NCBI GenBank assembly: GCA_022648295.1
Contig: JALCME010000023.1
Location: 19,279-83,278 of the forward strand
DNA from: Bacteroides sp.
GTDB taxonomy: Bacteria; Bacteroidota; Bacteroidia; Bacteroidales; Bacteroidaceae
DNA length: 64,000 nucleotides
Direction: 5' to 3'
Part shown: piece after piece, positions 1-64,000 of the stretch
Position numbering within the stretch: position 1 is the stretch's first letter
Layout of the letters: the number at the start of each line of letters is the position of its first letter
Notes under the pieces: model-generated
What the model was told of the DNA's origin: nothing
Databases searched by the model: none
The model's input: only the letters and a program-made list of their open reading frames with translations
Made by a program: the position numbers and the translations under genes

Positions 1-373
1 GTACTTTCTATACCATCCGTAGCCGGTATAGAAATCTTTCGACATGAAATAAGGCATACTGAAAGAGTGAGGTAATCCGATACTTTCCCAAGTATCGTCT
101 CTCATAGAAGGACTCTCTGCATATTGAAAATCTCCGCGTGCATACTTCCATTCACGGTTAAAGTTGACGGTTTCACGAGGTGAAGCTGTCTTTTTTGTCA
201 CTTTAAAGGTCGTTGCTTTTTCTATGTGTTGTGTATACGTCGTGCTTGTTGTTTGCTTCGGCTTTGACAATGCTTCTGCATACCCAGCTTCCGGCAACGT
301 TCGGTTATGAGCGGAAGTTCCCATGCATCCGATGATACAAAGTGAGGCAAAGATGTTTGTTCTGATATTCATG
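1..373 (-). CDS. GH2 family glycoside hydrolase (beta-galactosidase-like), N-terminal part only, runs off the window edge
   Basis: Manual translation from ATG at 373: MNIRTNIFASLCIIGCMGTSAHNRTLPEAGYAEALSK...ETVNFNREWKYARGDFQYAESPSMRDDTWESIGLPHSFSMPYFMSKDFYTGYGWYRK; typical GH2 sugar-binding domain start (NREWKY...W..I.LPH). Absent from the ORF track because it is truncated. Confidence 0.8.
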
Positions 374-422
374 ATCCGGTATATGTCTTTAAGTTATTTT
401 ATCCTCTCGGGAAAGATTATTT

Positions 423-1823
423 TCATTTGATATGAACTGTCCCTGTAAAGTCTTTCCTGTTGATGTTTAATTTTTGCAGTGTGGTGGCTTTTTTTCCGTT
501 AATATATATATTCTCAAAAGTGATGTCGTTTATGGCATGATTTGCGTCGTATCCTTCCATCAATGACGGGCTGGTATACTTGCCGGTGAAACTGATGTTG
601 CGGAAGGTGATGTTCTGTACTCCCCTTCCGGGACCGGTATTGTATTTTTTGTTGTACATCACTCGCAGATGAAACAATTGCCCTTCTTCGATGCGTTCTA
701 CCCGTATGTTGTCGAAAAGAATATTGCGTGCCAAATTATGATCACCTACATTAACTGCCATGCAACCCTGATAATCCGGGTCATCTTCATCGTGTTCCAG
801 AATATCAATGTTGCTAAAGTGCATGTTCTCCAATGTTTCACCTTCGGTTGAAGTATCTCCGTGGGTTCCTATATTAATAGGATGAGCAATATCTGCCCAT
901 AGCGTGGAATTGCGAACCACGATATCGTCCGTATTGCAATAAAAGTTCCAACGGTGTCCGTATACGGCTATACAGTCATCACTGTTGCGCATGAAAACAT
1001 CTTCCACAAGTGCATGCTTGGAACAAAAGAAATCCAGACCGTCTCCCCAGCCTTGATAACTGAATGATTTTATATTCTTCAATGTGATATTTTCCGATTG
1101 TCCTACAGTAGTGGTGTTGTATCGTGGGTTAACTACTGTGATGCCATCCACAAGAACATTTTTGGAATAGTTGATGGTGATTCCGTTGAAAGTTTCGAGC
1201 AACATGCCATGGCCCAGAATCTTTACATTCTCTACATGCTCACACAAGAGAGGTCCCTTTAATACAGCTCCCCCCTCCAGATATACTGTCGTGTTGGAAG
1301 GTATCTTGAAGCACTTTTCTATGGAGTCCGGTTCATGATAACCCGCTTCGAAGTACATTATACCCGGGGCTTTCTTATCCGGAACATTTGTTTCGATGGC
1401 ATTGGCAAATACATGCAAATTATGAAGTTTGTCGCCGTTGAACTCCACGGAAAGCTTTTGTGGTTTATCCAGCGTAAACAGCACGTAATTGCCGTCAACT
1501 GATGGCTTAATGCCTTTGGAAAGAGGGCGGATAGTAACGTCACGCACCTCGCCGTTATTTTTCTGTACCAGTATCTCTATTTTCCCATTGAAGTCAAACT
1601 GTACCATGGAGGCATCGGAACGTGTATCTGCATCCACCTTGACGTTGTATTCGTACAAATCCGTCCATTCTTTGCTTCCTGCCTGCCGTACCCTGACTGT
1701 GTAATCATCATTATGATGGGCATAATATAACTGTTTGGGTACTGAATAAGTAACAATCTGAGCCTCCAACGTGGCTATTGAGGCAAACAGCAACATTGCC
1801 GTTAGTTTCAATTTCTTCATCAT
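423..1823 (-). CDS. GH28-like right-handed beta-helix glycoside hydrolase
   Basis: Signal peptide; YLEGGAVLKGPL, repeated beta-helix rungs, NSDDCIAVYG, GTHGD motifs typical of the polygalacturonase-like superfamily. Confidence 0.75.
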   Translation of the reverse strand: MMKKLKLTAMLLFASIATLEAQIVTYSVPKQLYYAHHNDDYTVRVRQAGSKEWTDLYEYNVKVDADTRSDASMVQFDFNGKIEILVQKNNGEVRDVTIRPLSKGIKPSVDGNYVLFTLDKPQKLSVEFNGDKLHNLHVFANAIETNVPDKKAPGIMYFEAGYHEPDSIEKCFKIPSNTTVYLEGGAVLKGPLLCEHVENVKILGHGMLLETFNGITINYSKNVLVDGITVVNPRYNTTTVGQSENITLKNIKSFSYQGWGDGLDFFCSKHALVEDVFMRNSDDCIAVYGHRWNFYCNTDDIVVRNSTLWADIAHPINIGTHGDTSTEGETLENMHFSNIDILEHDEDDPDYQGCMAVNVGDHNLARNILFDNIRVERIEEGQLFHLRVMYNKKYNTGPGRGVQNITFRNISFTGKYTSPSLMEGYDANHAINDITFENIYINGKKATTLQKLNINRKDFTGTVHIK

Positions 1824-1830
1824 ATATAAG

Positions 1831-1864
1831 CTAGCTTTTCATACAGATACGTTTGAAAAGCTAG
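1831..1864 (-). promoter_or_regulatory. Perfect 11-bp inverted repeat in the 5' leader of the GH28-like gene
   Basis: CTAGCTTTTCA (1831-1841) / TGAAAAGCTAG (1854-1864). Confidence 0.55.
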
Positions 1865-1958
1865 ATACTCCTAATGAGAAGGAGGATTTTCTCAATAAAA
1901 AGCGTTAAAAGAAGCTTTTATAAGATACTATTTAGAAACTATTTTCAGAACAGTAATG

Positions 1959-1966
1959 CAAATCTA
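1959..1966 (-). promoter_or_regulatory. Candidate Bacteroides -7 box (TAGATTTG) for the GH28-like gene
   Basis: Matches TAnnTTTG on the minus strand, upstream of the start at 1823. Confidence 0.4.
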
Positions 1967-1980
1967 CAGATTTAAAAACA

Positions 1981-2022
1981 AACGATGCCCGCAAAATTTC
2001 TTACGATTTTGCAGGCATCGTT
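1981..2022 (-). terminator. Hairpin terminator after the 2066-9742 operon
   Basis: AACGATGCCCGCAAAAT / ATTTTGCAGGCATCGTT, 17-bp arms with one mismatch. Confidence 0.65.
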
Positions 2023-2065
2023 GATTTAATTGGGAGTGCTTTTCCCTGATGTTTATGAAAATATT

Positions 2066-3283
2066 CTATTCATCAATATCTCCGTCACAGAATTGAAATG
2101 TTCCATAGCCAATATTATCGCTGTCATATTTTTCAATGGGCTGTTTGTCTAATGCTACTTCTTTGGTATATGGCATACTTAAACCTTTACGTGTAACATA
2201 ATGGTTGTATGCTATTGCATATATCGCTCTGAAGGTTCCGCGGCTTCCTGTGCCGATTGTGCTCCAATTACTATATTTGCCTGTGATGTCTTTCCATTGT
2301 TTAAATGGCACATCATATCCCAAATTGTATTTTGCAGAATATTCATATCCTTTCAGCAGACGATTATCCAAGGCACTATATAAGTCATTTCCTTGTTGAT
2401 ACGCCAATTCACAAATTGTGGCCAAGCCACCAAGTCCTAATTGTGTATGTCCCTGATCACGTCCACTCTCTTGGCATTGTCCTGTTTCTCCATCAAGGTA
2501 ATGGCTGATAGTTCCGTTGTCATCGCCATAAAGATAAAATTTGATTCCTTTCTTATACATATCTATATCATCCCATAAAATCGCAGCTGCCATATATGCT
2601 TTCGTTACAATGATCCCCCAGTTGCCGTTGGTATATGCAGGTGTATTATAAAACTTTTCCAATACTGGGAGAAAGATGTTTTTGAGCATTGCGTTGATTT
2701 TATCCAAGTCTTCTTTAGACATTTTATCATAGGTGTGGCTCAACATTTCTGTAGCATAAATAATTTGAAAGCCTTGTAGTCCTGCGAGCAAAGGAGCATC
2801 ATTGGTTGATGGTATCTCTTTTAATTTATCTGCATATTTCACTAATATTTCTATCCCTTTTTTAGCATGTGCTTCATCTTTTGTAACGGCATACATGAGG
2901 GCATTTAAGTATGCTGCGGCAAAATCGGCTTCAAAACCGTTTTTAGTCCATGCATAGTCACCGTCTCTCGAAATGATTTCATAAGGTCCTTGCATGGAAT
3001 AAGTTGATTTTGCCAGGTTGTTGCTCTTCATTTCCAGATAAGTTTGATATGCCGGATCATTGGCGTCTGCACGTTTTACAATAGTCTGCATCCGTTTAAT
3101 ACTTTTTGCGGTATGTAAGATTCCCGGATGTTCCAATGAGGGAGTGTATTGATCACCAATGACATTGTCCCATGAGTCTATATCAGTTGTTCCATCTTTT
3201 ATTTCACTTGAGCATGAAATAAATAGAACAGAAGCTAATATCGTATAAATGTATATGATTTCTTTTTTCATTTTCATTTTCAA
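2066..3283 (-). CDS. Alginate-lyase-fold (alpha/alpha toroid) polysaccharide lyase-like lipoprotein
   Basis: Lipobox LFISCSS; HPGILHTAKSIKRMQ, YTNGNWG, QESGRDQGHTQLGLGGLA motifs typical of the alginate_lyase family. Confidence 0.7.
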   Translation of the reverse strand: MKMKMKKEIIYIYTILASVLFISCSSEIKDGTTDIDSWDNVIGDQYTPSLEHPGILHTAKSIKRMQTIVKRADANDPAYQTYLEMKSNNLAKSTYSMQGPYEIISRDGDYAWTKNGFEADFAAAYLNALMYAVTKDEAHAKKGIEILVKYADKLKEIPSTNDAPLLAGLQGFQIIYATEMLSHTYDKMSKEDLDKINAMLKNIFLPVLEKFYNTPAYTNGNWGIIVTKAYMAAAILWDDIDMYKKGIKFYLYGDDNGTISHYLDGETGQCQESGRDQGHTQLGLGGLATICELAYQQGNDLYSALDNRLLKGYEYSAKYNLGYDVPFKQWKDITGKYSNWSTIGTGSRGTFRAIYAIAYNHYVTRKGLSMPYTKEVALDKQPIEKYDSDNIGYGTFQFCDGDIDE

Positions 3284-3394
3284 TTATAATTGTAAAGTAT
3301 GAAGGTATACCAAAAGTCTGAATTCGTTCTTGCAATAATCACTGTGAAGAGCAAGCAATTAAAAATGAGACTGCTGGCATATCTTTGTCTCTTT

Positions 3395-4798
3395 TTATTC
3401 TTTATTTAAGAAGTCTTCCAAATCTGTTAAATTCTTAAATGTTCTACACCAATATATTTCATATACTCCATCTTCAGAGTTTGCAGCTGGGATATCCGCT
3501 ATTTTAATTTGATATGTTTTAAATTCAGTTAAGCCTGTTTTTGGCATTTTCCCATTCCAGCCTTGTGACATATCAAAATATAGGACTCTTTTCGCATCTT
3601 TTGACGTTAATTCTGTATTTGGGACATAGCCACCACTGACAGAACCGTCGGAAGCAACGGCATCCAGAGTATTTCTTCCACCTTTGGGAACTGTGCACTT
3701 TATTGCAAGAATGGGATATAAACCGGCATGGAAAGATTTTGGAGAACCATTATATTGGAAATCTCCACGCCAACTTCCGTTGCCTTGTTTCTTCATATTG
3801 ACTACCATCTTACCGTCTTCAATTTTGTATGTGGTTCCGCTTGTTGATATTTTCCATCCATTGAAACCGTCTGTAGCATCCCATTTGTACCAGCCTGCCG
3901 GAATGTTGATTGTAACTGAAGCCTGGCTACCGTTGCTTTTGCAAGTGGCTGTTATCGTGACTATCCCAAATCCTGTGGGTGTGATAACACCTTTGTCGAC
4001 CTTTGCAATATTTCCATCGCTTGAAGTCCAATCGACAGATCCCAATGTTCCATTCTCTGGAGTATAGGTTACATTGAGCGTTACGGGCTGATTCATGCAG
4101 AGAGGTTCGTCGTATGGTTGTATTGTAACACTGTTTACTGCGATGTATTCTTTAATCAGCAGATCATAGTGAGCTTTAACTCCACTATTGTCATGAGTAT
4201 AGGCTGTTATAGTTACGTTACCGGGTTTTATTCCCGAAACAAGCCCTGTCTCAGATACAGTGGCAATGGATTTATCACTGCTTTCCCAAGTCAAATAATC
4301 ATAGGTATGATTTTCTGGTAAAATATTATAGTTGAGTTGTAGCTTATCTGTTGCATAAATTTCAGTTTCTGTATTGATGAATTTTATGGTAGTTGCTTTT
4401 GTTATTTCTGGAATGACATGTACTTTGACCGATTTTATTGCATCATCGGGACCAAAGCCTATTGCTGGTGATACGGTAATGATGGCATCGCCTGCATTTA
4501 TTCCTGTTACAATTCCATCTTGGGTAACAGTAGCTATTGATTCGTCGGACGATGTCCATAGAACTTCCGGATTTGTAGGATTCTCAGGGGATATGCTATA
4601 TACCAAGGCTGAATCCATTCCTATAGCTAAGGGAAGAGTGGATGATACGTCCAATTTGATAGATGTAATCAATTGATTCTCTGATCCCGGTGTAGTAAAT
4701 ACTTTGTCTTTGTCGCAAGAAGACAAACTTAAAAGACCTATGCCTACTAAAGCATTACATATAGATAGTAATCTGTTTTTATATAAATATTGCTTCAT
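3395..4798 (-). CDS. Surface lipoprotein with Big_2 Ig-like repeats (putative surface glycan-binding protein)
   Basis: Lipobox SLSSCDK; about three repeats of WTSSDxxIATV...G.V(T/S)GI.G...IT; sits immediately downstream of susD. ORF extends to 4822; Met9 (4798) gives the signal peptide start. Confidence 0.7.
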   Translation of the reverse strand: MKQYLYKNRLLSICNALVGIGLLSLSSCDKDKVFTTPGSENQLITSIKLDVSSTLPLAIGMDSALVYSISPENPTNPEVLWTSSDESIATVTQDGIVTGINAGDAIITVSPAIGFGPDDAIKSVKVHVIPEITKATTIKFINTETEIYATDKLQLNYNILPENHTYDYLTWESSDKSIATVSETGLVSGIKPGNVTITAYTHDNSGVKAHYDLLIKEYIAVNSVTIQPYDEPLCMNQPVTLNVTYTPENGTLGSVDWTSSDGNIAKVDKGVITPTGFGIVTITATCKSNGSQASVTINIPAGWYKWDATDGFNGWKISTSGTTYKIEDGKMVVNMKKQGNGSWRGDFQYNGSPKSFHAGLYPILAIKCTVPKGGRNTLDAVASDGSVSGGYVPNTELTSKDAKRVLYFDMSQGWNGKMPKTGLTEFKTYQIKIADIPAANSEDGVYEIYWCRTFKNLTDLEDFLNKE

Positions 4799-4825
4799 AA
4801 TTACTTTTTTATTTGAAAACATAAA

Positions 4826-6541
4826 TTAATTTTCCCATCCCGGATTTTGTTTCAAATTAGGATTAAGGCGTAATTGATCACTCGGTAATGGCAATAGGTA
4901 GTTTTTATCCGTCCATTTACGACTGGTCTCTATAATTAAGAAACCATCTGAATTTTTGGGATAACTTGCTTTCGAATAAACCGTTTGATATTCTGTTCCT
5001 GTCCATTTCACTCCGAGAAAATCTTGTGGCATTTCTGTTTCCGCAGTTTTCCATCTTTTCAAATCATCAATTCTGAATCCTTCGTTATACAGTTCAATAG
5101 TGCGTTCACGACGAATTTCAGTACGCATATCCAGTCCATTAGTGCTTGCAAATTCGTTTGAGAGTTTAGGCATCCCTGCATTTATGCGACAACGAACTAA
5201 ATTCAGAGATATATCCAAGTCTTCATTGGTTATTGCATTATCTCGTTCGTAAATGGCTTCTGCATAGTTTAGCAGGACTTCTGCATAGCGTATGATCGGG
5301 TAGTCATAACCTTCGTAATTTGTATTTACTGCACGCTCGCAAGCCCATTTCTGATTGTTGTACCCACTACCACTACTTGGCTTTAAATTTGTGACAGATG
5401 CAGAAGCCAGATCTGCGGCATCGCCCGTCCAATTTACACGCGGTTTCTCATTACTCCAAAAGTTGTCGTGGGGTTTTGCCAGTGTATAACGTATGCGGTT
5501 GTCTCTGCTTTGGAATTCACTGTCTATTTTATCGTAGCCTTTGAATAGTTTCGACTTTTCAATGGGCAATCCATCTTGACAAAGATACATGGACGCAAAT
5601 TTATGAGAGATCCATTGTACGTTGATTAAAGACTCTTTGGTAATGTTCTTACCGATTGGTGAAAGGACTTCGTCATGTCTACGTGAAAAAATATATTCTT
5701 TATTTGAATTTTTTATTAATCCGGCAGGATTTGATTTTACATCTTCCAATATGAACATATATTTTTGTGCACTGTCTCCCAAGATTGCCGGTTGAAATAG
5801 CTCAAACTTCTTGCTGTCAATGACCTCTTTTGCAGCTTTTGCTGCTATGCCAAGTAGTTCTTTTCCACGGCTTTCATCCCCTCTGAATTTTTGCCATGTA
5901 CCTTCATATAGGGCTACTCTTGATAAAAGAGCCCATGCTCCTTCGCTACCAATGCGTCCATTTTCCACTTCTGATGTATTGGGTAACTTTGATGCGGCAT
6001 CTTTCAAATCATCAATAATAAAATCAATAACTTCACTCCGGTCATTACGGGCTATTTTCATTTCTGGATCAGTAACATCTAAAGGCTTTTTCACGATAAT
6101 GGCATCTCCAAAAAGTTGCACTAAATCGAAATAGCAATATGCTCGAAAGAATTTTGCTTCACCTATATATTGAGTGATTTCGCTTTGATTGGCATAATTC
6201 TCTGAATTTTGCAACAGCAAGTTCGTCCTTCTTATTCGTTTGTATGCATCGGTATAGTTGCCATCTGAAGTAGTAAGACTGTTGGTCCCTTTTCTAAATA
6301 GATTTCCCGGATCATTGCCATCCAACAGTATATCAGAACGCTTGTCTGAATGTGGGGCATCATATACGCTACTCGAGAAATCGCGAGTCCAACCATAAAA
6401 CTGATTGGCAAATAATTTATAATCGTTCTCTGAACTCCAAATATTGGTTTCAGCCAATTGATCTTGAGGATCCAAGTTCAAACATGAATTGAATATGAGC
6501 CCGGTAATTAATATAAAAAAATATTTTATTTTAAGTTTCAT
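4826..6541 (-). CDS. SusD/RagB family nutrient-binding lipoprotein
   Basis: Lipobox NSCLNL, FRAYCYFDLVQLFGDAI, RWKTAE, typical SusD C-terminus; adjacent to SusC. Confidence 0.93.
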   Translation of the reverse strand: MKLKIKYFFILITGLIFNSCLNLDPQDQLAETNIWSSENDYKLFANQFYGWTRDFSSSVYDAPHSDKRSDILLDGNDPGNLFRKGTNSLTTSDGNYTDAYKRIRRTNLLLQNSENYANQSEITQYIGEAKFFRAYCYFDLVQLFGDAIIVKKPLDVTDPEMKIARNDRSEVIDFIIDDLKDAASKLPNTSEVENGRIGSEGAWALLSRVALYEGTWQKFRGDESRGKELLGIAAKAAKEVIDSKKFELFQPAILGDSAQKYMFILEDVKSNPAGLIKNSNKEYIFSRRHDEVLSPIGKNITKESLINVQWISHKFASMYLCQDGLPIEKSKLFKGYDKIDSEFQSRDNRIRYTLAKPHDNFWSNEKPRVNWTGDAADLASASVTNLKPSSGSGYNNQKWACERAVNTNYEGYDYPIIRYAEVLLNYAEAIYERDNAITNEDLDISLNLVRCRINAGMPKLSNEFASTNGLDMRTEIRRERTIELYNEGFRIDDLKRWKTAETEMPQDFLGVKWTGTEYQTVYSKASYPKNSDGFLIIETSRKWTDKNYLLPLPSDQLRLNPNLKQNPGWEN

Positions 6542-6553
6542 AATTCTCTAATA

Positions 6554-9500
6554 TTAAAAGGTTATGTCTGCTCCAAAAGTAAGAGTACGTGTGAAAGGAT
6601 AGCGTGATGTTGTAGATACTTTGCGGGTAGCTTCTGGGTCCCAACCATCGTGAATATTACTATGTTCCCATAAATCTTGCCCGGATACATACACATGTAT
6701 TTTACTTAATACGCGTGTTTTTGCCAACCAATTAGTTGGTAAAGTATAGCCTAATGTTATATTCTTTAATCTTAAATATGAACCATCTTCAACCGACCAT
6801 GACGAACTTTGATAGTTGTAATTGTTTATGGAGCTATTATTAGTATATGATGGATAATAGGCGTTGGGAGTTTCTGAACTCCATATGTTGTTTACCGACT
6901 GATTGGTAGAGTTTTGGTAAGCAGCATACATTGGGACTCTCCATGTTCCTTCTCGTAAGATGGTGCGCTTGCCAACTCCTTGAAGAACAAATGAAAAATC
7001 TATTCCTTCGAATTCAAGGCCGCCATTGAAGGAGAACTGTATTTTTGGATCATCGGTTCCTAAATATACATAATCTTCTTCGGTTAACTTGCCATCATGG
7101 TTGACATCTTCAAACATATTGTCACCTAAACGCAGACTACTGATAGAGCCTATAGTACTATTTGCTGTATCTCTCTCTTTATATTTGTCCAATTGTTCTT
7201 GAGTTTGAATCTTACCGCAATAGCGTAACCCAAAAACTGAATTTAATGGATATCCTTCACGGTTGGATACCACTCCGTTTGTCTTGGATGCATCGCCTCC
7301 ATTATCAACCAATTCATTCGTGGCGTAAGTAAAGGTTCCACCTATGTGATAGCTTACCTTATCGATTTTGTCAGTCCAGTTGATGTTGCCTTCCCAACCA
7401 TTTGCTTTGAACTTTCCTTTATTGGTTGTTGGAGCTGCATCTCCAAGAACGCCGGGATATGTAATATCAATAAGCATGTTGTTGCATTTTTTCATAAAGA
7501 GCTCAACTGTACCTGTCAGATGACTGTCTATTAGTCCGAAATCAAGTCCGATATTATAATTATGTATACGCTCCCATGTACGATCCATACTGATTAATTT
7601 ACCATTAGTCTCAATGTAAGAAGCTTTATTATTTCCAATTAAGGCTCCTGAATTGGATTTAAAGTTATAAAGTTGAATTCCGTCATACCGATCAATTCCG
7701 CTTTGATTACCTACATTTCCATAAGATAGCCTCAGTTTAAGGTCATTTATGAATTTTATGTTTTTCATAAAAGCTTCTTCAGTAATGCGCCATCCTCCGG
7801 ATACACCCCAGAATGCAGCCCAACGATTTTTTGGACGAAATTTGGAAGAACCATCGTAACGTGCCAATCCCTCAAATAGATATTTTGATTTATATGCATA
7901 ATTGAGACGTCCGTAGTAAGACATTACAGCTTCATGCCATTTTTCTGCTTTATCAATACTAATTTGTCCGGAACCATTTATGGTTTCCAAGCTGGATAGA
8001 ATATTCTTTGCCAAAGTTGAAGCATAATCATATTCTTTTAAATTGTATTGGCTTCCTATCATGACTTTGAGGTCATGATCTTCAGCAAAAGTATGATGCC
8101 AATCCATGTAGCCGGATATAGAATAAAAATCTGTTCTGGCAGAGGATTTCGTATATGAACTTTCTTCCTGCTTCGGTAAAGTTCTAACTACACGGTTACC
8201 GGCATAATTATACCAGTCAATTGCGTTTGATTGCTTGTCGCGTATTGCGGTGGATGTATTATATCCGGCTGTTACTACAGCATTCAACTCTTTAGTGAGA
8301 GCATATTTGAAAGTTTCACTAATATTGATGGCTGAAACCTTTAATTTATTGTCTCCACCAAGTTCACAATACCAATTGGGAGCTCCCCAAGTACCCCATG
8401 CATAAGGTTTTCCATTGGCTGTTGCTGAAGGAAATCCCGGTTGCTGTGTTGCAGTGGATAAAGCAGAACCTATTTGAGTCGGTGCAACTTGATCTTGACG
8501 ATTATAGGCCACAACAGATTCGATACTGAATGCATCTGTTAATTTGAATGTATTGGAGAGGCGAAAGTTATAGCGTTGATTATTATTGTTGCCCCATCTT
8601 AAATTACTGCCATCATACATGTATCCCAGAGAGAGACGATATAATGATTTGTCGGTTCCTCCAGACACACTCAATTCATGTTGGTTAGAGGATGCGGTGC
8701 CCCACATAATATTATTCCAATCTGTATCAAAAAATACGAAGTCGGCAACATCATTGAAGTTTGTTGGGATTGGATTCTGGCTATGATCTAAATCTATATA
8801 ATGCCCTTTATTTGCCAAGGCTAATTTGGCGAATTTCATCCATGTTTCACTGTCGGTATAACCATCATTGGTACGTGCTTGTATTACCGCATTAGCCCAT
8901 TGATCAAGGTTCATCTGGGTGGGGGAAAGGCCTACAAACTTGGCTGAGATTGAACCGCTGTACTCAACCCGAGTTTTTCCTTCTTTCGCTTTTTTTGTTT
9001 GCACCAATATTACTCCTCCTGCAGCTTTGCTACCATATATAGATGCTGAGGCATCTTTTAAGAAGTTGATTGACTCAATATCAGATGGATTTAATAGACG
9101 TAACTCATTTACACTTTCGTATTCTACTCCGTCAATAATAATGAGTGGGCTTGTAGAATTCTTGGAAACAGCTCCACGCAAGCTCATACTCCAACTTTCA
9201 TCTCCCGGAGCAGCAGATGATCTGGTTATGATAACTCCCGGAACCTGACCTTGCAGAGCCTGAACAGGACTTGATAATGTCCCCTTGTTTTCCATAATCT
9301 TGTCATCAACTACGGTGACCGATCCTGTCATCGTGGCCTTTTTCTGAGTGCCATACCCCACTACTACTACTTCGTCCAGAAGTTCACTGTCTTCTATCAT
9401 TGTGATTTTGAGAGAGTTCCTTCCGCTCACGGGTACTTCTTGCGTTTTATAACCTATATAGGAAATCACCAAAATACTTTTGAAAGAGGTGTTTACGGAG

Positions 9501-9742
9501 AAATTCCCATCAATGTCGGTAATTACACCGTTGTTGGTTCCTTTTACTTTAACACTTGCACCGATTATCGGTTCATTGTTATTATCTACTATTCTCCCTT
9601 TTATTGCATTATTCTGCATGACTTTATGGGATTCATATACATTTGAGAATGTAAATTGAGGACTACCCACAAGGAAAGCAAATGCAATCATTGATGAGAG
9701 AAGAGTTCTTTTTTTGATGAAAAATAGAACATCTTTCTTCAT
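6554..9742 (-). CDS. SusC/RagA family TonB-dependent transporter
   Basis: Carboxypeptidase-regulatory-like domain, DEVVVVGYGTQKK TonB box, plug and barrel; no STN domain. ORF extends to 9766; Met9 likely the start. Confidence 0.95.
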   Translation of the reverse strand: MKKDVLFFIKKRTLLSSMIAFAFLVGSPQFTFSNVYESHKVMQNNAIKGRIVDNNNEPIIGASVKVKGTNNGVITDIDGNFSVNTSFKSILVISYIGYKTQEVPVSGRNSLKITMIEDSELLDEVVVVGYGTQKKATMTGSVTVVDDKIMENKGTLSSPVQALQGQVPGVIITRSSAAPGDESWSMSLRGAVSKNSTSPLIIIDGVEYESVNELRLLNPSDIESINFLKDASASIYGSKAAGGVILVQTKKAKEGKTRVEYSGSISAKFVGLSPTQMNLDQWANAVIQARTNDGYTDSETWMKFAKLALANKGHYIDLDHSQNPIPTNFNDVADFVFFDTDWNNIMWGTASSNQHELSVSGGTDKSLYRLSLGYMYDGSNLRWGNNNNQRYNFRLSNTFKLTDAFSIESVVAYNRQDQVAPTQIGSALSTATQQPGFPSATANGKPYAWGTWGAPNWYCELGGDNKLKVSAINISETFKYALTKELNAVVTAGYNTSTAIRDKQSNAIDWYNYAGNRVVRTLPKQEESSYTKSSARTDFYSISGYMDWHHTFAEDHDLKVMIGSQYNLKEYDYASTLAKNILSSLETINGSGQISIDKAEKWHEAVMSYYGRLNYAYKSKYLFEGLARYDGSSKFRPKNRWAAFWGVSGGWRITEEAFMKNIKFINDLKLRLSYGNVGNQSGIDRYDGIQLYNFKSNSGALIGNNKASYIETNGKLISMDRTWERIHNYNIGLDFGLIDSHLTGTVELFMKKCNNMLIDITYPGVLGDAAPTTNKGKFKANGWEGNINWTDKIDKVSYHIGGTFTYATNELVDNGGDASKTNGVVSNREGYPLNSVFGLRYCGKIQTQEQLDKYKERDTANSTIGSISSLRLGDNMFEDVNHDGKLTEEDYVYLGTDDPKIQFSFNGGLEFEGIDFSFVLQGVGKRTILREGTWRVPMYAAYQNSTNQSVNNIWSSETPNAYYPSYTNNSSINNYNYQSSSWSVEDGSYLRLKNITLGYTLPTNWLAKTRVLSKIHVYVSGQDLWEHSNIHDGWDPEATRKVSTTSRYPFTRTLTFGADITF

Positions 9743-9809
9743 AAAATTACAATTTAAAATTAACATAATCTCTTTGTTGTCAAATTAGGATAAATATTTA
9801 GAGATAGTG

Positions 9810-10325
9810 CTATATGCACTTTTTGATATATTCACGTACTTCCTTTCGGCTGATAAATAAATGATTTTCGACTGTACGTTGCGAAAGATTTAGCGATGTA
9901 GCAATTTCTGATGATGTCTTGTTACCGAAACGGCTCATTGCATAAATTTTATGTCGTTGTGCAGGGAGTATGCTTAGTTTTCGCTTTTCAAGCATTAATA
10001 AGTCTTTTGCAATAATTTCGCTCTCTACATTATTCGTGTATTTTTCTGTACGATCATACAAATACGACGTTACTTCTTGCACTTTGTAATAATGGCGCAA
10101 GTAATCATTTACTAAATTACGGGCTATAGTGAAAATGAAAAAACGCACGGTGTCCTTGCGTAACATCTGTTTGTAGTCTATTAATCGAAGAAAGACGTCT
10201 TGCGTCAAGTCTTTAGCTTCCTCTTCCTTACTTATCTTATAATAGATATAGCGATAAATAGAATTGCGATATTCACAGTAAGAATCAGCTATTATTTGAG
10301 TGGATTTGATGAAGTTGTTTTCCAT
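9810..10325 (-). CDS. ECF-type RNA polymerase sigma-70 factor
   Basis: DLTQDVFLRL region 2 and SLNLSQRTVENHLFISRKEVREYIKK region 4; paralog of 31879-32394. ORF runs to 10358 but Met12 (10325) is conserved in the paralog (MENN). Confidence 0.88.
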   Translation of the reverse strand: MENNFIKSTQIIADSYCEYRNSIYRYIYYKISKEEEAKDLTQDVFLRLIDYKQMLRKDTVRFFIFTIARNLVNDYLRHYYKVQEVTSYLYDRTEKYTNNVESEIIAKDLLMLEKRKLSILPAQRHKIYAMSRFGNKTSSEIATSLNLSQRTVENHLFISRKEVREYIKKCI

Positions 10326-10355
10326 ATCGTTGTTTTTTATGGTATTTTCTGAAAG

Positions 10356-10363
10356 CAAATATA
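10356..10363 (-). promoter_or_regulatory. Candidate -7 box (TATATTTG) of the ECF sigma gene
   Basis: TAnnTTTG on the minus strand, 31 nt upstream of Met at 10325. Confidence 0.5.
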
Positions 10364-10404
10364 GAAATGATAGTGCGGAATATTTCTCAAATGAATCCTA
10401 AATG

Positions 10405-10418
10405 AATCTCATCTCATT
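10405..10418 (-). promoter_or_regulatory. Candidate activator site AATGAGATGAGATT (copy 1)
   Basis: Identical 14-mer at 18348-18361; both lie 42 bp from a TAnnTTTG box. Confidence 0.5.
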
Positions 10419-10533
10419 TGCATAGAATAGTATTATCATAATATTCTGATATATAATAATATACGATAATATATTTTGGATTTCATATAATAATTTGAGA
10501 CTATATTGAACGTTTTATTCTGCTTAAAGAAGT

Positions 10534-10570
10534 AATGCCTGTAAAATCACGTTTCGATTTTGCAGGCATT
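10534..10570 (-). terminator. Hairpin terminator after the 10601-18194 operon
   Basis: AATGCCTGTAAAATC / GATTTTGCAGGCATT, 15-bp arms with one G-T pair. Confidence 0.65.
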
Positions 10571-10600
10571 ATAATGTATTACAGTCCTATATTCAGAAAG

Positions 10601-11725
10601 CTAATTTGCGGGTCTGCCGCTTACTTTTATCTCCGAAAGGCTAGCGAATGGCTCTCTGTAACTTTCGGTTATCACGCACTTTAGAAATTTAGCATTTAGT
10701 GGATCTTTAAGTGCCAGAGTTAGGCCATTTGGGGATGCCGTCTTTTGATATTCAAGTGTACCAACCAAATTGAAACTTTCTCCATCAGCACTAAGATATA
10801 TTTCAACTTTCTTACAGTCTGTATTATCTTTACGTTTATATATACTTACTTCGGTTATTACATATTCTTTTTTCATATCGACTAAAACCCAGTGGGGAAG
10901 TGGTTCATTTGGACTCCAGCTACTGTGCCAGTATGTGTCGAAATTATTATCGAGAACTACTTGTGCCTTTCCACCGTCATTCTTATGCGTTGCATCGCTT
11001 GATGCTGTGGCTATCCAATCGGAACGATCCAATACAAATCCCGATGGTAAAGTCATAGTATACGGGGTAAGTGTTTCGAAGACGTCAATGCTATTTTCTA
11101 CAGGACGATAAAGCGTTGTATAACTGATTTGGCTCCCTAACTGTGCATCGTGCAAAGTCGTTTCCATTTCATCGGCGACGACAAAGTAAGTGACTTGCTC
11201 TCCTCTCTTATTGGTGTAATGAAGGTTTACGCCTACGCAATTATCCATACTATTCCACTTAATAATGAGATTCGTATCGTCCAAAGCTTCTATGCTGGAA
11301 ACTTTACGTTCTCCGAGATTAGATATATAAGTTGAACCGTAAATAGTCTGGGACTTTTCTGTTTTCAATGAAGAATTTCCATACATATCTCTTGTGTAGG
11401 CCGTAAAAACGAGACTTTCCTCCGGTAGGTTAGGTATTATAGTTTTCATCCACTGTTCTCCGGCCTTTTCAATAGGCACTACTATAGAATCTCCTTTTCC
11501 CCATTTTATGACACAATCCTTCAATTTAGGGTCTGCATCCAGTTTCCATCTAACTTCCGCCCTGCAATTGCCTGGAAGAATAGTAAGAGAATCGGCAATC
11601 CCGATGTATATCTGTTCACCCTGATCCAGATATTTTTGATAAATCTCTGACATATCGCCGCATGAAGTTCCGGCAATAGTTGCAAATAGAGCCAACCCCC
11701 AACCTATTATTTTATTTGTTTTCAT
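10601..11725 (-). CDS. DUF4998-like lipoprotein with C-terminal F5/8 type C (discoidin) domain
   Basis: Lipobox GTSCGD; N-terminal domain, then ATHKNDGGKAQVVLDNNFDTYWHSSW...LPHWVLVDM discoidin signature. Confidence 0.7.
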   Translation of the reverse strand: MKTNKIIGWGLALFATIAGTSCGDMSEIYQKYLDQGEQIYIGIADSLTILPGNCRAEVRWKLDADPKLKDCVIKWGKGDSIVVPIEKAGEQWMKTIIPNLPEESLVFTAYTRDMYGNSSLKTEKSQTIYGSTYISNLGERKVSSIEALDDTNLIIKWNSMDNCVGVNLHYTNKRGEQVTYFVVADEMETTLHDAQLGSQISYTTLYRPVENSIDVFETLTPYTMTLPSGFVLDRSDWIATASSDATHKNDGGKAQVVLDNNFDTYWHSSWSPNEPLPHWVLVDMKKEYVITEVSIYKRKDNTDCKKVEIYLSADGESFNLVGTLEYQKTASPNGLTLALKDPLNAKFLKCVITESYREPFASLSEIKVSGRPAN

Positions 11726-11750
11726 ATTTATGCCAATTTATTATTTCTAT

Positions 11751-12989
11751 TCATTTGTCGTCTGTAATCTTTCCATAAAAGGCCAGCTCATTACAGTTAA
11801 ACAGATCACCACCACCCCATGTTTCATCAATGGTGAAGCGTATGTAACGCATAGCAGGGAGATCTTCAGAGAAGATGAAGTCATGTCCTAAATAAGCATA
11901 TTCCTTATCAAGCTCAGTTACATTCGGATTGTCAAATCCGGAAGGTTTTTCCGTACGGCAAGTCATCAATAGCGTCCAATTTTCAGTATCATTCCGAAAT
12001 CCTTCTTTCCAATATTCCTGATCATCAATTGTATGTTTAGAATAAATCAGATCTGGGGCTTCTGCACGACCATACACCCTCCAACGCTTGGGATTGTTCT
12101 GTGTATAGGGCCAGCCTCCTCCACGCTGCCAAAGCATATAACGCGTCAATTCCACTTTATGTCCTAAATCAATGGTAAAGTATACTCCATGACCGGAACC
12201 GTTAGTACGTACATGCCATCCATTATTATCTACGCCAGTGACGTCATCGAACATTTTTCCCCAAGCCCAATTTCCTCCAAGCTCAGTGTTATTATCTTCG
12301 GTCAACAATATTCTCTTATATCCGGCTTTAGGAATTAGTTGTTCAAAGCGAGGAGTAAATACACCGGAAACCGTATCCGAATAATTATCCCAACGGTCTT
12401 TCACTATTGCGGCAAAACGACGTTCTTTATCGTCAAATCCGCGTAAACTGAAAGTACCCACAGCAGCATCACTTGCCAATACTTCAACTAATTGCAATTG
12501 ACCTTCATCATCAGCGGCATAAAGTTGTAAGTTTATAATCGTATTCAATTGATTTTTCCATTGAATATCAATACCGCCTATACCACGATTCAGTTTTATT
12601 GACCTGCTGATTGCATAAACCGGATTCTCTTCGGGTTTAATCACGACAGTAACCGGTTCTGAATAATTGTTACTGCGATCTACACTATAAAGCTGTACGC
12701 TATGTTCATTTTCATCTCCGAAACCTCCAATTATAAGCTTCGATTCATAACAGGAAGCTTTGACATTACGCACGACTCCTTTTTGTTCATAACGAGCCTC
12801 TACAAATAATAAATCTTCATCAAGAGGTAAGTCATAGGACAGCTGTGCACCTCCAGGAATATTCTTTATCACTACATTTTCCACCTTGTCCGGGGATTTG
12901 CTGTCGGTAGGTACCTGTCCCACTCTATCTTCACCACAAGACTGTAACAGACCTGCAAATAACAGCAGACAAAATATATTTTTTATCAT
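11751..12989 (-). CDS. DUF4959/DUF5000-like surface lipoprotein with discoidin-like C-terminus
   Basis: Met65 of the ORF (MIKNIFCLLLFAGLLQSCGEDR) gives a clear lipoprotein signal; the upstream 64 codons overlap susD and are unlikely to be translated. Confidence 0.7.
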   Translation of the reverse strand: MIKNIFCLLLFAGLLQSCGEDRVGQVPTDSKSPDKVENVVIKNIPGGAQLSYDLPLDEDLLFVEARYEQKGVVRNVKASCYESKLIIGGFGDENEHSVQLYSVDRSNNYSEPVTVVIKPEENPVYAISRSIKLNRGIGGIDIQWKNQLNTIINLQLYAADDEGQLQLVEVLASDAAVGTFSLRGFDDKERRFAAIVKDRWDNYSDTVSGVFTPRFEQLIPKAGYKRILLTEDNNTELGGNWAWGKMFDDVTGVDNNGWHVRTNGSGHGVYFTIDLGHKVELTRYMLWQRGGGWPYTQNNPKRWRVYGRAEAPDLIYSKHTIDDQEYWKEGFRNDTENWTLLMTCRTEKPSGFDNPNVTELDKEYAYLGHDFIFSEDLPAMRYIRFTIDETWGGGDLFNCNELAFYGKITDDK

Positions 12990-13033
12990 AGCATTTATTT
13001 TTTTAATTGTTATTCTATATATATCTTCCAATA

Positions 13034-14962
13034 TCACCATCCGGGATTTTGTATCAAATTGGCATTTTGATCCAAGGAAGATTGTTTGATCGGCCATAGG
13101 TAATTCTTTCTGCCAAAAGAGGTATTCAATACTGTACGGATCTGATAGTAATCCTCTGGACTCAGTCCATTGACATTCCATCCTCTGAAAGGTTGGTTAA
13201 CATACTGTTCTAGAGTCTTCCAACGACGCATATCCCAAAAGCGTTGTCCTTCAAACGCCAATTCTATTAAACGTTCACGATGGATTATATCCAGCAAACC
13301 GGTTTTATTTTTAGGTTTATCAGGATTAGTGGAATATTGTTCCCAGCTCTCTATTACACCCTTCAGCGATGCTCTTTCACGTATGGCGTCAATATAAGCA
13401 TATACCTCTGGATTTACGTCTTCTGAATATTCTGTTAGTGTTTCAGCATACAACAAGTAAAGATCTGCTAAACGAATGATAGGTAAATGATAAGTAGCTG
13501 TACTGAAGCTTTGAGGACTACTGAAAGCAGATTCCCAATGCACAAGTTTAACGGGGAAATATCCGGTCAAAGAGTAGCATTCCGAGCTGCGCTTGCCTCC
13601 ATACTCCGTGTAACGTGCCTTTATGTAATGTGGTATATTTTCAGTGTTAGTGGCCACATCGTTTAGGATCCCTGCACCGTAGAGGATACTGCGGTCAAAG
13701 GCGATAGAGGCATAAAAGCGAACTTCACGATCGAAATTTACACCGGCGGTTTTCTCTCCTTCCTTTATATAAAAACGATCTTCACTGGTTGCTTGTCTTA
13801 TTTTATACCTACTTGCATAATCGTACAATTTGTCTTCGTTGATAGGCACGCCGTGATTAGAATAAAACTCTTCAACGACATTCAAAGGGATGGCCATCTC
13901 TGAGCTGATAGTATTAGAAAACTGACTGCTAACCGATGGCATGGCCGACCTTTGTATGTGATCTGCTTTAGAAGCAGCCCCCCAAATTATTTCCTGGTTG
14001 TAATTATCGGTTACGGATCCACGGACATCCATCTTTTTAACGGTAGAATCATTCAGATTACGCAAGTTTACAAATTTATAAAGTTTATGCCCATTGGATT
14101 CTGCCGACTGGATTGCTTCCAGAGTTGCATCTGCCGCACGTTTCCATTTTTCTTTGTCATATTCTTGAGGAAAAAGTTTCATGCCACGGTTGTCAGTCAG
14201 GTCTTTATAATCTGCATTACCGTTAAACAAAGGACTAGCGGCCAATGTCAGCACTTTAGCCTTTACTGCAAGGGCGATAGGCTTTGTAATGCGTCCCATT
14301 TCATTCAATTGGTTATCAATCACTTCTGGCAGATCTACTGTCGCCGCATCCAGTTCAGAAACAATGTAATTTACAACGTCGTCTACCGGATCACGATATA
14401 CTCTTACCTTTTCAGGATCAGCATCCACCGGAAGATTTTTGTCGGTTATAGGTATTGGACCATACATCTGGAAAAGCCAGTAATGGTAGTAAGCTTTCAA
14501 GAACCGCACTTCCGCAATCCAACGTTTCTTTTCACTTTCCGTCAAATCAATTGGTTTATCAACATTCTCAAGAAAAATATTGCAATTACGTATACCTATA
14601 AAAAGGTTTTTCCCATTTCTTGATCCGTCCCAATAATTATTATAGGGGTCGTTAGAGTTTTGCTGTCCTGCCAATATACGATAAGCAGGAACTACGATAT
14701 CCGACCAATCGGAAGCATGCCATAGATAACCGGAATTCAAACAGACAGCTTCGCCACCGGCAAAAAAAGCGGGATTACTGGTATCATCCTCATGCCCAGG
14801 TAGTGAACTATAACAAGTAAAAAGGAAACTCTCCGCATTAGTTCTGTCTGCAAAGATATGATCGAGGGTTGGTGTATTATCAGGCACTACATCCAAATAA
14901 TCCGAACAGGAGCATAATGTTATAACTCCTATAACATATATTATATTTTTTAATTTCATCAT
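13034..14962 (-). CDS. SusD/RagB family lipoprotein
   Basis: Lipobox TLCSCSDYLD, FLKAYYHYWLFQMYGPIPI, RFWDMRRWK, C-terminal LIQNPGW. Confidence 0.95.
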   Translation of the reverse strand: MMKLKNIIYVIGVITLCSCSDYLDVVPDNTPTLDHIFADRTNAESFLFTCYSSLPGHEDDTSNPAFFAGGEAVCLNSGYLWHASDWSDIVVPAYRILAGQQNSNDPYNNYWDGSRNGKNLFIGIRNCNIFLENVDKPIDLTESEKKRWIAEVRFLKAYYHYWLFQMYGPIPITDKNLPVDADPEKVRVYRDPVDDVVNYIVSELDAATVDLPEVIDNQLNEMGRITKPIALAVKAKVLTLAASPLFNGNADYKDLTDNRGMKLFPQEYDKEKWKRAADATLEAIQSAESNGHKLYKFVNLRNLNDSTVKKMDVRGSVTDNYNQEIIWGAASKADHIQRSAMPSVSSQFSNTISSEMAIPLNVVEEFYSNHGVPINEDKLYDYASRYKIRQATSEDRFYIKEGEKTAGVNFDREVRFYASIAFDRSILYGAGILNDVATNTENIPHYIKARYTEYGGKRSSECYSLTGYFPVKLVHWESAFSSPQSFSTATYHLPIIRLADLYLLYAETLTEYSEDVNPEVYAYIDAIRERASLKGVIESWEQYSTNPDKPKNKTGLLDIIHRERLIELAFEGQRFWDMRRWKTLEQYVNQPFRGWNVNGLSPEDYYQIRTVLNTSFGRKNYLWPIKQSSLDQNANLIQNPGW

Positions 14963-15005
14963 TTTGTATTTTATTAAATGATTATCTAAATCTTAGGTTC
15001 ACATA

Positions 15006-18000
15006 TCAAAAGTCTATATTAAGACCTAAGTTGAATACTCTCTGCAGAGGATATCCCATACCTTTAGCTCCCATTTCTGGATCCCATAACTTGAACTTAC
15101 TAAAGCATAATAAATTAGTTCCGCTTAAATAGATACGCAAGTTCGATACACGGACTTTTTTGAGCAGATTTTTAGGTAATGAATATCCAATTTCAAGTGA
15201 TTTTAAACGTATAAAGCTGCCATCACGCATCCACCAAGTACTCTTCTGTGTATTATTTTTATTTTCCGTATTTGATAAACGAGGCCAGAAAGCATATAGA
15301 TCCCTGTTGTCTTCAGACCAGTGACTGTTCGCAATGATTTGTAGTAATTGGCCACCACCATTATTCTGAATAAACGGTGCAATGGACTGTTGATCTGTAA
15401 TTTTACTATAATCGTTCAACCAGAATGAAGACTTTGCTGAACCTTGAAAGAAGATAGAAAAATCTATATTCTTATATCCTGTAGAGAAACCGAAACCATA
15501 GTTAATTTCTGGAGTAGTAGGATATCCGATAGGCACTTTATCACGATCATCAATAAGTCCGTCTTTATTGATATCCTTATACTTGATATCTCCGGCCTGA
15601 TAGTCTCCGAACATTTGTTTGGGCGAATTTTTTATTTCTTCTTCGCTGACAAAAAGACGCTCGGCTATCAATCCCCATTGTTGACTCAATTTTTGATTAA
15701 TATGACGCCGCCAGGGAGTGTCATTATAAGCTGGTTCTTCAAACACTTTATACTCACTGGAGGCGTACGTAAATGTTCCTCGCGCAGTCAACCACCAATC
15801 TTTACTAAAGGAATGTTGATAGTCCAGTGAAATATCAATACCTTGTCCGAAAGCCTCTCCAATATTAGCATTGGGGGTTGCTGTAAGTCCCATTGTAGTT
15901 GGAATATCCGAACGAGTCTGAAGAATATTTTTACGATTTTCACGGAAATAGTCTACCTGAATTTCCAAATCTTCAAAAAGCCCTAATTCCAATCCATAAT
16001 TTTGTTTATAAGCGGTCTCCCAAGTAATATAAGGATCGGCATAACGAGAAATCTTAACTCCTTTTACCGTATATCCGTTTTCCGTACCAAAACTATACTG
16101 CCAGCTTGAATTTTGAGGCTCAATCTGAGACAGATAGAAGAAACGATCTTTATCATTGCCAATCTGATCATTACCCACCATGCCATAAGTTGCTTTCAGT
16201 TTCAACTTGCTAATGACTTTTTTCAAGTTGCCTTTCCAAAACGGCTCGTTGGATACTAACCATCCCAAACCGCCTGAAGGGAAGAAGCCGAAACGTTCAT
16301 CTTTAGAAAAACGCTCTGATCCATTATACCCAAAGTTGAACTCAGCAAAATAACGCAAATCATAATTATAAGTGAAACGTCCTGAAAGTCCTAAATTACG
16401 TTTGGGTAATGAGAGTTGCAGACTCTCGGCATTCCCGTTCTTATAATCTCTCATCTGATATACTAGCAAACCACTTGTTCCATGTTTATCAAAAGTGCGA
16501 TCGTAAGACAGGGCGGCTTCCATATACATAGTACTGTTTATGTTTTTGCTTCCATTCTCAAAGCTCAGGAATTCTTGCCCGTCGGTATTAATGGGAGCTA
16601 ATGTATAGACATCTTTCAGCCGATCATAGGTAGCCACCTGATAATAATATGGCTTCATTTGACGTTTCGTCTCAAAATAGGCATATCGTGATGTATTCAT
16701 CATTGCACGGAGTGCCAATCCTTTGGTTATGAAATTCAGTTTCTGTTTCAACTCTACTTGCGCCATCATTAATGATGTTGAATATTCCTTATATCCTTTC
16801 GTCATATCGGCATAAGGATTCACTGCATCTCCGGTAGCGGTATTGCCGTATAAAATGTGCTTGGCATAGCGATAGGTCTCGTCTGGCAAATAATATGCAG
16901 GAAAAGCAACTGGAGTACTTTGCATTACTTTCTGATACAATGCGTCTCCACCATCCAACGGACCTGAATAGTCATCAAAGGTAGCGTGTAAACGCACAAT
17001 AGCCTCAGTAGTAGGGGTCACATTTATATTGACATTTGAACGTAGTAAATAACGTTTCAGATTAATGTTGTTATTATAGCTATTACGTTTGTCAACTTTG
17101 AGTACACCGTTATCATTAGTAAAAGAGCCTGCAACATAGTAACGTGCTATTTTTCCACCACCGCTAAGGTTAAGATTGATGCGTTGATTGGCTGTGACAT
17201 CTTTAAATAACATATTCATCCAATCTACAGTAGGATAGACATAAGAGTTAGCACCATCCTGACGCATGGCAATGTCCTTGCTGGAATAAGGAGCTGAACC
17301 AAGAGGATCACGCGTCAAAGTCGCTTCATTAGCTAATTTCATAAAAGTTATGGGATCTGCCAACTTTAGGTTTTTTGTAGGCGAAGAAAAAGAGTTTTCA
17401 ATGCGTATTGAAAGCTTAGCCTTACCCTCTTTGCCTTCTTTCGTTGTTACCAAGATCACACCATTGGCACCGCGTGCACCGTAAAGAGCAGTAGCGGTGG
17501 CATCTTTCATCAAGGAGAATGAAGCGATATCGTCAGTATTCAAACGGGATAAGTCATCGGCGGTCAGCTCTACACCATCAATTAGAATCAATGGATCACG
17601 GGCTTCTTCTGAGAAAGTAGTAATACCACGGATAAAAAAGCTTGCATTATTCTTACCGGGTTCACCACTAAGTTGATAAGATATTAAACCAGCCATTCTT
17701 CCTGCTAATGCAGTGGTCAGATTGCTGCTGGGTACTTTTAATTCTCCAACTTTTACTGTCGTTACCGAAGCCAATACACTTTCCTTTTTCTGTTTAGCAA
17801 ATGCAACGACTGTCACTTCATCTAACTCATCGGTCTTCGGAACTAATTCGATATTTATACTTTTTTTATCTCCCACTGTGACTGTTTTAGTTTCCATACC
17901 TATATATGATACAACTAATTTGTCGGTAGGTGAGACATCAATAGAGAATTTTCCATCAATATCCGTAATTACTCCTCCTTGTTTACCGGCAATTTGAATA

Positions 18001-18194
18001 GTAACTCCGGGGAGTGGAGACTTTTGTTCATCTACTACAATTCCTGTAATTTTCTTTTGTACAACTTGTTGTGTTATGTACATTTCGTCTATCTCCTTTG
18101 CTGTGTTTGCCATACTAAGCTGAAGGCAAAGTGGTAGAGTGAATAGTGTGAAGAATGCTATTCTTCTTTTTGTGAGAGCTCTATTTTTTTTCAT
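15006..18194 (-). CDS. SusC/RagA family TonB-dependent transporter
   Basis: CarboxypepD_reg domain, DEVTVVAFAKQKK, GARGANGVILVTTK plug motif; no STN domain. Confidence 0.95.
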   Translation of the reverse strand: MKKNRALTKRRIAFFTLFTLPLCLQLSMANTAKEIDEMYITQQVVQKKITGIVVDEQKSPLPGVTIQIAGKQGGVITDIDGKFSIDVSPTDKLVVSYIGMETKTVTVGDKKSINIELVPKTDELDEVTVVAFAKQKKESVLASVTTVKVGELKVPSSNLTTALAGRMAGLISYQLSGEPGKNNASFFIRGITTFSEEARDPLILIDGVELTADDLSRLNTDDIASFSLMKDATATALYGARGANGVILVTTKEGKEGKAKLSIRIENSFSSPTKNLKLADPITFMKLANEATLTRDPLGSAPYSSKDIAMRQDGANSYVYPTVDWMNMLFKDVTANQRINLNLSGGGKIARYYVAGSFTNDNGVLKVDKRNSYNNNINLKRYLLRSNVNINVTPTTEAIVRLHATFDDYSGPLDGGDALYQKVMQSTPVAFPAYYLPDETYRYAKHILYGNTATGDAVNPYADMTKGYKEYSTSLMMAQVELKQKLNFITKGLALRAMMNTSRYAYFETKRQMKPYYYQVATYDRLKDVYTLAPINTDGQEFLSFENGSKNINSTMYMEAALSYDRTFDKHGTSGLLVYQMRDYKNGNAESLQLSLPKRNLGLSGRFTYNYDLRYFAEFNFGYNGSERFSKDERFGFFPSGGLGWLVSNEPFWKGNLKKVISKLKLKATYGMVGNDQIGNDKDRFFYLSQIEPQNSSWQYSFGTENGYTVKGVKISRYADPYITWETAYKQNYGLELGLFEDLEIQVDYFRENRKNILQTRSDIPTTMGLTATPNANIGEAFGQGIDISLDYQHSFSKDWWLTARGTFTYASSEYKVFEEPAYNDTPWRRHINQKLSQQWGLIAERLFVSEEEIKNSPKQMFGDYQAGDIKYKDINKDGLIDDRDKVPIGYPTTPEINYGFGFSTGYKNIDFSIFFQGSAKSSFWLNDYSKITDQQSIAPFIQNNGGGQLLQIIANSHWSEDNRDLYAFWPRLSNTENKNNTQKSTWWMRDGSFIRLKSLEIGYSLPKNLLKKVRVSNLRIYLSGTNLLCFSKFKLWDPEMGAKGMGYPLQRVFNLGLNIDF

Positions 18195-18298
18195 TTTTTG
18201 TTATTCATAATATTATTAATAATTTATAAGTGAATTTATTGGCATGGTTAACGATGGCAATGCAACCCGAGTCTGAGGATGGTTGTACTTTATGGGAG

Positions 18299-18306
18299 CA
18301 AAAGTA
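18299..18306 (-). promoter_or_regulatory. Candidate -7 box (TACTTTTG) of susC 15006-18194
   Basis: TAnnTTTG on the minus strand about 105 nt upstream of the start. Confidence 0.5.
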
Positions 18307-18347
18307 GATAGGATATTATTGAAAATATAATTTGGTAATATTAAATA

Positions 18348-18361
18348 AATCTCATCTCATT
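18348..18361 (-). promoter_or_regulatory. Candidate activator site AATGAGATGAGATT (copy 2)
   Basis: Identical to 10405-10418, same 42-bp offset from the -7 box. Confidence 0.5.
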
Positions 18362-18504
18362 AATCAAGATTTACGTTTGTGTAATTATCAGATAATCAGT
18401 TGCTTAAATTGATAAGATGCTGAGTCTTAAATAATAAGATGAGACTTTTACTCCCTTTTTATGAGGAGAAGTGAAATGTTGTATGCTAGAAATTACTTGG
18501 AGTT

Positions 18505-21500
18505 TTACAGTTGTTGCACATACTGCTTGGGACTCATTTGCATTTTGCGTTTAAATGCTTCGCGAAATGTCTTGATGTCATTGAATCCACATTTCAGACT
18601 TACGGAACTGATGTTGTTTTCGCCTTCCTTGAAATATTGAACGGCTTTAAATATCCGATATTCATTGATAAACTCGATGACGGACATTCCTGTAATGGCT
18701 TTTACTTTCTTATAAAGTGCAGAATGGCTCATACCCATTTTCTCAGCAAAGTAGATGATATCAAATTCTCGGTTAGTGAGATTGTCATCTATAATCTCCT
18801 TGCATTTAAGCAAGAAGCGCTGCTCTTCTTTGGTGTAATTTTTTTCTTTTTTCGACATGAGGTCTGTTGCATCTGCCGATTCCGAGCGAAGTAACAGGTT
18901 ATTTATGCGGTTTCTAAGATATTTTATTGATACGGGCTTAGTCAGATAAGCATCGGCTCCATAGTCGAAAGCAATGATTTTATCTTCTTCTGAAATTTTG
19001 GCTGTCAACATGATAATGGGAATATGAGATATTTTCTTGTCTCCTTTTACCAAGGATAGAAAGTCCGTTCCACTCATCTTTGGCATCATAATATCACAAA
19101 TTATAATATCTGGTAGATGTTCTTGTGTTAGGGCGAATCCATCAACACCGTTATAGGCTTTTAAAATTTTAAAATCATTGATTAAGGTTCTTTCTAACAG
19201 TTCTACAATTTCCGGTTCATCGTCTATAATAAGGATCGTGTGCGTGGCTGCTGGTGACGGCGTGGAGGCAGCCCTATCTTTCGCTAATAACTCTTTATTG
19301 ATTATAGTAGGAGAGGGTATAATGATATTGGACTCTTCTGTTGAGACTGGAATATTAAAGATGAATTTAGATCCTATATTTGGTTTGCTTTCTACCGTGA
19401 CGCACCCTCCGTGAAGCTCTACCAGATATTTCACAAATGAGAGTCCTATTCCGTCTCCTGTAGAATTGGTCTGCAATGGATTTACCTGAAAGAAACTGTC
19501 AAATATTGCTTCATGGTATTCTTCGTTTATTCCAATGCCATTATCCTTTACTGTGAATTGCACGAAATTATCTGTTTCGTCAATGGATAATACAATCTTT
19601 CCTCCTTCGGGAGTATATTTGAAGGCGTTGGATATTAGATTGGACAATATCGTTTCCATCTTTTCCGGATCAAAGTCCAGCTGGATGATTGTTTTAGAAG
19701 GAAGAAAGTGAAAAATGATATTTTTTTGTTGGCATAGTGCTTCATAGTCATCAATCAGACTTTTACAGAAAGTGACTGCGTTAAGACGTTGCTTTTCCAA
19801 CTGTAGCTTTCCGGCTTCCAGCTTGCGAAAATCTATTATCCGATCTATCAACTTATTCAGCTTTATAGCATTGCGATACATGGTAGACAAGTATGACTTT
19901 TGTACTTGTATAACTTTTCTTCCTGATGACAGCAATTCTTCGATGGGAGCGGTGATAAGAAATATGGGGGTACGCAGTTCGTGTGTGATATTGGTATAGA
20001 AGCTCAGCTTTGCTTCATTTATGCTTTTGGCCGTATTTTTTTCTATCTCTTTCAGCTGTACCATGTGCTTGATATTCAGCTCATGGCGATAGAACCAGAA
20101 TATCAATGCGATAAATCCGACACAAAGCATGCTCCGCAGGAAAATGGCCCCGTTTGTTTTCCACCATGGAGGTGTGATAATAATATGCAGGCATGAAACT
20201 TGTTCACTCCATTTCCCGTTACTGTCCGATGCCCGTACATAAAAATAATATTCTCCTGGGGGAACATTCGTATAAGAGCGTTGTCTGTCATGTGATACTT
20301 CCTGCCACTCACCTTCAAAGTTTTTCATGTAACAGGAGAAGTTAACCTTTTCCGGTGCAGTTAGTTCGGACACTGCAAAATGAATGGTGAAGAAGTTTTG
20401 ATTATACGGAAGATAGACCGTTTCTGGTTTCTCACCATATAAATGGACACTTTTCCCCTTTTCGTTCAGAATATCAAGATTCGTAAAATATACGTAGTCA
20501 AAATATTGTTTGTATTTTATCTTTCCCGGGTTGAAGTAAACGAGCCCGTTTGTACTTCCAAAATACATTATGCTGTCTTTTTGGAAGGATGCGTTATAGT
20601 TGAACTGCACGGACGACAGATCATCTTCTTTTCCGAATTTAATGAAAGTTTCTGTTGACGGGTCATAACGGAATAGTCCGTTATAAGTTCCCAGCCATAG
20701 ACAGCCTGAACTGTCTTCTTGCATGCAGGTCACGTTTGTATCCGTCAGTCCGTTATTAATTCCGAATGAGGTTATTTTGCCTGTCTGCTCGTTAAGTCTG
20801 TAAAAACCAGAGTATTCGGCGGAAAACCATATTTGATGTTTGGAGTCAACGAACAGATAACGGATGGCATTGCTTGCTAGAGGATTGTTGAGAGATTCAG
20901 TGGAATAATGTTTGGCTATTCTATTGGTACTCGAATTTATTTTGTATAGTCCGTTTCGGACAGAACTGATCCATATCTGATTATCTTCAAAAACAACTGT
21001 AGAGGCGTAAGTGTGATTAAGGCTTTTTATTTCGGAGAATGTTTTCTCCTTTTTATTGAATATATAAATATTTTCACCAATTAACCATATATTCCCTTTA
21101 TTATCATCTTTTATTTCCCAAAGGTAATTTGGATTCGTATTGCTGTCATTTACTGATAAAGAATAAGTTTTAAATGTTCTGTCTGAAGGAGAAAACCGGC
21201 ATAGTCCCTTGCCATATATTCCGAGCCATATATATTTATCGTCTCCTATTACCGAAAGTACATTGTTTCCCGGGATATTGCTGTTTCTGGTGGTAAGGGA
21301 CGACACACCCCCTGTTTCTGTATCATAGACATTAATCCCTCCTCCGTCAAGACCTATGTATAATTTTTTGTCACGTGGTAAAATTGCTGTCACAATGTTA
21401 TGGGTTAGTTGTCCGTTTTTCATTGTGAGTGTACTGAACCAATCATAATGGGTGGAATGGAGATTAACTCCACCTCTGTAGGTCCCTGCCCAAAGATTCT

Positions 21501-22413
21501 TCTCTCTGTCCACAAATAGGGAGTGAATCGCATCATTGCTGATATTACTGTTATTTGGAGTAAAGCGTTCCGTTTTTGAGGCAGATATACTAATAAGACC
21601 ACTACCATCTGTGCCAAATATTGTTTTGTCTTGGTAATCAACAATTGCTTTTACATCCGAAGGAGCATCTGTCTTTATTTTTTTTGTCTGATATTTCGTG
21701 TCAATTCTGAAAGCTTTGCATGCATATCCAATTCCAAGTCCTACATACACAATATCTCTGGTTTTACTATAATACATACATATATTGTTTCCCCTTACCT
21801 CATTTTTAATATGGCAGGAGCTGACAATGGAACCTTTTAAGGGGTTAAGTAAATATAATGCTTTTGCAGTATAAGCCAATAGTAGTCCGTTTTTATATTT
21901 ACATATTGCAAGGAAAGGTAATTCATACATATATGCTTTAAACCTTAAATTGCCTTTCCACACAAATAGCTTGGAAGTACTGTCTAGAATATAGATGTTT
22001 TTATCATTTTTTACGATTCCTCTCACGGCTTTATTCATGATCATTTTCTTCTCTGTCGGAGAAAAATACTCGGTCGAATAGAAACAATTTTCCTTATATG
22101 AATAGAAGTTTAGCCCTTTTTCGGTTCCCACCCACATTCCATTTTCAACAGGCAAGATGTTTTCTACGTGATTGTTGGTTATGGATAAACTGTCTGCATC
22201 GTTATGTCGGAAAGTGGTGAAGTTGACCCCGTCAAATCTGCATAGTCCGTCGAATGTACCAAACCAAACAAAGCCTTGCTTGTCCTGTGAGATACATTTC
22301 ACCGTGTTGTTGCATAGCCCGTCTGAAACATCAAAAACTTTAAAGTGTTTTGCATGAATAAAAAGGGGAGCAGTCAGTATTAAAAGAATAAGAATGTATA
22401 TCTTGCTTTTCAT
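18505..22413 (-). CDS. Hybrid two-component system regulator (HTCS): beta-propeller sensor, Y_Y_Y, HisKA, HATPase_c, REC, AraC HTH
   Basis: Reg_prop repeats (GLWLGTYNGLFRYD), ITHELRTPIFLI, DNGIGI, GDGIGLSFVKYL, IICDIMMPKMSG, AraC C-terminus GFNDIKTFREAFKRKMQMSPKQY. Confidence 0.96.
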   Translation of the reverse strand: MKSKIYILILLILTAPLFIHAKHFKVFDVSDGLCNNTVKCISQDKQGFVWFGTFDGLCRFDGVNFTTFRHNDADSLSITNNHVENILPVENGMWVGTEKGLNFYSYKENCFYSTEYFSPTEKKMIMNKAVRGIVKNDKNIYILDSTSKLFVWKGNLRFKAYMYELPFLAICKYKNGLLLAYTAKALYLLNPLKGSIVSSCHIKNEVRGNNICMYYSKTRDIVYVGLGIGYACKAFRIDTKYQTKKIKTDAPSDVKAIVDYQDKTIFGTDGSGLISISASKTERFTPNNSNISNDAIHSLFVDREKNLWAGTYRGGVNLHSTHYDWFSTLTMKNGQLTHNIVTAILPRDKKLYIGLDGGGINVYDTETGGVSSLTTRNSNIPGNNVLSVIGDDKYIWLGIYGKGLCRFSPSDRTFKTYSLSVNDSNTNPNYLWEIKDDNKGNIWLIGENIYIFNKKEKTFSEIKSLNHTYASTVVFEDNQIWISSVRNGLYKINSSTNRIAKHYSTESLNNPLASNAIRYLFVDSKHQIWFSAEYSGFYRLNEQTGKITSFGINNGLTDTNVTCMQEDSSGCLWLGTYNGLFRYDPSTETFIKFGKEDDLSSVQFNYNASFQKDSIMYFGSTNGLVYFNPGKIKYKQYFDYVYFTNLDILNEKGKSVHLYGEKPETVYLPYNQNFFTIHFAVSELTAPEKVNFSCYMKNFEGEWQEVSHDRQRSYTNVPPGEYYFYVRASDSNGKWSEQVSCLHIIITPPWWKTNGAIFLRSMLCVGFIALIFWFYRHELNIKHMVQLKEIEKNTAKSINEAKLSFYTNITHELRTPIFLITAPIEELLSSGRKVIQVQKSYLSTMYRNAIKLNKLIDRIIDFRKLEAGKLQLEKQRLNAVTFCKSLIDDYEALCQQKNIIFHFLPSKTIIQLDFDPEKMETILSNLISNAFKYTPEGGKIVLSIDETDNFVQFTVKDNGIGINEEYHEAIFDSFFQVNPLQTNSTGDGIGLSFVKYLVELHGGCVTVESKPNIGSKFIFNIPVSTEESNIIIPSPTIINKELLAKDRAASTPSPAATHTILIIDDEPEIVELLERTLINDFKILKAYNGVDGFALTQEHLPDIIICDIMMPKMSGTDFLSLVKGDKKISHIPIIMLTAKISEEDKIIAFDYGADAYLTKPVSIKYLRNRINNLLLRSESADATDLMSKKEKNYTKEEQRFLLKCKEIIDDNLTNREFDIIYFAEKMGMSHSALYKKVKAITGMSVIEFINEYRIFKAVQYFKEGENNISSVSLKCGFNDIKTFREAFKRKMQMSPKQYVQQL

Positions 22414-22552
22414 ATTTCAGAAAACGTGATTATAGAGTTTCACACGGTGGTGCACTATCGTTCGAAAATAGATATATTATTCAATACTCGGAAATAATAA
22501 ATCACTTTTTTGAGCTGATTATTATTTATTTTCATAGGAAAATCATAAAGGT

Positions 22553-22576
22553 CTTCTTAATATGTCTATTAAGAAG
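22553..22576 (-). terminator. Hairpin terminator
   Basis: CTTCTTAATA / TATTAAGAAG with 4-nt loop, just 3' of the fucosidase remnant. Confidence 0.5.
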
Positions 22577-22600
22577 GCGATAATCAATATACGGTCGGTC

Positions 22601-23028
22601 CTATTGAATTCTTAGCACAAATGATATTTCGTTGGGTTTATAATTCTCTGGGAGTTTGACAAATAGACCGTCTTTTGCTCTATGATATTCTAATTCTTTT
22701 TCACAACCGAGCATTTCCACTTTGTTTACTTTAGCGCCATACCATGGGCTGTTGTCTTTTAATGATTTAATCTGTATTTCATGTCTGACAGGCCACCCTA
22801 GTACATGTACATAAAGTGTATCTCCTTTGATGACGAATCTCATGTCTTCTGAAGAAAATGACTTCCTCTTTTTCATCTATTGAACCATTCCGGTGCTTGT
22901 TGGTATTGAGACAGAGACTCCCATGTGGGCTGGTATTTCCCTTTCATCATATTTTCATGGGGTGATTGGCATGATAACAATGTGCATGAAATGATCAGTA
23001 TTGTGAATGTCTCTTTTGCCTTCATCAT
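22601..23028 (-). pseudogene. Internally deleted GH29 alpha-L-fucosidase remnant (N-terminal ~51 aa plus C-terminal ~91 aa)
   Basis: Frame 1 (23028-22873): MMKAKETFTILIISCTLLSCQSPHENMMKGKYQPTWESLSQYQQAPEWFNR*; frame 2 (22876-22601): KKRKSFSSEDMRFVIKGDTLYVHVLGWP...VNKVEMLGCEKELEYHRAKDGLFVKLPENYKPNEISFVLRI. These resemble GH29 N- and C-termini, with the whole catalytic core missing. Confidence 0.75.
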
Positions 23029-23038
23029 TTATGTTCTC

Positions 23039-26224
<3,186 letters not shown>

Positions 26225-26363
26225 TTATATAAAGTTTTCATGTAATTATTGCAATTCCTTTGAATCCCTTGGCTGAAAAAATAATGAAATCTTTATTTAT
26301 GTAATATTTGCTACGCCATTAGCTATTTGTTTTTTCTCATAAATGGAGCAAAGTTGTAAAAAT

Positions 26364-26396
26364 CCCGTCTTTAACTCTGTCAAAGCTAAAGACGGG
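26364..26396 (-). terminator. Hairpin terminator after susD 26429-28489
   Basis: CCCGTCTTTA / TAAAGACGGG. Confidence 0.6.
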
Positions 26397-26428
26397 GGTT
26401 ATTAGTTGTTTCTTAAATACATAATAAA

Positions 26429-28489
26429 CTAATTTTCAGCCGATTGATCAGCCACTAACGGCCAATACGGATTCTGATAGATTACAGAGGTGGACAAGTC
26501 TGTAGAGTTTGTAGCAGTTAGTTGGAAATGTTTAATGGCAATAGGTTCCAAATAATAAGCCATCATCCAAGTTGATCCATTATATCCGTTTTGCCCTGCA
26601 TATCTTTCATATGGGCGAAGATATTCACTCCTTTCTTTTGATGATACATTGGCATTGTTGGTATTGTTTGCTACGAGGTTGGTATACCATTTTTCCATAG
26701 GAGTGTTCCATAGATGGAAACCTTCAATGTGATAGGGTGTGGCTTTAAGTTGATCTAATGCTCTCCAGCGATGCAAATCCATATTTCTTAATCCTTCTGC
26801 TATATATTCACAACGCCGTTCGCGCCGTATATTATATAATGTAGCGTCAATTAAGGTTCCTGCAGAATAAGCTCCCCAGTCATTTTCAGCTTCTTTACTC
26901 ATATTAGTCAGGCTGATTGTCTTGTTGTAATCGGGATCTATATTGGCTCGTTTCCTTAAAATTCTCCAATATTCATCTGCATATGAATCTATCGTCCCAT
27001 TTTTCTCATAACTGGCCTCCATGTAATTCAACAAAGCTTCCGCCGCCCGGAAACATACAGCAGCGGTATATCCGGTGCCATTTCCATAGTGTTTTCTGTT
27101 GAATGAACCTCCTTTGTGTAGTGCATAGCCTGTTGCATAACCGCGTTCTCCGTCACCTAATGTGATAGATGGATATGGTTCTACGAAAACGACTTCCGTA
27201 CCTTCAGTGTTATCCAATTCCTCATAAACGTTTTGTTGCCCAGGTACTTTTAGGAATATGCCTAAACGTGAATCACGGTTTTCACGGACATTGGTTATAG
27301 TCTTGTCTCCTTGATAATATCCATCTCCGTCAGCATATGTTCCGTGTGTATATACCGGTGTGCCATCTGCCATCAAAAATGAGTTAACAAAACCGCGAGT
27401 TAGCCCAATTCTATAGTTACCACGTCCTGCTGCAGAATTTACGTTATGGGTTACTTTGCTTCTCGCATATTGTCTCCATAGCAAAACTTCTTTTACACTG
27501 GATAAGTCTTCTTCTGCAAACATATTATAATAGGGATTGTTGGTATCCATCTTTATAACGGGTGTCGTGCCATAATATCCAGAACTCTCATTAACGCCAG
27601 TATTTTCAGCGAGAAAGTTCTTATAGCTTTCGGCAATCTGTTTGGATGCATCCATTGCTTGTCCCAAGAAATAATCGATTTCATTATCTATGCTACCACT
27701 GGGATATTGGTAATTGGAATTGTAATCTTTTGTTGCTCCTGCCCAGTCCGTCCCATTGGGTACAAATGCAGTCCCTTTAAAGTATTTTAACCAGGTTCCT
27801 TCATAAAGAGCAACTCGTGATTTGAATAATAAAGCGAGGGCTTTGTTAATTCGAGTCGTTGCCATGTCCTCTGCAGACATCAACGTGATAGCTTTGTCCA
27901 GATCTTCAATAATGAAACGGGCAACTTCGTTACGGGGACTCCGCTTACTTGCTTCAATGAGTTCTTCTGAATTATCAGAAAGAGGTTCTGTTATTATGGG
28001 AAAGTCTCCGAATGCTTGAAGCTTATTAAAATATTCATAGGCTCTGAGAAAGTACATTTCTCCAATGTAATGTTGTACATCGGCTAGAGATCCGCTTATC
28101 GTATTGGCAGATCCGCTTATGTCATCACCATACTTGGAAAATACTTGGGAGAAGAAATAATTGTAGGCATATATATTGCCAAAGCTCCAATTGCCACCGG
28201 ATTGTCCTACTTTCCAAAGGTCCGATGTATATTTGCTATCTATGGATACGCCTGCTTGATTGTCTGTATTATTATCGTTGCCATAAATACCGTAACTCCA
28301 ATTTCCATGAGACGGAAGATTTCCGTAGTATTTATTTACATAATTTTCCAATTGAGACGCGCTGCTCAAATATTGTTCAGGCAATATATTTGACATTGGT
28401 TCTTTATCAAGAAAGTCTTCGCATGAAGTGAATATCAATCCTATAATGAATATAGACTTATATATTAAATTGAATTTATTAGATTTCAT
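26429..28489 (-). CDS. SusD/RagB family lipoprotein
   Basis: Lipobox FTSCEDFLDKEP, FLRAYEYFNKLQAFGDFPII, NMDLHRWRALDQL. Confidence 0.95.
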   Translation of the reverse strand: MKSNKFNLIYKSIFIIGLIFTSCEDFLDKEPMSNILPEQYLSSASQLENYVNKYYGNLPSHGNWSYGIYGNDNNTDNQAGVSIDSKYTSDLWKVGQSGGNWSFGNIYAYNYFFSQVFSKYGDDISGSANTISGSLADVQHYIGEMYFLRAYEYFNKLQAFGDFPIITEPLSDNSEELIEASKRSPRNEVARFIIEDLDKAITLMSAEDMATTRINKALALLFKSRVALYEGTWLKYFKGTAFVPNGTDWAGATKDYNSNYQYPSGSIDNEIDYFLGQAMDASKQIAESYKNFLAENTGVNESSGYYGTTPVIKMDTNNPYYNMFAEEDLSSVKEVLLWRQYARSKVTHNVNSAAGRGNYRIGLTRGFVNSFLMADGTPVYTHGTYADGDGYYQGDKTITNVRENRDSRLGIFLKVPGQQNVYEELDNTEGTEVVFVEPYPSITLGDGERGYATGYALHKGGSFNRKHYGNGTGYTAAVCFRAAEALLNYMEASYEKNGTIDSYADEYWRILRKRANIDPDYNKTISLTNMSKEAENDWGAYSAGTLIDATLYNIRRERRCEYIAEGLRNMDLHRWRALDQLKATPYHIEGFHLWNTPMEKWYTNLVANNTNNANVSSKERSEYLRPYERYAGQNGYNGSTWMMAYYLEPIAIKHFQLTATNSTDLSTSVIYQNPYWPLVADQSAEN

Positions 28490-28512
28490 ATCGCTCTATT
28501 TTTTATTGATTA

Positions 28513-31500
28513 TTAAAGTGTAAGACTGAGTCCGAAAGAGAAAGTCTTTTGCAGGGGATAAGAGTTTCCGGTTCCCTTAATCCAAGAAGATTGAGAGCTG
28601 TCAGTACTACCTCCATCAATAGTTTCAGGATCAAATAGTTTGGTAAGTTTTGTTCCTGTCCAAAGATTCTCTCCGGAGAAGAATATCCGGCATTTGGAGA
28701 TAGAAAATTTCCGAGTGAATGACTGAGGTAGTGTATATCCCAATTGTATGTTTTTTAATCTGATATACGCAGCATTTAAAAGATAACGGGTCTGAACCTG
28801 CTGATTCTGCGTAGCGTGTGCAAAGTTGGGGCGTGGATAATATGAATCTAAATTGGCCTCAAGTTCATGTCCTTCCACTCCTATTGCTTCTGCCCTGAAA
28901 TAATCTTCGTGTTGTTTGTAAGCAGTGGACATCCATTGATTCTGGACAACTCCCCAGAACATATTTCCCGAAGACCAGAAATCTCTTTTCATTACGCCCT
29001 GAAAGAAAGCTCTAAAATCGAATCCTTTCCAATCTGCCGTAAGGTCAATGCCGAATTGATAGCGGGGAGTGCTATTGCCTATTACCCGTTTGTCTCCTGG
29101 GTCATCTAATGTTCCAGCACCTGCTGTAACTCCATCTTTGCCATTTAAATCAGCATACATGATATCGCCGGCTCCCCATTCGGAACCAAAAGGCTGTCCG
29201 CCAACTTTTGTCAGGTGTGCATCCATTTCCTCTTGTGTTTTTGCGATTCCTACTGTTTGATATCCCCATATTTCATTAAGTTTTTTGCCCGGATAATATG
29301 TAGATATAGAATTGGTTGAGTTACTTGGATAGCTTTCTACTGTGCTTTGGGCATCGGATACGACCATCTTTACTCCATAGCCTAACCCATTTCTAAGACG
29401 ATCGTTCCATGATATTTGCAGCTCCCATCCTTGGGTTTTCATATCACAGTTGTTTGTAGCCGGAGCACTTACACCCAATGTCGCCGGTAATTCGGGAGCC
29501 GGTCCAACCATATTGTCTGTGTAGCGTGTATAGATATCGAATGAGCCTGTTAACCGGTTATTAAAAGCTCCCCAGTCCAAACCTAAGTTCCACGTTCTGA
29601 CAGTTTCCCATGTAAGAGAGGTGCTAATCAGATCGCTAACGGAAGCAGTATTAGTGTATGTTCCGTCTTGTAACCATGTTCCCGATGCAGAACCTATATT
29701 CATGGTTCTGTATGTCGGATACCAGGAGCTTGTATTTTGATTGCCTAATTTCCCATAAGAAGCTCTTAGCTTTAATAAATTGATTGTTTTTTCTATGGGC
29801 TTCCAAAAATCTTCTTGAGCAATATTCCATCCTAAAGAGAATGAAGGAGAAGTAGTCCAGCGATTTCCTCTACGGAAACGAGAACTTCCGTCATATCGTA
29901 AATTTGCTTCTGCCAAATATTTTCCTTTGTAATCATAGTTGATCCGTCCGAAGAAACCTGCACTTGACCATTCATTTCTGTATCCAGATGCTTCGTCGAT
30001 TAACGTGCTTCCTGTACCATCTGTACTCGAAGTCAAGTCTAATTCGGTTAAATCATTGGACAATAGGCCGTAGGCCTTTGCGCCAAAGTCGGATTGCTTC
30101 ATCTCTTCCGATTGAAAACCTGCCATTACTTTAAAGTTGTGGGCTTCATTGAATGAGCGTGAATATTCTGAGTACACATTAATATTCATGTAGTTTTCTT
30201 TCTTGTGCTCTTGGTATAAGCTACTTGTTCCTTTGGTATCAACGACATTTCCGGCTACATCATGATTATAAGTGGGTAAACTAACTTGTCGGTTATCATA
30301 AGAATAGGTGCTGTAGTTAAATTCAAAATGTGTTTTCCAATTTTTTATTGGTTCCATGATAAGTGCACCTTGATGGTAATATTGGTCGGTTTGGGTATTT
30401 GTTTTCCCTCCTTCCACTAACCCTAAAGCTGGGGTTGGGCTACTGTATAAATAACCGTTCTCGTCATATACAGGTAAATTAGGCCAGCTTTGACGACCGA
30501 TGTTCAAATATAGACCATCTCCAAAAGAGGTTGGCTTCCAGTAATCGGTTCTTATGAAACGGGTGCTATAGCTAAATTCCAGCCAAGATGTTATTTCTGA
30601 ATTAATTTTAGCTGATATATTGTAACGTTTCAAGTCGTCATCTCCATAATTCAGCAGACCACCTTGATCTAAATATCCTAAAGATGCATAGTATGATGTT
30701 TTCTCATTTCCTCCATTAAAGCTGAGGTTGTGTTCTTGAGAAAATTTGGTTCCTCCATACAACTCATGAAGCCAATCTACATTGGCATAGGCATTGGTAT
30801 AAGGGTCTGCTGCCGGTTTTCCCCAATATACTCCGTCGGTGGGTAATCCTCCTGTGTTACCTTTCCCGGCAGCTTGAAAATCTAGCATCTTTTGCATGAC
30901 ATTATCTGAAAATATAACTCCCCACCCTGCATTTATTGATGCTGAATTGAAGTAGTTTGCAAAATCATAGGAATTCATGGAGTGTGCTAGATTCATTGGA
31001 CTACTGAAGCGGAAGCTATTATTGTAGTTAATAGATGTCTTTCCGGCATGTCCTTTTTTAGTTGTCACTAAAACAACTCCAAATGGAGCACGGGAGCCAT
31101 ATATGGAAGATGCTGAAGCATCCTTTAAAACAGATATGTTTTCAATATCTTGTGGATTTATAGTATTCAGATCACCTTCCATTCCATCAATTAGAATAAG
31201 AGGGCTACCGCTGGAACCTGTGCCGATTGTTCCTTCTCCACGAATATTGATACTCATTGATTTATTAAGTTCACCATTGTTTGTTGTGATTTGCATTCCC
31301 GGTACTATTCCCTGCAGAGCTTGTACTGCATTCGCTACAGGGCGTGATTCAATATCTTTTGTAGTTGCTATACCTACAGAACCTGTTAGATTTATTTTCT
31401 TTTGCGTACCGAAACCTACCACTACTACTTCATCAAGCATTTCGGAATCTTCAATGAGGGTTACTTTAATGAAATTTTTACCATTTAAACTGACCTCTTG

Positions 31501-31800
31501 AGGTTTGTATCCTACATAAGAAATTAGGAAAATGCTTTTGTTAGATGCACTCAATGAGAAATTTCCATTGATATCAGAAATTACTCCTGTTTGTCCTCCT
31601 TTTATTTGTACACTTGCCCCAATAATAGGTTCTCCATTGACATCAACTATTTGGCCTTTTACAACGTTAGTTTGCATAATCGTTTGTTTTTCTTCAGAAT
31701 TGCCATAGACGACTTGTGGGCTACCATATATAAAGATAGACGCCACCATCATAGAGAAGTAAAATTCTCTTGATAGAAATTTTAAAGGATTGTTTTTCAT
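28513..31800 (-). CDS. SusC/RagA family TonB-dependent transporter
   Basis: CarboxypepD_reg, DEVVVVGFGTQKKINLTGSVG, plug and barrel; no STN. ORF extends to 31833; Met12 likely the start. Confidence 0.95.
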   Translation of the reverse strand: MKNNPLKFLSREFYFSMMVASIFIYGSPQVVYGNSEEKQTIMQTNVVKGQIVDVNGEPIIGASVQIKGGQTGVISDINGNFSLSASNKSIFLISYVGYKPQEVSLNGKNFIKVTLIEDSEMLDEVVVVGFGTQKKINLTGSVGIATTKDIESRPVANAVQALQGIVPGMQITTNNGELNKSMSINIRGEGTIGTGSSGSPLILIDGMEGDLNTINPQDIENISVLKDASASSIYGSRAPFGVVLVTTKKGHAGKTSINYNNSFRFSSPMNLAHSMNSYDFANYFNSASINAGWGVIFSDNVMQKMLDFQAAGKGNTGGLPTDGVYWGKPAADPYTNAYANVDWLHELYGGTKFSQEHNLSFNGGNEKTSYYASLGYLDQGGLLNYGDDDLKRYNISAKINSEITSWLEFSYSTRFIRTDYWKPTSFGDGLYLNIGRQSWPNLPVYDENGYLYSSPTPALGLVEGGKTNTQTDQYYHQGALIMEPIKNWKTHFEFNYSTYSYDNRQVSLPTYNHDVAGNVVDTKGTSSLYQEHKKENYMNINVYSEYSRSFNEAHNFKVMAGFQSEEMKQSDFGAKAYGLLSNDLTELDLTSSTDGTGSTLIDEASGYRNEWSSAGFFGRINYDYKGKYLAEANLRYDGSSRFRRGNRWTTSPSFSLGWNIAQEDFWKPIEKTINLLKLRASYGKLGNQNTSSWYPTYRTMNIGSASGTWLQDGTYTNTASVSDLISTSLTWETVRTWNLGLDWGAFNNRLTGSFDIYTRYTDNMVGPAPELPATLGVSAPATNNCDMKTQGWELQISWNDRLRNGLGYGVKMVVSDAQSTVESYPSNSTNSISTYYPGKKLNEIWGYQTVGIAKTQEEMDAHLTKVGGQPFGSEWGAGDIMYADLNGKDGVTAGAGTLDDPGDKRVIGNSTPRYQFGIDLTADWKGFDFRAFFQGVMKRDFWSSGNMFWGVVQNQWMSTAYKQHEDYFRAEAIGVEGHELEANLDSYYPRPNFAHATQNQQVQTRYLLNAAYIRLKNIQLGYTLPQSFTRKFSISKCRIFFSGENLWTGTKLTKLFDPETIDGGSTDSSQSSWIKGTGNSYPLQKTFSFGLSLTL

Positions 31801-31878
31801 AAACTTAATAATTAGAATTGGTTTAACACACAATTATTTATAAGGGGAATATCTTATGTTTTGTCTATAACTTTAGGC

Positions 31879-32394
31879 TTAAATGCATCGCTTTATGTAT
31901 CTGCGTATTTCTTTCCTGCTCATGCACAAATGGTTTTCAATTGTTCGTGGTGAAAGGAAAAGAGCAGCAGAAATTTCTGAAATTGTTTTTTCTTCATATC
32001 TACTCATTATATATACTTTTCTACGTTGTGAGGGAATTGTTTTTAGTATATTCTTTTCTAATGTTAACAAGTCTTTGGCAATAAGTTCGCTTTCCACGTT
32101 ATCAGTGAAGTTCGTAGTACAGTCATATATATATGAGGTGATTTCTATCTTTTTATAGTGCCGACGTAAATAATCTGTCACCAAATTGCGGGTAATGCTG
32201 AAGATAAAGAATTTGATTGTATCGGATTTTAACATTAATTTGTATTCCATAAGGCGTAGGAATACATCTTGGGTAAGGTCTTTTGCATCTTCTTCTTTCT
32301 TTATTTTTTGTAAGATATGGAAGAATATGCAGTAATGGTAGCTTTGATAAACGCTAGCTATCGACTTAGATTTTGTATACGAATTATTTTCCAT
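31879..32394 (-). CDS. ECF-type RNA polymerase sigma-70 factor
   Basis: DLTQDVFLRLMEYKLML; LFLSPRTIENHLCMSRKEIRRYIKRCI; close paralog of 9810-10325. ORF runs to 32427, Met12 conserved. Confidence 0.87.
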   Translation of the reverse strand: MENNSYTKSKSIASVYQSYHYCIFFHILQKIKKEEDAKDLTQDVFLRLMEYKLMLKSDTIKFFIFSITRNLVTDYLRRHYKKIEITSYIYDCTTNFTDNVESELIAKDLLTLEKNILKTIPSQRRKVYIMSRYEEKTISEISAALFLSPRTIENHLCMSRKEIRRYIKRCI

Positions 32395-32424
32395 ACTATT
32401 AAACTTTGCGGTTGATCTGTAGCT

Positions 32425-32432
32425 CAAAAGTA
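32425..32432 (-). promoter_or_regulatory. Candidate -7 box (TACTTTTG) of the ECF sigma gene
   Basis: TAnnTTTG, 31 nt upstream of Met at 32394, same geometry as 10356-10363. Confidence 0.5.
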
Positions 32433-32461
32433 TGGCGTGGTGGGAGAAAAGTGAGACGTTT

Positions 32462-32483
32462 TTTCATCCTTTTAGGGATGAAA
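32462..32483. promoter_or_regulatory. Candidate operator, inverted repeat TTTCATCC-N6-GGATGAAA
   Basis: Perfect 8-bp arms, 30-51 bp upstream of the sigma -7 box. Confidence 0.4.
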
Positions 32484-32503
32484 TTCGTATTTTGAGGTTT
32501 TAT

Positions 32504-32526
32504 AGTCTCAATAATAAAATGAGACT
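32504..32526. promoter_or_regulatory. Palindrome AGTCTCA-N9-TGAGACT just 3' of the AraC-type regulator
   Basis: Perfect 7-bp arms; related imperfect copy AGTCTTA-N10-TGAGACT at 18423-18446. Confidence 0.35.
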
Positions 32527-32536
32527 GAATATTATT

Positions 32537-35329
32537 TTATTCGTTTGTTTTCCCTATACTCCGGATATATTCATTAGGAGTGATTCCTGTAGCTTTTTTG
32601 AAGTAGCGGAAGAAGGAAGCACGTGAACTGAAGCCACATAACTCGGCAAGGGCACTTAGAGTATACTTGGAGTATTCGTCTTTATCTATAAGATGCTTAA
32701 ATTCTTCTATCCGGTAGTCGTTGATGTAATCGTAGTAATTTTTATTCAAATATTGGTTGAACAGAAAAGACATAGAGTGAGGAGAAGTGCCGAGTAAAGT
32801 AGCTAGATCAGCTAGTTTTAAATCGGGATTTATATATGGTTTTTCCTTATGCATGATATCCGATAAGTGGTCCGATAGTTTTTGGCAATCTTCATTACTT
32901 ATTTTATTCGTTTTATATTTCTCCCCTTTTGTATGTATGGCATCTTCTTCTGGCAGTTGTAGCATGGATGTATCTTGTACCGTTATCGCTTTAGCTTTCC
33001 TGCTCCGGTAATAAAGAAAATAGCCACCGGAGAATACTACGATTAATGCAAGGGTACTCAAACTCCATTTTAACCATGGATAGGCTATATGTATGGCTGC
33101 TTGAATCTCCGATGTTGGGTCTCCAATTTTTCTTAATTTAAAAAGATAATGACCAGAGGATAAATCGTAATACGTGATTTCTGATTGTCCGGTTAATACT
33201 TGCCATTCCTTATCTTCACCTTCCAGCTTGTATTCATAAGTCATGTAGGCAGGCTCGGTGTAATTGAAACTTGAGAAGTAAAGAGTCAAATTGTCTTGAG
33301 ATGAATTTAATTTTATATTATAATGTCCATTTTTTGTGACTCTAGGATGTATTGTTGGCTTTCCGTTAATATAGATATTAGTAATAGCAAGAGGATAATT
33401 GCACTGCTGTATTTTATTCTTTTTGTTGAGATCAAAAAAAATGAGTCCTTTGGAGTTACCCATCCATAATATGTTTTTGTTATCCTTCACTGGTGGGCAG
33501 AAAGTGAATATAGCACTTGGGATGCCATCTATAAAATTATAAGGAATAAAAGTGTTTTCCTTATCGTAACGATATAATCCGTTGGTAGTTCCTATCCAAA
33601 GCCATTTTTCTTTATCTTCTGCTATAAACATGCCGTCTTTTCCAGCCATTGGATTGTTGGAGCCTAACCTATGGAAATTTCCCATTGAAAGAGTGGAGAT
33701 ACACATATTACCTTTGTCGGGCAGAAAATAAAGGTTGTGTTCAGAATCTTCAAAAATTACTCTGATTTTTTCTTTGTCAATTGTGAAGTTGGGAGGGAAT
33801 ATTTCTGTCTTCAGACTTTGTGAAGAGGGGTCCCATATACACAGACCATTTTCCGTGCAAATCCATCCTTTGTGAGTGGAATCGAAAAAGATTTCGTATA
33901 CGTTTCCTTCTGGCAATCTGGAATTTGCAGTAGTGAAATGATTAATTTCTTTGCCATCTTTGTAGCGGTAAAGTCCCATTGAAGTTCCGATCCACAGGTT
34001 TCCTTCATTATCTTCCTTTATGCAGAAAATCTGACCCTTTAGAAAGGGTTGGGCTATATTGGGCTCAAAGTCTCGTATGGAAAGTGCTTGCGGATCAAAA
34101 ACATACATTCCTCCGCCATAAGTTCCTACATAGTATTGACCATGGTAATAGAGGCTGCACATGATCATGCTTGAGCGTAATTCAGGGGATTTGAAACTCT
34201 TGAAACATCTGGTGGTTTCGTTTATGTAGAAGAGTCCGTCACGTGAGCCGATAAGTCGTTCATTATTGTTAATAGCAATGGTACGGACGGGCATGTCTTT
34301 GGAATTGAAATATGGTGGGTAACTGTATGTTGAAAACAGATCGCGCTGATATAGGCTATAATCTAGTCCTAATTGGTAAAAACCGACCCAAAGGAGTCCG
34401 TCTCGATCTACCAATAGGGAGTATACGGAGTTTGAGCGCAGACTTTCGTCTTTACCTTGTTCGTGGCGAAAAGAACGCATAACCTTGTTCTGTCTGGTGG
34501 ATATGAAGTGAACACCATTTCCGTCGGTACCTACATATAACATATCTTTCCCATCGGTGGATATGGAAGAGATCACATTACAGCCCACATCAATGTAATG
34601 ACTGAATTTTCCGGTTGTCTTTTCATAGCGGATAAGACCCTGTTCCATGGTACCCAGATAGATATTCTGGTCTATGAGGGTGATATTACTGTAGCTGTTG
34701 CTGGCTCCGCCTGTAGTTTGGTGAAATGTGATTTTTTTGTCGGATGGGGACATGGAGTAAAGACCTTTGGCAGTGGCGATCCATAATTTCCCTTCGTTGT
34801 CGAGTGACAGACCTGCAATATTATTGGCGGTAGAGAGTACATTGGAATCGATTAAATAATGCTCCGTCTTTTCTTTATTATAGATAAACAGCCCTGATTC
34901 GCTTCCTATATAAAGATTACCTTTGTCATCCTTCAGGAGTGATCTTACCCCGTTTCGTATGAGGTTTGTTTCAATTTGTTCCAATTCCTCTTTTTGGGGG
35001 TTTATCCTCCACAGCCCCATGCCGTTTCCCATCCATATTTTTCTGTCATCTGTTTGGAGGATTACGTTTACTCGTTTTAGTTTTTCATTAGTGCCGGGAA
35101 TCTTATAGTGCTTGAGGCGTATTCCATCGAAACGTTCAAGAGAGTTTCCGGTGCCAATCCATACAAATCCTTCCGAATCCTTATAGAGTGCATTGACTAC
35201 CAGATCGGAAAGCCCTTCCGTGATCGATAGTCCGCGGAAAGTGTATGTATGCGGGTTCCCTGACAGTGTGCTTGATAATAAGAAAACTGTAAAAAGAAAT
35301 ATTAATATGTTCCTTATTGGATATTGCAT
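32537..35329 (-). CDS. Transmembrane one-component regulator: two-component-type beta-propeller sensor, Y_Y_Y, TM helix, cytoplasmic AraC HTH; no kinase or receiver domain
   Basis: Propeller repeats (GLYSMSPSDKK, LWIGTSMGLYRYKDG), TM WSLSTLALIVVFSGGYFLYY, then LSALAELCGFSSRASFFRYFKKATGITPNEY. Confidence 0.9.
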   Translation of the reverse strand: MQYPIRNILIFLFTVFLLSSTLSGNPHTYTFRGLSITEGLSDLVVNALYKDSEGFVWIGTGNSLERFDGIRLKHYKIPGTNEKLKRVNVILQTDDRKIWMGNGMGLWRINPQKEELEQIETNLIRNGVRSLLKDDKGNLYIGSESGLFIYNKEKTEHYLIDSNVLSTANNIAGLSLDNEGKLWIATAKGLYSMSPSDKKITFHQTTGGASNSYSNITLIDQNIYLGTMEQGLIRYEKTTGKFSHYIDVGCNVISSISTDGKDMLYVGTDGNGVHFISTRQNKVMRSFRHEQGKDESLRSNSVYSLLVDRDGLLWVGFYQLGLDYSLYQRDLFSTYSYPPYFNSKDMPVRTIAINNNERLIGSRDGLFYINETTRCFKSFKSPELRSSMIMCSLYYHGQYYVGTYGGGMYVFDPQALSIRDFEPNIAQPFLKGQIFCIKEDNEGNLWIGTSMGLYRYKDGKEINHFTTANSRLPEGNVYEIFFDSTHKGWICTENGLCIWDPSSQSLKTEIFPPNFTIDKEKIRVIFEDSEHNLYFLPDKGNMCISTLSMGNFHRLGSNNPMAGKDGMFIAEDKEKWLWIGTTNGLYRYDKENTFIPYNFIDGIPSAIFTFCPPVKDNKNILWMGNSKGLIFFDLNKKNKIQQCNYPLAITNIYINGKPTIHPRVTKNGHYNIKLNSSQDNLTLYFSSFNYTEPAYMTYEYKLEGEDKEWQVLTGQSEITYYDLSSGHYLFKLRKIGDPTSEIQAAIHIAYPWLKWSLSTLALIVVFSGGYFLYYRSRKAKAITVQDTSMLQLPEEDAIHTKGEKYKTNKISNEDCQKLSDHLSDIMHKEKPYINPDLKLADLATLLGTSPHSMSFLFNQYLNKNYYDYINDYRIEEFKHLIDKDEYSKYTLSALAELCGFSSRASFFRYFKKATGITPNEYIRSIGKTNE

Positions 35330-35357
35330 TTCATAGTTGGGATTTGCTTCGGATTAG

Positions 35358-35365
35358 CAAATATA
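35358..35365 (-). promoter_or_regulatory. Candidate -7 box (TATATTTG) of the AraC-type regulator
   Basis: TAnnTTTG 29 nt upstream of the start at 35329. Confidence 0.4.
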
Positions 35366-35429
35366 AGGAAAATATCGGTAGTCTACATGGCGGATTAAGT
35401 AAAATCTATCACTATATGGTCCTGCCTTT

Positions 35430-38201
35430 TTAGAAGAGCCTTTTTGATATATCTGTCTCTTTAGTTGAATGGGGCATGCCTTTTATGTTGACAAGAGCTT
35501 CTCCCGTGGTAGTGTAGTACCATCTCTCGCCTTTATATTCCAAAAGAATACTGACGGGTGTTGTTGCTTCAATTGTTACATCGGGAGTTGTGAGCCGGGT
35601 GCCATTGCCAAGAAACAGAGTGATGGTACCGCTTTTATCTTTTCTCCATAGGGCATATGTACCTTTCATATTCATATGACCACTTTCACATTCATTAGAT
35701 GGATTGTCTGAAGAAAGGATGAAATCGGTACATCCATTGCTTTGTTCGATGCATACGGCGATATTACTGTCTTTTTCTTTGCCGTTTACTTTTGGAAAGT
35801 TTACTTGGGATATGCAGCCGGGTTCTTTGACTGATGAAGGTTCGTAAATGGCGACGAACGGATGATGCCAAGCTTCTCCATGCTGACGGGCAACAAAAGT
35901 CAGAGTGGGCTGTTTCCTGATATCGTAAGGCATACCGGGAGTGCGACTCAATCCTTCAGTCATGGGCGCTGATGCTGTGAAAACTTGCTGGTTGGAGTCA
36001 CCTTTCATCCAAAGGTTCATATAGATGTCATCATCGTCTTTCATTCTTACGGTAAAAGTAGCTTTTATATCTTTGTTAGCCGGTGCCATTTTTTTGTTAT
36101 ATAAATAGGAGTATGCATAGAGATGTGCACCTGCAAATGCCAGTTCTTTCGTTGGCTGCAAATTTAAATCGGAACCATCAGTTCCGGTTAATGAAAGAGT
36201 TTGTCCGAGGTTGTGGTAAAAATAGTCGTGCATTTTGTCACCTCCAAACTCTTTCCGGCTACGGAAAATATCCACATAGTAACCTGTCTTGTCACTTGTA
36301 GTCACTATGCCCATTAGGCGTCTTTGATCGGCGCGACTTTCAGGTTCACGGAAGTTGACCTCGCTATAACTGATCGGACTAAAAAGCTTACCTGGGGCGG
36401 AGGGTAAGGGAAAACAGGACTCTAGCTGGAAAGCGTGGTTGCTTTTCATCACTGGATAGCTGGATATGCCATCAACACAGACGGTGTTGTGGCTGGGAAA
36501 TTGAGAGTAATATTCGGCATAATCCATTCCGCTGTATAAATAGAGCCCGATGCCGGCATCCGGCCCCAATACATAGCCTTTGCCGTAGAGCTCCATTGAA
36601 ATGCCATTAGCATGCATGTGATTGCCTAGGCTGGCATTTTGCGAGATCATCAGGCTATGGCGCGGGTTCATCCCGTTACGTTGTACCAGCCATGAGACAT
36701 TGGGCGCATAGAAGAGAGGAGAAACGTAATCTTCTATATGCCCGGGTTTAATTTTTTGTTTCAGTTCAAGCGGTTTATTGTTAAAGAAAGAACTGACCGA
36801 TACTGGTATATTGATGTTCTGTGCTATGGTATTCCCTGCCTCAGAATTGAGACATTTCAGTAGTGCCGTAAAATAGTTTTCCTGTTCTTCTTTCCCATTG
36901 GCTTGTGCGTTTTGAATCATACGGATAAAGAGATTGGGCTTCAGGTAGCTGGGATGTGTATCACCAAAGCCGCAAATCATTCTGTTGGGAAATAGATATT
37001 GTAGGTCGGCGGTTACTGCCTTTGGCAGTACTGGCATGGCCTTTACGAGATCATAATGGAGATTGTTGTCGAAGAGGTTGGTGAAGTCGGCATAGTCATT
37101 GAGTACGACGTTGCTATAGCCGGGACATTCCGCCCAGATTCCAGTGTTTGGGTCGAATCCGTAGTCTGCCAGTCTGGTCAGACTCCATTGGCGTATGCCG
37201 GAATGGTTCATCACATAATCAATGTAGTATTGCCGTCCCTTGTGGTCGAGGTATTGCGAGTTGTCTTCCAGAATGATACCTACATTCATAATATATCTCG
37301 CCTGTATTAAGTTCCAGTTGTTGTGGGGTACTCCGTTGTCTATAATGTTGTCCGCCCACTTCTTGAATGCTCCGGTATAAACAGGCATTTTGTCTTTGTA
37401 ATGCCTTAATAGGTATTCGTACAGAAAGTCGTACAGCGGCACTACGATATTGAGAGCATCTTCGTGGATTACTTCGAAAGAGGTCATACCTACCAAAGTT
37501 TGCTGGTGCCCGTGGTTGAGATCAATAGGGATATTGCGATAGTAGATGCCGCTCATGTAAGTGTCGAACACTCCGGATGCCAATCGGGCATATCGTTCGT
37601 CTCCCGTCAACCAGTACAGAAAAGCAGCATCACGGGCAATGCCGATGATTTCGCAGTTTATATTTTCAATATTACGTCCGGTTTTCGAGGGATGTACCTT
37701 TTCTTGGGGATGTCCGGGCAGGGAATTATTGCAAAAAGTTACGTTGCCGTTTTCATCGTCGTCGTAGGGGATGATGTTTTCCAATTTAGGCCTTCCATAA
37801 GTTGCCATCGTGCCACGTGTGCCAGTGTAGCGCACAGTGGGGACCGGAGCTTTTGGCCCTCCTGTATGGTCAAACGTTTCGCTTTTAATATAGACGTTTG
37901 TAGCATGCGTTTTCCAGTACATTGCTAAGCGCGACAGTAACCAATCGGATTGCTCCTCTGTTCGTTGGACGTAAATGTCCGTCCGTCTTTTTAGTTTTTC
38001 AAAGATGTCTTTTGCCCATGCTTCTTTTTCTATAAGTTTCAGCGTTTCGACCTTACCTTTAGGAGTCGTCATATATCGGGGATGTTCTTGTGGCAAGCTT
38101 TGAGGGATCGGCACTGTCTTTTGCTCTATCTGTGCATGTATAGGGCAAAAATTGAAAAAGAAAAGAATAAGGATATTTATCAGTACATTTGCAAACTTCA
38201 T
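35430..38201 (-). CDS. Heparinase II/III-like (alginate lyase-like N-terminal toroid) secreted protein
   Basis: Signal peptide; NNWNLIQARYIMNVG, WAECPGYSNVVLNDYADF, HMHANGISMELYGKGYVLGPDAG, YAEYYSQFPSHNTVCVDG. Confidence 0.78.
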   Translation of the reverse strand: MKFANVLINILILFFFNFCPIHAQIEQKTVPIPQSLPQEHPRYMTTPKGKVETLKLIEKEAWAKDIFEKLKRRTDIYVQRTEEQSDWLLSRLAMYWKTHATNVYIKSETFDHTGGPKAPVPTVRYTGTRGTMATYGRPKLENIIPYDDDENGNVTFCNNSLPGHPQEKVHPSKTGRNIENINCEIIGIARDAAFLYWLTGDERYARLASGVFDTYMSGIYYRNIPIDLNHGHQQTLVGMTSFEVIHEDALNIVVPLYDFLYEYLLRHYKDKMPVYTGAFKKWADNIIDNGVPHNNWNLIQARYIMNVGIILEDNSQYLDHKGRQYYIDYVMNHSGIRQWSLTRLADYGFDPNTGIWAECPGYSNVVLNDYADFTNLFDNNLHYDLVKAMPVLPKAVTADLQYLFPNRMICGFGDTHPSYLKPNLFIRMIQNAQANGKEEQENYFTALLKCLNSEAGNTIAQNINIPVSVSSFFNNKPLELKQKIKPGHIEDYVSPLFYAPNVSWLVQRNGMNPRHSLMISQNASLGNHMHANGISMELYGKGYVLGPDAGIGLYLYSGMDYAEYYSQFPSHNTVCVDGISSYPVMKSNHAFQLESCFPLPSAPGKLFSPISYSEVNFREPESRADQRRLMGIVTTSDKTGYYVDIFRSRKEFGGDKMHDYFYHNLGQTLSLTGTDGSDLNLQPTKELAFAGAHLYAYSYLYNKKMAPANKDIKATFTVRMKDDDDIYMNLWMKGDSNQQVFTASAPMTEGLSRTPGMPYDIRKQPTLTFVARQHGEAWHHPFVAIYEPSSVKEPGCISQVNFPKVNGKEKDSNIAVCIEQSNGCTDFILSSDNPSNECESGHMNMKGTYALWRKDKSGTITLFLGNGTRLTTPDVTIEATTPVSILLEYKGERWYYTTTGEALVNIKGMPHSTKETDISKRLF

Positions 38202-38403
38202 ATTCTTATGTTTTTAAGTTTTGAAAGGACGCTATTTTAGCTTAATACGAATAAGATACTCTACTTACTCAATAGGGACTTACCCTTCAACTTAGTTTGT
38301 AATCTTCTTCCCAACTTCCTTTCAGGAAAGCTTAAGAGTATATTACGCAATGAATATTTAGTTCACGTATATTTTACATGTCTATATTATAGGAAGTCCT
38401 TTT

Positions 38404-39252
38404 TTATGAAGAACAATTAATAAACCACTGTATTACCTTTTCACTATAGGTTTTGGAAATAGGAATATCCGGTACTCTATCTACACCTAAATCCATGTAC
38501 ATTCCGTCTTTACGGCGTTGAATCACTTTGACCTGATCAAAATTGACCATGTATGAACGATGGCAACGCTGCACGTTGGTCTTTATGAAACTTTCTTCAA
38601 TGGTTTTGAGTGAATTTCGGAGCATAAATTTACTCACAATACCCTTATTCAAATACCATATGCATACATAATTGTCCGCTGATTCAATATAAAGCAGATT
38701 ATCCCGTTTTACTGATAGACGAAGTTCATTTTTCTCATCATAGAAGGAATATACATTTTGTTGAGCGGCAGCTTCTTCATGCTCACCGGAGAGCATCAGT
38801 AATTGTCGTTCCTTTTCACGATAGGAAAAGTAGAGATGTAAAGCTGCATAGGGTAGGAGCAATACAAGGCTTGTATTGACTACCGACTCTTTGAACACAG
38901 CCAGATATTCACGCTTTGGACTAAGCACAAGAGTGTAGACAGTGTAAAACAAAGCCATGAAGAATATTTCCAATAAAATCCAGATGGCGTAAGCAGGATA
39001 GGATATGGCATGTTTCTTTCCGTAATAGTACATAATAATCCGGCTGATGACCACAACCAATACTCCGGTGAGGATAATGAGACTTGAAAAGAGGAAGAAC
39101 TTAAATTCGGATACATTGTACCAACTTTCCGAACTGAAAGGCTTATATATGTTGATAAAGATCAGCGCGAAAAAAGCTGTTAGCAAAATCAATCGCACGA
39201 TATTGCTTTTTTCGTAGATGTAATTCGGTATGTTGTTTGAACGACCTTCCAT
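38404..39252 (-). CDS. Membrane-anchored LytTR-type DNA-binding protein
   Basis: Four predicted TM segments, then LRLSVKRDNLLYIESADNYVCIWY...RCHRSYMVNFDQVKVIQRRKDGMYMDL. ORF to 39276; Met9 start favoured because a TACTTTTG box lies at 39274-39281. Confidence 0.85.
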   Translation of the reverse strand: MEGRSNNIPNYIYEKSNIVRLILLTAFFALIFINIYKPFSSESWYNVSEFKFFLFSSLIILTGVLVVVISRIIMYYYGKKHAISYPAYAIWILLEIFFMALFYTVYTLVLSPKREYLAVFKESVVNTSLVLLLPYAALHLYFSYREKERQLLMLSGEHEEAAAQQNVYSFYDEKNELRLSVKRDNLLYIESADNYVCIWYLNKGIVSKFMLRNSLKTIEESFIKTNVQRCHRSYMVNFDQVKVIQRRKDGMYMDLGVDRVPDIPISKTYSEKVIQWFINCSS

Positions 39253-39431
39253 AAATATTCTCTTTCCTGTGGACAAAAGTAAAGAAAATCCGGTTGATTT
39301 TAGCCCCTGATATCGTTTTTCTGTCCCTCATTTAACCTTTTTGTCCCTGTCGTCATGCTGTAAGCCCATTTTTTTGCAAAGCATGAAAAAGTGTTGTTTG
39401 TTTGTATCGTAAAAGTAGATAATGTACAGCT

Positions 39432-40577
39432 ATGGATTTATTAACTCGTATGCAATATTTGAATCAGCTATTCTCTTATGAGCGGAAAGCGGAGATTGCG
39501 GATCGTCAATTGGAAATTATTCCTTTTCGTTTTATCCAAACTACCGGTGCCAACGAGATTGAAGACTTTCAGAAGGAACTGTCCGGAACTGATTTCTGTC
39601 CGGAGACGGATGATCATATTAAGGAGAATCAATCATTTACCTATACTGTTTTTAATCCGTTAAGACAGGATAAAGCAGGGCAGGCGATTATTCTATTGCA
39701 CGGATTGAATGAGCGGACATGGGAAAAGTATCTTACCTGGGCTGAATATTTGGCTGAAAATACCGGCAAGCCCGTTATTCTGTTTCCCATAGCATTCCAT
39801 ATGAATCGCACGCCACGACTTTGGTGCGATCCGCGTGCCGCATTGCCTTGGGCGGACCGGAGGAGACAGGAAGTGGAAGGATTGCGTAATTCTACCTTTG
39901 CTAATGTGGCACTAAGCAGCAGAATTTCTAAAAATCCGTTACGGTTTTATGCTTCAGGAAGGGAGTCGGCATATAATGTTTGGCAACTGGTTTCGGAAAT
40001 AAAAAGTGGGATGCATCCTTTATTTAAAGAAGGTACAGACATTAATATATTTGCTTATTCGATAGGGGCGTTTCTTGCTCAGATCCTTTTATTGGCCAAC
40101 CCGGATGAGTTGTTTACGGATACGCGTCTTTTTATGTTTTGTGGCGGGTCCATATTTAGTAAAATGGATGGGAGGGCTCGTGATATTATGGATCAGGATG
40201 CTTTTGACCGGATGGAGCATTATTTTACTCATAGTTTTATTGAGCGGACGACGGTACCCCATACCTTTAAAAATGATTTTCTGGAGCATGCGTTTAAGTC
40301 GATGATTCGTCCGGATGTGTTGCCGGATTTTAGAGAACGTTTCTTTGAGCGTGCATGTGACCGTGTCCGTGCTATCTCGTTGAAGAAAGATGCGGTGATA
40401 CCAACAGTCGGAATCCTTTCCGCTTTAGGAGAGGCTTCGAAAAAAATATTGAAGGAGATGGATTTTCCTTTTCTTTATTCCCATCAGGTCCCTTTTCCTG
40501 TCCGTGGAAAAATTGAAGCGGAGCAAGTGAACAAAGCCTTTACTTCTGTTTTTAATCAGGCTGCTTCTTTTCTGTAA
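39432..40577 (+). CDS. Alpha/beta-hydrolase-like protein (DUF6051-like)
   Basis: QAIILLHGLNERTWEKYLTWAEYLAENTGKPVILFPIAFH; INIFAYSIGAFLAQILL nucleophile-elbow-like motif. Confidence 0.6.
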   Translation: MDLLTRMQYLNQLFSYERKAEIADRQLEIIPFRFIQTTGANEIEDFQKELSGTDFCPETDDHIKENQSFTYTVFNPLRQDKAGQAIILLHGLNERTWEKYLTWAEYLAENTGKPVILFPIAFHMNRTPRLWCDPRAALPWADRRRQEVEGLRNSTFANVALSSRISKNPLRFYASGRESAYNVWQLVSEIKSGMHPLFKEGTDINIFAYSIGAFLAQILLLANPDELFTDTRLFMFCGGSIFSKMDGRARDIMDQDAFDRMEHYFTHSFIERTTVPHTFKNDFLEHAFKSMIRPDVLPDFRERFFERACDRVRAISLKKDAVIPTVGILSALGEASKKILKEMDFPFLYSHQVPFPVRGKIEAEQVNKAFTSVFNQAASFL

Positions 40578-40612
40578 AATTTGTAAGTAAATCTTTCTCA
40601 TAAAGTAAAGCA

Positions 40613-40655
40613 CTCTTCCCCGTAGAGAAACGAAACGTTGCTCTACGGGGAAGAG
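40613..40655. terminator. Bidirectional terminator between convergent genes
   Basis: Perfect 15-bp stem CTCTTCCCCGTAGAG / CTCTACGGGGAAGAG. Confidence 0.85.
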
Positions 40656-40695
40656 ATGTTCCTCTGCGAGATTATTAAAGGTCCTTAGAAGGACT

Positions 40696-42204
40696 TTATA
40701 CGTGTAATTCCAAAATGAAGCGAGCTCCTTTGGTATAGCTATTTTCCAAGGTCAGGCTACCGCTCATTTTTGTTGCAATGAGCGAACAGATCGGTAAACC
40801 AAGTCCATCGCCATGTGTGAGATCTTTTACCTCGGTAAAAGGTTTGAAAAGATTGTCCTGCATTTCGGATGGGATGCCGGGCCCGGTATCTGTAACGACG
40901 AATTGGTGGGTATGCGCTCCTCGTTTTTTGAAATCGAGCCATATCTTTCCCCCTTCAGGCGTGTGCTCAGCCGCGTTATTTAATAGATGGATGAGAATAC
41001 GTTCTAATTGTTCGGGATTAGTTTTGACACTCAATTTAGGAGCATTAACGGTAGCGGTGACGTCCGGCCTTGCTTTACCTTTTATTTTGTCCATCACGTT
41101 TTCGCAAAAAGTGCTGATATTAATTTCGTGCATCTCGTATGTTTCTGAGAGTGTGCTTTCCAGTTCCGATAAAACCTGAATATGTTCGGCAAAAGCATGT
41201 AGAGCTTGTACGCCGGGTTGCTTTCCGTCCAGAGTGTCCAGTGTTGGCCCCATTTGAGCTGAAATGTTTCGGATGAATTGAGTTTTTAGTTCATTATGTT
41301 CATTAGCTATGCTAATTGCTTTTTTTTGCTTCCGGGTTAGTAAGATGAAACGGAGTAATATGATTCCTCCTACTATAAGTACTGCTACAAGTATAGCACT
41401 TACGATGCATAGTCCGATGATGACGTAATGTCTGGTTGAAATGGATTTCTCCTTGTCTTGAATGATTTGCTGACTTTCGTTATATTTTCGTTTCAAAACG
41501 GTCAATTCGTCTTGTGCAGTAAGTGCTTTAACAGAGTCTGTCCAAATGATGTATTTGTCATAGGTACGTGCCACTAAGCTGGCATTGTTTGCTTTTTGAG
41601 CAATAGAAATCAAAGTTTTATAGCAATCATTTACTTTAGGATAGTTCTTTTGCTGCTTGTATTTTACTATTAGTTTTTTGAAGCAGGCGTCTCCCTGTGT
41701 GTACATTCCAAAAGTGTAGTAATAATTAGCTTGGGTGTATAGAAGGTCTTCGTTGATGGAATCGCTACGGGAGGCTTTGGCATATTCCGTCAGTTGGTCC
41801 AATATCTCTTTTGCTTGAGCAGCCCGTTTTAAGGCTATATACATTTGTAATCTTTCTCCGCCGACAAGGAAATGCAGTTCCGGCATGGCTTTGCTCTGTT
41901 TCTGTTCGCCATTTGCTATCAATTGGTCCATAGCACGGCAGAGATCAAATGCCTCTTTGTAATAATTTTCTCTGTGGTATAGCTTACAAGTCTGGATGCC
42001 ACATTTTACCGCCCGGGCATAGTCTTGCTGGTTAGCAAAAGCACCGTATGCCTGAAGGTACAAGTAGCGTGCTTTGATGTATTCTTTTTGCTCAAGGTTG
42101 GTCTGTGCCTGTTTCATAAGCTCATCAGCGCGAGTGGTGTTTTGCGCGAGAACTGTTGTGCCTAAACAGAGCACAATGGAGAGTATGAAAACGAGTTGTT
42201 TCAT
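40696..42204 (-). CDS. TPR-containing histidine-kinase-like protein with degenerate HisKA
   Basis: N-terminal TPR repeats, TM, HATPase N/G1/G2 boxes (LLNNAAEHT, DTGPGI, GDGLGLPIC), but the H-box reads FIRNISAQMGPTL. Confidence 0.85.
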   Translation of the reverse strand: MKQLVFILSIVLCLGTTVLAQNTTRADELMKQAQTNLEQKEYIKARYLYLQAYGAFANQQDYARAVKCGIQTCKLYHRENYYKEAFDLCRAMDQLIANGEQKQSKAMPELHFLVGGERLQMYIALKRAAQAKEILDQLTEYAKASRSDSINEDLLYTQANYYYTFGMYTQGDACFKKLIVKYKQQKNYPKVNDCYKTLISIAQKANNASLVARTYDKYIIWTDSVKALTAQDELTVLKRKYNESQQIIQDKEKSISTRHYVIIGLCIVSAILVAVLIVGGIILLRFILLTRKQKKAISIANEHNELKTQFIRNISAQMGPTLDTLDGKQPGVQALHAFAEHIQVLSELESTLSETYEMHEINISTFCENVMDKIKGKARPDVTATVNAPKLSVKTNPEQLERILIHLLNNAAEHTPEGGKIWLDFKKRGAHTHQFVVTDTGPGIPSEMQDNLFKPFTEVKDLTHGDGLGLPICSLIATKMSGSLTLENSYTKGARFILELHV

Positions 42205-42233
42205 AAGTCTTACTATTTATCTGAATCTGATAG

Positions 42234-42241
42234 CAAAAGTA
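42234..42241 (-). promoter_or_regulatory. Candidate -7 box (TACTTTTG)
   Basis: TAnnTTTG 30 nt upstream of the start at 42204. Confidence 0.4.
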
Positions 42242-42251
42242 AAAAATATAT

Positions 42252-43925
42252 TTAATACTTGAAGCTACTTCCTCCTAAAAATTCCCTTAATAAAGAGGTA
42301 AACGGAATCTCTTTGTCTTGGATGGGTATAAAGTATTTGATAAATTTCAGTAGTCTGTAGGCTTCGGCATATTCTGGACAATTTCGTGGTACACTGTTTA
42401 GTATGGGCTCGGCATGGCAGCGTAATACTGCAAATTCAAAGAGCAGTGCGGAATTGAACATGACGTCTGCATTCTCTTGATAGGGAAAAATCCATTTATC
42501 TTCTCCCGCTCGGACACTTGGCCAGCGTGAAATAGTCTCTTGGGCAGAATATCCCCGGTAATTGTAGTCGCGAATGATACGTCTTAAAAGCCGATTATCT
42601 GTTGTTGGAATCCAGTTGTGATCATCCAGTGATATTGTGGTCAGGGCGGAAACATAGATTTTATACTTGTTTGTTACCGGGATTTGAGGGGTAAGTTCCG
42701 GATTCAAAGCGTGTATACCTTCCAATATTAGTATGGTGTGTTCGTCTATCTTAAGCTTATCACCCCGATATTCTTTTTTCCCTAAAGTAAAGTTAAAACG
42801 CGGCAGCTCTATTTCTTCTCCTCGTAAAAGAGCCTGTACGTGCTGATTGAATAATTCAAGATCGAGTGCATAGAGCGATTCATAATCGTAATTGCCTTTT
42901 TCATCTTTAGGAGTCTCTTCCCGGTCTTTAAAGTAGTTGTCAAGAGAGATGGGATATGGACGTAGCCCATTGGTCATTAATTGTACGGACAGGCGTTTGC
43001 TGAAAGTGGTTTTACCGGATGAAGAAGGTCCCGAAATAAGCACTAGCCTGATCTTGTTTCCATTTTCTCCCCGGTTGTATATGGCATCGGCTATTTGCGC
43101 TATCTTTTTTTCCTGTAAAGCTTCCGCCACATTGATGAGGTCGGTGGCATGTCCTTTTTGGCAGGCAAGATTAAAGTCTCCCACATTACCTAATCCCATG
43201 ATGTAATTCCAGTGAAGGTGCTCCTTGAAGACATCAAGCATCTTTTCTTGTTTCACCACCTCTTCCAGTGCCGTTGGATTATCTTTATTGGGGATTCGGA
43301 GCAACAGCCCGTCGTAGTACTTCACAATGTCGAAGAGCTTGACGAAACCGGCACTAGGGAGAAGACTGCCGTAATAATAATCTACGGTGTCACCTAGCGT
43401 ATAGTAATACGTATAAATTGATCCGGATGTTTCCAGCAGTTTTACTTTATCGTCCATACCTCTTTCACTAAAAATACGTACAGCCTCACTGGTGTGGCAT
43501 TCCGTACGACGGAAAGGAATGTCTTCGGCTATGATTTCCTGCATGCGTGCCTTGATAGCGGTTACATCTTCCAATGTGAGCGGGCGCTTGATGTCCAGAT
43601 TGCAAAAGTATCCCTTGGATACCGGGTGTTCCACGTATAGTTTACCTTCCGGGAAAAGTTCGCTGGTTGCTTTGTACAAGATGAAACATAAGCTACGTAC
43701 ATAGGTTCGCATTCCTGATGGATCTCGTACATCAAGGAATTCGATGTCTTTATTGTTGTATACTCTAAAATTCAGTCCTTCGGTGCGGTTGTTGACTTTG
43801 GCACTGACAACCTGATAAGGAAAATCTAAATTGAAGCCATAATAAATGTCCAAAAGTGAGCTTCCGATAGGGAATTCTTTATAAATATTATTATTTTTGC
43901 AACAAATTTGTAACATGTGTTTCAT
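42252..43925 (-). CDS. Nucleoside kinase (uridine kinase/phosphoribulokinase family)
   Basis: P-loop SGPSSSGKTTFSKRL, DNYFKDREETPKDEKGNYDYESLYALDL, LEGIHALNP. Confidence 0.88.
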   Translation of the reverse strand: MKHMLQICCKNNNIYKEFPIGSSLLDIYYGFNLDFPYQVVSAKVNNRTEGLNFRVYNNKDIEFLDVRDPSGMRTYVRSLCFILYKATSELFPEGKLYVEHPVSKGYFCNLDIKRPLTLEDVTAIKARMQEIIAEDIPFRRTECHTSEAVRIFSERGMDDKVKLLETSGSIYTYYYTLGDTVDYYYGSLLPSAGFVKLFDIVKYYDGLLLRIPNKDNPTALEEVVKQEKMLDVFKEHLHWNYIMGLGNVGDFNLACQKGHATDLINVAEALQEKKIAQIADAIYNRGENGNKIRLVLISGPSSSGKTTFSKRLSVQLMTNGLRPYPISLDNYFKDREETPKDEKGNYDYESLYALDLELFNQHVQALLRGEEIELPRFNFTLGKKEYRGDKLKIDEHTILILEGIHALNPELTPQIPVTNKYKIYVSALTTISLDDHNWIPTTDNRLLRRIIRDYNYRGYSAQETISRWPSVRAGEDKWIFPYQENADVMFNSALLFEFAVLRCHAEPILNSVPRNCPEYAEAYRLLKFIKYFIPIQDKEIPFTSLLREFLGGSSFKY

Positions 43926-44007
43926 ACATCTCTATTTTAGTTAATTAACACGTTAAATATAGGGCATAATAACAGATGTGGCAATAAAACCCATTAATTA
44001 ATTAAAA

Positions 44008-45705
44008 ATGGAATATTCTTTTTATGATTTTTTAAAGCTGCTTGGTTCGTTGGCTTTATTTCTCTACGGAATGAAGATCATGAGTGAAGGACTTCAGAAA
44101 TTTGCCGGCGACAGGTTAAGGAAAATTCTTACGGCAATGACTACCAACCGGGTGACTGGCGTGTTGACCGGCGTTCTTATTACAGCTCTTATTCAATCTT
44201 CTTCCGCCACTACGGTTATGGTGGTGAGTTTTGTAAATGCCGGCTTACTGACTCTGGGACAGTCCATTGGAGTGATTATGGGTGCTAATATTGGAACTAC
44301 TGTCACGGCGTGGATTATTTCCGCATTAGGTTTCAAAGTTGATATTGCTGCTTTTTCCTTACCCTTACTTGCTATAGGAATCCCTCTTATCTTTTCTCAT
44401 AAAAGTAATCGCAAATCCATAGGTGAATTTATATTTGGCTTCTCCTTTCTCTTTATGGGACTTGCTTCATTGCAACTCAATGCTCCAGATCTGAAATCGA
44501 ATCCTGAGATGTTGGCGTTTGTGCAACGTTATACTGATATGGGTTATCTTTCAATCCTGTTGTTTGTCTTAATCGGTACGGCTTTAACCATGATTGTGCA
44601 AGCATCATCTGCTACTATGGCTATTACACTTATTATGTGTGCTAACGGTTGGATTAGCTTTGAACTGGGTGCAGCGTTAGTACTGGGGGAGAATATCGGA
44701 ACAACCATTACTGCAAATCTTGCAGCCTTGACTGGTAATACGCAAGCGAGGAGGGCGGCTTTAGCACATTTGGTATTTAATATATTTGGTGTGATTTGGG
44801 TTCTACTTTTATTCTCTCCTTTTACCAGGGGAGTGTCTTGGATTGTGGAGCATGTGATGCATATTACCGATCCTACCTTGTCGGTACCTTTTAAATTATC
44901 AGCATTCCATACCTGTTTCAATGTTTGTAATGTATTGATATTGATTTGGTTCGTTAAGTTTATAGAACGTACAGTCTGTGCCATTATTCCTCAAAAAGAG
45001 ACGGATGAAGAGTACCGTCTGCGCTTTATTTCGGGTGGTATGCTTTCTACGGCGGAACTTTCCATATTGCAGGCGCGCAAGGAGATACATTTATTTGCCG
45101 AACGTACACATCGTATGTTTAATATGGTGCAGGACCTGCTGCATACGGAGAAAGACGATGATTTTAATAAATTATTTAGTCGTGTGGAGAAGTACGAGAA
45201 TATTAGTGATAGCATGGAGCTAGAAATAGCTAACTATTTGAATCAGGTATCCGAAGGACGTTTAAGTTCGGAAAGTAAGCTGCAAATACGCGCTATGCTT
45301 CGCGAAGTAACAGAGATAGAAAGTATAGGAGATAGTTGCTATAATTTAGCACGTACTATTAATCGTAAACGGCAAACCAATCAAGATTTCACTGAAAAGC
45401 AATATGAACACATTCATTTTATGATGAAACTGACTGATGATGCCTTATTGCAAATGATTATTGTAGTGGAGCGTCCGGAACATCAAAGTATTGATGTAAA
45501 TAAGTCCTTCAATATTGAAAACGAAATAAATAATTATCGTAATCAATTAAAGAACCAGAATATTTTGGATGTCAATAATAAGGAATATGACTACCAAATG
45601 GGGGTTTACTACATGGACATCATAGGGGAATGTGAGAAATTGGGCGATTACGTGGTCAATGTTGTTGAGGCCAGCAGCGATATAAAAGAAAAGAAAGCGT
45701 CCTAG
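44008..45705 (+). CDS. Na/Pi cotransporter family protein with PhoU-like C-terminus
   Basis: Duplicated [19 protein letters not shown] / [26 protein letters not shown] / GENIGTT motifs. Confidence 0.93.
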
Positions 45706-45863
45706 GACACTTTCTCAAAATCTTCTTTTCCAACTCCACAGAGGGGGCAAACCCAATCATTGGGGAGGTCTTCGAATGCTGTTCCGGGTTCAATACCATT
45801 GTCTGGGTCACCTATCTCCGGATCATAAATGTAATCGCAGCCTGTGCACATGTACTTATCCAT
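45702..45863 (-). CDS. Rubredoxin
   Basis: Manual translation: [53 protein letters not shown]; two CxxC motifs. Below the size cut-off of the ORF track. Confidence 0.95.
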
Positions 45864-45937
45864 AATTTTATGTTTTTATTATATTCTCATAAACAAGATA
45901 TTTGTTGCTTTTGTTTTTAACTTTAAACGGAAAGAAA

Positions 45938-45945
45938 TATCTTTG
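45938..45945 (+). promoter_or_regulatory. Candidate -7 box (TATCTTTG)
   Basis: TAnnTTTG upstream of the kinase at 45977. Confidence 0.35.
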
Positions 45946-45976
45946 TTCCGTCTAACTAATTGTAATCTATATTATT

Positions 45977-47215
45977 ATGGTGGGAACTCTAATCGGCGTG
46001 CTACTTTTGACAGGGGGAGTAGCACTGTATGCATTGCAACTTGATAAAAACAGAAAGCTGTTGTGCCGGGTAGAAGCTTCCGATAAGGCAGTGATGAATT
46101 ATGAAACACTGCTAAAGGCTGTTCTGCAAAATATCCATGCTTTTATTTTATTGGTTAACAGGAATTGTGAAGTTGTCCGTACAAACTATTATGATATTAC
46201 CGGCACTCAGGAAACTGGCAAGGTTGTGCGTGTCGGTGATTTATTGAGATGTGATAATGCTTTGTCATCTGCGGGTGGCTGTGGAACTCATGCATCCTGT
46301 AGCTTTTGCCCTATTCGAAAGGCGATAGAACAGGTGTTTTTTAGTAAGCAGGATTTTGTTAACCTGGAGGCTACAATGAGCATTAGAGATGCTGAAGGAA
46401 AAGCCTCAGAACATATTACTCATGTATCGGGTGAATATATGCAAATAGGCAGTGAGGACTACGTGGTAATTACAGTCCATGATGTAACGCATTTGATGCA
46501 GATGAAAAATGCATTGGAGAAGGCAAATCAAGATGTTCTAAATGCGGATAAGGCAAAGTCTGCTTTCTTGGCCAATATGAGTCATGAGATACGTACGCCG
46601 CTGAATGCCATTGTCGGATTCTCTGAGCTGATGGCATCTGCCTGTACTGAAGAAGAAAAGGCGCAGTATTTTGAAATTATCCGTTCTAATAATGAATTGT
46701 TGCAGCAATTAATAGCCGATATATTGGATCTGTCCAAAATAGAGGCGGGTACGTTGGAGTTTATTTTTACGGATGTGGATGTGAACCAATTGATGCTCGA
46801 TTTGGAACAATTATTTAAAATGCGTTTGGCTGAACAAGCCAGTTCTATCCAACTGGTTCGAGAGGTTCCTCTGCAAGAATGCTCCATGCGTACAGACCGG
46901 AATAGGTTGGCGCAGGTCCTTTCTAACTTCATGACAAATGCTATTAAGTTCACTGATTCCGGGAGCATTACGTTAGGGTATAGGCCTTGTGAGAGTGGCT
47001 TGTATTTCTATGTAAAGGATACAGGGGTTGGCATTTCGAAGGACAAAGTTGGACATGTTTTTGAGCGTTTTGTCAGGGTAAATCTGGAAAAACAGGGTAC
47101 GGGCTTGGGACTTTCTATCTGTGAGATGATTGTTCGTAAACTGGGGGGACAGATTGGAGTTGAGTCAGAGCTGGGTAAAGGTTCTACGTTTTGGTTTGTA
47201 CTTCCACTACAATGA
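45977..47215 (+). CDS. PAS-domain sensor histidine kinase
   Basis: TM, PAS-like region, [45 protein letters not shown]; no receiver domain. Confidence 0.93.
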
Positions 47216-47275
47216 ATAATTGTATCGCTTTTGCTCTGTATATTGTGTTGTCTACGTGTTTAATTATAATTTCAT

Positions 47276-49960
47276 ATGGGTATTGTAAAGAGTGAATATG
47301 ATCGCATAGGGCTCTCTAATGAGGAAGTACGAAGAAATCGTGAGAAATATGGACTCAATTTATTAACACCTCCCAAACGCTCTTCTTTATGGAAACTATA
47401 TCTCGAGAAATTTGAAGATCCTGTTATCAGGATACTATTAGTAGCGGCTTTATTTTCTTTAGCAATTTCAGTAGTAGAGAATGAGTATGCCGAAACTATT
47501 GGCATTATTGCTGCGATTTTACTGGCTACGGGTATCGGTTTCTTTTTTGAATATGATGCGAATAAGAAGTTTGATTTATTGAATGCTGTAAACGAAGAAA
47601 CTTTAGTGAAAGTTGTTCGGAATGGCGGTGTACAGGAGGTTCCTCGTAAAGAAATAGTTGTGGGGGATGTGGTGATATTGGAGACGGGGGAGGAGATTCC
47701 GGCAGATGGGAAATTGATGGAAGCCGTTTCTTTGCAGGTTAATGAATCCAATCTGACAGGTGAGCCTGTTGTGAACAAAACTGTGGTGGAAGAAGATTTT
47801 GATGAAGAGGCTACGTATGCGTCCGACCAGGTTTTGCGGGGTACTATGGTTGTAGATGGGCATGGTACTATGCGTGTTCACGATGTAGGTGATGCAACTG
47901 AGATAGGGAAAGTGGCACGTCAAAGTATGGAACAGACATTTGAGCCAACTCCACTGAATAAACAACTTACTAAGCTGGCCAATTTTATCGGAAAAATAGG
48001 CTTTTCGGTCGCAGGTTTGGCTTTTGTCCTGTTCTTTGTAAAGGACGTTTTGTTGGTTTATCATTTTAAGTCCTTTCATTCTTTCTCTGATTGGCTTCCG
48101 GCTCTGGAAGATACCCTGCAATACTTTATGATGGCGGTTACGCTCATTGTGATGGCGGTTCCTGAAGGTTTACCAATGAGTGTGACGCTGAGTCTTGCAC
48201 TGAATATGCGGCGTATGCTTTCTACCAATAATCTAGTTCGGAAGATGCATGCCTGCGAAACAATGGGAGCCATAACTGTGATTTGTACGGATAAGACGGG
48301 TACGTTGACCCAGAATATGATGCAAGTGTATGAGTCCGGTTTTTATGGCCTGAGAAATGACGGTGAACTGGCAGAAGATGATATCAGCAATTTAATAGCG
48401 GAAGGAATTAGTGCCAACTCTACGGCTTTTTTAGAAAGGAATGTAGAGGCAGGGAAGAGTAAAGGAGTCGGGAATCCGACAGAAGTTGCTTTATTGTTAT
48501 GGTTGGATACACGGGGGCGTAATTATTTAGAGTTGCGTGAACGAGCGTCAGTGATTGATCAGCTAACTTTCTCTACGGAGCGGAAATATATGGCAACGTT
48601 GGTGCAGTCTCCTCTCATGGGGCGGAAAGTGCTTTATGTAAAAGGAGCCCCCGAAATAGTACTGGGCAAATGCAAGGATGTTGTTTTGAAAGATAGTCAG
48701 ATCAATACGGAAGAATATCGTTCCTCTGTAGAGAATCAACTACTTGGTTATCAGAAGATGGCTATGCGTACACTTGGTTTTGCATTTAAATTTGTGGACG
48801 ATGCTGATATCAGAGAGTGCGTAGAGTTGATTGCTGTTGGAGACTTGTCCTTTTTGGGGGTGGTTGCTATCAGTGACCCTGTCCGACCGGATGTATCTGC
48901 GGCGATTAGCAAATGCCAGTCAGCAGGCATTGATATTAAGATTGTGACAGGCGATACCCCCGGTACAGCTACTGAAATAGCTAAACAGATTGGCTTGTGG
49001 ACTCCCGAGGATACGGAGTATAACCGGATTACCGGGAATGACTTTGCCCGATTGACGGATGAAGAGGCACTCAAACGTGTGACAAATTTGAAGATTATGT
49101 CGCGCGCACGTCCTACCGATAAGCAGCGTTTGGTACGGTTGCTACAACAAAATGGTGCGGTAGTGGCAGTGACCGGTGACGGTACGAATGATGCTCCGGC
49201 GCTGAATTATGCCCAAGTGGGGCTTTCGATGGGTACTGGTACTTCTGTCGCTAAGGAAGCCAGCGATATAACTTTACTGGATGATTCGTTTAATAGCATA
49301 GGAACGGCTGTGATGTGGGGGCGTTCGTTATATAAAAATATCCAGCGTTTTATCGTTTTTCAGCTGACTATCAATTTGGTAGCATTGCTTATTGTGCTGT
49401 TGGGAGCCTTAATTGGGACGGCTTTACCGTTAACGGTAACTCAAATGCTGTGGGTGAATCTGATTATGGATACTTTTGCTGCTTTGGCATTGGCCTCTAT
49501 TCCTCCTGATGAAAGTGTGATGGGTGAAAAGCCACGTGGGAATGATGATTTTATTATTTCCCGGCCGATGCTTAACTCCATTCTGGGTATGGGAGGAATT
49601 TTTCTAGTCTTACTTTTGGGGATGCTATTTTGGTTTAATCGTGCAGAAGGGGGGATGACCGTACACCGCTTAACCATATTTTTCACCTTTTTTGTTATGC
49701 TGCAATTCTGGAATTTATTTAATGCTGGAGTATTTGGCACTTCGGATTCTGCTTTTAAACGAATTTCCAAGTCGTATGGCTTGGAATTTATTATCTTTGC
49801 CATTTTAATAGGACAGTTCTTTATCGTACAGTTCGGTGGTGCTGTATTTCGTACAGAGCCGCTTGATTTCTCTACCTGGGTGGTAATTATTGCTTCTACT
49901 TCCCTAGTCCTGTGGATAGGTGAAGCAATACGCTTTATCAGGCGTTTAATAAAAAAATAA
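47276..49960 (+). CDS. Calcium-translocating P-type ATPase, PMCA-like
   Basis: DKTGTLTQN, TGEPV, KGAPE, TGDGTNDAPAL, MAVPEGLPM. Confidence 0.95.
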   Translation: MGIVKSEYDRIGLSNEEVRRNREKYGLNLLTPPKRSSLWKLYLEKFEDPVIRILLVAALFSLAISVVENEYAETIGIIAAILLATGIGFFFEYDANKKFDLLNAVNEETLVKVVRNGGVQEVPRKEIVVGDVVILETGEEIPADGKLMEAVSLQVNESNLTGEPVVNKTVVEEDFDEEATYASDQVLRGTMVVDGHGTMRVHDVGDATEIGKVARQSMEQTFEPTPLNKQLTKLANFIGKIGFSVAGLAFVLFFVKDVLLVYHFKSFHSFSDWLPALEDTLQYFMMAVTLIVMAVPEGLPMSVTLSLALNMRRMLSTNNLVRKMHACETMGAITVICTDKTGTLTQNMMQVYESGFYGLRNDGELAEDDISNLIAEGISANSTAFLERNVEAGKSKGVGNPTEVALLLWLDTRGRNYLELRERASVIDQLTFSTERKYMATLVQSPLMGRKVLYVKGAPEIVLGKCKDVVLKDSQINTEEYRSSVENQLLGYQKMAMRTLGFAFKFVDDADIRECVELIAVGDLSFLGVVAISDPVRPDVSAAISKCQSAGIDIKIVTGDTPGTATEIAKQIGLWTPEDTEYNRITGNDFARLTDEEALKRVTNLKIMSRARPTDKQRLVRLLQQNGAVVAVTGDGTNDAPALNYAQVGLSMGTGTSVAKEASDITLLDDSFNSIGTAVMWGRSLYKNIQRFIVFQLTINLVALLIVLLGALIGTALPLTVTQMLWVNLIMDTFAALALASIPPDESVMGEKPRGNDDFIISRPMLNSILGMGGIFLVLLLGMLFWFNRAEGGMTVHRLTIFFTFFVMLQFWNLFNAGVFGTSDSAFKRISKSYGLEFIIFAILIGQFFIVQFGGAVFRTEPLDFSTWVVIIASTSLVLWIGEAIRFIRRLIKK

Positions 49961-49963
49961 AAG

Positions 49964-50581
49964 ATGGAAAAAAAAGGAATTAAAAACCTTATTATTGATT
50001 TTGGCGGAGTTTTGATTGATTTGGACCGTCAGCGTTGTCTTGATAATTTTGATAAATTGGGCATGCCGGGCATAGAGGCGATGCTCGATGTCTGTCATCA
50101 GCAAGGCTTCTTCTTACAACATGAGAAGGGACTGATTACAAGTGCCGAATTTAGGAATGCACTGCGGGAACATATGGGAAAAATGGTTTCGGATGCCCAC
50201 ATTGATGCTGCATGGAATAGCTTCTTAGTTGGCATTCCCACTTATAAATTGGATTTGCTGTTGAGATTGCGTAAGAACTATGTGGTGTATTTATTGAGTA
50301 ATACTAACGATATTCATTGGAAGTGGGCATGCAAAAATGCATTTCCTTATAAAACCTTCAAGGTTGAAGATTATTTCGAAAGCATCTATCTTTCTTATAA
50401 AATGCATATGGTAAAACCGGATGTGAATATTTTCCAGGCAGTTCTGGATGATACCGGCATTGATCCCGGAGAGACTTTGTTTCTAGATGATTCGGCTGAA
50501 AATTGTCGTGCGGCCGAAACATTGGGTATTGTTACTTACACTCCGAATGCAGGAGAAGACTGGAGCCATTTATTTAAGTAA
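49964..50581 (+). CDS. HAD family phosphatase
   Basis: DFGGVLIDLD, LLSNTNDIH, KPDVNIFQ, FLDDSAENCRAAETLG. Confidence 0.9.
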   Translation: MEKKGIKNLIIDFGGVLIDLDRQRCLDNFDKLGMPGIEAMLDVCHQQGFFLQHEKGLITSAEFRNALREHMGKMVSDAHIDAAWNSFLVGIPTYKLDLLLRLRKNYVVYLLSNTNDIHWKWACKNAFPYKTFKVEDYFESIYLSYKMHMVKPDVNIFQAVLDDTGIDPGETLFLDDSAENCRAAETLGIVTYTPNAGEDWSHLFK

Positions 50582-50611
50582 TTGTTTATAAAAGGATAAT
50601 ATATATAGGTT

Positions 50612-51529
50612 ATGCAGGTGGTTCGTACGATGCCAGAAATGTTCCCGAAACCGTGTGTTGCTACTATCGGTTTTTTTGATGGGGTACATTGTGGACATCG
50701 TTTTTTAATAAAGCAAGTGTGTGAAGCAGCTACCGAGCGCGGGTATGCTTCCACGGTAGTGACTTTTCCTACGCATCCGCGTAAAGTCATGCAAGCGGAT
50801 TTCTGTCCCAGGCTGTTGACAACTTACGAAGAGAAAATTGATTTGCTTGGAGAGACGGGGCTGGATTATTGTATGATACTCGATTTTACCCTCGAAGTTG
50901 CTACTTTATCTGCACGGGAATTTATGGCTTTTCTTCAAAAGCACTATAATATACAAGCTCTGGTAGTGGGGTATGATCATCGCTTCGGGCATAATCGGAG
51001 TGAAGGTTTTGCCGATTATGTCAATTATGGAAAAGAATTGGGCATGGAGGTGCTCCTTGCACAGGCATATTTAGACAAAAGCATTGCGGTTAGCTCTTCG
51101 GGTATTAGAAATCTGCTGTTAAGTGGGGATGTGTCCGAAGCTGCCATTCGCTTGGGGTATGATTATTTTTTGGATGGTACGGTCATAACCGGTTATCGAG
51201 TGGGGCGTACAATCGGATTTCCTACGGCCAATCTTCGGGTGGATAATGCAGATAAGCTGCTTCCCTCCGATGGAGTATATGCCGTTCGTGTCACTGTAGG
51301 TGGAAAAGTGTATTCCGGCATGCTTGATATAGGAACTCGTCCCACGTTTGATAATGGAGGCAAGCATAGCATTGAAGTACATATTCTGCATTTTCATGCC
51401 GATATTTATGGTGAGGTCATCCGCCTATCCTTTGTCCGGTACATTCGTCCGGATATAAAGTTTGCTTCTGTTGATGAGCTTATTGCTCAACTTCATAAAG
51501 ATGCAAAGACTGTTGAGGGCATTCTTTGA
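50612..51529 (+). CDS. ribF: Bifunctional riboflavin kinase/FAD synthetase
   Basis: ATIGFFDGVHCGHRFLI, VVGYDHRFGHNR, GRTIGFPTANL, TFDNGG. Confidence 0.95.
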   Translation: MQVVRTMPEMFPKPCVATIGFFDGVHCGHRFLIKQVCEAATERGYASTVVTFPTHPRKVMQADFCPRLLTTYEEKIDLLGETGLDYCMILDFTLEVATLSAREFMAFLQKHYNIQALVVGYDHRFGHNRSEGFADYVNYGKELGMEVLLAQAYLDKSIAVSSSGIRNLLLSGDVSEAAIRLGYDYFLDGTVITGYRVGRTIGFPTANLRVDNADKLLPSDGVYAVRVTVGGKVYSGMLDIGTRPTFDNGGKHSIEVHILHFHADIYGEVIRLSFVRYIRPDIKFASVDELIAQLHKDAKTVEGIL

Positions 51530-51824
51530 TTTTTGGCTATTTTTACGTTTTTGAATCTGTTCCAGTCCTGTTGATTCAAACAATTTAGGACTGCTATTTC
51601 TATATCATCTTCGGTTATGCGAAATAGCGGTTTATTTACGTATCGTTATATAACTCCCCTTTAATTTCTTTTCGGCTATTGGCTGTCGGTTTTTAGATAT
51701 TTACTAAAAAAGCCGGGACTAATCTGTGACATACAAGTCTTTCCAATATTAATGTATATAATTATAACCGTTAATACCTCTGTCATAACGAGGTAGTTAC
51801 ACTCACTTTGAATGTTATGCTCAA

Positions 51825-51912
51825 TTAAAAGCCTTTTATTACATAATTAAAAGGCTTCTATTGATGTTTTAAAAGGCTTTCATTACATGTATAAAAGCCT
51901 TTTAATATAACT
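51825..51912. repeat. Four tandem 22-bp units with core AAAAGSCTTTT
   Basis: Cores begin at 51827, 51849, 51871 and 51893: exact 22-bp period. Confidence 0.8.
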
Positions 51913-52072
51913 TCACATTTATGCCTATTCAGAATAGGTTGTAGCGTGATGGGTATAGATGTAGTAGCAGAGCAGTCAATGACTTTGTAGGAGTCTTTAT
52001 AGTGTATTTTATTTTTATTGATTTATATCTGTTTTGCTATTAGAAGTAAATGTTTGGTTTGAACAGTTGATG

Positions 52073-52112
52073 TTTATCGAAAATCACTTGTTTTTTATTG
52101 ATATTCGATAAA
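52073..52112. promoter_or_regulatory. Inverted repeat TTTATCGAAAATCA-N12-TGATATTCGATAAA
   Basis: 14-bp arms, 13/14 complementary; further ATATCGAAAAACGATAAAA at 52160-52178. Confidence 0.45.
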
Positions 52113-52216
52113 TATATTCTTTTTTTCTTGTTTATATAAAAATTATCCTTTTTATTTGCATATCGAAAAACGATAAAAGTTTATTGAATATCAAAAACTA
52201 TAAAGGTAAAAAGGTT

Positions 52217-52309
52217 ATGAAAGGGTCATTTATGAGTATCTCTTTGTTAGTGATTTCATTGTCAGTATTAATGGCAGTGCTCTGTGGAGCTACAGCAACT
52301 ATTGCCTGA
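52217..52309 (+). CDS. Possible 30-aa hydrophobic small protein
   Basis: MKGSFMSISLLVISLSVLMAVLCGATATIA*; single TM-like stretch, A/G-rich sequence just upstream; no homology known to me. Confidence 0.4.
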   Translation: MKGSFMSISLLVISLSVLMAVLCGATATIA

Positions 52310-52331
52310 TTCTCTAATCGAGGAAAATGTG

Positions 52332-52339
52332 TATCTTTG
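52332..52339 (+). promoter_or_regulatory. Candidate -7 box (TATCTTTG) for the CPBP/DUF2975 operon
   Basis: TAnnTTTG 25 nt upstream of the start at 52365. Confidence 0.45.
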
Positions 52340-52364
52340 TGCGTTTTTTAAAAGGAAAGAATAA

Positions 52365-53144
52365 ATGAAGGTAGCAATCAAGTTAGTGCTTATATATCTA
52401 TTGATGCAGATTCTTGGCATGTTGGTCGTTACGCCATTTGCCATGCTCTATAGTTTTATGGAGTACGGAGATATACAAAGAATGGCGGAGTTTTCTCTTA
52501 CTCCTTCTCTGTTGGCAGGCTTTCTGTTGATGGGAGCATATTTGTGGAAGCAGGGTTACTTATCCGGTGATAAGCAGATGTATTCATTCATTGGCATACC
52601 TTATTTGGGATGGAGTGTTGTGGCGTGTATTTCAGCCATTTTTCTGGTTGATTTTATCACATCCCGTTTGTCTTTCCTTCCTGATTGGATGAACAATACA
52701 TTTAATATCTTACAGTCAGGCTGGTTTGGCATTGTGTGTATTGCCGTGTTAGGTCCTGTCTTGGAAGAATTGCTATTTCGGGGGGCTATTACTAAGGTCT
52801 TGTTACAAAGGTATAGCCCGATGAAGGCTATCATCTTTTCAGCTCTGATTTTTGGTATTAGTCATATCAATCCGGCACAGGTTGTAGGTGCTTGCCTTGT
52901 GGGGCTTTTGTTGGGGTGGCTTTATTATAAGTCGGGCAGTGTTGTTCCCGGAATAATAATACATATCTTAAATAATAGCCTTTCTGTTTATTTAAGTATG
53001 AAGTATCCTGATGTGGATTATATATCAGACGTGATGGGGCAACCTTTATATTTGATCAGTTTAGTCGCTTCAGTCATTTTATTTATTGTATCTTTAAGGG
53101 CACTAAATGCATATAAACTTTGTGATACGGATGTAGACCTATGA
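52365..53144 (+). CDS. CPBP family intramembrane glutamic endopeptidase
   Basis: EELLFRGAI, FGISHINPAQ, HILNN motifs in a multi-TM protein. Confidence 0.92.
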   Translation: MKVAIKLVLIYLLMQILGMLVVTPFAMLYSFMEYGDIQRMAEFSLTPSLLAGFLLMGAYLWKQGYLSGDKQMYSFIGIPYLGWSVVACISAIFLVDFITSRLSFLPDWMNNTFNILQSGWFGIVCIAVLGPVLEELLFRGAITKVLLQRYSPMKAIIFSALIFGISHINPAQVVGACLVGLLLGWLYYKSGSVVPGIIIHILNNSLSVYLSMKYPDVDYISDVMGQPLYLISLVASVILFIVSLRALNAYKLCDTDVDL

Positions 53145-53797
53145 AACGGAAATTGAATATTCTTTGTGTGATAGTAATGCTCGTTTTGAGCTATTCGGTG
53201 CTTGAAGGACTCTATTACTTCGGTATTGGTTTTAAAGCCGGTGTGGAGTTGGGCACAGATGCCGAAATGACTTTGGCTAAGAAGAAGGAGTTAATGAATA
53301 TGGAAACTATTCATTTGCTACCTAAGAATATGTCGGGTGTTTTTTTTCAAGATTCGATTTTTAATGAGAAGTCGGGGAAATATGTGCCGGTTTCTTATGG
53401 GGAAATGACTGTCAGTGTGAATTCAAAGCCTTCCATAGTGGGAAAAGTTCTTTCTCTTCTGGCTGATATTGTTTATTTGATCATGGTTGTATGGGCCCTT
53501 GTGATCTTTGTTCTTTTTATTGTGTCTATTAATAAATCGGATATTTTTAATTGGAAAAATGTGCATCGTTTGAGTCGGTTGGGCGTGTTACTTATTATTA
53601 GCTTTGGCTGTAGCCTTTTTAAAGCCTTCCTTACGGTATATGATGTGGAGAAAGTGTTTTCTCTGACAAATTATTCATTGTGCTTGACAGATATGGTAAG
53701 CACTACTTTATTGGTGGTGGGACTTGCATCATTAATTATAGCACAAGTTTTTGCTATTGGTTTGAAGATGAAAGAAGAGCAGGATTTAACAATCTGA
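53141..53797 (+). CDS. DUF2975 domain membrane protein
   Basis: Four-TM-like protein, ATGA overlap with the CPBP gene, directly followed by a small HTH gene, the usual DUF2975 partner. Confidence 0.8.
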   Translation: MKRKLNILCVIVMLVLSYSVLEGLYYFGIGFKAGVELGTDAEMTLAKKKELMNMETIHLLPKNMSGVFFQDSIFNEKSGKYVPVSYGEMTVSVNSKPSIVGKVLSLLADIVYLIMVVWALVIFVLFIVSINKSDIFNWKNVHRLSRLGVLLIISFGCSLFKAFLTVYDVEKVFSLTNYSLCLTDMVSTTLLVVGLASLIIAQVFAIGLKMKEEQDLTI

Positions 53798-53821
53798 GCT
53801 GTCTTAATATTTATTGGAAAT

Positions 53822-54031
53822 ATGATTATAGTAAATCTTGACATAATGATGGCCCGGAGAAAAATATCTTTGGGAGAGTTGGCCGAAAAGGTAGATATTA
53901 CGCCGGCTAACCTGTCTATCTTGAAGACTGGAAAAGCCAAAGCCATCCGTTTCTCTACTCTGGAAGCTATTTGTAAGGTATTGGATTGTCAACCCGGAGA
54001 TATTTTGGAATATAAAGACGATGTGATATAG
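53822..54031 (+). CDS. YozG-like Cro/CI-type HTH regulator
   Basis: MMARRKISLGELAEKVDITPANLSILKTGKAKAIRFSTLEAICKVLDCQPGDILEY. Confidence 0.9.
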   Translation: MIIVNLDIMMARRKISLGELAEKVDITPANLSILKTGKAKAIRFSTLEAICKVLDCQPGDILEYKDDVI

Positions 54032-54082
54032 GGTTTGTATCAGGTGGGTTATTGCTGAACTGGTTTAGAAAAAGTATATAAG

Positions 54083-54115
54083 AAGAGGTTGTTCCAAGGG
54101 TTGGGACAACCTCTT
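54083..54115 (+). terminator. Rho-independent terminator
   Basis: AAGAGGTTGTTCC / GGGACAACCTCTT followed by TT. Confidence 0.8.
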
Positions 54116-54215
54116 TTCCTTTTTACTCCTCTCCGGGAATCTGTATTTGAAGTGGTTTTTCAACTGTTACAATTCCCGGAGACTTTATTCTGCTTTTGGG
54201 ATATTCTTTTTTTAG

Positions 54216-54644
54216 TCAGGCACCTTTCTCCTTTGCCTTGAACGCCAATGCATACATTCGTATCTGTTTTACCATTGCCAATAGACCATTGCTGCGGGTA
54301 GGTGAAAGATGTTCTCTCAGACCAACCTTGTCGATGAAATAAAGGTCTGCATTTAAGATCTCGTCTGGAGTGTGTCCCGATAGTATTTTTATGAGTAATG
54401 CGATGATTCCCTTCACAATCAAGGCATCACTTTCTGCCTTGAAGACTATTTTACCATCCATTTCATCTGCTTGTAGCCATACACGGCTTTGACAACCTTC
54501 TATCAGATTCTGTTCCGTTTTATATTTATTATCAAGTGGTTCCTGCTCATTACCCAAGTCTATAAGAAGCTGATACCGATCCATCCAGTCACTAAAATCA
54601 CTGAACTCGGCAATAACTTCGTCTTGTGCTTCATTGATGCTCAT
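54216..54644 (-). CDS. SufE family protein
   Basis: YQLLIDLGNEQEPLDNKYKTEQNLIEGCQSRVWLQ; LSPTRSNGLLAMVKQIRMYA. Confidence 0.93.
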   Translation of the reverse strand: MSINEAQDEVIAEFSDFSDWMDRYQLLIDLGNEQEPLDNKYKTEQNLIEGCQSRVWLQADEMDGKIVFKAESDALIVKGIIALLIKILSGHTPDEILNADLYFIDKVGLREHLSPTRSNGLLAMVKQIRMYALAFKAKEKGA

Positions 54645-54726
54645 CTTTTCTTATTTTTTAATTATATATATCAGTTGAAATAATTAGTCCGTTTCTTTAA
54701 TCTTAATCAATAACTTACCTTGCCGG

Positions 54727-55716
54727 CTATTTTTCATTGTAAATGACTTGTACTAAAGTTTGTCCAACAGCTTGCAGCGTTGCTTTATCTATGGCATCCA
54801 TATCATCTTTTAGTGTATGCCAATATTTATAAAATCCTCCGTTTTCCTCGTAGGGGATAATGTCAATTGTGGGTATTCCTGCATATTCATTGATGAAGAC
54901 GTGGTCGTCGGTTACTTCTCCTCCTTCTTCTTTCACAAAGTATTGGGAATATCCCAGACTTGCAGCCGTGTTCCAAACCTTTTCGTTAATATTCCCGGCT
55001 TTCTCTTGGGAATAGGCTTCATAACGGAAAATGGCTTTTTTACCTCCTACCATATCCAATAAGATGCCAAAGCGTGCATTGTAGCCCTGCACATGGGGAT
55101 TGCGTGCCCAATATTGTGCTCCAAGTGCCCAATATTCTTCTTTATGCTCTCCTTTGTAGGAACTATGAGCTCCATAATCTTCCGCATCGAGAAAAATGAG
55201 GTCAATCCCTAATTCAGGCTCTTGCTTCTGGATTTGTCGGGCTATTTCTAATAGTACGCCTACGCCGCTAGCCCCATCATTAGCGCCAAGAATAGGTTTA
55301 TAATGGTTCTTTTCATCGGGGTCGGCATCTGCCCATGGACGGCTGTCCCAATGAGAAAAGAGTACAATTCGCTTTTTTGATTCCGGTTTGTATGACCCGA
55401 TAATATTTCTGGATTTTAGTAGTGTACCGGTGTAAGCAGGCAGGTCGGCATACTGGTTGGTGACTTGAGCTCCAAATTCAGCTAACTTAGCTGCTAAATA
55501 ATTTCCACATTCCACATGGGCTTTGGTATTAGGAACCCGGGGACCGAAATCAACCTGGGCTTTGACGTATTGGTAGGCGCTGTCTGCATTGAATTGGGGA
55601 ACATTGGCAGTCTCTGCAAGTACTTTGGATTCACTGGCCGTTTTGGCTTTGTTGCTACATGCTATGAAAGCGAGTAAAACCAGATATAGGGGAATGAGTG
55701 TGTAAGTTCGTCTCAT
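54727..55716 (-). CDS. M28 family metallopeptidase (glutaminyl-peptide cyclotransferase-like) lipoprotein
   Basis: Lipobox FIACSN; SHWDSRPWAD, GANDGASGVGVLLEIAR, LDAEDYG, DDHVFINEYAGIPTIDII. Confidence 0.9.
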   Translation of the reverse strand: MRRTYTLIPLYLVLLAFIACSNKAKTASESKVLAETANVPQFNADSAYQYVKAQVDFGPRVPNTKAHVECGNYLAAKLAEFGAQVTNQYADLPAYTGTLLKSRNIIGSYKPESKKRIVLFSHWDSRPWADADPDEKNHYKPILGANDGASGVGVLLEIARQIQKQEPELGIDLIFLDAEDYGAHSSYKGEHKEEYWALGAQYWARNPHVQGYNARFGILLDMVGGKKAIFRYEAYSQEKAGNINEKVWNTAASLGYSQYFVKEEGGEVTDDHVFINEYAGIPTIDIIPYEENGGFYKYWHTLKDDMDAIDKATLQAVGQTLVQVIYNEK

Positions 55717-56675
55717 ATTTTATTGATATTAAAGTTCAACTTTACTTCTTTAGTGCCTGCTTCCAGTGTTACTTCCGCTCCGTTTATCAGTGGCAAATTC
55801 ATGGCGACATGTCCCACGGGGAAGTTAAAACAAACCGGATATTTGTATTCCTTTACAAGGTCGGATAAAGCACCATATAAATCTTTGCCTAAAGAAAAAT
55901 TCTCTTCGTATTCAGTGAACTGTCCAATAATAAGTCCGGAAAGTTTTTCTAAAATACCACCGAGTTTCAGATTGTACATCATGCGTTCCACTGCATGGGG
56001 TCGCTCGCCTACGTCTTCTATGAAAAGAATGGTTCCTTCGGCAGGAATGTCGTAAGGAGTACCACGTAGTCCATAAAATACGGACATGTTCCCTCCTCGC
56101 AGGATGCCGGTAGCTATGCCTTTTTGGTTCAGCTTATGTACGGGGCTGGCATAACTGAAACCTGTTTTACTGGCACTTACGGCCTGTGCTGTTTCGCTGG
56201 TTATGTGTCCAAACAAGACATCTTTGAGGGCCAGGGAGCAAAAGTCATCTTCCGGCTCTACACTTAAATGACGTGCCATTGGGGCATGTAACGATGCGAA
56301 GCCCTTTTGCTGGAATATGTTATGCAGTGCCGTGATGTCACTAAATCCGATTAACCATTTGGGATGTTGCTCAAAAGACTTGAAATCCAGTTTGTCTATA
56401 AGGTGTACAGCCCCATATCCACCCCGGCTGCATAAAATAGCTTTCGCTTCTTCATGGTCCATGGCTTCCTGAAGGTCTTCGAGCCGTTGCCGGATACTCC
56501 CAGCGTAAGTTCCCTGAGAGCTTCCTGCATGTTTTGCAGTGATAACTTCCAGTCCCCAAGACTCTAAACGTTTCTTCGCCCCTTTTAAAAATGACTTGTC
56601 TATCTTACTGGAAGGGGAGAGTATAATTACACAATCTCCTTCTTGTAAATAAGGAGGAAAAATGAGGCTACCCAT
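55713..56675 (-). CDS. LD-carboxypeptidase (peptidase family S66)
   Basis: ILCSRGGYGAVHLIDKLDF, LIGFSDITALHN, GILRGGNMSVFYGLRGTPYD, FIEDVGE. Confidence 0.93.
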   Translation of the reverse strand: MGSLIFPPYLQEGDCVIILSPSSKIDKSFLKGAKKRLESWGLEVITAKHAGSSQGTYAGSIRQRLEDLQEAMDHEEAKAILCSRGGYGAVHLIDKLDFKSFEQHPKWLIGFSDITALHNIFQQKGFASLHAPMARHLSVEPEDDFCSLALKDVLFGHITSETAQAVSASKTGFSYASPVHKLNQKGIATGILRGGNMSVFYGLRGTPYDIPAEGTILFIEDVGERPHAVERMMYNLKLGGILEKLSGLIIGQFTEYEENFSLGKDLYGALSDLVKEYKYPVCFNFPVGHVAMNLPLINGAEVTLEAGTKEVKLNFNINKI

Positions 56676-56944
56676 GCTATCTATTTAAGTTACGTTATTT
56701 TATTGGTTATGAGTATTGTGCGATTCTAAATCATAGGTCGCGCTTGCAAATGTACATAAAATAACATATAATTCTGTATTATGTTAATACAAAAGGCTTT
56801 TTCATGTGTTAATATAAGAATTTCACTACAATAAATAGCGAATCGTAAGAATCTGTCAAAGTGATATATTTATATTCTACTTTTCGCAAATTAGATGTTT
56901 TATATATGAATACTTTTTTAGATATTTGCTTAAAAACTAACGAT

Positions 56945-57862
56945 ATGGAACCTATCCGGAACTTTGCTCAATTGACGTCCCATTTAAAATCCTTAAATAC
57001 AAGAAAACGTATTGCTGTGGTTTGCGCTAATGACTCCAATACGGAATATGCCATTACCCGTGTTTTAAATGAAGGTTTTGCTGAATTTTTGATGATTGGT
57101 GATTCTGCTATTCTAAAAAAATATCCGGAGTTAAAAAAACATTCGCAATATGTGCACGCCATACATATTGAAGATCCTGACGAGGCAGCACTCGAAGCTG
57201 TACGTCTTGTACGTGCAGGTGAAGCAGATATTTTAATGAAAGGAATTATTAATACCGATAATTTGTTGCATGCTATTTTAGACAAGGAGAAAGGATTGTT
57301 GCCTGCGGGCAAGGTGTTGACTCATTTAGCTGTAATGCAGATTCCGACTTACGATAAGTTGTTGTTCTTTTCGGATGCTGCGGTGATTCCTCGTCCTACG
57401 TTGCAACAACGCATTGAAATGATTTGGTATGCTATCCGTACTAGCCGTTGTTTTGGCATTCAACAGCCACGTATCGCTCTGATTCATTGCACGGAAAAGG
57501 TTAGTCCCAAGTTTCCTCATTCATTGGATTATGTCAATATCGTAGAGTTGGCTGAGGCTGGAGAATTTGGAGATGTGATTATCGATGGTCCGCTTGATGT
57601 GCGTACGGCATGTGAACGGGAGAGTGGAGAAATTAAGGGTATTGTATCTCCTATTAATGGGCAGGCAGATGTTCTGATATTTCCAAATATAGAATCGGGT
57701 AATGCCTTTTACAAAGCTATTTCGCTCTTTGCTAAGGCAGAAATGGCGGGGCTTTTGCAGGGACCTATATGTCCGGTTGTCTTACCTTCTCGTAGTGATT
57801 CTGCATTGTCTAAATATTATAGCATTGCTATGGCTTGTTTAACTTGTGAAAAGATGATATGA
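56945..57862 (+). CDS. ptb: Phosphate butyryltransferase/phosphate acyltransferase
   Basis: Phosphotransacetylase family fold motifs; ATGA overlap with buk. ORF from 56861; Met29 (MEPIRNF) is the likely start. Confidence 0.85.
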   Translation: MEPIRNFAQLTSHLKSLNTRKRIAVVCANDSNTEYAITRVLNEGFAEFLMIGDSAILKKYPELKKHSQYVHAIHIEDPDEAALEAVRLVRAGEADILMKGIINTDNLLHAILDKEKGLLPAGKVLTHLAVMQIPTYDKLLFFSDAAVIPRPTLQQRIEMIWYAIRTSRCFGIQQPRIALIHCTEKVSPKFPHSLDYVNIVELAEAGEFGDVIIDGPLDVRTACERESGEIKGIVSPINGQADVLIFPNIESGNAFYKAISLFAKAEMAGLLQGPICPVVLPSRSDSALSKYYSIAMACLTCEKMI

Positions 57863-58941
57863 GAATATTAGCTGTTAATCCGGGGTCTACCTCTACTAAA
57901 ATTGCGGTTTATGATGACGAAACCTCTCTTTTAGTACGTAATATCAGCCACACAATTGAGGAGTTGGAAGCTTTTCCTCAAGTCATCGATCAATTTAAGT
58001 TTCGTGAGGCACTTGTGCTGAAAGAATTGGAGTCAGGAGGAATTCCTTTCCGGTTTGATGCTATTATAGGACGTGGTGGTCTGGTGAAGCCTATTTCAGG
58101 CGGAGTGTATGAGGTGAATGAAGCGATGCGTAATGATACGATACATGCGGAGCGGCTTCATGCATGTAATTTAGGTTGTCTTATTGCTGCAGATCTTGCT
58201 TCCCGTCTTTCCGGATGCCGTGCGTTTATGGCAGATCCGGGTGTCGTAGATGAACTTGATGAGATAGCCCGTATAACCGGTTCTCCGCTGATGCCGCGCA
58301 TTACTGTTTGGCATGCATTGAATCAACGTGCTGTTGCGCGCCGTTATGCCGCGGAATATTCCGTGGCTCATCCCTTGAATCCGGTTCACTATGAAGATTT
58401 GAATTTAGTTATTTGCCATTTGGGTGGAGGTATTTCTGTTGGTGCTCATCAACATGGACGTGCAATCGACGTAAATAATGCATTGGATGGTGAGGGGCCT
58501 TTCTCACCGGAACGTGCCGGTACTCTTCCTGCAGGTCAACTTATAGACCTTTGCTTTTCCGGTCGCTATTCCAGAGAAGAATTAAAGAAAAGAATTTCAG
58601 GGAAAGCTGGCTTGGCAGCTCATTTGGGGACAACTGATGTTCCCAAGATTGTTAGTCTCATAGAATCGGGAGACAAGAAAGCGGAGCTGATTTTGAATGC
58701 CATGATTTATCAGATAGCCAAGAGTATAGGTTCGGCGGCTGTGGCTCTTTATGGAAAAGTTGATGCAATTATTCTGACAGGAGGTATTGCCCATTCCGAT
58801 TATGTTGTTACGCGCTTGAAGGAACGTGTCTCCTTTCTTGCTCCTATAGCTGTCTACCCCGGTGAGAATGAGATGGAAGCTCTTGCTATGAATGCTTTGG
58901 GTGCTCTTCGGAAGGAACTTTCGGTGCAAGTCTATAGGTAA
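57859..58941 (+). CDS. buk: Butyrate kinase
   Basis: MRILAVNPGSTSTKIAVYDDE; ICHLGGGISVGAHQHGRAIDVNNALDGEGPFSPERAGTLP. Confidence 0.95.
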   Translation: MRILAVNPGSTSTKIAVYDDETSLLVRNISHTIEELEAFPQVIDQFKFREALVLKELESGGIPFRFDAIIGRGGLVKPISGGVYEVNEAMRNDTIHAERLHACNLGCLIAADLASRLSGCRAFMADPGVVDELDEIARITGSPLMPRITVWHALNQRAVARRYAAEYSVAHPLNPVHYEDLNLVICHLGGGISVGAHQHGRAIDVNNALDGEGPFSPERAGTLPAGQLIDLCFSGRYSREELKKRISGKAGLAAHLGTTDVPKIVSLIESGDKKAELILNAMIYQIAKSIGSAAVALYGKVDAIILTGGIAHSDYVVTRLKERVSFLAPIAVYPGENEMEALAMNALGALRKELSVQVYR

Positions 58942-58974
58942 TTTTCGATATGGAAGTTATTGTGTAAATTAAAA

Positions 58975-59006
58975 AAGGAAGTAAAGCCCCCAAACTTTAC
59001 TTCCTT
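58975..59006. terminator. Bidirectional terminator between buk and susD
   Basis: Perfect 12-bp stem AAGGAAGTAAAG / CTTTACTTCCTT, 8-nt loop. Confidence 0.85.
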
Positions 59007-59061
59007 CAAAAAGCTCTTTGCTTAAATGTAAGGAAAAGCTTTATCAGATTATCTTTTTATT

Positions 59062-60663
59062 TTAGAAGTTATTTTGTCCTACATCCCACCATAAACGAGT
59101 TCCACCATTATCAGAGCCACCTAATAATTGATTTAATGAACTTGTTGTTGCAGCATCTAAATCTGTGGGGAAGGTTACGCGTCGAATCATGATGTCTGTG
59201 TCTATTGCACCTCCACTTAAGTTGACTGCAACTTTGAATAATTTTGGATATCCTGTTCGGCGTTGTTCTGCCCATGCTTCACATCCGTCAGGATAGGTAG
59301 CCAACCATTTTTGGGTAATAATACGTTCTAACTCTTCTTCTTTAGTCCCTTCTGTCCATTTAGGTGTGACAGAAGTCCTTGCTGCTACATCGAATTTATT
59401 ATCGAATGCATCCTTATAGTCGGTAGGAGTGGCTTCGCTTGTTAGGTATGAGCTGGCGTCTCCGGCTCCCCATTGGGCGAAAGACGTTTCTACTCCCTTT
59501 TGGTAGTATTCTGCTTCTTTTCCTGTATCTACAAATCCTCTTAAAGCAGCTTCTGCACGAAGAAACCAAACTTCTGCGGCAGTCATTACAATAATATTGC
59601 TGGAAGTAGTGATAGTCGTGCGGGAATGATTCATATAACGATTGTCTTTATCTAATGCAGTTCCTTGACGAATTCCTTTGTATGTATCTACAATAGGGAA
59701 GAGCTCCGCTACTTCTCCTTCTTTGCCGGTATTTCCTACTGCTGTTGAAAAATATTTGCTTATCCGCGGGTCTTGATATCCATTTAAAAAAGATTCCATA
59801 CTGGCATTCATGTACACCTCTTGCCATGCACTTACCCCTCCCAAAGGATTACGTATACCATATTCACCTACTGTTTCATCAGCATTTTCAAGTACTCCTC
59901 CATTCGCAGAATTGAGAGCGGCTTGTGCTTGTGTTTTAGCCAATTCGCTATTAACATTGGATACACGCATGGCCAAACGGAGTCGCAATGAATTTGCAAA
60001 CTTCAGCCATTGGGAATAGGTACGTTTGCCTTCCGGCATCATAATATCTGCTGATTCAAAAGTATTAGGCCCTTTATCTGCAACATAAGTTACTAAGATT
60101 TTTATTGCTTCATCCAAGTCGTCAAAGAAATCAGTGTAAACATCTTCCTGAGATTCAGGAGTCGGGGTATCCTTTCCGAAGTTTTTGTAAATAATAGGTC
60201 CGTAATAATCACATACCCGATGCATCATTGCTACTTTTAAAATCTTTGTTAAAGCATAAAATGCCGGGTATTCTTCTTTGCTGCATAAAGCTTCTGCACT
60301 GGCAATGGGAGGCATACCTTGTGCATAAGTATAACTCCACTGAGCTCCTACCCAACCAGAGTTTAGCTTGTAAGATGAATTTTGAGTGTTAAAACCACCA
60401 TTCATATCATGGAAATATCCGCCAAACATATCTGCTGCTAAATTTTCCATAATCTGAAATTGCCAATCAGTGCCGTCAACTCCCGTTTGATATACTATCG
60501 CTGTTTGTATGGTTTTAAATGGAATGAGTTGTTTTTGAAAATCATACTCTTGTAAGTCATCGGTATATGCCCCCGATGTACTATTATACTTTTCAAAATT
60601 TTCAGTACATGCTGAGAATATGGCGAGTCCGCTTAAGACGAAGAATAATATATATTTTTTCAT
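59062..60663 (-). CDS. SusD/RagB family (SusD-like_2 type) lipoprotein
   Basis: Lipobox FSACTENFEKYN; MMHRVCDYYGPIIY, VWFLRAEAALRG. Confidence 0.88.
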   Translation of the reverse strand: MKKYILFFVLSGLAIFSACTENFEKYNSTSGAYTDDLQEYDFQKQLIPFKTIQTAIVYQTGVDGTDWQFQIMENLAADMFGGYFHDMNGGFNTQNSSYKLNSGWVGAQWSYTYAQGMPPIASAEALCSKEEYPAFYALTKILKVAMMHRVCDYYGPIIYKNFGKDTPTPESQEDVYTDFFDDLDEAIKILVTYVADKGPNTFESADIMMPEGKRTYSQWLKFANSLRLRLAMRVSNVNSELAKTQAQAALNSANGGVLENADETVGEYGIRNPLGGVSAWQEVYMNASMESFLNGYQDPRISKYFSTAVGNTGKEGEVAELFPIVDTYKGIRQGTALDKDNRYMNHSRTTITTSSNIIVMTAAEVWFLRAEAALRGFVDTGKEAEYYQKGVETSFAQWGAGDASSYLTSEATPTDYKDAFDNKFDVAARTSVTPKWTEGTKEEELERIITQKWLATYPDGCEAWAEQRRTGYPKLFKVAVNLSGGAIDTDIMIRRVTFPTDLDAATTSSLNQLLGGSDNGGTRLWWDVGQNNF

Positions 60664-60675
60664 ATTACATCGATT

Positions 60676-63600
60676 TTAGAAAGTAAATTTAATGTTGAAT
60701 CCAATGTTTTTAGTTGTTGGCATACCGAATATGTCAACTCCTTGATTTGCATTTCCTACGGATAAGATAGCATCTGGATCAAATGGCGCATCTTTGTATA
60801 GGAAAAATAGGTTACGTGCAATTAAGGATACATCTATTCCCTTAAGAAATTTAGTGCTTTCTAACAGCGATTGTGGAAAAGAATAACTGAGTGATAGTTC
60901 ACGTAATCGGATATTTGTACGATCGTAACGATAGTAGCTAGTACATCCGTCACCACGGTTGGCAACTACATTATAAAATCCTTCCACATCGGTGAATTTT
61001 TGCCCTTCTATTTCTACATAACCTTTATCTCTGGCTTGACCACTAGCCTTGCTAACCCCTCTTAGATCAAGAGCACTTTGTGTAAGGGATATAACGTCAC
61101 CGCCTATTACTGCATCGAGCAGGACATAAAGGCTGAAGCCTTTATATGTGAAAGTATTATTCCATCCCAGCATAAAATCTGGATTAGCATTGCCTATTAG
61201 AGAGTTATTTCCGGTTTCTATTTTAGGTGCTCCGGTTTCAGTTACTTCTATCTTCCCGTTCTCATCACGTACAAAGTCATTCCCATAGATATCTCCTAAG
61301 GAACCTCCTTCTTTTACTCTCATCCTGTATGGCATGTTAACCCCTGTTCCATAATCAAATTCTGGGTTATCGCCTAATGATACTATTTTATTTTTATTCG
61401 TTGAGAAGTTTACGTTAGTTTTCCATCGGAAGTTATTCGTCATGAATGGAGTGCCACCAAGTGTTATTTCAATGCCATAATTACGGATTTTACCAGCATT
61501 GATATACCGATATGGGTGACTGCCTGTGGGAGTATTGATATATAACAATTGGTCTTTTGTGTTTGTATGATAGAATGTGAAATCGAGATCCAATCGATTG
61601 TTGAAGAATTTCCATTCAGAACCAATTTCCCATGAAGTACTGATTTCTGGTTTCAAGTCTTTGTCAAAATCATATTGTATTTGTTTTACTATACCACCGG
61701 ATGTTATATATGGTTGTGGAGAGGTGATGCCAATAGGAAGATCATTTCCTACTTGTGCCCAAGATGCGCGAATCTTACTGAAATTGATCCATGAAGGCAG
61801 TGATAGTGTTTTATTAATAATCCAGGAAAGGCCTACGGATGGGTAGAAAAAGCCTGAATGTAGGCTACTGGTATTGGCTAAAGTGGACGACCAGTCATTA
61901 CGGGCTGTTAAATCCATGTATATGCTCTCTTTCCAACCAATTTGTGCTGTGGCAAAGACTGATTGGACATTACGTCTGGCATTTTGAGTTTCATCAACAT
62001 AAGCAGTACCACTGTTGAGTATCATGTTGGCTACACTAAAGACATTTGCGTAATATAGGCCTGCTTTTCCTGAGTCCAATTTTAACATATTTGTCTTTGT
62101 CATGTTATTGCTAGCGCCTAAAGCAGCATTTACCGCCCAATCATTCCATGATTTATTAAACATACCCATAATGTCACCGTAAGCCATAAACTCCTGGTTA
62201 TTCAGGTCAATATACCGACCATTTTCATGGCATAGATTTTCTGCCGTTCCTGCATAAAACTTTTGCTGGAATTTGTCATTGATGAAGTCTATGTTACCAC
62301 GTGCCTGTATGCTGAACCAGTCGTTAATTTTCAATTTCGCGTTTAGTGATGCAATTGCACGGTAGCGTTTATCTTTGCTTGTAATGCGGTTGACTGTCCA
62401 GTAAGGGTTTTGTTCAAAATCAAGAGTGGATGTATACCAATTCTGCAAGGGCATATTTCGAGACTCATCAAAGACTTCATAGTTTTCGCGATATTCAGAC
62501 ATATCTTTGCCACGTGGGAAAGTATATAATCCGACTAACGGATTCATGTAGTAGCCGCCTGAAGTTGGGCGATTATTAACTGACTGCGTAATTAAATTTA
62601 CGTTAGCATCTAATATAAGTTTGTCATTAAATAAATTACCTGTTTCTCGTAAAGTCAAGTTGTGCTTGTATAGTTTGTTTGCACTGATGATTCCTTTAGC
62701 TGTTGTATTAGCATAAGAAAAATAAGTTTGTGTCTTTTCTTTGCCGACTTGAACACTTACAGAGTTGATAGCAGTTACTCCATTACTAAAAAAATGATCT
62801 ACATTGTTATAGTCTTTCATGTCGGTTTGTTTGTCTCCCCAACTAGTTGTACCATTAATTTTATAGGTGTTTTGAAATTCGGGTAGACTAATGGCCTGGT
62901 CAACTGTTAGATTGGAGGAAAAGGTAATACGTTGCATTCCTGCTTTCCCTCTTTTAGTGGTAATGAGAATAACACCATTGGCGGCTTGAGACCCATATAA
63001 AGCAGCGGCAGATGCCCCTTTGAGAATACTCATGCTTTCAATATCATCGGGATTTAAATTGGATATGCCGTCACCGGAATCACGATTGCCCGCATCATTG
63101 TTACCTCCCATAACACTGAATGCTTGCTCTGTGGTATTATTTAGCATTGGTACACCGTCAATGACATAAAGTGGTTGATTGTTTCCGTTTTCATTGGCCG
63201 AACGGATGCCTCGGATAGATACTTTTGCAGATCCGCCTAAGCCAGAGGCATTTTTAGTGATGGATACTCCTGCTGTTTTACCGGCTAAAGAGTTAATTAA
63301 ATTGGGGTCTTTAGCACGGGTTAATTCGTCACCTCCAATTTGCTGAGTAGAATATGTCAGAGAAGCAGCTTTCTTTTTAATGCCCATGGCTGTAACAACA
63401 ACAGTTTCTAATGCTAATGCTTCCTCTTTCATTTGTACATTAATCACTTTTTTGCCATTGACAAGGATGCTTATAGGTTGATACCCTATGAAACTTATTG
63501 TCAAAGTAGCATTAGTTGGTACATTAAGACTGAATTTTCCATTTACATTTGTGATGACCCCATTTGTTGTCCCTTTTTCAAGGACATTAGCTCCAATAAT

Positions 63601-63981
63601 TGGTTCACCTTTAGTATCTGTAACGCTTCCTTTTACTATAATGTTGCCTTGTTGAGAAGAGTCTGAATTTGTGTTTTCCTTACGTTCTGTCAATACAATA
63701 TTTTTGCCTTCCATTATGTATTTAATATTCGTATCCTTAAATACATTGTCCAGTATTTCAGATACCGGTAACTTGTTTGCTGAAATATTGACAATGCGAT
63801 GTACGTCCACACTCTTTTTATTGTATACAAATAGGTATTCTGTTTGTGATTCAATTTGATTTAAAATTTCGCTAACGTTTAGTGCAGAGTTGGGAATGCT
63901 AACTTTTGCACTTTGTGAATAACCGGCATTGCTATATGCCTGAAACGTTACAAACAAAAGAAGGAATGTCGTAATCTTCAT
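60676..63981 (-). CDS. SusC/RagA family TonB-dependent transporter with N-terminal STN domain
   Basis: STN-like VSIPNSALNVSEILNQIESQTEYLFVYNKKSVDV, CarboxypepD_reg, LETVVVTAMGIKKK, plug and barrel. Confidence 0.95.
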   Translation of the reverse strand: MKITTFLLLFVTFQAYSNAGYSQSAKVSIPNSALNVSEILNQIESQTEYLFVYNKKSVDVHRIVNISANKLPVSEILDNVFKDTNIKYIMEGKNIVLTERKENTNSDSSQQGNIIVKGSVTDTKGEPIIGANVLEKGTTNGVITNVNGKFSLNVPTNATLTISFIGYQPISILVNGKKVINVQMKEEALALETVVVTAMGIKKKAASLTYSTQQIGGDELTRAKDPNLINSLAGKTAGVSITKNASGLGGSAKVSIRGIRSANENGNNQPLYVIDGVPMLNNTTEQAFSVMGGNNDAGNRDSGDGISNLNPDDIESMSILKGASAAALYGSQAANGVILITTKRGKAGMQRITFSSNLTVDQAISLPEFQNTYKINGTTSWGDKQTDMKDYNNVDHFFSNGVTAINSVSVQVGKEKTQTYFSYANTTAKGIISANKLYKHNLTLRETGNLFNDKLILDANVNLITQSVNNRPTSGGYYMNPLVGLYTFPRGKDMSEYRENYEVFDESRNMPLQNWYTSTLDFEQNPYWTVNRITSKDKRYRAIASLNAKLKINDWFSIQARGNIDFINDKFQQKFYAGTAENLCHENGRYIDLNNQEFMAYGDIMGMFNKSWNDWAVNAALGASNNMTKTNMLKLDSGKAGLYYANVFSVANMILNSGTAYVDETQNARRNVQSVFATAQIGWKESIYMDLTARNDWSSTLANTSSLHSGFFYPSVGLSWIINKTLSLPSWINFSKIRASWAQVGNDLPIGITSPQPYITSGGIVKQIQYDFDKDLKPEISTSWEIGSEWKFFNNRLDLDFTFYHTNTKDQLLYINTPTGSHPYRYINAGKIRNYGIEITLGGTPFMTNNFRWKTNVNFSTNKNKIVSLGDNPEFDYGTGVNMPYRMRVKEGGSLGDIYGNDFVRDENGKIEVTETGAPKIETGNNSLIGNANPDFMLGWNNTFTYKGFSLYVLLDAVIGGDVISLTQSALDLRGVSKASGQARDKGYVEIEGQKFTDVEGFYNVVANRGDGCTSYYRYDRTNIRLRELSLSYSFPQSLLESTKFLKGIDVSLIARNLFFLYKDAPFDPDAILSVGNANQGVDIFGMPTTKNIGFNIKFTF

Positions 63982-64000
63982 AGTTCGTAATATTTGTTTA

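Follow-up and report, generated by a model that had tools for sequence, protein, structure and literature searches.

At the end of a SusC-SusD-GH2 unit on the minus strand of this Bacteroides contig, directly downstream of the intact GH2 gene, lies a segment (23028-22601) whose reading frames are short and which still looks like a glycosidase gene. The question is whether a gene of family GH29 has been lost here, and how. The first-pass annotation of the window (the whole stretch of 64,000 nt analysed) had read the segment as an alpha-L-fucosidase cut to its two ends by an internal deletion. Our analysis indicates that the segment is very probably what remains, as a pseudogene, of a gene for an exported GH29 glycosidase (alpha-L-fucosidase family) that closed a SusC-SusD-GH2-GH29 operon and lost its barrel via two deletions.

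Locus Organization

The unit is arranged in the order sigma factor-SusC-SusD-GH2-GH29 remnant, all on the minus strand (Table 1). The segment had been described as lying between a hybrid two-component system (HTCS) and an intact GH2; its adjacency to GH2 stands, but the HTCS opens a separate unit, which contains another SusC-SusD. The SusC-SusD-GH2 unit ends with the GH29 remnant, and the HTCS beyond it belongs to the next one. The perfect hairpin behind the stop codon of the remnant is likely the end of the SusC-SusD-GH2-GH29 transcript; it carries no U-run and was not called in the terminator scan. Because the GH29 gene is the last in the operon, the genes upstream are untouched by its loss.

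Two sigma-70-like regulators (9810-10358 and 31879-32427) stand each immediately ahead of a SusC gene, one of them checked against Pfam and the other assigned by eye only. In the downstream unit, ORFs 11751-13181 and 13034-14962 share about 150 bp, and the start codon of the first was probably set too early.

Table 1. Features of the GH29 remnant and of the genes around it in the window.
Feature	Position	Strand	Remarks
HTCS, first gene of next unit	18505..22413	-	
Perfect 10-bp hairpin after stop of GH29 remnant	22553..22576	-	z -4.45
3' end of GH29 gene, Fucosidase_C beta-sandwich domain, open to natural stop	22601..22861	-	PF16757; conserved columns 15/20
91-aa ORF	22601..22876	-	ATG overlaps TGA of N-terminal piece (ATGA), within out-of-frame island sequence
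Junction 2, GTCATTTT	22855..22862	-	middle side V-I-(L), C-terminal side S-F-; deletion ~143 nt (140-146)
Island GSIDEKEEVI, ~30 bp, from end of catalytic region, third frame	22857..22886	-	profile HMM E 0.0009
5' end of GH29 gene, lipoprotein signal (lipobox LLSC) and GH29 N-terminus KYQPTWESLSQYQQAPEWF	22881..23028	-	conserved columns 11/12
Junction 1, AATGGTTCA	22881..22889	-	EWF(+A) in N-terminal frame, NGS in island frame; deletion ~1040 nt (1022-1058)
GH2 beta-galactosidase (Bga2A type), intact	23039..26200	-	10 bp upstream of GH29 remnant
SusD, intact, same unit as GH2-GH29 remnant	26429..28489	-	
SusC, intact, same unit as GH2-GH29 remnant	28513..31833	-	

Surviving Pieces of the GH29 Gene

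As previously read, a frame opens at 23028 and runs to a stop at 22873; it translates as MMKAKETFTILIISCTLLSC, the lipoprotein signal, followed by QSPHENMMKGKYQPTWESLSQYQQAPEWFNR. The N-terminal motif KF.PTWESL..Y..PEWF is retained in this piece at 11 of 12 conserved positions. Its match to PF01120 (13.9 bits) is below the cut-off of 25.2 because the piece is too short, with about the first 26 of the 345 profile positions matched. The 91-aa ORF, taken before for the C-terminal beta-sandwich of GH29, matches Pfam Fucosidase_C (PF16757) above the cut-off of 25.6 (E 3.6e-10, 40.7 bits). Both end pieces match the same full-length GH29 proteins, among them L025, L027, L028, L031, L006, and L002 (phmmer, ORFs of fetched loci), and in the alignment they fall at opposite ends of these proteins, with the barrel missing between them. 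The reading of a GH29 gene reduced to its two ends, the catalytic domain absent, is borne out by these matches.

A third piece, the island GSIDEKEEVI, corresponds to a GH29 motif located where the barrel ends, and the same motif is present in the intact relatives read. It emerged when the three frames of the segment were searched with a profile of 31 intact relatives. Against the position-specific GH29 profile the island scores 26.4 bits. None of the 77,990 decapeptides that the remainder of the window yields in its six frames comes up to this score; their maximum is 19.5. The three pieces are in correct gene order and each is in a different frame; with these frames and the stop at 22873 the parent reading frame is destroyed, as in a pseudogene. 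The 91-aa ORF begins with MKKRK, five residues that come from reading the island in the wrong frame and are not GH29 sequence; the start codon of this ORF is therefore an accident.

Two Deletions and Their Junctions

A single deletion with a junction at about 22873-22880 had been proposed. The frames instead read as two frameshifting deletions, with two junctions on either side of the island. Since the spacing of motifs is constant in intact relatives, the sizes of the deletions can be read off: from EWF to GxhDxKE there are 339-351 codons in relatives with readable motifs, and from GxhDxKE to FNEG 43 codons wherever FNEG is readable. By arithmetic from the frame offsets, the first deletion is 3n-1 nt with n = 341-353, and the range given for the second depends on the point where the tail resumes; both leave a remainder of 2 on division by 3, which is what the frames demand. 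Deletions of about 1.04 kb and 0.14 kb account for the loss of the whole barrel and of the linker that leads to the C-terminal domain, about 1.18 kb in all out of a gene of about 1.64 kb. About 347 codons are missing, and with the PF01120 catalytic barrel and its active-site residues absent there is no active GH29 enzyme. What is left over is the 5' end, the island of about 30 bp, and the 3' domain in three frames, from which presumably no enzyme is made.

At the first junction, 8-10 bases are compatible with both parents, and both readings agree with those of intact genes at the respective sites. This overlap is echoed in relatives as similar codons, TGGTTC at the N-terminal site of L025, L028, and L048, and GATGGTTCG at the internal site of L125. 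At the second junction, agreement with the island side extends through GTCATTTT (V-I-L) and agreement with the tail side is certain from TTT onward, so that the two have a minimum of 4 and perhaps as many as 10 bases in common. The overlaps suggest that the deletions may have arisen by slippage between short direct repeats (8-10 bp for the first deletion, 4-10 bp for the second), or possibly by end-joining between them. As no intact ortholog was found at the same locus, we infer the ancestral sequence and the precise repeats from the present-day overlaps, which fit both parents. In bacterial genomes, short direct repeats (<30 bp) at the base of variable segments, with replication slippage between them, have been described as a source of such segments (PMC2884548). 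A single junction with the six-base repeat TTCAAT (FN in EWFN and in GFNEG) was also considered and rejected, as the frames do not fit it and the island in the third frame explains the junction better.

The same pseudogene could have had another history, namely one complex event with template switching and a short templated island in place of two successive deletions. The two junctions are just about 20-30 bp apart, which would favour such an event, but short direct repeats can explain each of them separately, and the island is collinear with the gene. We consider a single complex event possible, though rather unlikely.

Search for an Intact Counterpart

No close intact relative of the gene was found in 160 genomes of the genus, about 400 of the family, and about 390 of the order. 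The search recovered no intact copy of this GH29 lineage, the best tail identity being 50%: the closest tail within the genus shares 49% identity, that from the family's other genera 46%, and one from a different family of the same order 50%. In the neighbourhoods of the closest SusD, GH2, and HTCS relatives (genus, one genome per species), no intact GH29 stands beside the orthologous genes, and relatives of the SusC-SusD pair at 58-69% identity adjoin other enzymes. The comparison with related genomes that the first-pass annotation had proposed thus yielded no intact gene at the same locus among the neighbourhoods in the genus. A scan of genome contigs with the tail gave distant relatives only, a plasmid search with the locus DNA gave no match, and a literature search for described loss of GH29 in polysaccharide utilization loci (PULs) returned nothing relevant. 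Locus L100 of another species (G088:C146:20001-40000, 4317-13946) carries orthologs of SusD, SusC (68%), and HTCS (59%) in a row with the HTCS first; in the window, the HTCS orthologous to that of L100 is beyond GH2 and the GH29 remnant, on the far side.

The assembly, 92% complete, consists of 42 contigs; under a collapse or misjoin, the organism would have an intact gene whose middle the assembler dropped. Words of 4-10 bp are too short for assemblers to merge on. The two separate junctions share only about 4-10 bp, far below the words that assemblers join, and the missing middle is on no other contig: a search of the same 92%-complete assembly with an intact GH29 gave the two remnant pieces and separate full genes only. 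As the junction words are too short for merging and the middle is absent elsewhere in the assembly, and with the frames of both ends and of the island still readable, we regard an assembly error as very improbable.

Age of the Loss and Fate of the Tail

In its domain tree the tail has the longest branch (1.12, the next being 0.57), and because the support is weak (50), the tree gives no date. The tail has no stops and keeps 15 of 20 conserved positions, which is within the range of divergent intact genes. Probably the parent was already divergent and the loss is not old; its description as recent is plausible.

That the pieces still function, the ATGA stop/start overlap coupling translation of a free 91-aa beta-sandwich to that of a short lipopeptide, is hardly credible: the tail does have an open frame of 91 codons with its conserved positions, but the ATG and first five codons belong to the island read out of frame, an export signal is lacking in the tail whereas the parent was an exported protein, no conserved relatives were found for the arrangement of N-terminal piece and tail, and the branch is the longest in the tree. 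Equally hard to accept is that a free Fucosidase_C domain has been retained, with coupled translation, to bind carbohydrate or act as a regulator within the cell.

Remaining Fucosidase Genes and Substrate

Loss of the fucose-removing capacity of this PUL had been proposed. Loss of the enzyme is supported at this locus, and it is confined to this one locus, since the genome retains three other full-length-looking GH29 genes and four genes of family GH95; general loss is not supported. Among the other GH29 proteins, one of 570 aa shares 59% identity with an intact relative of the remnant. One of the GH95 family genes (G000:C23:14749-15942) is found on this contig about 3.3 kb outside the window's left edge, and the GH28 gene at 423-1823 is close to it. 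The nearest solved structures to the tail include both alpha-L-fucosidases and exo-alpha-L-galactosidases, and the sugar of the lost enzyme, fucose or L-galactose, is therefore uncertain.

Significance and Comparison with Known Systems

The segment is a real pseudogene; its structure of two deletions is unusual but explicable, and in kind it is ordinary gene decay. A PUL can lose its terminal enzyme without harm to the preceding genes. A short Fucosidase_C ORF in an annotation may be the stub of a dead gene and is not to be counted as a fucosidase.

GH29 follows GH2 directly also elsewhere in the genus, intact in G156 (L116) and G120 (L119) and split in G048 (L117). These pairs resemble the one studied in having GH29 directly behind GH2 on the same strand, but their GH2 is only about 31-33% identical to that of the window, so they represent a different locus. 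The GH29 relative of L117 (G048:C111:5000-24900, 9003-10629) is split by frame changes into three pieces, and the GH29 relatives in L040 and L007 (genomes G047 and G136) are split in the same way into two; all these could be further pseudogenes or sequencing errors of draft genomes.

In comparison with GH29 alpha-L-fucosidases (PF01120 and PF16757), the remnant has the N-terminal motif, the GSIDEKEEVI-type motif, and the C-terminal domain in the same order, with the tail at most 50% identical; unlike them, it has no catalytic domain, is in three frames, and cannot make an enzyme. From bacterial pseudogenes due to deletion between short repeats it differs in having two adjacent events with a small island between them and an inferred ancestor, while the common words of about 4-10 bp at the junctions and the shifted frames are alike in both.
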